Origin: a virus
Direction: 5' to 3' (one strand)
IMG/VR virus record: IMGVR_UViG_3300043449_000726
Coordinates: 1-28,143 of that record
Length of the DNA: 28,143 bases
In this document: piece after piece, positions 1-28,143 of the stretch
Position numbering within the stretch: the stretch's first letter is position 1
Layout: each line of letters opens with the position of its first letter
The notes under the pieces: generated by a model
Told to the model about the DNA's origin: nothing
Databases searched by the model: none
Seen by the model: only the letters and a program-made list of their open reading frames with translations
Translations under genes and position numbers: made by a program

Positions 1-62
1 GGTAAAAAACGCGCGGTCTTTCGCTAGCGTCTGGCACGGAAATTGAAAAGCTTTAAACAAAG
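1..62 (+). other. Possible cos (cohesive-end) region upstream of terminase
   Basis: The stretch at 12-26, CGCGGTCTTTCGCTA, matches 13 of 15 bases of the lambda right-hand cos sequence CGCGGGTTTTCGCTA (quoted from memory). As in lambda, it lies directly upstream of the small terminase gene. The resemblance is seen in the sequence; the cos function is inferred. The spacing to the terminase start (about 36 bases) is shorter than in lambda, and the left half of any cos site would lie at or before the window edge. No convincing end of an upstream gene can be fixed here. Confidence 0.35.
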
Positions 63-458
63 ATGCTTGTAGATTCTGGCAAAGGCGGCGCAAGAACGGG
101 TGCTGGACGCAAGAAAGGCGGGACCAATAGCACGCCTCAAGCCAGTGGTATTTTTGCTGAACAAAAAGCCGCCGCGATTCTTGAGATGGCTGAGGCCAAA
201 GCCAAGCGCGAGAGCTATATGGCGCACTTGGCCGAACTTGAATACAAGCAAAAACAAGGCGAACTGATCCACGTCGAGTCCGTCTTCAAGGTCATCGACA
301 CGGCGGCGACCTCTTGCCGGGAACATCTCATGGGCATACCGGGCCGCTTTGCTTCTATCTTCGCGGCAGAGGTGGACGCCATGAAGATAGAGCAAGAACT
401 GGAGGCTGAAATCAGAACCGCTTTGCAGCACATTGCCGATGCAAAAGATCGTTTCTGA
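63..458 (+). CDS. Terminase small subunit (Nu1-like)
   Basis: Encodes 131 residues, the size of a lambda-type small terminase, which binds the packaging site on phage DNA and presents it to the large subunit. The N-terminus carries GGARTGAGRKKGG, a basic Gly/Arg motif usual at the start of these proteins. The middle (about residues 35-70) is a charged helical stretch, and the C-terminal half (LIHVESVFKVIDTAATSCRE onward) resembles the dimerisation region of Nu1-type terminases. The ATG at 63 has only a weak upstream ribosome site. The 3' end overlaps the large-subunit gene, the normal arrangement. Family assignment is by motif and context; the HTH itself is not obvious by eye. Confidence 0.82.
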   Translation: MLVDSGKGGARTGAGRKKGGTNSTPQASGIFAEQKAAAILEMAEAKAKRESYMAHLAELEYKQKQGELIHVESVFKVIDTAATSCREHLMGIPGRFASIFAAEVDAMKIEQELEAEIRTALQHIADAKDRF

Positions 459-2322
459 TCGCGCCTGCTGGCTTCGGTTTCTGGAGCGTATCCAGCCCGA
501 ACCGATCCTGTTAGTGTCCGAATGGGCGGACCGGAATCGCATCCTGCCGAGCAAGGGCGGCTCTGAGCCGGGTCCGTGGCGCACCTCGCGCACGCCCTAC
601 CTCAAGGGCATTCTGGACGCCTTGTCGACGGGTTCACCGTATCACACCGTCGTCTTTGCCAAGGGTTCGCAGATTGGCGCATCCGAAGCCGGGTTGAACT
701 GGCTTGCCTACTGCATCCACCACGCACCCGCGCCGATGTTGATGGTTCAGCCCACGCTTGACATGTGCAAGCGCATATCCAAGCAACGCATCCAGCCGAT
801 GATTGACGAGACGCCGTGCTTGTCGGAGCGCATCGCGGAAAGTCGGGCGCGGGATGCCGGGAATACGCTTTTTCAGAAAGACTTCCCAGCCGGTACCTTC
901 GTCATGACCGGCGCGAATAGCGCAGCAGGCCTCCGATCCATGCCCGCCCGCTACCTGTTTCTGGATGAAGTGGACGCCTACCCTGGCGACGTGGAAGGCG
1001 AGGGCGATCCCATCGAGCTGGCCATTGCCCGAACATCCACCTTTAAGCGCAATCGCAAAATCTACCTGTGCAGCACCCCAACCATTGAGGGGCAATCCCG
1101 CATCTGGTCCGCGTTTGAGCAGACCGATCAGCGTTATTACTTTGTGCCGTGTCCGCATTGCGACGAATATCAGCGCATTGAGTGGGGCCGCATCGTGTGG
1201 AATGAAGGCCACCCCGAGGACGCCGCGCTGGCGTGTGAGCATTGCGGCGTGATGATTGAAGAACGCTATAAGGGGCAAATGCTGGCGCGTGGTGAATGGC
1301 GATCCACGCATGACGGACAGGATGACCGTGTAGCTGGGTTTCACTTGTCATCGCTGTACGCGCCACCCGGATGGTATTCATGGTCAGATGCCGCGAAAGA
1401 GTTTGCCAGCGCCAAAGGCTACCCGGAAAAGCTGCAATCGTTCATCAACACCAAGCTAGGTGAATGTTGGGAAGACCGCACCGGCGAAAAGATCGACCAA
1501 TCCGGCCTCATGGCCCGGCGTGAGCAGTGGGACTATGCGCCGGATGATTGCGTGCTGGTGACCGCTGGCGTGGACGTGCAGGGTGACCGATTGGAAGCCA
1601 CCCTGATTGCGTGGACAGCGAAGGAACAAGCCCGCGTGCTGCATCACGTCCGCCTCTACGGTAATCCGGCTGAACCGAAACTGTGGGATGAACTCGACGA
1701 ACTGCTGACGCAACCGATCATTACCGAGTCGGGCGCGTTGCTGTCGATTCGTGCCGCCTGTATCGACTCGGGTGGCCATCATACGCAAGAGGTGTATCGC
1801 TTCTGCGGTGAGCGCGGCGGTCGACGGGTGCTGGCGATCAAGGGGCAGGCCGGTTCCAAACCGATTTGGCCGACCAAACTGAGCAACAAGAAACTGCGCC
1901 ACGGCGCGATGTTGCACATCGTCGGGGTAGATACGGCCAAGGACGTGATCCACGCCAGCCTGTCGGTGTTGGCACCGGACAGCCCGAAGTACATTGCCTT
2001 TTCGTCCGCCTTGCCGGATGACTATTTCCCGCAGTTGGTCGCCGAGCGCCGGGTGACCAAGTACAACAAAAACGGGGCGGCGGTTCGCGCCTGGGTGAAG
2101 AAATCCAGCGACCGCAATGAAGCCTTGGACTGTTTTGTTTACGCCCTGGCCGCACTCAAGGCCTTGCAATCCACCAAGCCGCATCTGTTGCGCATGGGTC
2201 GACCTGTCGTTCAAGCAAAGCCTACAGCAACGACCATCAACCAAGTATCAGCGCCAACGTTTAGCAAACCCACCAGAAAAGCATCTAATCTTGGTTTTGC
2301 ACGTGATGAATGGGCGCTATGA
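439..2322 (+). CDS. Terminase large subunit (GpA family)
   Basis: ATP-driven DNA packaging motor and nuclease of the lambda GpA family, 627 residues from the ATG at 439; an in-frame TTG at 433 would add two. Visible landmarks, in ATG numbering, are a Walker A-like segment FAKGSQIGASE at about 74-84 and a Walker B RYLFLDEVDAYPGD at about 171-184. A coupling-type segment IYLCSTPTIEG lies near 208-218, followed by two C-x2-C pairs (CPHC, CEHC) that look like a zinc ribbon. The C-terminal nuclease half contains GVDVQGDRLEATLIAW, DSGGHHTQEVYRFC and NEALDCFVYALAAL, which carry the acidic residues expected of an RNase H-like fold. The family implies cos packaging. Its end overlaps the next start as ATGA. 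Confidence 0.96.
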   Translation: MQKIVSDRACWLRFLERIQPEPILLVSEWADRNRILPSKGGSEPGPWRTSRTPYLKGILDALSTGSPYHTVVFAKGSQIGASEAGLNWLAYCIHHAPAPMLMVQPTLDMCKRISKQRIQPMIDETPCLSERIAESRARDAGNTLFQKDFPAGTFVMTGANSAAGLRSMPARYLFLDEVDAYPGDVEGEGDPIELAIARTSTFKRNRKIYLCSTPTIEGQSRIWSAFEQTDQRYYFVPCPHCDEYQRIEWGRIVWNEGHPEDAALACEHCGVMIEERYKGQMLARGEWRSTHDGQDDRVAGFHLSSLYAPPGWYSWSDAAKEFASAKGYPEKLQSFINTKLGECWEDRTGEKIDQSGLMARREQWDYAPDDCVLVTAGVDVQGDRLEATLIAWTAKEQARVLHHVRLYGNPAEPKLWDELDELLTQPIITESGALLSIRAACIDSGGHHTQEVYRFCGERGGRRVLAIKGQAGSKPIWPTKLSNKKLRHGAMLHIVGVDTAKDVIHASLSVLAPDSPKYIAFSSALPDDYFPQLVAERRVTKYNKNGAAVRAWVKKSSDRNEALDCFVYALAALKALQSTKPHLLRMGRPVVQAKPTATTINQVSAPTFSKPTRKASNLGFARDEWAL

Positions 2323-2648
2323 GCGAACGCATCTATACCGAATCAGGTCTGATTGACGCGATTGCGCTGGCATTAGTCAGGGCTTTGTCTGACCACGGTG
2401 TAACGCCAGCCGCAGGAAATGCCACCGTGCACAAATACTGCGCTGAATTGTGTTTGTATTTCGGCGGAGACACCCACTGGATGCCGCAGACCTACCGGGC
2501 GGGAAGAGATACAGTGATCGTGGAGGCAGTTAAGAATGGGGCCAGCTTACGTGAGGCCGCGCGCAAAGTGGGTGTTCACCACGAAACTGTGAGACGTATT
2601 GTTAAGCGTCAGTCTGCTGGACTGGGGCGTGAGGATTGGGTTTTGTAA
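2319..2648 (+). CDS. Mor-like helix-turn-helix protein
   Basis: Encodes 109 residues from the ATG at 2319, chosen because it overlaps the terminase stop as ATGA; an ATG at 2310 would add three. The C-terminal half reads like the Mor/C transcription activator family of Mu-like phages: a YFGGDTHWMP stretch, a basic AGRDTVIVEAVKNG segment, then a clear helix-turn-helix GASLREAARKVGVHHETVRR at about residues 75-94. Mor proteins dimerise and activate RNA polymerase at a middle promoter. Here the gene sits between terminase and the head connector, so it may regulate late genes or be a moron. The HTH is evident; family membership is probable and the target unknown. Confidence 0.65.
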   Translation: MSERIYTESGLIDAIALALVRALSDHGVTPAAGNATVHKYCAELCLYFGGDTHWMPQTYRAGRDTVIVEAVKNGASLREAARKVGVHHETVRRIVKRQSAGLGREDWVL

Positions 2649-2704
2649 CACTGTCGCATTATCACCCTGATTTTGCGTTGACGCTTTAATCATAGTGCGC
2701 CTCT
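2649..2704 (+). other. Short intergenic gap before gpW-like gene
   Basis: This 56-base gap is one of only two places in the head block where genes are not tightly coupled. It is locally AT-richer and contains a TTGACG hexamer at 2678-2683, but no -10 box stands at a suitable distance and there is no good ribosome site before the ATG at 2705. I can name no promoter or terminator in it. Confidence 0.3.
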
Positions 2705-2911
2705 ATGGCGTACACCCAAACTGATCTCGACACACTTGACGCGGCTATCACTGGCAGTCAGTTGACCGTGCGCATCGCGGATCGGTTGGTCACGTATCGC
2801 ACGACCGATGAACTGATCAAGGCGCGCGCGCATGTCGCCTCGATCATGGCTTCGCAAGCCAACCCCAGCCGATCTTATCCCCGCTTCCAGCAGGCGACGT
2901 TCAATGACTAA
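2705..2911 (+). CDS. Head-tail connector protein (gpW-like)
   Basis: Encodes 68 residues, the size of lambda gpW, which sits below the portal, stabilises packaged DNA and makes the head competent for tail joining. The sequence pattern YTQTDLDTLDAAI, then a short beta-like segment VRIADRLVTYRTTDELIKA, then a helix ending in a disordered tail, is the usual gpW layout of helix, hairpin, helix. It lies between terminase and portal, the lambda position, and its last 8 bases overlap the portal start at 2904. No strong Shine-Dalgarno precedes the ATG. Confidence 0.85.
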   Translation: MAYTQTDLDTLDAAITGSQLTVRIADRLVTYRTTDELIKARAHVASIMASQANPSRSYPRFQQATFND

Positions 2912-4430
2912 CCCATTGGACCGGCTGATTGCTGCGATTTCCCCGGAAGCCGGTCTTCGCCGTGCGCAAGCGCGCCGCGTGCTGGCTTATTACGAAGCGG
3001 CCAAACCCGACAAGCTACGCAAGCAACGCCGAGAATCTGGCAGCGGTGATGCTGCCGTGACTCGCGCCGGGTCCGCTTTGCGCGAGCAAGCGCGCCATCT
3101 TGAACAAAACCACGACCTGGCACGCGGCGCGTTGCAGACATTGGTCGCCAACATCATCGGCCCGAACGGCATCGGCATTGAGCCACAACCGCATAACAGC
3201 TCGGGCGAGATTGATGATGATCTGGCCGCGCAAATTCTCAGCTTGTGGCGTGATTGGTGCGAAAAGCCCGAAGTCACATGGTCGCTCGACTTTCCCGGCC
3301 TGCAACGCCAAATCTGTCGATCCTGGCTACGCGATGGCGAATGCCTGGCGCAAGTTATCGAAGGTATGACGCCCTATCTGGATCACGGCACCCGCGTGCC
3401 GTTGAGCCTGGAAGCCATCGAGGCCGATCACCTACCGTGGGATTACAACGCCAGCAGCCCGTCGATTACAGCGGGCGTCGAGCGTAACGGTTGGGGCCGC
3501 CCGGTTGCGTTTCACCTCTACAAGCAGCATCCCGGCGATATCGGGCTGGCCAGCCTTTACCAGTTCGCGACTGAGACCAAGCGCGTACCCGCCTCGCGCA
3601 TGTTGCACGTCAAACTGGCTGATCGCATTCGCCAGGCGCGCGGCGTGTCGATCTTTGCCTCCGTGCTGGGCCGCCTAGACGACATCAAGGATTACGAGGA
3701 ATCAGAACGCATCGCTGCAAAAGTAGCTGCCAGTATGGCCGCATTTATTCGCAAGGGGTCACCTGATTTCTACGCCAGCGAAACCGACAACGAGCCGCGC
3801 GATCTGCGCTTCCGGCCCGGCATGATCTTCGATGACCTGTTACCAGGCGAAGAGATTGGCCTGATCGATTCAAAACGGCCCAACCCAGCGCTGGAACCGT
3901 TCCGCAATGGCCAACTTCGTGCCGTGTCATCCGGCATCGGTTGCACCTATTCCAGCCTCTCCAAGAATTACGACGGGACCTATTCCGCCCAACGGCAAGA
4001 GCTGGTCGAGGGCTGGGGGCTGTATGGCGTTTTGACCTCTGAATTTATTGCCCAGTTTGTCCGCCCTGTTTATCAGCGTTTTATTGCCACCGCCATTGCC
4101 TCGCGTCAATTGCGAGTGCCGACCGGAATTGATTTTGAATCACTGGACGACGCGCTCTATCTCGGTCCGCAAATGCCGTGGATTGACCCGCTCAAGGAAG
4201 CCAAGGCTTGGGAAACGCTGGAAAGCAACGGCCACGCCTCCGGGCCGGAAATCATCCGCCGCCGAGGGCAATCTCCGATGGACGTACTGGACCAAGAGTC
4301 CCGCTGGCGTCGCCTGGCAGAAGAAAAAGGCGTTTCACTGGCGCTCGGGCAGGGCGCTAGTCCCGCCGACCAGCAAGACGCCGACCCTATCAATACCGAC
4401 GCGCCCAGGGCGCTTCCGAGGTCTGCATGA
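2904..4430 (+). CDS. Portal protein (lambda gpB family)
   Basis: The dodecameric portal forms the DNA entry and exit channel and docks terminase and tail. The start at 2904 (MTNPLDRLIAAISPEAGLRR) gives 508 residues and overlaps the gpW-like stop by 8 bases; an in-frame ATG at 2832 would run through most of gpW and is unlikely. Family features include the N-terminal EAAKPDKLRKQRRESGSGDA region, LVANIIGPNGIGIEPQ, the wing segment FPGLQRQICRSWLRDGECLA, and the clip/stem part ISSGIGCTYSSLSKNYDGT-like, written here as VSSGIGCTYSSLSKNYDG. It ends in ATGA overlap with the protease-capsid gene. Confidence 0.94.
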   Translation: MTNPLDRLIAAISPEAGLRRAQARRVLAYYEAAKPDKLRKQRRESGSGDAAVTRAGSALREQARHLEQNHDLARGALQTLVANIIGPNGIGIEPQPHNSSGEIDDDLAAQILSLWRDWCEKPEVTWSLDFPGLQRQICRSWLRDGECLAQVIEGMTPYLDHGTRVPLSLEAIEADHLPWDYNASSPSITAGVERNGWGRPVAFHLYKQHPGDIGLASLYQFATETKRVPASRMLHVKLADRIRQARGVSIFASVLGRLDDIKDYEESERIAAKVAASMAAFIRKGSPDFYASETDNEPRDLRFRPGMIFDDLLPGEEIGLIDSKRPNPALEPFRNGQLRAVSSGIGCTYSSLSKNYDGTYSAQRQELVEGWGLYGVLTSEFIAQFVRPVYQRFIATAIASRQLRVPTGIDFESLDDALYLGPQMPWIDPLKEAKAWETLESNGHASGPEIIRRRGQSPMDVLDQESRWRRLAEEKGVSLALGQGASPADQQDADPINTDAPRALPRSA

Positions 4431-6442
4431 ATCAATGGTATCGAATCAACTCCGCCGCCGAATCTGGCCCGGCTGAATTGGAAATCTTTGGCGACATTGG
4501 CGAAAGCTGGTGGGCGGAAGAATCTATTACCGCCAAATCTATCAGCAAAGAACTAAAGCCGCTCTCGGGCCGTGAGCTGACAGTTCGCATTAACAGTTAT
4601 GGCGGTTCGGTATCCGATGGATTGGCCATCTACAACGCCCTAAGACGCCATTCGCAGACAGCGAAAGTAACGACCTCTGTTGAGGGCGTGGCCATGTCGA
4701 TTGCCACGCTGATTGCAATGGCTGGCGATGAACGCGAAATGGCCGCCAACGCGCTTTATATGGTTCATGCACCATGGGGCGTGTCAATGGGCAATGCCAA
4801 GGACATGCGGAAAACCGCCGATATGCTCGACAAGTACGCCGACGCGATGGCCTCGGCTTATGCCCGTTCAGCTTTGACCGAAAGCGAAGTTAAGGCCCTG
4901 TTGACCGACGGCGAGGACCATTTCTACAACGCTGAAGAAGCGGAAGCCTCCGGCTTTGTTACAGCGATCCGGCAAGACCTCCCTATTGCCGCCAGCTACA
5001 TCAAGAACCGTTATACCCAGGCCGCTGCGTCTGGCAACACCATTCAGGCGTCCGCGCCTCAACCACCGAAGGAGTCACCTATGACCACCGAAACCCCGAA
5101 GGGCGCGGAAAACCCTGCACCCGTTAACGTCGCCTCTATTGAAGCTGCCGCTCAGGCTAAAGCACTGGAAAGCATCAAGGCCCGCGCAAGCGAAATCCGG
5201 GCCATGTTCAAGCCGTTTCTAGCCCGTGATGGCATTTCTGCCTTGCAGGATGCCTGCCTGGATGACGTCTCGCTGTCGCTGGATACCGTTTCCGCAAAGC
5301 TCTTGACCGAACTGGGCAAAGAGGCCGAGCCGATTGCAAGCAATCCGCGCGTGGAATCCGGCGCTGATGCGTCTGAAAAATTCAAGGCAGGCGTATCCGC
5401 CTCGCTACAGCACCGCATGGGATTGGCGAAAGATGACCGCGCCAATGAGTTTCGTGGCAAAAGCCTGTCTGATCTCGCCGCGCTGTCGCTTGAGCTGAAA
5501 GGCAAATCGACAAAAGGCATGACCAAATCGGAAATTGCCGGAAAGGTATTGGCCGCGCATTCCACCAGCGATTTCCCGCTGCTGCTGGCCGACTCTGCCA
5601 ATAAGCAGCTTCAAGCCGCTTATGGCGCATTCCCGGCCATCTGGGATCGTTTGGCCTCAGTCGGTTCCGTCTCCGATTTCAAAACGATCAGCATCCTGAA
5701 GCTGGGCAGCTTCTCCAGTCTGGCCACCAAACTGGAAGGAGCGGAGTACACCGCTGGCACCATGTCGGAAGAGCGCGAGCAACTCACCGCCTCTACCAAG
5801 GGTAAGTACATTCAGTGCACCCGCGAAATGCTGATCAATGATGATCTTTCAGCGTTCAGCCGCATGGCCTCGATGCTGGGTCAGGCGGCTGCCCGCACTG
5901 TGAATGCAGATGTATTGGGAATCCTTACCGCCAATGGCACCACCGCTGACGGGTTCAATCTGTTCAGCACCGATCACGCCAACCTGACCGGGTCCGGTAC
6001 CGCCATCAGCGTTGCCTCTTTGAGTCTTGGTCGCAAAACCATGCGGGTACAGAAAGATCCGAGCGGTCTGGATTTCCTCAACATCCAGCCCAGCTACCTG
6101 CTGGTGCCGGTCGGCAAGGAAGACCACGCCCGCGAAGTCATCCAGTCGGCTTACAACACCGACACAACTGGCCAGCTGAAGCGCAACCCGATCCAGGATT
6201 GGGGCGTGCTGCAAGTGTTGAGCGATCCCCTGTTGGATGCCAATAGCACCACCGCTTGGTACTTGATCTCCGACCCGATGAATGCGCCGCTTCTGGAAGT
6301 GCGTTTCCTTGATGGCCAGCAGTCTCCGTTCATTGACTCCGAAGAAGAGTTCCTGACCGACGCTATTCGCTGGAAGGTTCGCCTTGACTATGGCGTCGCC
6401 GCCAACGAATGGCGCGGCGGCTACAAGAACGTCGGCGCTTAA
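4427..6442 (+). CDS. ClpP-like prohead protease / scaffold / major capsid fusion
   Basis: One 671-residue frame encodes three functions usually split between genes. Residues 1-180 are a ClpP-like serine protease: the nucleophile is probably Ser91 in EGVAMSIATL, the histidine His114 in YMVHAPWG, and the acid one of the Asp residues before FYNAEEAEASGF. Residues about 219-375 are charged and helical, as in a scaffolding or delta domain. From about 378 (HSTSDFPLLLADSANKQLQA) it matches the Mu gpT-type capsid pattern, with SDFKTISIL, EGAEYTAGTMSEE and TREMLINDDLSAF. The protease should remove the scaffold during prohead maturation. A strong internal start at 5081 probably supplies capsid subunits without protease. 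Confidence 0.93.
   Translation: MNQWYRINSAAESGPAELEIFGDIGESWWAEESITAKSISKELKPLSGRELTVRINSYGGSVSDGLAIYNALRRHSQTAKVTTSVEGVAMSIATLIAMAGDEREMAANALYMVHAPWGVSMGNAKDMRKTADMLDKYADAMASAYARSALTESEVKALLTDGEDHFYNAEEAEASGFVTAIRQDLPIAASYIKNRYTQAAASGNTIQASAPQPPKESPMTTETPKGAENPAPVNVASIEAAAQAKALESIKARASEIRAMFKPFLARDGISALQDACLDDVSLSLDTVSAKLLTELGKEAEPIASNPRVESGADASEKFKAGVSASLQHRMGLAKDDRANEFRGKSLSDLAALSLELKGKSTKGMTKSEIAGKVLAAHSTSDFPLLLADSANKQLQAAYGAFPAIWDRLASVGSVSDFKTISILKLGSFSSLATKLEGAEYTAGTMSEEREQLTASTKGKYIQCTREMLINDDLSAFSRMASMLGQAAARTVNADVLGILTANGTTADGFNLFSTDHANLTGSGTAISVASLSLGRKTMRVQKDPSGLDFLNIQPSYLLVPVGKEDHAREVIQSAYNTDTTGQLKRNPIQDWGVLQVLSDPLLDANSTTAWYLISDPMNAPLLEVRFLDGQQSPFIDSEEEFLTDAIRWKVRLDYGVAANEWRGGYKNVGA
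5069..5074 (+). promoter_or_regulatory. Internal Shine-Dalgarno for capsid subunit
   Basis: AAGGAG lies 6 bases before the in-frame ATG at 5081, inside the protease-capsid frame. It decides the probable start of the free scaffold-capsid polypeptide. Confidence 0.7.
5081..6442 (+). CDS. Major capsid protein from internal start
   Basis: An in-frame ATG at 5081 is preceded by AAGGAG at 5069-5074 with a 6-base spacer, one of the best ribosome sites in the window although it lies inside a reading frame. Initiation here gives 453 residues: the helical scaffold region plus the gpT-type capsid domain, without the protease. This parallels lambda, where Nu3 scaffold starts inside the C protease gene. 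It would explain how a few protease copies and hundreds of capsid copies come from one gene. The site is seen; its use is inferred. Confidence 0.72.
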   Translation: MTTETPKGAENPAPVNVASIEAAAQAKALESIKARASEIRAMFKPFLARDGISALQDACLDDVSLSLDTVSAKLLTELGKEAEPIASNPRVESGADASEKFKAGVSASLQHRMGLAKDDRANEFRGKSLSDLAALSLELKGKSTKGMTKSEIAGKVLAAHSTSDFPLLLADSANKQLQAAYGAFPAIWDRLASVGSVSDFKTISILKLGSFSSLATKLEGAEYTAGTMSEEREQLTASTKGKYIQCTREMLINDDLSAFSRMASMLGQAAARTVNADVLGILTANGTTADGFNLFSTDHANLTGSGTAISVASLSLGRKTMRVQKDPSGLDFLNIQPSYLLVPVGKEDHAREVIQSAYNTDTTGQLKRNPIQDWGVLQVLSDPLLDANSTTAWYLISDPMNAPLLEVRFLDGQQSPFIDSEEEFLTDAIRWKVRLDYGVAANEWRGGYKNVGA

Positions 6443-6451
6443 CCATGTGAC

Positions 6452-6469
6452 GGGGCGGTTATCCGCCCC
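6452..6469 (+). terminator. GC hairpin after capsid gene
   Basis: A perfect 7-bp stem GGGGCGG/CCGCCCC with a TTAT loop lies in the 54-base gap between capsid and decoration genes. There is no following T-tract, so it is more likely a leaky terminator or an mRNA 3'-end stabiliser that raises capsid transcript level than a full stop. The hairpin is seen; the role is inferred. Confidence 0.5.
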
Positions 6470-6496
6470 AGTCCCTAACCCTACAGAGGCACACAC

Positions 6497-7249
6497 ATGG
6501 CGAACAATTTTGCATACAACGGGATGGCCATCGGCGTGGTTGAGTCCGCGCTGACCCATCCCTCTCACGATCCTGACCTGGCGCAATCCGGCGACGCCGT
6601 TCTGGTCGGCAGTCTGGTGGGCGTGGCACTTAACAGTGCAGCGGCCAATACCGACACCATCGAAGTCGCGGTTGAGGGCGTCTGGGAGCTTCCCGCCGCC
6701 GCCGTGACTGCAACAGCGGATTCCGCAATCGTCCCCGGTGACAAGCTCTATTTCAGCACCGCTGAAACCAAGGCATCCGGCACGATCACTAGCGATGCTA
6801 CGGCTCCCGGTGATGGCGACACGGTGACTATCGGCTCGACGGTTTACACCTTCAAGACCGCACTGACTTCACCGGCTGAACCGTTTGAAGTGCTGATTGG
6901 CGTATCGGCTGCGGTGGCGCTGGATAACCTGAAGTCGGCTATCAACGCGACCGCAGGCGAAGGCACAACCTACGCAACAGGCACCACCGCGCATCCCAGC
7001 GTCACCGCAACCACCAACACCAATACCACTCAGGTGGTTGAGGCATTGGCAGCAGGCGCAGCGGGTAACGACATCGCCACCACCGAAACCTCAAGCCATT
7101 TGGCCTGGGGGGCTACCACGCTATTCGGCGCGAAAAGCAAAGGCGACCTCACCAAGACCGCCGCCAATATGTTCTTCGGAACGGCGGTGACTGGCTTGGC
7201 CGCAGGCGATTTCGGCACCGTCAACGTATTGATTAAGAGGACTCTCTGA
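6497..7249 (+). CDS. DUF2190-type capsid decoration protein with inserted domain
   Basis: Encodes 250 residues. The ends (about 1-92 and 214-250) form a DUF2190/decoration-type beta protein: ANNFAYNGMAIGVVESALTH, GSLVGVALNSAAANTDTIEV, VPGDKLYFSTAE, and finally AANMFFGTAVTGLAAGDFGT. Between them (about 95-213) sits a separate module beginning GDGDTVTIGSTVYTFKTALT and ending AGNDIATTETSSHLAWG, a pattern I recognise from many phage virion proteins. Decoration proteins bind the capsid exterior and stabilise it against DNA pressure. The gene directly follows the capsid gene and precedes a shorter paralogue. Family call is good; the ligand or role of the insert is unknown. Confidence 0.72.
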   Translation: MANNFAYNGMAIGVVESALTHPSHDPDLAQSGDAVLVGSLVGVALNSAAANTDTIEVAVEGVWELPAAAVTATADSAIVPGDKLYFSTAETKASGTITSDATAPGDGDTVTIGSTVYTFKTALTSPAEPFEVLIGVSAAVALDNLKSAINATAGEGTTYATGTTAHPSVTATTNTNTTQVVEALAAGAAGNDIATTETSSHLAWGATTLFGAKSKGDLTKTAANMFFGTAVTGLAAGDFGTVNVLIKRTL

Positions 7250-7251
7250 TT

Positions 7252-7581
7252 ATGGCTACTAACTTCATTCAGGAAGGCAACGTGTTGACGCTCGCTGCCC
7301 CCTATGCCCGCAACTCAGGCCAAGCCGCACTGGTCGGTACCGGACTGTTTGGTGTCGCCTTGACCGACCTGGCAAATGGCGAATCCGGCGCGTTCAAGAC
7401 CCAGGGCGTGGTCACGCTGGCCAAAGTCACCGCACAGGAATGGGCCACCATCGGCCTGCCGATCTACTGGGACAACAGTGACAAGTTGCTGACAACCACC
7501 TCCAGCGGTAACACCCTGGTCGGCTACAACACCGCGGCTGCGGCGAATCCCTCGGCCACCGGCACTATCCGACTGATCTGA
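7252..7581 (+). CDS. Second DUF2190-type decoration protein
   Basis: Encodes 109 residues with the same architecture as the outer parts of its upstream neighbour but no insert: TNFIQEGNVLTLAAPY aligns with the neighbour's start, TGLFGVALTDLANGE with its VGSLVGVALN region, and GLPIYWDNSDKLLTT with PGDKLYFSTAE. It is probably a capsid stabilising (cement) protein, working with or alternating with the larger paralogue. The start at 7252 lies two bases after the previous stop, and its own stop overlaps the next ATG as TGATG. Confidence 0.72.
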   Translation: MATNFIQEGNVLTLAAPYARNSGQAALVGTGLFGVALTDLANGESGAFKTQGVVTLAKVTAQEWATIGLPIYWDNSDKLLTTTSSGNTLVGYNTAAAANPSATGTIRLI

Positions 7582-7889
7582 TGACCTTCGTCGATCCCAC
7601 GATGCATAACGCACTGGAGATATGGGGCGAGACCGTGACCGTCAATCGTGACCCGCAAGTTGCGTTGACGGCGGTCTATAGCGCCCCTGATTCCTTGCGG
7701 AACTATGGTGGCATCACCGTCGATACCATCGACGCCGCGCTGCATGTCCGCACGGCGGATGTGGCGGCGCTCTCTCTTCAGCCCGGTGACCGCATCACGG
7801 TTCGCGGGCAACTGCATCACGTGGTGGCCAACCCAATGGAAGACGACGGGGCCGGGGCTACCGTGCTGCTCAGGAGGCTGGTGGCATGA
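7581..7889 (+). CDS. Head-tail joining protein (FII-like)
   Basis: Encodes 102 residues resembling lambda gpFII, the head completion protein that fits below the connector and receives the tail. Shared features are an N-terminal helix (HNALEIWGETVTV), a segment containing YSAPDSLRN where FII has a VFDDP-type loop, HVRTADVAALSLQPGDRITV against the FII pattern of RTD..LRRGDTLTIG, and a final strand HVVANPMEDDGAGATVLLRR. Position after the decoration genes and before a gpZ-like gene matches lambda order. Similarity is judged by eye from remembered family patterns. Confidence 0.65.
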   Translation: MTFVDPTMHNALEIWGETVTVNRDPQVALTAVYSAPDSLRNYGGITVDTIDAALHVRTADVAALSLQPGDRITVRGQLHHVVANPMEDDGAGATVLLRRLVA

Positions 7890-8527
7890 GCTTTACGGTC
7901 TCCCTTGATCAGCAACAGCTGACCGCCGTGCAAGATACGTTGGGCTTCATCAAGAACGGCACCAACCGCGCCACTATGCGTGCTGCCAATGTTGGGGCCG
8001 CACGGGCTAAGGCCGAAGCTGGACGCCAGCTCAAGGCACTGCTGACCGCCCCCGCAAAACGCATCACGGACTCGCTGCGCGTCAGCAAGCGGGCCACGCT
8101 GTCGGATACCTCTGCCGTCTTCACCGATGAAGGCAAGGCCATCAAGTTGGTGTACTTCAATCACGACGGTTCCATGTTCCGCTCCGATAGCGGCGGCATC
8201 ATCGCGGACATCTTCAAGATGGGTGGCAACCCGCTGCAACTCAAGCATGGTTTCCTGGCCAAGATGCAGTCTGGCCACATTGGCATATTCACCCGCAAAG
8301 GTCCTAAGCGCCGCATGATGCGGGGCAACTATGTAGGCGAAATCAAACAGCCGATTGTTGAGCATTTTGGCCCGAATGCGGCAACCGCCCTGGAAAAGAC
8401 ACCGGGGAAAATCCAGTACCTGATGGACTATGCGATGGGCAAGTTCATCTTTGAACTGGACCGGCAGGTAGTCCTGCTATTCCAGAAGGAATATGGGATA
8501 GACCCGCCAGAGGACTGGAACGACTAA
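7886..8527 (+). CDS. Minor tail protein (gpZ-like)
   Basis: Encodes 213 residues. The N-terminal helix-rich part (ALL-type pattern RATMRAANVGAARAKAEAGR) followed by APAKRITDSLRVSKRATLSD, then a variable middle with FTRKGPKRRMMRG, fits the prophage minor tail protein Z family, whose lambda member is needed at tail completion for correct DNA connection. It starts by ATGA overlap with the FII-like gene, as expected for lambda order FII-Z-U-V. No transmembrane segment. The C-terminal region (LLFQKEYGIDPPEDWND) is acidic and probably specific to this group. Confidence 0.75.
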   Translation: MSFTVSLDQQQLTAVQDTLGFIKNGTNRATMRAANVGAARAKAEAGRQLKALLTAPAKRITDSLRVSKRATLSDTSAVFTDEGKAIKLVYFNHDGSMFRSDSGGIIADIFKMGGNPLQLKHGFLAKMQSGHIGIFTRKGPKRRMMRGNYVGEIKQPIVEHFGPNAATALEKTPGKIQYLMDYAMGKFIFELDRQVVLLFQKEYGIDPPEDWND

Positions 8528-8964
8528 TGGCCGCGCCATCCATCCGCGAACAAATCATGGCGGCGCTGTTGAAGCGTGCGCAGCGCTATATGACCGGCGC
8601 AACCCGCGACCCGATTCGGCGGGCCGATTCGGCCTTACCGCGTCTGGTGATTGCCGATGCCAATGAAACCCGTGCGCAACCTGCTTACAAAAAGCACCAA
8701 CTGGCTTTGACCGTCAGTGTCGTGGTGGCCGATGCGATTGACCCGGCTTTTGAAACTATCAGCCATCAGGCGAATGAGCACATCGCGGGCGTGATTGCCG
8801 GAATCATCCGCGATGACTTGACCCTGGGCGGACTCTGCGACGGCATCGAGTACGAAGCCTCGACCATCAATTACCCCGATCCCGGTGACATCACTTTTGG
8901 TGTCTCCCTGACTTTCACCGTTATGTATTCCGTCGCTTTGGGCGACCCGTTCAACAGGAGCTAA
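8527..8964 (+). CDS. Minor tail protein / tail terminator (gpU-like)
   Basis: Encodes 145 residues starting inside the previous stop (TAATG). The opening SIREQIMAALLKRA and the alternating strands around residues 60-75 (HQLALTVSVVVADAIDPAF) and near the end (DITFGVSLTFTVMYSVALGD) fit the tail-terminator class represented by lambda gpU, a ring that stops tail-tube growth and binds the head. The call rests mainly on position between gpZ-like and tail-tube genes and on size and fold pattern; direct sequence similarity to gpU is modest. Confidence 0.65.
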   Translation: MAAPSIREQIMAALLKRAQRYMTGATRDPIRRADSALPRLVIADANETRAQPAYKKHQLALTVSVVVADAIDPAFETISHQANEHIAGVIAGIIRDDLTLGGLCDGIEYEASTINYPDPGDITFGVSLTFTVMYSVALGDPFNRS

Positions 8965-8967
8965 CCC

Positions 8968-9948
8968 ATGCCTACCGCACAAAACGCCCGACTCGACTAT
9001 GAAGCCGCGCAAACCCTTTACGCGATGGCCGCACTGACTGACTCAGGCGACCACACCACCTTCAGCAACTCGGCTGACTACTGGTCGCAGAAATCCGGTT
9101 ACGCCCCCGTCATCCGTCCGAATGGCGTACTGACCGGCGCAGACATCACCCCGACGGCTGGCCAGAATGACAAAGTGGACGTGGCCGCACTGACGCTGAA
9201 CCTCAACGGCGTGGTCACCACCGTCGCTGGTTCATCCGGTGTCGCCATATCGCGCGGCGTGACCACCGACACCCACCGCATCACCTCTATTACGGTCAAC
9301 GCGGCGGGCAGCATTGCCGCTGTCGCTGGCACCGATGGCACCTCGTTCAGCGAGACTCGCGGCGCGGATGGCGGACCGCCCTTGATTGCAGCCGACTCCG
9401 TTGAGATTGGACAGGTACGCACGACCTCTGTCACCGCCGCTGAAGTGGCCGACGCTGAAGTTCGTCAGATCCCCGGCAACCATCAGGAGCGTGCCAACTA
9501 TCCCAGCTACAGCGTGGACCCACTGACCGGCTCCATCGAGTTTGTCGCAGCACTGCCGCTGATTCACACCGGCGTGGTGGCCAAGAAAGTCTTTGCCGAA
9601 GTCTACGAGCCTGAGTTTGCCGAAGTGGTTGACGCGACTGCGTTCGTACCGCCGGAAACCACTCACAGCATTAGCTCGACGCAGGTCTACAAACGCGCCA
9701 TCGGTGCGACTTCTTCCAGTCTAAATCAGGGTTCGTTCCAGGCGATGCTGGAAGACGGGGTGACCGATCCGCTGGTTCAGTTGAAGAATGAAAAGCTGTT
9801 CTTCCGCTTCTACCCGGACGAGAACAAATCCGCGCATCTGCTGTGCATCGGCACCTTGGGGCTGGCTCGCACCTTCCCGGCGGATAACCTGATTCAAGGC
9901 AGCTTCACGATTAACGCTGAATACGCCGCTGTTGAGCAGGAAAGCTAA
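8968..9948 (+). CDS. Major tail tube protein (gpV-like)
   Basis: Encodes 326 residues preceded by a good AGGAG. It sits immediately before the frameshifting chaperone gene, the defining position of the tail-tube gene in long-tailed phages. The central region holds repeated beta segments (VDVAALTLNLNGVVTTV, ITSITVNAAGSIAAVAGTDG), and the last 60 residues (FFRFYPDENKSAHLLCIGTL, then a tail ending LIQGSFTINAEYA) read like the C-terminal strand typical of tube proteins. Subunits stack as hexamer rings through which DNA passes. It is longer than lambda gpV (246 residues), so extra surface domains are likely. Confidence 0.8.
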   Translation: MPTAQNARLDYEAAQTLYAMAALTDSGDHTTFSNSADYWSQKSGYAPVIRPNGVLTGADITPTAGQNDKVDVAALTLNLNGVVTTVAGSSGVAISRGVTTDTHRITSITVNAAGSIAAVAGTDGTSFSETRGADGGPPLIAADSVEIGQVRTTSVTAAEVADAEVRQIPGNHQERANYPSYSVDPLTGSIEFVAALPLIHTGVVAKKVFAEVYEPEFAEVVDATAFVPPETTHSISSTQVYKRAIGATSSSLNQGSFQAMLEDGVTDPLVQLKNEKLFFRFYPDENKSAHLLCIGTLGLARTFPADNLIQGSFTINAEYAAVEQES

Positions 9949-9951
9949 GTC

Positions 9952-10419
9952 ATGCCATTCGACGCCAAAGCATTTGCCAAGGCCAAGTTCGAGCCAAGGA
10001 CGGCTGAGGTTCGCATTCCTGAACTGCGTGAGTGGTTCGGGGATGACGATCCCGTATTTGTCATTCGCGGCCTGTCCGGCATCGAACTAGCGCAAGCGAT
10101 GGAAGCCAGCAGCACGGCGAAGACCCGCGCTGAGTTGGCCGAGGCGCTGATGGATGGTGCCATCGAGGACAAGTCCGAGGCGATTCAAAGCGCGTTCGGC
10201 CTCGGTCCCGGCGTACCGGATGAACTGATTCGCTATCACGAATTGATTATTCGTGGTTGCGTTGAGCCGGTGCTGACACGGGATGTGTCGGTCAAGCTGG
10301 CTGAACGCTTTCCGGTCGATCACAAGACCCTGGCGATCAGCATCCTCAATCTGACCGGACAAGGCGCGACGGTTAAAAAAAAGCCGAACGACTCTGGCGC
10401 AACCCCGACACCAGAGTAA
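9952..10419 (+). CDS. Tail assembly chaperone (gpG-like, zero-frame product)
   Basis: Encodes 155 residues. Like lambda gpG it is a soluble chaperone that keeps the tape measure protein ready for tube assembly and is absent from the virion. The sequence is helical and acidic, with PELREWFGDDDPVFVIRGLS then ELAEALMDGAIEDKSEAIQS. The end of the gene carries a slippery A AAA AAG at 10377-10383. Ribosomes that do not slip finish with PNDSGATPTPE, a low-complexity tail like that of other short G products. It lies next to the tail tube gene as expected, but unusually its partner, the tape measure, is 7.5 kb away. Confidence 0.88.
   Translation: MPFDAKAFAKAKFEPRTAEVRIPELREWFGDDDPVFVIRGLSGIELAQAMEASSTAKTRAELAEALMDGAIEDKSEAIQSAFGLGPGVPDELIRYHELIIRGCVEPVLTRDVSVKLAERFPVDHKTLAISILNLTGQGATVKKKPNDSGATPTPE
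10361..10417 (+). promoter_or_regulatory. Programmed -1 frameshift signal for G-T
   Basis: Three elements are visible. An AAGG at 10361-10364 lies about 12 bases upstream and could act as a Shine-Dalgarno stimulator. The slippery heptamer A AAA AAG is at 10377-10383 in the correct phase. After a 7-base spacer, a perfect 7-bp stem ACTCTGG (10391-10397) / CCAGAGT (10411-10417) closes a 13-base loop and overlaps the zero-frame stop. This is the classical composition of bacterial -1 frameshift sites such as dnaX. Confidence 0.88.
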
Positions 10420-10547
10420 GTCTCGCGCTATGTGCGCAAAGGGGACGATTTTTGTATGAGGTACGGCCCGATATCGTGCCTTTTGATTACCTGTCGAACT
10501 TAGAAATCGCGCTCTGGGAACGCTACTACGAGAGTCAAAATCGCTAA
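10383..10547 (+). CDS. T-domain extension of G-T chaperone (-1 frame)
   Basis: After a -1 slip at the A8 run, translation continues in a frame open to the TAA at 10545-10547, adding 54 residues to the first 144 of the G product and giving a 198-residue G-T fusion. The extension contains LWRNPDTRVSLALC and EIALWERYYESQNR, like T domains, which recruit tube subunits to the chaperone-coated tape measure. Its stop overlaps the next ATG as TAATG, the coupling used throughout this operon, so the downstream frame is evidently maintained. It has no start codon of its own in a useful place, which supports synthesis only by frameshifting. Confidence 0.85.
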   Translation, partial: AERLWRNPDTRVSLALCAQRGRFLYEVRPDIVPFDYLSNLEIALWERYYESQNR

Positions 10548-10882
10548 TGGCCACATCGATTACTCACAAGCGCGGCGATACCTTTCTCTACGATGCGGTT
10601 TTGCGGCAATCCAAATCCGGGCCGGTCATTGACCTGACGGACTGGACGATTGCCTCGATGATTCGCGATGGCGAGGACGTGCTGATTGAAGAACTGACCG
10701 TCACTGTCACGAATGCGGCACTCGGCGAATACAGCATCCGCGTCGATGACACCACCGCATGGCCAGTCGGCACCGCGTACTGGGACATCCAGTACACCGA
10801 CAGCAACGACATCATCCGCAGCACCGACACGATGAACCTGAACATCATCGAAGACGTGACCTACCCGGAACCGGCTGAATGA
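10547..10882 (+). CDS. Ig-like virion protein (BppU N-terminal-like)
   Basis: Encodes 111 residues. The pattern KRGDTFLYDAVLR, then VIDLTDWTIASMIRDGED, then IRVDDTTAWPVGTAYWDIQY and a final strand NIIEDVTYPEP, is that of small immunoglobulin-like beta-sandwich proteins found with phage baseplate and fibre genes, similar to the N-terminal domain of lactococcal BppU. It probably anchors or decorates the fibre complex encoded next. The start overlaps the G-T stop and the stop overlaps the next ATG as ATGA. Function is inferred from fold pattern and context only. Confidence 0.6.
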   Translation: MATSITHKRGDTFLYDAVLRQSKSGPVIDLTDWTIASMIRDGEDVLIEELTVTVTNAALGEYSIRVDDTTAWPVGTAYWDIQYTDSNDIIRSTDTMNLNIIEDVTYPEPAE

Positions 10883-11367
10883 TTACTCAACTCATCAAGT
10901 CGGAACTGACGACCACCCTCGACGCGGGTGTTTTGGTCACGACGCTGGCGACCAGTACCGGCAGTGTCAGCACGCTGACTATTCCGGGGCCGCAAGGACC
11001 GAAAGGCGACCCGGGCGATGCGGTTGTCACGCAGACCCACGAAGCCGCCACCAACCTCTCCGGCCACCGCGCTATCCGCGTATCGGCGGGCCTGGCCTAC
11101 CTCTGCGACGGCACCAACGCCGCCCATACCGGGCGCTGCATAGGTATCACCACGGGTGCGGCGTCAGCCGGTGCAGATGCCATCGTCCAGACCGTGGGAC
11201 TCATCACCGAACCGAGCTGGAACTGGACTGAAGGCCCGGTCTACGTCGGGGCGAACGGTGTGCTGACGCAATCCCTCGCTGGGCTGGCGTTTATTCAGCA
11301 AGTTGGCATCGCTTTGTCGTCCACTCAACTCGACATCAACCCGCAATTACCCATCCTGATTTCATAA
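10879..11367 (+). CDS. Collagen-like structural protein
   Basis: Encodes 162 residues with a short collagen-type stretch, GPQGPKGDPGDA, at about residues 36-47, which implies trimer formation. The rest is a beta-rich domain (HRAIRVSAGLAYLCDGTN, VGLITEPSWNWTEGPVYVGA) ending with LDINPQLPILIS. Such proteins occur as trimeric virion components in fibre regions of siphophages. The resemblance of the C-terminal domain to capsid-cement or fibre-base proteins cannot be settled by eye. It is coupled to the Ig-like gene upstream and followed by a strong ribosome site for the next gene. Confidence 0.6.
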   Translation: MITQLIKSELTTTLDAGVLVTTLATSTGSVSTLTIPGPQGPKGDPGDAVVTQTHEAATNLSGHRAIRVSAGLAYLCDGTNAAHTGRCIGITTGAASAGADAIVQTVGLITEPSWNWTEGPVYVGANGVLTQSLAGLAFIQQVGIALSSTQLDINPQLPILIS

Positions 11368-11377
11368 GGAGTAACTC

Positions 11378-11887
11378 ATGGCTGACAAATACCTTCGCAA
11401 TAACGCTGGCGTTCTGACCGAAACCGAGGCGACTGTTACCAGTGCTGGCGCGGCCAACGCCGGTGATATTCCCGCGCTCGATGCAGCAGGCCGACTCGAT
11501 ACCAGCATGATGCCTGTGGGTATCGGCGCAGATACCGCGTCTATCGTCGCGTCCGAAAACCTCGCCGCCGGGGATTTCGTGAATATCTATAACGACACTG
11601 GCACGGCCAAAGTTAGAAAAGCTGACGCTTCTACTTCCGGTAAGTACGCACACGGGTTCGTACTCGCGGCAGTGACTTCTGGCGACCCGGCCATGGTCTA
11701 TTGCGAAGGCCCGAACACCGCTGTAACGGGAGCAACCCCCGGCGAAGTCTTCCTGTCGGCTGCTACGGCGGGCGGATTTACTTCCACCGCACCGACTGGC
11801 ACTGGACAGGTCGTGCAGAAGATTGGCGTGGCAACCTCAGCCACCAGTATCAATTTCGAGTGGCTTCAGCCCATCGTCCTAGCGTAA
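11378..11887 (+). CDS. Conserved phage structural protein (function unknown)
   Basis: Encodes 169 residues, preceded by AAGGAG with ideal spacing, so it may be strongly translated. The opening ADKYLRNNAGVLTETEA and the segment LDTSMMPVGIGADTASIVAS recall a protein seen in several proteobacterial phages next to collagen-like and fibre genes. The C-terminal half (VNIYNDTGTAKVRKADAST, EVFLSAATAGGFTSTAP) reads as a beta domain resembling trimeric head-fibre or cement proteins. Together with the previous gene it may form the attachment platform for the fibres. No catalytic motif is visible. Confidence 0.55.
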   Translation: MADKYLRNNAGVLTETEATVTSAGAANAGDIPALDAAGRLDTSMMPVGIGADTASIVASENLAAGDFVNIYNDTGTAKVRKADASTSGKYAHGFVLAAVTSGDPAMVYCEGPNTAVTGATPGEVFLSAATAGGFTSTAPTGTGQVVQKIGVATSATSINFEWLQPIVLA

Positions 11888-11890
11888 TCC

Positions 11891-13990
11891 ATGACTGACC
11901 GTCGCCCACTCGTCACGATTGACGGGACACTTCAGGAGATACCGTCAGGCGACCTATTGCCGCCCGATGTGTTGCCTGTTGCCGGGTTGGCGGTCGATGT
12001 CAGCGCGACCCCGCCCGCGTCCCCAGCCGATGCTGGTCTCTGGTTCAACTCAGAAACCGGCGAACTGCTGATCTACTACAACGACGGTTCTTCGTCGCAG
12101 TGGGTTGATGCGTCGAGCGGTACACAAGGACCGCAGGGCGATCCGGGACTGAATGGCACCAATGGCACGGACGGGGCTGATGGTGTCGGTGTCGTGGCTG
12201 GTGGGACGACGGGGCAACTCCTGGCCAAAGCGTCCAATACCGATTACGACACCGAATGGGTCGATCAGGTTGAACCGTTCCCTACGGGCGGCACCACCGG
12301 CGATGTACTGCTGAAGTCGTCCAGCACGGATTACGACACCGCCTGGACGAACCTTGATGCAGAAGCTCGTACAGCCGTCGGGTCTGTCAACGGCCAGATC
12401 ACCGGCTTCGTCAACCGGACGGATTCGGTCATCACCTTCAACGAAGGCACCCGCACGCTATCCATTGCGCCTACGGGCGCATCGTTCGATGTGTACTACC
12501 GGGGTGAGAAGCATACCTTCTCATCGGCCCTGACGATTGTCATTGATGACACGTCCCAAGGCCGCTATTACTCAATCAATCCCTCCACATGGGCGCTGTA
12601 TGACGCCGGGACGTTCGGGGATATCAAGAACAGCATCAATGCCGGGTATGTCTACTGGGATGCGGTCAACGACAAGGCACTGATTATCGGTGACGAGCGG
12701 CATTCGGTGACGGGCGATCCTGAGTGGCATTACGTCCACCATCGGAATGTCGGCACAGTCTGGCGGTCGGGTGGCGCTCTCAGCTACACGCTGGATGACG
12801 AATCTGCTATCACAGTCGCAGTCGGTGCGCCGTTAGCGATTGCGGATGAAGACCTTGAGCACACGATTACTCATGCGGCCTCTCCCACGAATCCGTATGA
12901 GCAGATTCTCACGGGCGCGGCGTCATTGCCGGTCATGTACCTGAGTGGTACGGCCTATGTGATGACCACGGCCTCGACGACGCCTTGGGTGGCGGGGACT
13001 TCGACAGCCCGTTACAACCCGATATCCGGTGGCAGTGGTTCACTCTCGGATGCGGGTGAAGGCAAGTACATATCGTATTGGTTGGTAGCGACCAACTCGC
13101 AAGTGAACCCGGTCAGGCTTGTCATGGGCCGACTGGCGCACAGCACCACCGACGATGCCTATACCGAAACCTTCGAGGGCTACGGCATATCGGTCGCTGA
13201 AATTGTTGCGATGTATCAAATCGTCATTCAAACCAGCACCAGCTATACGGCCAACACCCCACGTGTGGTCATCGCCGCTGTCAGAACAATTACGGATCGC
13301 ATTTCGTCATCCACCTCGGCGTTCTCTGCGACCAGCCATGACGTGCTGTCGAATCGTTCCGACAACGACCAGCATCCAATCTCGGCCATTACAGGACTGC
13401 AAACCGCGCTTGACGGCAAGCAGGATGACTTGGTGTCTGGCACCAGCATCAAGACGGTTAAAAGCACCAGCCTCTTAGGGTCCGGCGATATCCCGATCAA
13501 CGAGCCTCCCAGTGGCGGCACGACGGGGCAGGTGCTGACCAAGAACACTAATACCAACTACGACTACTCGTGGGCCACGCCCTCGGGTGGTGGCAGCATC
13601 ACCAACGCCGAAGCCTCGCTGTCTGCCGATGTGCAGATGCCGAGCAATAACACTTGGTACAACGGCCCCAGTTTCAGCCTCGCCGCCGGAACATGGTTGA
13701 TCACAGCGCACCTGACGCAAGTGCGAAACGCCACGACCGCAGAAACCATTTACGGACGCATTACGGACGGCACCAACCACTATGCCTCACAGCAGGCTTA
13801 CCACCCCTCCGCGAGTGGATCAGGGTGCGACCTCTGCATGACCGCCATCATCACCTTGGCGGGCACGACGACGATCACGGCTCAGTGCGCCACTTCGGCA
13901 GGCAGTACCAACAGCCTGATTAAAGCCGCCCTGTCCGCCAATGGCGCGGGTAACAACGCCTCTCAGATCACTGCAATCAAGCTCGCATAA
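11891..13990 (+). CDS. Tail fibre protein with collagen-like and GGTTG repeats
   Basis: Encodes 699 residues. In order: an N-terminal segment with LWFNSETGELLIYYNDGS, a collagen-like run near residues 78-98 (GPQGDPGLNGTNGTDGADG), two 20-residue repeats of the form GGTTGxxLxKxxxTDYDTxW at 104-123 and 133-152, a long central domain (about 155-500), a typical fibre linker HPISAITGLQTALDGKQDD, and a third copy of the repeat at 542-561. It ends with a C1q/TNF-like or similar beta domain (WYNGPSFSLAAGTWLITAHL). Trimeric fibres of this build bind host surface receptors. No peptidase or chaperone domain is seen at the C-terminus. Confidence 0.78.
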   Translation: MTDRRPLVTIDGTLQEIPSGDLLPPDVLPVAGLAVDVSATPPASPADAGLWFNSETGELLIYYNDGSSSQWVDASSGTQGPQGDPGLNGTNGTDGADGVGVVAGGTTGQLLAKASNTDYDTEWVDQVEPFPTGGTTGDVLLKSSSTDYDTAWTNLDAEARTAVGSVNGQITGFVNRTDSVITFNEGTRTLSIAPTGASFDVYYRGEKHTFSSALTIVIDDTSQGRYYSINPSTWALYDAGTFGDIKNSINAGYVYWDAVNDKALIIGDERHSVTGDPEWHYVHHRNVGTVWRSGGALSYTLDDESAITVAVGAPLAIADEDLEHTITHAASPTNPYEQILTGAASLPVMYLSGTAYVMTTASTTPWVAGTSTARYNPISGGSGSLSDAGEGKYISYWLVATNSQVNPVRLVMGRLAHSTTDDAYTETFEGYGISVAEIVAMYQIVIQTSTSYTANTPRVVIAAVRTITDRISSSTSAFSATSHDVLSNRSDNDQHPISAITGLQTALDGKQDDLVSGTSIKTVKSTSLLGSGDIPINEPPSGGTTGQVLTKNTNTNYDYSWATPSGGGSITNAEASLSADVQMPSNNTWYNGPSFSLAAGTWLITAHLTQVRNATTAETIYGRITDGTNHYASQQAYHPSASGSGCDLCMTAIITLAGTTTITAQCATSAGSTNSLIKAALSANGAGNNASQITAIKLA

Positions 13991-13992
13991 CC

Positions 13993-15387
13993 ATGGCTGC
14001 ACTCAACTTTCCATCCTCTCCCACGCTGGGCCAGACGCATACCGAGAACGGCAAGGTCTGGGTGTGGACGGGCTATGCGTGGGTGACGGAAGCCACGGGG
14101 CTGACGGCCAATGATATTGGCGTGACGGTACAAGGCTATGACGCGGATATTTCCACTGTTTCAGCCAGTCAGGCCGAGATGGAAGCCGGGACGGAAAGTG
14201 CCTTGCGCTCGATGTCACCGCTGCGGGTCAAGCAGGCGATTGATGCTCTGGCTCCACCCGTCACCATTGCTGACAGCACTAGCATCGACCTGACGCTGAC
14301 CGGCCAGCAGATCAGTGCAGCGGCAATATTCGGCACGACAAGTGGAACGGTGGCGGAAGGGAATCACGCGCATGCCAGCCTGTATCAGCCGCTTGATGCC
14401 GACCTGACAGCCATCGCTGGACTCTCAGGCACCACCGGCCTGCTGAAGAAAACCGCCGCCGATACCTGGACGCTGGACACGACGGCCTACACCACCAACC
14501 TCGGCACGGTCACCAGCGTTGGCGGCACCGGCACGGTCAACGGCCTGACGCTCTCTGGCACGGTTACTAGCTCAGGCTCACTGACGCTGGGCGGCACACT
14601 GGATTTGTCATCGCCACCGGCCATCGGCGGCACCACGCCAGCCGCAGGCACCTTCACGACTCTGGGTGCAACCGGCAACGTCACGCTGGGCGATGCGTCT
14701 GGGGATACCGTATCCCTGCGAGCCGGGACAGCTGCACTCCCCACGCTGATACCCAACGGCGATCCGAATACCGGGCTGTGGTTCCCTGCTGCGGATACGA
14801 TAGCGGCATCAACAGCCGGATCAGAACGCCTCCGCATCGACTCCTCCGGCACCCTGCTCCTCCGCCAATCCTCCAACGCAGCCAACACCTCCGTCTCCTT
14901 CAACACCACAGCCCAGAACGCACTGACGCTGGATTCGACAGGAGCGTTATTGGTTGGCGTTGCCACTAAGAATGCTGGATCAAAAGTTACTGTCGCAGAT
15001 TCTTTTGGGCTAAATTCAGCTGGAGCAAAAACGGTAGAAAGAGTGTTTGGCGATACGCTATCGGCGCGTTCCAGTATTATCGTGGATATCACGGGGGGTT
15101 CAGACAGCTCTTCGTTCTACGTTACGATACAAATGTCGGCGTATAGTGGATTTTTTGCAAACTATGCATATTCTGTGTATAAAAATAACTTTTGGACAAG
15201 TTATGGAGCGGCTGTTGTTAACTCACAGCTATCAACATCTCCAGCACTAACGGTTACACCAAATTTAGCTACCGCAGGAAGGTTAAGATTTACATTGGCT
15301 GGGACAAATATAACTGTAGCGACTACTTTAGTGAAAGTTATATGCACCTCTGTATCTGATCCGGTAATATCAGTCAGTTACACATAA
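13993..15387 (+). CDS. Tail fibre / receptor-binding protein with AT-rich tip
   Basis: Encodes 464 residues. The N-terminus FPSSPTLGQTHTENGKVWVW is a common virion-attachment motif of phage fibres. The shaft contains NHAHASLYQPLDADLTAIAG, PPAIGGTTPAAGTFTTLGAT and NTGLWFPAADTIAASTAGSE, all recurrent in tail fibres. The last 150 residues (from about 315) are different: codon usage and base composition change abruptly, with about 38% GC by hand count in 15121-15360 against about 67% in 14521-14580. The tip is therefore probably a recently acquired receptor-binding domain. It follows the other fibre gene by two bases. Confidence 0.78.
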   Translation: MAALNFPSSPTLGQTHTENGKVWVWTGYAWVTEATGLTANDIGVTVQGYDADISTVSASQAEMEAGTESALRSMSPLRVKQAIDALAPPVTIADSTSIDLTLTGQQISAAAIFGTTSGTVAEGNHAHASLYQPLDADLTAIAGLSGTTGLLKKTAADTWTLDTTAYTTNLGTVTSVGGTGTVNGLTLSGTVTSSGSLTLGGTLDLSSPPAIGGTTPAAGTFTTLGATGNVTLGDASGDTVSLRAGTAALPTLIPNGDPNTGLWFPAADTIAASTAGSERLRIDSSGTLLLRQSSNAANTSVSFNTTAQNALTLDSTGALLVGVATKNAGSKVTVADSFGLNSAGAKTVERVFGDTLSARSSIIVDITGGSDSSSFYVTIQMSAYSGFFANYAYSVYKNNFWTSYGAAVVNSQLSTSPALTVTPNLATAGRLRFTLAGTNITVATTLVKVICTSVSDPVISVSYT

Positions 15388-15403
15388 CAAGAGGATAAAT
15401 TAA

Positions 15404-15760
15404 ATGGCCGACTACAAAGAAACCACCGTCTCAGGCACCACATGGCAGCGGGCGCAGATGATTATTATCAGCAATCACTTGGGGCAAGTACCCACGGTGA
15501 CCTATCAAGAGGAAGAAATCCTCGCGCTCGACAGTGGCAACATCCAGCGTCCGCTGGGACAGTTAAGTTACACCATCGACCCGCTGGCCGAGATTGAGTT
15601 GGTAGACGTAGACACCCTGCTCCCTACCGGCGAAACCATCCCCGTCGCACTCGTTCACCAAGCCTTGTTCTCCGACTACATAAACCGCGCCAAAGCAAGA
15701 GATGAAGCGGCGAATGCGCCGGTTGAACCGGCTCCTGAAGAAACCCCAATTGAGGAATAA
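15404..15760 (+). CDS. Small conserved protein downstream of fibre
   Basis: Encodes 118 residues with a good AGAGGA site upstream. The sequence ADYKETTVSGTTWQRAQMII then TYQEEEILALDSGNIQRPLG resembles a protein frequently found just after fibre genes in proteobacterial prophages; its role is unknown to me. The C-terminal 20 residues are acidic and proline-rich (APVEPAPEETPIEE). A fibre-assembly role is suggested only by position. There is no membrane segment or signal peptide. Confidence 0.55.
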   Translation: MADYKETTVSGTTWQRAQMIIISNHLGQVPTVTYQEEEILALDSGNIQRPLGQLSYTIDPLAEIELVDVDTLLPTGETIPVALVHQALFSDYINRAKARDEAANAPVEPAPEETPIEE

Positions 15761-15762
15761 AT

Positions 15763-15912
15763 ATGCCTGAGCAAATCAGCCTTAAAACCGCCACTGTCAA
15801 TGCTGTCTTGCAATTTCTGGGAAGCCAACCATATCAGTCCGTCGCTGGTCTGATCCAGGCGATCCAGCAAGAAGCTCAAGGTCAGGTACAACCTGAAGAG
15901 GTGTCCGAGTGA
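15763..15912 (+). CDS. 49-residue hypothetical protein
   Basis: A small frame MPEQISLKTATVNAVLQFLG... of 49 codons lies between two accepted genes, starts two bases after the previous stop, and ends in a GTGA overlap with the next start. It is a soluble, helical, Gln-rich peptide (IQAIQQEAQG). Similar short proteins accompany lysis genes in other phages. Tight coupling and filled space are the main evidence that it is real; function is not recognised. Confidence 0.65.
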   Translation: MPEQISLKTATVNAVLQFLGSQPYQSVAGLIQAIQQEAQGQVQPEEVSE

Positions 15913-16169
15913 ATACCTTCCTGAGATGGGCCGCGATGATGCTGATTTCGGCTATCACCGATTACGCCTTGGACAAAGTGCAAGTCGAGCGCATCAAGAA
16001 TTTCATTGTCGCGCAGGCGAATGAAGCCATCAGCAATGCCATCAAGCACGAACGCGCTGCGGCACTCATCAAGGAAATGGCCGAGGACTTGTCCGATGTT
16101 GTGGTCGATTGGGTCATCCGCACCATCCTGTGGGTAGCGCGGGCGACGGGGCAGATTGAGGCACGCTGA
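15909..16169 (+). CDS. Hypothetical protein in lysis cluster
   Basis: Encodes 86 residues from a GTG that overlaps the previous stop (GTGA). The N-terminus is hydrophobic (LRWAAMMLISAITDYAL) and the C-terminal part (VVVDWVIRTILWVARATG) is an amphipathic or membrane-interacting helix, while the middle is charged and helical. It could be a peripheral membrane protein helping lysis, but no family is recognised. Its stop overlaps the next ATG as TGATG, which joins it to the lysis genes downstream. Confidence 0.6.
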   Translation: MNTFLRWAAMMLISAITDYALDKVQVERIKNFIVAQANEAISNAIKHERAAALIKEMAEDLSDVVVDWVIRTILWVARATGQIEAR

Positions 16170-16423
16170 TGGGCATCAAGCGCAAGATTGGACTGACGAC
16201 AGACACCGCTGGCGACCTCAAGGGCGCTGTCTACGGCATTTCTGCCGTCATCATCACAATGGAGCCAGGATGGGACCGGACGTTCCTGATCTCGCTGTTC
16301 CTGATTGTGATGGCCATCATCTCTTGGCTCACCGTTGGCAACATTCCTCCTGAAGCCGCCGAAGAACTGATGGTGGAAAAGGATTTGCGCGACGTGCTGC
16401 GGGAAGGCCGCGATGACGACTGA
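16169..16423 (+). CDS. Small membrane protein, holin candidate
   Basis: Encodes 84 residues with one clear transmembrane segment at about 38-57 (FLISLFLIVMAIISWLTVG) and a weaker hydrophobic stretch before it (GAVYGISAVIITM). The C-terminal 25 residues are highly charged and cytoplasm-like. It directly precedes and overlaps the endolysin gene, the usual place for a holin, the protein that opens the inner membrane at the lysis time. Holins are not defined by sequence, so this is inference from topology and position; other small membrane proteins nearby compete for the role. Confidence 0.55.
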   Translation: MGIKRKIGLTTDTAGDLKGAVYGISAVIITMEPGWDRTFLISLFLIVMAIISWLTVGNIPPEAAEELMVEKDLRDVLREGRDDD

Positions 16424-16961
16424 AGCCGCCGAACGGGCTGAGATATCCGCCTTCGTCAATTCGTTGTCGGAGGGCCGCGATTACACCACCCGTGCCGGGA
16501 CAGTCGCCGCCATCGAGTCGGAGTGCATCCGCCAAGGCATTGGCCTCAAAACCCAGATCGCTTATGTACTGGCGACGGTAGAGTGGGAGACCGCCGATAC
16601 CTTCAAGCCTGTCCGCGAGGCGTACTGGAAGAGCGAGGCATGGCGCAAGCGGAATCTAAGATATTTCCCTTGGTATGGCCGGGGATATTGCCAGTTGACC
16701 TGGGACTACAACTATCGTCGGTACCAGGAGATCCTCGGCATACCTCTGGTGGCCAATCCAGACCGAGCAATGGAACCCGCGATTGCCTGCTTCATTCTCG
16801 TTCATGGTTTCAAGCACGGTGTATTCACCGGCAAGAAAATCACCGACTACATCACCAAGGGCAAGACCGACTATATCGGCGCGAGGCGCTGCATCAACGG
16901 CACGGACAAGGCCGCAAAGATTGCGGCGATTGCGGTAAGGCGACTGAGGGCCATGGCATGA
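16413..16961 (+). CDS. Endolysin, glycoside hydrolase family 19-like
   Basis: Encodes 182 residues that cleave the peptidoglycan glycan strand at lysis. The GH19 (chitinase/lysozyme-like) pattern is visible: AYVLATVEWETADTFKPVRE around residues 50-69, with Glu59 the likely proton donor, the substrate-cleft motif GRGYCQLTWDYNY at 89-101, and the C-terminal DYIGARRCINGTDKAAKIAA at about 151-170. There is no signal peptide or SAR segment, so export should depend on a holin. The start at 16413 overlaps the upstream membrane protein by 11 bases; the stop overlaps the next ATG as ATGA. Confidence 0.87.
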   Translation: MTTEAAERAEISAFVNSLSEGRDYTTRAGTVAAIESECIRQGIGLKTQIAYVLATVEWETADTFKPVREAYWKSEAWRKRNLRYFPWYGRGYCQLTWDYNYRRYQEILGIPLVANPDRAMEPAIACFILVHGFKHGVFTGKKITDYITKGKTDYIGARRCINGTDKAAKIAAIAVRRLRAMA

Positions 16962-17056
16962 GCGACGAATTTCTCGATCAAGTCCTGATCGGCGTCGGCA
17001 TCGTGACCTGTATCGCCTTTGGCATCGCCGCGCTGCTGTATTGGGTGCTGTCATGA
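16958..17056 (+). CDS. 32-residue single-pass membrane peptide
   Basis: A 32-residue frame starting in the endolysin stop (ATGA) and ending in another ATGA overlap. After a short acidic N-terminus (MSDEFLDQ) it is one long hydrophobic segment (VLIGVGIVTCIAFGIAALLY). It could be a pinholin-like or accessory lysis peptide, or a small membrane protein of unknown role. Coupling on both sides and a lack of free space argue that it is expressed. Confidence 0.6.
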   Translation: MSDEFLDQVLIGVGIVTCIAFGIAALLYWVLS

Positions 17057-17397
17057 AACACCCAATCGACGAACTCATTGAGTGGGTCGTCGCCAGTGCG
17101 CTGTTCATGCTGTGTTTTTTCATTGCAGCGGCGGTGACTGGCTGCGCCACCACCGTAAAGCACGAAGTCCCGCAACTGGACACAGTGGGCGAGGCGATGA
17201 AGAAGATCGTCATTCAGGACGGCCAGAAGCCGACGCTGGCCATGCCGCCGATACCGCAGGAATGTGTGATCGACATTCGCGGCGATGTCATGGCCGCATC
17301 CTCGCAAGAGTGCGAAGACCTCATCAGATATTACTCGCGGGCGCGATCCTTGCTCAAGCCGGGTGCGCCGTTACCTGCCGCCCAACCGGCTCGCTGA
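17053..17397 (+). CDS. Predicted lipoprotein, outer-spanin candidate
   Basis: Encodes 114 residues from the ATG at 17053, chosen for its ATGA overlap with the preceding peptide; an in-frame TTG at 17041 is less likely. The N-terminus has a hydrophobic segment (ASALFMLCFFIAAAVTGC) ending in a lipobox VTGC with Cys31 as the lipidation site. The rest is soluble, with proline-rich patches (LAMPPIPQE, KPGAPLPAAQPAR), as in outer-membrane spanins such as Rz1. Spanins fuse the two membranes after the wall is cut. It is large for an o-spanin, so another lipoprotein function is possible. Confidence 0.55.
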   Translation: MKHPIDELIEWVVASALFMLCFFIAAAVTGCATTVKHEVPQLDTVGEAMKKIVIQDGQKPTLAMPPIPQECVIDIRGDVMAASSQECEDLIRYYSRARSLLKPGAPLPAAQPAR

Positions 17398-17459
17398 TGT
17401 ACCAAGAGAGGGAAGTGATGGCGGGACTGAAATGCACAGCAGGGTGGGTTCATAAATGA
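17397..17459 (+). CDS. 20-residue mini-ORF linking lysis genes
   Basis: A frame of 20 codons starts within the lipoprotein stop (TGATG) and ends in ATGA overlap with the next gene. It fills the only gap in this stretch, so it may be a peptide or simply a translational bridge that carries ribosomes to the downstream start. The product (MYQEREVMAGLKCTAGWVHK) has no recognisable feature, and chance cannot be excluded. Confidence 0.3.
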   Translation: MYQEREVMAGLKCTAGWVHK

Positions 17460-17701
17460 GCGAAACGTCAGAGATTAGCAAATGGGCAGGAGCGGGGATT
17501 GCCGTGCTTGCTGCAGCGGGTGGCTATATAGGCAGTGTGTCCAGTCAATCCGAAGATCAGGGGGCGCTGAAGCAAACCGTGGAAAACGTGGTGTTATCCC
17601 TGCGCGAGCATGATCATCGTGAGCGAGCCTTTGAGGAAGTCATCCGCGCTCAGATCAACGACATCGAAGCCAGAGTTCGCGTACTGGAGTCCAAGCGATG
17701 A
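17456..17701 (+). CDS. Membrane-anchored coiled-coil protein, inner-spanin candidate
   Basis: Encodes 81 residues. A single N-terminal membrane segment (about 9-28, KWAGAGIAVLAAAGGYIGSV) is followed by a periplasm-type helical coiled coil (GALKQTVENVVLSLREHDHR and FEEVIRAQINDIEARVRVLE). This is the topology of inner-membrane spanins such as lambda Rz, though it is shorter than Rz. With the nearby lipoprotein it could form the two-component spanin complex. The usual gene order is Rz then Rz1; here it would be reversed, so the assignment stays tentative. Confidence 0.5.
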   Translation: MSETSEISKWAGAGIAVLAAAGGYIGSVSSQSEDQGALKQTVENVVLSLREHDHRERAFEEVIRAQINDIEARVRVLESKR

Positions 17702-17847
17702 TATGGACGCTGGTGTTTCTTCTGTTGTGGATGGTTTTCAGGATGCTGCTGAATCTGCCTGTGCATGATCGGCAAGCAAAAAAGTCGATGCTGCATCACG
17801 GCGCGGCGAATGTCGTCACGCGAGTGAGCGAAAAACATCATGGATGA
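17698..17847 (+). CDS. 49-residue membrane protein
   Basis: A 49-codon frame begins in ATGA overlap with the previous stop and ends overlapping the next gene by 8 bases. Residues 2-19 (IWTLVFLLLWMVFRMLLN) form a transmembrane helix; the remainder is basic and His-rich. It is one more small membrane protein of the lysis region; no family is recognised. Confidence 0.55.
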   Translation: MIWTLVFLLLWMVFRMLLNLPVHDRQAKKSMLHHGAANVVTRVSEKHHG

Positions 17848-18049
17848 CGCTGACCGCGCTCAAGAAAACCTCGACCGGGCGATGCGCCGGTATCAGACGC
17901 GGCCTGCGCCGGTGCATCACTACCGGCTCTCGACGGAATGCGCGGATTGTGGCGATGACATTGCGCTGGCGAGGCTGAAGATATTTCCTTATGCAGTTCG
18001 CTGTGCGGAGTGCCAGGGCTACTTTGATAACAAGGTGACACGTGGCTGA
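17840..18049 (+). CDS. TraR/DksA-family zinc-finger protein
   Basis: Encodes 69 residues, the length of TraR-type proteins. Four cysteines at 34, 37, 55 and 58 form the DksA C4 zinc finger (CADC, 17 residues, CAEC), and KIFPYAVRCAECQGYF is very close to the family signature. The N-terminus MDDADRAQENLDRAM carries the acidic helix that TraR inserts into the secondary channel of RNA polymerase to mimic DksA plus ppGpp. It may alter host transcription during late infection. It sits, unexpectedly, between the lysis genes and the tape measure, and overlaps the latter by 8 bases. Confidence 0.88.
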   Translation: MDDADRAQENLDRAMRRYQTRPAPVHHYRLSTECADCGDDIALARLKIFPYAVRCAECQGYFDNKVTRG

Positions 18050-20753
18050 TCTTTCAAAAACCGTTGAAATCATCTTTGGGGCCAAGGACAACGTAACCAC
18101 GACCGTCAAAAGCCTTGAGAGTCAATTCAAGGACTTCGACGCGACTGTCAAGAATGTGGCCGCCCCGATGGCGGATGTGGCGAACAAGATCCTCGCGGTC
18201 GAAACTGCGGTCTTGGCACTCTCTGCGGCGTTTGTCGGCAAGGCGATTGACGCGGCTGGCACCTTTGGCGATTCCGTGCGCGAAATCGGCACCCTGTTTG
18301 GTGGCACGTCAGATCAGGTCGGGCAGTTCGGTATCGACATCCAGAATTATGCCGCGACCTCAACCCAATCGATTGAGTCCATCAACGGCGCGATCTACGA
18401 AGCCATTTCCTCGGGCGTTAAATACGAAGACTCCATCAAGTTCATCAATGAGGCCGAAAAGCTGGCCGTGGCCGGTCGGGCCGACCTGACGCAAGTCACT
18501 GACGTACTGACCGGCACACTGAACGCTTACGGGGCCAGCACATCCGAAGCCGCCAACTACACTGATGACCTGCTGACGGCGGTCAACCTCGGTAAAACCA
18601 CCGTTCCTGAACTGGCCTCATCTCTGGCCAATGTCACCTCGATTGCGGCAGCGGCAGGCGTGCCATTCTCTGATTTGTCGGCAGCGGTCGCGGGCGTCAC
18701 CGCCGCGGGCAAGCCCACGGCTGAAGCCATCACCGCCATTCGTGGCGTGCTGGAGACCTTCGTCTCGCCATCGGGTGCAGCGGCAAAGGCGGCGGCGGAA
18801 CTTGGCTTGAGTCTGGACACCACCACGCTGAAGTCGCAAGGCCTGGATGGGGCGCTGAAGCAAATCTACGAGGCCACCGGCGGCACCGTCGAAGGCTTGT
18901 CGCAAATCTTCACCACCACCGAAGGCTTGCAGGGCGCGCTTATTCTCGGCGCCGATAAGTCGGGCATCTTTGCCAAGGCTTTGGAGGAGATGGGCACCAA
19001 CGCGGGATTGACGGCCAAGTCCTACGAGACGATGGCGCAGTCTTTCGAGGTGGCCACCCAGCGCATGGTGAATGCCGCTGATGTGGCGATGATTAAGGCG
19101 GGCACGCCGCTGCTGGACGAGTTCGGTTCGGTAGCCGCTGGCATTGCCGCTGTCTTCGCCAATCTCGGCAAGTCGATTGACAGCGGCGCGTTCGACCCGA
19201 TTATCCAGGCGCTGGAAGCCTTCGGCCAAAGCATGGCCGGAACGCTGGAGAACATTGCCAAGAATCTGCCCGAAGCGCTGGAGCTGGTGGACTTTAGCCC
19301 GCTGGTTCGATCACTAGAAAGTCTGGGTGGAGAAATCGGCGATGCCTTCAAGAATGTCTTTGGCGAAATTGACCTGGATACTCCGGAAGGCTTGGCCAGC
19401 GCGTTACAGACCATCGTCAACGGCATTGCTGGCCTGACCAATGTCACCGCCGGCATCATCGATGGGCTTGACCCCATATTCAAGGCCTTCGGTGGTCTGG
19501 CAAACGCCAGCGTCGGGGCCGGGGAGGGCGCACAAAAGGCCATCGGCGAATGGCTCGCGGCTGCGCAAATCCTCACCGAGTTCGGCACTCGCTTGACTGC
19601 CACGCTGATTACCCTGGATGCGTTTGGCGCTGACTTCAGCCGCATTTTTGACGTGATTCTTGGAGCCATACGGGGATTCAGCAACGCCATTGAAATCGTG
19701 GTCGAGGGTATTTCAGCCGCCGTTCTGGGGTTCGTTTACAACATCTTCAACGCCCTGGGCAAATTGCCGGACGCCTTCGGCGGGGCCATGTGGCGCGATG
19801 CCGCTGAAAGTGTCAAAGGCACCTTCAATAACTTTGCGCTGGCCGTTCAAAACGACATCAATGACCTCGATGAGGCCGGCAACCAACTTATTCGCGGACT
19901 GCATGGAGTCGGTGACGCCACGGGAGATGCCGCTGAAGGGATTGGCGCGGTCGGAACCGAAGCAGGAAAAGCGGCTGAACAAGGTAAGGCTTTCGTCGGC
20001 ATAGACTGGGGCCAATCGGCCACCGGCATCGACTATGTGGGCGAAGCCGCCAAACGTCTCGGTCTATCACTGGATGCCAGCGGACCGTCTGCCGAAACCT
20101 TCGGCAAGTACGTCAAAAGCGCCGCTGACGAAGCCGACATTGCCCGCGCCAAAACCAACGGCTACAAGCTGGAGATTGACGAACTCGGGAATCGCACCTT
20201 CATCCCGGTCATCGAAGGCACCAAGAAGACGGCTGAAGAAACCAAGAATGCTGCCAAGGAAATGGAAGCCGCCGCGAAACAGGCGGTTGACTATGACCTG
20301 AAGCTGCAACAGATCGCCAGCGCGGAACGCATCGCCTACATCGAGGCGAAATTCAAAGTGGACGAAGCGCAGATCCAGGCGGACGCGCAAAAGGTCGTCG
20401 CCGCCTTTGAGTCGATCAACACCTCGATCACGTCTACCGGCGAAACCCTCACCGGTCTGGTCGGCAGCTGGGCGGCACTGGCTGGAACCTTTGAGGGGGC
20501 GAAGCTGTGGGACTTGATCGAAAACGAGGAGAAGCGGCGACAGGAGGCATTCGAGCAGCAGAAAATCCTGTTGGCCGAACAGATCAAATATATGCAAGCC
20601 CGCACCACGGCGATGCTGAAAGGCGACACGCTGTTGAAGGTGGAAGCCGCTGGCCTGACGCCGCACCTCGAACGCATCTTCCATGAAATCCTTCGCGCCT
20701 GCCAGGTGAAAGCCAACGAGCAGGGGCTTGAACTGTTACTGGGGGCCACCTGA
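18042..20753 (+). CDS. Tail tape measure protein
   Basis: Encodes 903 residues from a GTG at 18042. It occupies the tube lumen and sets tail length; at about 1.5 angstrom per residue, tail length should be near 135 nm (estimate). The N-terminal third resembles the TP901-type tape-measure core: AGTFGDSVREIGTLFGGTSD, DLTQVTDVLTGTLNAYGAST, TTVPELASSLANVTSIAAAA and FSDLSAAVAGVTAAG. The middle (about 480-600) has hydrophobic helices able to enter the host membrane, such as IEIVVEGISAAVLGFVYNIF. The C-terminal part (about 725-870) is a charged coiled coil. It lacks any peptidase or lysozyme domain that I can see. Confidence 0.93.
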   Translation: MADLSKTVEIIFGAKDNVTTTVKSLESQFKDFDATVKNVAAPMADVANKILAVETAVLALSAAFVGKAIDAAGTFGDSVREIGTLFGGTSDQVGQFGIDIQNYAATSTQSIESINGAIYEAISSGVKYEDSIKFINEAEKLAVAGRADLTQVTDVLTGTLNAYGASTSEAANYTDDLLTAVNLGKTTVPELASSLANVTSIAAAAGVPFSDLSAAVAGVTAAGKPTAEAITAIRGVLETFVSPSGAAAKAAAELGLSLDTTTLKSQGLDGALKQIYEATGGTVEGLSQIFTTTEGLQGALILGADKSGIFAKALEEMGTNAGLTAKSYETMAQSFEVATQRMVNAADVAMIKAGTPLLDEFGSVAAGIAAVFANLGKSIDSGAFDPIIQALEAFGQSMAGTLENIAKNLPEALELVDFSPLVRSLESLGGEIGDAFKNVFGEIDLDTPEGLASALQTIVNGIAGLTNVTAGIIDGLDPIFKAFGGLANASVGAGEGAQKAIGEWLAAAQILTEFGTRLTATLITLDAFGADFSRIFDVILGAIRGFSNAIEIVVEGISAAVLGFVYNIFNALGKLPDAFGGAMWRDAAESVKGTFNNFALAVQNDINDLDEAGNQLIRGLHGVGDATGDAAEGIGAVGTEAGKAAEQGKAFVGIDWGQSATGIDYVGEAAKRLGLSLDASGPSAETFGKYVKSAADEADIARAKTNGYKLEIDELGNRTFIPVIEGTKKTAEETKNAAKEMEAAAKQAVDYDLKLQQIASAERIAYIEAKFKVDEAQIQADAQKVVAAFESINTSITSTGETLTGLVGSWAALAGTFEGAKLWDLIENEEKRRQEAFEQQKILLAEQIKYMQARTTAMLKGDTLLKVEAAGLTPHLERIFHEILRACQVKANEQGLELLLGAT

Positions 20754-21118
20754 TGCTCGTCGCACTGGAATCCTACGTCTTCGACCCGGTGGGCGCCATC
20801 GTCATCGATGCGCTGCCCGATTCGGAACTGTCCGCGTCCACCCGGCGCGTCAGCCGCACGGCCACCCTCGACGGCAACGCCGCGCTGATCGACAACGGCT
20901 GGACCGCCGCCGATTCGACTTTTACCATCGAGGCGCATCTGAGCCAGCCGGAAGAAGCCACAGTGCAGCATCTGGTGCGCGTCTATCCCGAGGTGATTTG
21001 CAGCACGTCCACCGGCTGCTACCTCGGCGTCATCGAGTTCGTCCGCCGTACCACCAACGGGCGCATCGTTATCAGTTTTCTCATTCAGCGGGCCTTGTCG
21101 CTGACTTCCGATTTATAG
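20753..21118 (+). CDS. Small tail protein after tape measure
   Basis: Encodes 121 residues, starting within the tape measure stop (TGATG). It is beta-rich, with VALESYVFDPVGAIVIDALP, then RRVSRTATLDGNAALIDNGW and TNGRIVISFLIQRALSL. Position after the tape measure is that of lambda M or of distal tail proteins, and a tail-tip adaptor role is reasonable. I do not recognise the family with confidence. It ends with a good ribosome site (AGGAG) for the next gene. Confidence 0.55.
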   Translation: MLVALESYVFDPVGAIVIDALPDSELSASTRRVSRTATLDGNAALIDNGWTAADSTFTIEAHLSQPEEATVQHLVRVYPEVICSTSTGCYLGVIEFVRRTTNGRIVISFLIQRALSLTSDL

Positions 21119-21128
21119 GAGACCCACC

Positions 21129-21914
21129 ATGCCAGCCATCAATCTTGCCTACCTTGAGTTTCGTCTGTCCGGTGGTGCGTCCAACGCAGACCCCGATGCT
21201 TCCTTGGGTGGCGTCATGTCATCAACCGCCATTCGTTCGGCCTCTGCCACTGGCCTCTCCAATATCAGCGGCTTGACGATTCTGGACGCCCCAGGGTCTG
21301 CAAGTGGCAACGGAACGCTGGCATGGGACATCACCGGGGGCACTTTGACATGGACCCCAGCGGGCGGCAGCTCGGGCGATCCGATTGTCATTGCCGAGGA
21401 TGGCCGTTATGCCATACCGGGGAGCGAAGGCCATCTCTACGTCGAAGCGGTTTATTCGTCACTGCCAGCCCAGTCGGAAAGCGACACGATTGCCGTGACG
21501 CCGATTGCCAATGCGCTTTGGGACAACATCGGCAAGGCTGAAGCCTTTGCCGGCGATGTTGAATACCGCTGCGCCTACATCACCAACGTCCACCCGACCG
21601 ATCCATTTATCGGGGCGAAGCTGTTTATTGGCAGCCAGCCGACCGGCGCCGATACGCTGGCGCTGGCATTGGATCTGGCTGGCATCGGTGACGGCTCCAG
21701 CACAGGCGTAGCCGATACCGTGGCCGATGAAAACACAGCGCCCGATCCTTCCCTGACCTTTGCTGCTCCAGCGACACTGGGGACCGCTTTAACCGTGGGC
21801 CAGTTGGCCGCGGGCGATGCCATTGCTTTCTGGCAGCAGCGAACGGTCCCGGCCAATACGCTGACCTCAACACCAGAAGATCGCTCACACCTCATCATCA
21901 ACGCAGGCTATTGA
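21129..21914 (+). CDS. Virion-associated protein (unknown)
   Basis: Encodes 261 residues. The first half opens NLAYLEFRLSGGASNADPDA and is low in charge; the second half contains ALWDNIGKAEAFAGDVEYRC and AYITNVHPTDPFIGAKLFIG, a pattern I have seen in phage structural proteins located between tape measure and tip genes. The end (GDAIAFWQQRTVPANTLTST) reads like a beta domain. A tail or baseplate component is likely; no enzymatic motif is seen. It has its own AGGAG site, one of few in this otherwise overlapped operon. Confidence 0.55.
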   Translation: MPAINLAYLEFRLSGGASNADPDASLGGVMSSTAIRSASATGLSNISGLTILDAPGSASGNGTLAWDITGGTLTWTPAGGSSGDPIVIAEDGRYAIPGSEGHLYVEAVYSSLPAQSESDTIAVTPIANALWDNIGKAEAFAGDVEYRCAYITNVHPTDPFIGAKLFIGSQPTGADTLALALDLAGIGDGSSTGVADTVADENTAPDPSLTFAAPATLGTALTVGQLAAGDAIAFWQQRTVPANTLTSTPEDRSHLIINAGY

Positions 21915-21915
21915 T

Positions 21916-23067
21916 ATGACCACCAACGTCAAAGTATTCAAATCCACTGACGCCAATGCGCCCACTCTGGCGGGGACGGCGGCCTATCTCATCAACGTCC
22001 TCGATGCGGTACTGGTCAATGGGTACAACAGCCAGACGGTGACGATTACCCGCGATGGCACGACCGCCACAGCCAGCGCATCGGCACATGGCTTCTTGCA
22101 AGGGCAGTGCCTGTTGATTTCAGGCGCAAGCCAAAGCGAATACAACGGTGAGCATTACATCACCGGCGTGACCGAGAATGCCTTTACCTTTACCGTCAGC
22201 GGTTCCCCGGCGACTCCAGCTACGGGCACCATCACGGCGAAGATGGCGCCGGCAGGCTGGGTCAAGTCTTTCTCTGGCACCAATAAAGCCGCATACAAGA
22301 TGGGCGGCGGCAATGAACGGTATTTGCGGATTGACGATGCCGGTGGAACCTCGGCCCGCGTGGTCGGCTATGAGTCCATGTCCGACGTGGATACCGGCAC
22401 GGCGGCATTCCCGACAGCCGCGCAGGTCTCCGGCGGGCTGTATATCAACAAAAGTTCGGCAGCGGATACTGCCGCCAGGGTGTGGATTGTGCTGGCCACT
22501 GACCGACTGGTTCATGTGTTCATCAATGGCGCCGCCACGAATGGGCAACTCGCCTCACTGGCGACTTTTGGCGATATCAAGAGTTACGCCGGGAGCGATC
22601 AATACGCCACCCTCATCATTGCCTCGCCTAGTTATTCGGCAACAGCCGTCGGCAGCTATAACCAAGCCACTGCATCGGCGGCTTATGGCACGACATTAGC
22701 CAGTCACTACATCGCCCGCAGTTACACGCAAGTCGGCGGGAGTGTGGCAGTCGGCAAGCATGGCGACGCGGCCAAGGCCAAATCACTCACGGCGCAACTC
22801 GGTGGGGCAGGACTGACCTACCCCAGTGAAACCGATGGCGGGCTGTATATGACGCCGGTCTATGTGCACGAAACATCTGCAATGCGCGGAGTGATTCCTG
22901 GCGTGTGGGGGCCGCTTCATGTAAGACCACTGACACAGCTGGATACGGTCAGCGGGTCTGGCTCATTGGCTGGAAAAACTTTTATTGCGCTGAATACCGA
23001 TGGCACTTCTCCGGCAGCGGCCAATGGGCAAATCTTCCTTGAGACCTCCAACACCTGGGATATCTGA
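21916..23067 (+). CDS. Tail structural protein with inserted beta module
   Basis: Encodes 383 residues. The outer framework starts with APTLAGTAAYLINVLDAVLV and resumes at APAGWVKSFSGTNKAAYKMG, followed by YLRIDDAGGTSARVVGYESM and HYIARSYTQVGGSVAVGKHG. Between them, at about 39-110, is a small module (SASAHGFLQGQCLLISGASQ then AFTFTVSGSPATPATGTITA) that I recognise from many phage structural proteins as an independent beta domain. It is probably a tail-tip-associated virion protein. The stop overlaps the next ATG as TGATG. Confidence 0.58.
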   Translation: MTTNVKVFKSTDANAPTLAGTAAYLINVLDAVLVNGYNSQTVTITRDGTTATASASAHGFLQGQCLLISGASQSEYNGEHYITGVTENAFTFTVSGSPATPATGTITAKMAPAGWVKSFSGTNKAAYKMGGGNERYLRIDDAGGTSARVVGYESMSDVDTGTAAFPTAAQVSGGLYINKSSAADTAARVWIVLATDRLVHVFINGAATNGQLASLATFGDIKSYAGSDQYATLIIASPSYSATAVGSYNQATASAAYGTTLASHYIARSYTQVGGSVAVGKHGDAAKAKSLTAQLGGAGLTYPSETDGGLYMTPVYVHETSAMRGVIPGVWGPLHVRPLTQLDTVSGSGSLAGKTFIALNTDGTSPAAANGQIFLETSNTWDI

Positions 23068-23480
23068 TGGCTGACGCAGGCGCTATTGCAATCAACCGGC
23101 CTAGTGCCATCGCCATGCCATTGTCGGTATGGGCAGCTGGCGGCAGGACAGTATCACCACTTACGCGGTCAACCGCTATGCGTCAGAGGCTGGCAGTCTA
23201 TGCCGCCGATACCACAACCCTGCATCTTTATCCTCGCAATGGGCGGATTGCAGGCACAGTACAGTCAGCTGGGCAAAGTCTCGCGGGGAAGTTTGTCATG
23301 CTGATTTATAGGGACTCATTCCGAGTCGTGACCACCACTCGCACGAATGACGCTGGCAATTTTGAGTTTGAAGAACTTTGGGAGGGCGGCAAATACTTGG
23401 CCGTGACGATGGAATCACTGGAACCGCAACCGACTCAGAACGCTGTGGTCGCTGATTACCTGACTCCAGTTATCACATGA
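23067..23480 (+). CDS. Protein with carboxypeptidase-regulatory-like Ig domain
   Basis: Encodes 137 residues. Residues about 58-125 (GRIAGTVQSAGQSLAGKFVM, then RTNDAGNFEFEELWEGGKYL) follow the pattern of a carboxypeptidase regulatory-like beta-sandwich, a domain that often mediates carbohydrate or protein contacts on phage tails. The N-terminal 50 residues are basic and not recognised. It is coupled to both neighbours (TGATG and ATGA) and probably belongs to the tail-tip complex. Confidence 0.55.
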   Translation: MADAGAIAINRPSAIAMPLSVWAAGGRTVSPLTRSTAMRQRLAVYAADTTTLHLYPRNGRIAGTVQSAGQSLAGKFVMLIYRDSFRVVTTTRTNDAGNFEFEELWEGGKYLAVTMESLEPQPTQNAVVADYLTPVIT

Positions 23481-24424
23481 GCTACACGCCTGACATTGGC
23501 AATGCGGTCACGCTGGAGTTTTCCGGCAGTTATACGCCGACGGTTGGCTCGTCCGTCATTCTGGACTTCACGTCCAGCCTGGTTTACGCCAGTGCGCGAT
23601 TTGGCCAGGTTTGGTCATTAGCCGCCCCTGTCTTTGCCGACGCGATCAGGCCGCAAAAATGGTCATTGTCGGCTTTGGTGTTTGCCGACTGCAAGCGGCA
23701 TCAGGCGTGGTCGTTGTCAGCCCTGCAATTCATCCCATCGGGGTTTTATCAGGCGTGGCAACAGCAAGCGCCGGATTTCACGAATGCTCAACACGATCAA
23801 CAATGGGGGTTGGTCAGCTATCAAACAGACAGCGCGCATATCTCGCAGCGCTGGGCACTGGAGGCGCCCGCCGTCTGGACCAAAGTCGTCAGCTCAACCG
23901 CCTATCTGTTGAGCCTCGAACAAGGCGAAGACAGCACCGAAATCCCGATGGCCAATTTCTCCGGCCAGTTTCGTTCGGGTGAACCGTCCTACATCCAGTG
24001 CGGCATTCCGAATGCCTGGGAATGGGCGGATACCGTCGCGGCGTATGCGGCGCAGGAGGACACCGAGATTGTCATCAATGCCGGATACCGCTGGTCCGAT
24101 GACAGCTACACCACCCAAGAGATTGCCCGTGTCACCTTGCGGAATGTCCGCTATGACTACGGCGCACGGTCGGCCTCCGTCTCGCTGGATGGCGTCGACA
24201 CCCGCACCAATCCAGCACCGAAAGCCATCACACTGACCGGGGCCAGTTACATCAACCAGGACAGCGACGGACGCTTGCGCTATCGAGTCACGCCTCAGTT
24301 TGACGTGAGGCCCGGTGATACCGTCACCGTCGGCAACGATACCTTCGTCGTTGGCGAACTGTCCTATCAGGTCAACGCCAGCGGGGCCAGCATGGAAGTC
24401 GCCGAACTGATCGAGTCCGTCTGA
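23477..24424 (+). CDS. Tail protein with 16-residue Q-x-W repeats
   Basis: Encodes 315 residues. It opens with two tandem 16-residue units of type SYTPxxGxxVxLxF (2-17 and 18-33). A second array follows, with tryptophan at 46, 62, 78, 94, 110 and 126, each preceded two residues earlier by glutamine, so the period is exactly 16. The rest (about 137-315) is a beta-rich tail domain with EIPMANFSGQFRSGEPSYIQ and VTPQFDVRPGDTVTVGNDTF, similar in style to tail-hub proteins. It lies just before the large tip protein and is probably part of the same complex. Function is inferred from position. Confidence 0.6.
   Translation: MSYTPDIGNAVTLEFSGSYTPTVGSSVILDFTSSLVYASARFGQVWSLAAPVFADAIRPQKWSLSALVFADCKRHQAWSLSALQFIPSGFYQAWQQQAPDFTNAQHDQQWGLVSYQTDSAHISQRWALEAPAVWTKVVSSTAYLLSLEQGEDSTEIPMANFSGQFRSGEPSYIQCGIPNAWEWADTVAAYAAQEDTEIVINAGYRWSDDSYTTQEIARVTLRNVRYDYGARSASVSLDGVDTRTNPAPKAITLTGASYINQDSDGRLRYRVTPQFDVRPGDTVTVGNDTFVVGELSYQVNASGASMEVAELIESV
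23606..23893 (+). repeat. Six 48-bp repeats coding Q-x-W units
   Basis: Six consecutive 48-base units each encode Gln-x-Trp followed mostly by Ser/Ala-Leu and Ala; Trp spacing is exactly 16 residues in all six. DNA copies are diverged (for example CAGGTTTGGTCATTA, CAAAAATGGTCATTG, CAGGCGTGGTCGTTG), so the array is old and kept by protein structure rather than recent duplication. Confidence 0.85.
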
Positions 24425-27400
24425 TGGGCAAGGGCGTCATTGTCGAACATCTGGGCGATGCCCATTACCGCATCGGGCTTGATATCGATGTCAGCTATGC
24501 CCGCGACCAACTCGCGGCAATCGACCTCTATCTGGCTGAGTTTGCCCAGAAATACCAAGAAGCCACCAACGTCAAGAACGAAGCACAAGCCGCCCTCGCG
24601 CCGATCAATACGCGGCTGACCGAATACCTCGCCGAGGCGCAAGCAGCCAGCCAGGCGGCTTACGATGCGATGGTGGCGGCGTATGACGTGTGGGTAGATG
24701 CTGTGGCGAATCAGCCAGACCCGGAAATTATCGCGCCACTGCGCGAGGCGATGGATGTCTGGTTCGACGGCTTCGCCACCACTCACAACGATTACATCCT
24801 GGCGCTGGATGGGGATGAACAGGCGCCGTTGCCGATACCGGATGCACTGGAAGCCCGCACCCACGCACTCCAGCAACTAACGCTGGCAATGGGTGACTGG
24901 CTCGGTGCGGTCGGCGTGCTGATTGATCCCGCCGCCGTCAATGCCGCCTTCGACGCGCTCGGCCTTGCGCTGGATGATTTCGAGGCAGCGACCGTCGCCT
25001 ATGCCGCAGAACCCGGTAATCCGACGCTGAAAAGCGCGATGAATTACTACCAGGGCGTCTACGAGTCCGCGCATTCCGACTGGGTGAAGGCGGTAGACGA
25101 CAACAGCGGCGATGAATACGTCAAGGCCGCGCGTGATGCCTACGATGCCGCTGCTGAAACCTTCGACGCTGCCCGCGAAGCACTCGGCAAGCTACTGGAC
25201 AACGGCGGGATGCCGCCTGAATTGGCCGATATCATGGCCGAACAGGAGCGGGCCTATGCCACCTATCACGGCGCGCTGCAAAACTGGCAGAGCATGACGC
25301 TCATCAAGACGGAAAAGGAAACGGCCAAGGCGGAATTGATGTCGCGGCTTTTGCCGTACACCAACAATGACGGCGAACCCGTCCGCCAATCTGTCAATGC
25401 CTGGTGTTGCGATGCCACCGAGGATATCGCGGTGGGTGCTGAAGTGGCCACCATCGAGATACCCGGCGAACGCGATCTGGGTGTGCGTGTCCGTCCGGCT
25501 TATGAATCCCGCGAAACCTACAGCGCGGCCCGTGATGGCAAGCTGCAACCCAGTTGGTCGTCATCACCTGAAGCCACCTATTGGAATTGGGCCTTGCACC
25601 CCGGCAACGCCCGCTGGAATCCGAACTATCGGCTGGGCGAGATCCTCTTCATCGATCCGCTGACCGACAAATGCACCGTTCAACTCGACCCGCAGCGCAA
25701 CAACGAAAAGTCCCGCGCCCGCGATGGCCGCACGCTGGATGTCATCAATCCGCTGAAATATCAGATCGACCCCGACACGGGTGAACAGACGCCGATCCTG
25801 CCGGGTGACAATGTGCAGGTGGCCGATGGCGTCACCACGCTGACGGATGTGCCCATCGAATACATGGAATGCAACGCCGCCGTGTTTGAGGTGGGCGACC
25901 ATGTGATGGTGGAGTTTCAGAATCGCGACTGGAAACAGCCCAAGGTGATCGGGTTTGCGGAGAATCCGAAACCCTGCTTCATCCATGGGCTGATGATCCG
26001 CACAAGTTCAGGTTTGGCAGCTGATAGTGGCGCAGAGATCATTTATCCAAGAAAAACCCAAACCGCGCTGGGTTATGAGTTTCAACATCGCAAGTATGAC
26101 AACGAAGCCGTGGCCGGATATGTCACCTGGGTATCGACGGATGGGAAGACTGTTTTAAGCTGGAACGGGCCGCGCGGGCGCTATTTCCCGCAATCTTCAG
26201 ATGGCATCAGTTACCAGTCGTCCAATCCCAGCGGCGTTGATGGCCATTTGTATTACGTCATGAAAAACCCTGACGTTATCGAGCAGCCAGAGAATGATTT
26301 TGTCTTGTCCCTATATTACGCGGCAGATGATCGAAATCGGGTTTACAAGGACAAGCGTATTTACGCACAGCCGCCGATCCCATTCGATCAGGCAGTTCTT
26401 GGCGCCGCCGAGGTGGATGCGACAGACGAAAATGGACGCACCACCTGGCTGATGATTGTTGTCAGCACCCTCGCCGCACAACCAGGCGGAAAGTGGTACT
26501 TCCAGTTTACCTATGGTCAGCCAGATCCAGCACAGGCCATCAGCGTATACGCCAAGGCGATAACAACTACGGCGGGGGCATCAACGGAATGGGTCAAGAT
26601 AGCCGAGGATGATTTGTCCTCCGTGCCGGGTACGATCCCGACTAATAAATGCGCGTTTTTCTCAGGAAATGCTGACAGATTTGCGCTCTTGGTTCCGCGC
26701 GTTAAACCATCTGATCGAACGACACAGTTTGGCGATGTGGCCTTTGGTAATGCGTTTGAGGTGATGAATGACGCCATCGTGCGCGGCGCGTTAACGCTGA
26801 CCTCGACTGCTGTCACCTGTGAATTGACGGTGACAGAGCAAGAGGACGCGTCCATCATCGGTAGTTACTTCGGAAACTGTACAGCAGATGGTGCAGACGG
26901 ATATGTTCTGAATGAATCCTACTCGTACAGCGGAACCAATAGCGCGATAGTCGCCATTGATTACGATGGCGCCACGGAAAAGCAACTTATCGCTACCATC
27001 AGTTGCAGCGCGGCGGGCACTACTAACAAATCAGAAAAAGGCTACCGCGAAGACTTCCTAAGCGATTACAGCCTATCCGCCAGCGAATCGCACAGTGGCA
27101 CCGCGACTTTCAGGCTTGAAGACCAGGACGGAAATGTCATTTGCGAGTATGAAGACGTGGAATCCCGCGATTCATCGACATCACATGTGGAGCCGTCTGG
27201 TGAAACAACGTATGCCAATCAAACCATCAGCGTTACGGTCAACCGCTCCGGTCGCTTGCCGCTTTACTATGATTTGCGGGATGGTTCATCTCTTTTCGTA
27301 GAGCATGAAACCACGGCAGTCAGCACGATTACCCGTAATGCAGATGGCGAAAATGTGGCGGCTGATGTGCAATACACCACATGGCTGACGGATGGCGCAT

Positions 27401-27933
27401 CGGTCTGGGGGCATTACACAAAATCATCTGACCTGCCCACGCAGGAACGATCCTATCTTCTTGGGATCGGCTACTACGACTATGGATTGAACTGGGGGCG
27501 CGGAGTCAATGATGCGGTGGCCACCCTCGTAGAGTTCAACCATGCAAGCGCCAGCGACGCGGCCAACGCTATAAACATCCCGCAGGGTTATCAAATTGGC
27601 CCGCTTTTCCGTAACGCGCTATGGGTTCGGATGTGGGGGACGGGTTCCGGCGATGTGCTGGCATCGGTCGGCGCCTATCTTAGTGTTCATTCCATTGCCT
27701 TGATGCCATCATGGCCAGGTGGCGTATTTGTCACGCTGAACAACTCCAAGGGCGCCATGATTTGGGATGAATACAGCACCATCCCTAATGAGGGATACAC
27801 CATTGACCAGCAATGGCGGCTGACAGACCACGACCTCAATGCCATCTGGGGCGAACATCTGGCCCAGCACCCTAACTGGGAGGGCGGGCCTGAGTTTATC
27901 GACGCGGTTTATCAGGTGGTCGGCAACGTCTAG
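24424..27933 (+). CDS. Large coiled-coil tail-tip protein
   Basis: Encodes 1169 residues, the last gene of the tail operon and in the place of lambda J. The start GKGVIVEHLGDAHYRIGLDI begins a small strand domain, then residues about 20-310 are a long Ala/Glu-rich helical region (ATNVKNEAQAALAPINTRLT; KAARDAYDAAAETFDAAREA). Residues about 320-515 are a beta domain with an OB-like end (EVGDHVMVEFQNRDWKQPKV). From about 515 on the protein is Ser/Thr-rich, beta-type and less GC-rich (47-52% in two 60-base hand counts against 67% early in the gene). It should be the tip or central fibre, possibly contacting the receptor. It lacks recognisable J signatures. Confidence 0.7.
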   Translation: MGKGVIVEHLGDAHYRIGLDIDVSYARDQLAAIDLYLAEFAQKYQEATNVKNEAQAALAPINTRLTEYLAEAQAASQAAYDAMVAAYDVWVDAVANQPDPEIIAPLREAMDVWFDGFATTHNDYILALDGDEQAPLPIPDALEARTHALQQLTLAMGDWLGAVGVLIDPAAVNAAFDALGLALDDFEAATVAYAAEPGNPTLKSAMNYYQGVYESAHSDWVKAVDDNSGDEYVKAARDAYDAAAETFDAAREALGKLLDNGGMPPELADIMAEQERAYATYHGALQNWQSMTLIKTEKETAKAELMSRLLPYTNNDGEPVRQSVNAWCCDATEDIAVGAEVATIEIPGERDLGVRVRPAYESRETYSAARDGKLQPSWSSSPEATYWNWALHPGNARWNPNYRLGEILFIDPLTDKCTVQLDPQRNNEKSRARDGRTLDVINPLKYQIDPDTGEQTPILPGDNVQVADGVTTLTDVPIEYMECNAAVFEVGDHVMVEFQNRDWKQPKVIGFAENPKPCFIHGLMIRTSSGLAADSGAEIIYPRKTQTALGYEFQHRKYDNEAVAGYVTWVSTDGKTVLSWNGPRGRYFPQSSDGISYQSSNPSGVDGHLYYVMKNPDVIEQPENDFVLSLYYAADDRNRVYKDKRIYAQPPIPFDQAVLGAAEVDATDENGRTTWLMIVVSTLAAQPGGKWYFQFTYGQPDPAQAISVYAKAITTTAGASTEWVKIAEDDLSSVPGTIPTNKCAFFSGNADRFALLVPRVKPSDRTTQFGDVAFGNAFEVMNDAIVRGALTLTSTAVTCELTVTEQEDASIIGSYFGNCTADGADGYVLNESYSYSGTNSAIVAIDYDGATEKQLIATISCSAAGTTNKSEKGYREDFLSDYSLSASESHSGTATFRLEDQDGNVICEYEDVESRDSSTSHVEPSGETTYANQTISVTVNRSGRLPLYYDLRDGSSLFVEHETTAVSTITRNADGENVAADVQYTTWLTDGASVWGHYTKSSDLPTQERSYLLGIGYYDYGLNWGRGVNDAVATLVEFNHASASDAANAINIPQGYQIGPLFRNALWVRMWGTGSGDVLASVGAYLSVHSIALMPSWPGGVFVTLNNSKGAMIWDEYSTIPNEGYTIDQQWRLTDHDLNAIWGEHLAQHPNWEGGPEFIDAVYQVVGNV

Positions 27934-27973
27934 CCATCACCACAACTGCGCTGCCAGATCGATGCTTTTATTT

Positions 27974-27997
27974 GATATTTTATCGATTCAAAATATC
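27974..27997. repeat. AT-rich palindrome between converging units
   Basis: A perfect 8-bp inverted repeat, GATATTTT / AAAATATC, with an 8-base spacer follows the last tail gene by about 40 bases. It lies at the junction between + strand and - strand reading frames and could serve as a weak bidirectional terminator or a protein-binding site. Its stem has few GC pairs, so a strong intrinsic terminator is unlikely. Confidence 0.55.
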
Positions 27998-28059
27998 CGC
28001 TGTGACTCCGCATAAATCTGCACGGCCTTGGTAGCGACCTCTAGCACTTCAGCGTTCAT
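27988..28059 (-). CDS. Very short ORF, possibly truncated
   Basis: A minus-strand frame of 23 codons starts at 28059 with a GGGAG upstream and overlaps the end of the preceding minus-strand frame by 11 bases. The stretch ATKAVQIYAESQ resembles the beginning of small phage DNA-binding proteins that continue into a helix-turn-helix, but here a TGA within the palindrome ends it. It may be a truncated gene or a chance frame. Confidence 0.35.
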   Translation of the reverse strand: MNAEVLEVATKAVQIYAESQRIF

Positions 28060-28143
28060 CGTTTTCAACTCCCACAAACTTCCCACAGCTATCCTTAAAA
28101 CTGGCCCACGCGACCGGCGCATCATCACCCATCCAGCGGATAG
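28049..28143 (-). CDS. C-terminal end of a minus-strand gene (partial)
   Basis: A minus-strand frame enters from the window's right edge and ends at 28049 after 30 residues (RWMGDDAPVAWASFKDSCGK, then FVGVENDER). Composition is protein-like, and its stop overlaps a following ATG with a ribosome site, so it is plausibly the end of a real gene of an oppositely transcribed unit. Too little is present to name it. Confidence 0.45.
   Translation of the reverse strand, partial: IRWMGDDAPVAWASFKDSCGKFVGVENDER

Follow-up and report, generated by a model that had tools for sequence, protein, structure and literature searches.

A 16-residue Q-x-W repeat array at the N terminus of a predicted phage tail hub may form a length-tunable arm

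In the IMG/VR virus record IMGVR_UViG_3300043449_000726, we find a tail-module gene whose product opens with two YTPxxGxxV units and six Q-x-W units, all with a period of 16 residues, and continues into a predicted hub domain. We analysed the stretch from position 1 to 28,143 (28,143 nucleotides, hereafter the window). To explain the array, we propose that the protein is a gp27/VgrG-like tail hub with a solenoid arm made of the two YTP and six Q-x-W units, which would act as a length-tunable stiff spacer for a host-contact module. We give this explanation about an even chance of being correct.

Results

An earlier note on this DNA had described, in a tail protein placed at 23477-23893, six Trp spaced exactly 16 residues apart, each with Gln at -2, behind two 16-residue SYTPxxG units. 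In the translation of 23477-24424, all six Trp (Table 1) have Gln at -2, the triplets being QVW, QKW, QAW, QAW, QQW and QRW in order along the 315-residue protein. When the residues were shuffled 20,000 times and periods of 5 to 40 were considered, the longest in-register Trp run was five (two shuffles) and a run of six never occurred. Gln makes up 6.7% of the protein, and the chance of finding it at -2 in six out of six units is ~9e-8 from composition alone. The autocorrelation over residues 32-130 is highest at lags 16 (z 11.1) and 32 (z 8.9), all remaining lags being at z 2 or lower. The SYTPxxGxxVxLxF units lie ahead of this array at residues 2-15 and 18-31, again exactly 16 apart. Comparing their phase with that of the Q-x-W units gave an unconvincing match, and we do not claim that the two repeats are the same. 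The described pattern is thus borne out by the translation and the shuffles. The assignment to the tail also stands, but the gene extends to 24424 and encodes a predicted tail hub.

The units of the window agree with each other at 14-28 of 48 DNA bases, and Tandem Repeats Finder (TRF) detected no tandem DNA repeat over the array. We thus conclude that the register is kept at the protein level and does not stem from recent DNA duplication; it is old and maintained by selection on the protein.

Searches of Pfam, PHROGs and the sequences of solved structures yielded no family for the array; in the earlier note, too, the repeat was not recognised as a named family. The array has the Q-x-W motif in common with the (QxW)3 ricin-type beta-trefoil lectins, which carry it every ~40 residues in three copies. 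We rejected this family, as the spacing here is 16 in six to eight copies and Pfam gave no ricin match. Choline-binding or GW-type Trp repeats consist of a ~20-residue GWxxxxGxWYY unit and were rejected as well (period of 16 in the window, no such Pfam match).

For the whole product of 23477-24424, Pfam and PHROG profiles gave no significant match; tail hubs diverge beyond the reach of profiles of this type. We modelled the protein with AF2, using an alignment with the homologues L002 and L194 and two hub fragments that is three sequences deep over residues 1-140. The hub part of the model is of moderate confidence. Foldseek and VIA-align matched it to many tail hubs (Z 8-12.5 over ~140-173 residues; best Z 12.5 over 173). 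With VIA-align, the model of residues 136-315 scored highest against the hubs of HFTV1 (Z 12.5), phiCD508 (12.3) and Pa193 (11.9), and further matched VgrG1 (10.9), Mu gp44 (10.8), T4 gp27 (8.7) and T5 pb3 (7.1-7.8). The window protein is thus like T4 gp27, Mu gp44, T5 pb3, the HFTV1 hub and VgrG in its predicted fold (residues 137-315) and its place after the tape measure; it differs from them in the small size of the hub (~180 residues) and in the N-terminal repeat array. In most of the aligned hub structures, unlike in the window protein, the matched part begins at most ~20 residues from the N terminus. Since the predicted fold is hub-like and the gene lies in the tail module, the product is most likely a tail hub, a minimal gp27/VgrG-like one, and the array an N-terminal extension of it. 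The earlier note had placed the array next to the tail tip, without recognising it as an extension of the hub.

Table 1. Features of the tail module in the window
Feature	Positions	Strand	Basis or remark
Tail tape-measure protein	18042..20753	+	PF10145 2.8e-30; phrog_991 2.8e-56
gB, small tail gene after the tape measure	20753..21118	+	Homologues in PS3, L099, L101, L103
gC, phrog_13135	21129..21914	+	Found before the array genes of L055 and L247 as well
gD, phrog_9998/phrog_9600 (tail assembly)	21916..23067	+	
gE, carboxypeptidase-regulatory (Ig)-like domain	23067..23480	+	PF13620 2.4e-5, below its cut-off
Predicted tail hub gene with N-terminal repeat array	23477..24424	+	315 aa; ORF and homologues L002, L194, L099-L103, L247, PS3
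Two 16-residue YTPxxGxxVxLxF units, residues 3-34	23483..23578	+	Same doublet opens other phage tail proteins in ~9 contigs
Six 16-residue Q-x-W units, residues 33-128	23573..23860	+	W46, 62, 78, 94, 110, 126
Predicted gp27/VgrG-like tail hub domain, residues 137-315	23885..24421	+	AF2 blocks mostly pLDDT 50-80; VIA-align
gF, 1169-aa tail-tip protein	24424..27933	+	N-terminal part conserved, C-terminal part diverges fast

The gene order of the window (tape measure, gB, gC, gD, gE, hub, gF) is partly common to Marinobacter phage PS3, MW202621, L103, L115, L117, L121 and L247. Directly upstream of the array gene lies gE in the window, and at that place L194 has a LamG-like gene; L055 has a LamG-like gene two genes upstream of its array gene. 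In L247, phrog_13135 and tape-measure genes are found upstream of the array gene. A near-identity search of 15000-28143 in phage records gave no match.

Some further features were observed elsewhere in the window. The C-terminal part of gF (26000-27933) has ~45-55% nucleotide identity to L097 and the N-terminal part 85-97%; the C-terminal part is likely a fast-diverging, receptor-binding region. The tape-measure gene is otherwise well conserved, with a local drop to 37-64% identity with L097 at 19451-20050. At 4427-6442, an ORF of 671 aa looks, from its sequence, like a fusion of a ClpP-like protease and a major capsid protein. The predicted protein of 699 aa at 11891-13990 contains a short GxY stretch that resembles collagen, and its gene lies among fibre-like genes before the tape measure.

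We next turn to the homologues. The closest, L002, is 83% identical to the window protein and retains all six Q-x-W triplets at a spacing of exactly 16. The array outpaces the hub in divergence between the two (40 of 97 residues differ in the array vs 9 of 187 across the half with the hub; dN 0.31 vs 0.026, dS 1.76 vs 0.39), yet every Gln and Trp of the six triplets is kept. The higher dS of the array may reflect its exchange by recombination. L194 (54% identical) has eight units, with Trp at 42, 58, 74, 90, 106, 122, 138 and 154, all 16 apart, and Gln at -2 in six of them. A WTKV-S-TAYL stretch links array and hub, as in the window. L194 is among the matches listed for the WxL pattern scan, and the number of homologues with an array is to be read as 'at least'. 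Reading each frame showed that the scans for QxW, WxL and YAL patterns had mostly picked up DNA microsatellites or repeats that are out of frame, and these matches were discarded. Plasmids, searched at the protein level for the hub domain, gave no match, and a first scan of genome contigs gave no relative.

Across the 20 units of the window, L002 and L194, Trp is present in 20, Gln at -2 in 18, Leu at +2 in 16 and Phe at position 5 in 12. Among 96 array positions, 24 do not vary between the three homologues; these are mostly Q, W, L, F and P and keep a fixed register. Whether homologues keep the Trp spacing had been named in advance as a test of the repeat, and the spacing is exactly 16 in both L002 and L194; it recurs with Tyr in place of Trp in L247, L243 and L055. 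The question of varying copy number, raised at the same time, is answered by six units in the window and L002, seven in L247, eight in L194, 26 in L243 and 47 in L055.

In some relatives, the hub is joined to a LamG domain. Marinobacter phage PS3 and its relatives (L099-L102) encode a homologous hub at the same gene position, preceded by an N-terminal LamG-type part where the window has the YTP/Q-x-W array. PS3 thus combines LamG and hub without an obvious array, which indicates that the arm is not essential to the hub. L247 has all three parts: LamG, then seven LNQRYAL-type units with a spacing of 16 (last gap 17), then a hub domain that can be aligned to that of the window at 27% identity.

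Arrays of this period also occur on a second type of protein. L055 and L243 encode array proteins with a common C-terminal domain, phrog_26502 (Pseudomonas phage KPP25 type), which has a solved relative (chain 26gp_Q). The L055 protein (1523-4318, minus strand) is a 931-aa tail-tip protein with 47 units, and 41 of its 46 spacings are exactly 16; L243 has 26 units (25 picked by script and one within a 32-residue step). The units read NQSWAL at the start and DxxYAL further on. The best fit of the unit profile of the window family to the units of L055 is obtained in the phase where Trp corresponds to Tyr (z 5.1; equalled by 14 of 20,000 column permutations). A comparison of the two arrays with hhalign gave no match (probability 0.1), so that their homology rests on the phase agreement, the motif and the neighbouring genes.

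Further arrays were found in other proteins. L045 (1463-3301, minus strand) contains Q-Q-W units, most of them identical to their neighbours at 45-48 of 48 bases. Behind these units come degenerate VTTALKLP repeats and a domain in common with gp94 of Vibrio phage SIO-2. The Q-Q-W array is a recent amplification, showing how whole units can be added. N-terminal arrays are further present in SIO-2 gp94 and MW202621. A scan for paired YTPxxGxxV units 16 residues apart detected ~9 phage proteins that open with two such units, for example MAYTPPAGNAVNFNF...YTPPAGNAVDFSF; these continue with other unit lengths (11/22 in L121, 21 in L117, 43 in L115), and several of the genes stand ahead of a long tail protein. 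The L121 protein (4905-6035; 377 aa) opens with two YTP units, continues with a QAQTL array of 11/22-residue period and has no evident hub domain. The array of the window is one case of a wider habit, in which short-unit arrays are placed on the N termini of hub and tail-tip proteins.

Lastly, we considered the structure of the array. For residues 1-140 of the window protein, where the alignment is three sequences deep, AF2 gave pLDDT values of 25-34, by which disorder is neither shown nor excluded. We also modelled 192 residues of the L055 array, phase-aligned with the arrays of the window, L002 and L194. One of the five models folded (mean pLDDT 52) and the other four had pLDDT 25-34. The nearest solved fold to the folded model is the flat parallel beta-helix of SufB/SufD (VIA-align Z 13.8, 2.4 A over 173 residues), where a Z near 13 can, for repeats, reflect merely a common arrangement. 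The functions are unrelated, the identity is 4-5% and the likeness comes from a low-confidence model. Curli and other beta-helices match more weakly, and the matches to viral structures are poor.

An AlphaFold model of ice-nucleation proteins gives one solenoid coil per 16-residue repeat, with a ladder of Tyr (PMC9418140). These proteins are like the window array in the exact 16-residue unit, the variable copy number and the fixed aromatic residue per unit. They differ in their consensus, AGYGSTQTAGEESSLT, and the window array is much shorter and more diverged. We rejected membership in this family, as the AGYGSTxTAGxxSxLT consensus is absent and Pfam gave no ice-nucleation match, but the two may work alike. 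The regular spacing had led the earlier note to a solenoid or stacked hairpins with a ladder of Trp. From the low-confidence L055 model, which is the direct support, and the analogy to ice-nucleation proteins, our best reading is that the array would be a flat beta-solenoid with one coil per unit.

Discussion

We suggest that each 16-residue unit would form one coil of a flat, two-sheet beta-solenoid. With one unit per coil, Gln and Trp would thus come to lie one above another, in an identical position from coil to coil. Gain or loss of whole units would set the length of the arm, which, assuming 4.8 A per coil, would measure ~3 nm at six coils and ~23 nm at 47. Hubs of the gp27/VgrG type are trimers that form a ring where the tail tube ends, and the hub predicted here is expected to be a trimer as well. 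In HFTV1, the N terminus of each hub subunit is the attachment site of the tail fibres, which point outward at ~45 degrees (PMC12494034); an array at that end would thus give three rods per tail tip. So placed, the three arms would spread outward from the hub trimer, one from each N terminus, as stiff spacers. Since the number of units varies and their length is fixed, the natural role of the array would be that of a stiff spacer evolving in 48-bp steps. The arm would carry or dock a host-contact module, namely the LamG part in L247 and the product of the separate LamG-like gene in L194 and L055. The position of LamG at the outer end (L247) or in a nearby gene (L194, L055) suggests that the module held out is glycan-binding. 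In the window, the outer end of the arm would be the two YTP units, and the docking partner perhaps gE or gF.

Other readings of the array can be weighed against the same data. Hubs are trimers, and the array might fold only as a trimer, as a triple beta-spiral or a similar intertwined fibre on the three-fold axis of the hub. Single-chain AF2 failed on the window array, which would fit such a fibre, and the A-P-x-F...W-x-L units recall the alternation seen in shafts of this kind; the adenovirus fibre shaft is a triple beta-spiral of 15-residue repeats. However, spiral shafts tolerate loops of varying length, whereas the spacing here is near-perfect at 16 across 47 units. The sole regular model that we obtained looks like a single-chain beta-helix, and a fibre running along the axis from the N terminus of the hub could, as we infer, meet the tape measure in the lumen. 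We consider a trimeric fibre unlikely.

A role in binding rather than in spacing is quite improbable in our judgement. Exposed rows of Trp and Gln could bind a glycan or a polymer of the cell wall, as choline-binding or lectin-type Trp repeats do, and the array is indeed most constrained at Trp and Gln, lies at the tail tip and diverges faster than the hub. Yet no lectin or cell-wall-binding family matches it, Tyr takes the place of Trp throughout the L247 array and in most units of L055, and the residues between the Q-x-W triplets are more variable than a shared ligand site would suggest. Moreover, relatives carry a separate LamG domain able to do that job. The pLDDT below 35 over residues 1-140 could also point to a low-complexity, mostly disordered linker from the YTP units to the hub, but a low pLDDT is uninformative with three aligned sequences. 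The composition is on the folded side of the charge-hydropathy boundary (0.476 vs 0.413), the invariant array positions keep a fixed register, and a linker would not need exact 16-residue units, so that we hold a disordered linker to be very improbable.

Tail hubs are well studied, but how host-contact modules are held outward is known mostly from a few model phages. In the literature, we found no mention of the YTPPAGNAV string, nothing describing such arrays on hubs and no experiment on these proteins. Beyond the solenoid arm proposed for the window, siphophages could have a general class of copy-number-tunable beta-solenoid arms with 16 residues per coil, on the hub N terminus and on a second tail-tip protein, in which 6 to 47 coils, changed via 48-bp units, match the reach of host binding to the cell surface. 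We put this generalization forward tentatively and think it somewhat more likely to fail than to hold. It would join scattered, unnamed phage proteins in one architecture: the hub with a YTPP array, the hub with LamG and array, and proteins of the phrog_26502 type, which carry up to 47 units. If true, units of equal length, changing number and fixed register would be a simple means of tuning reach.
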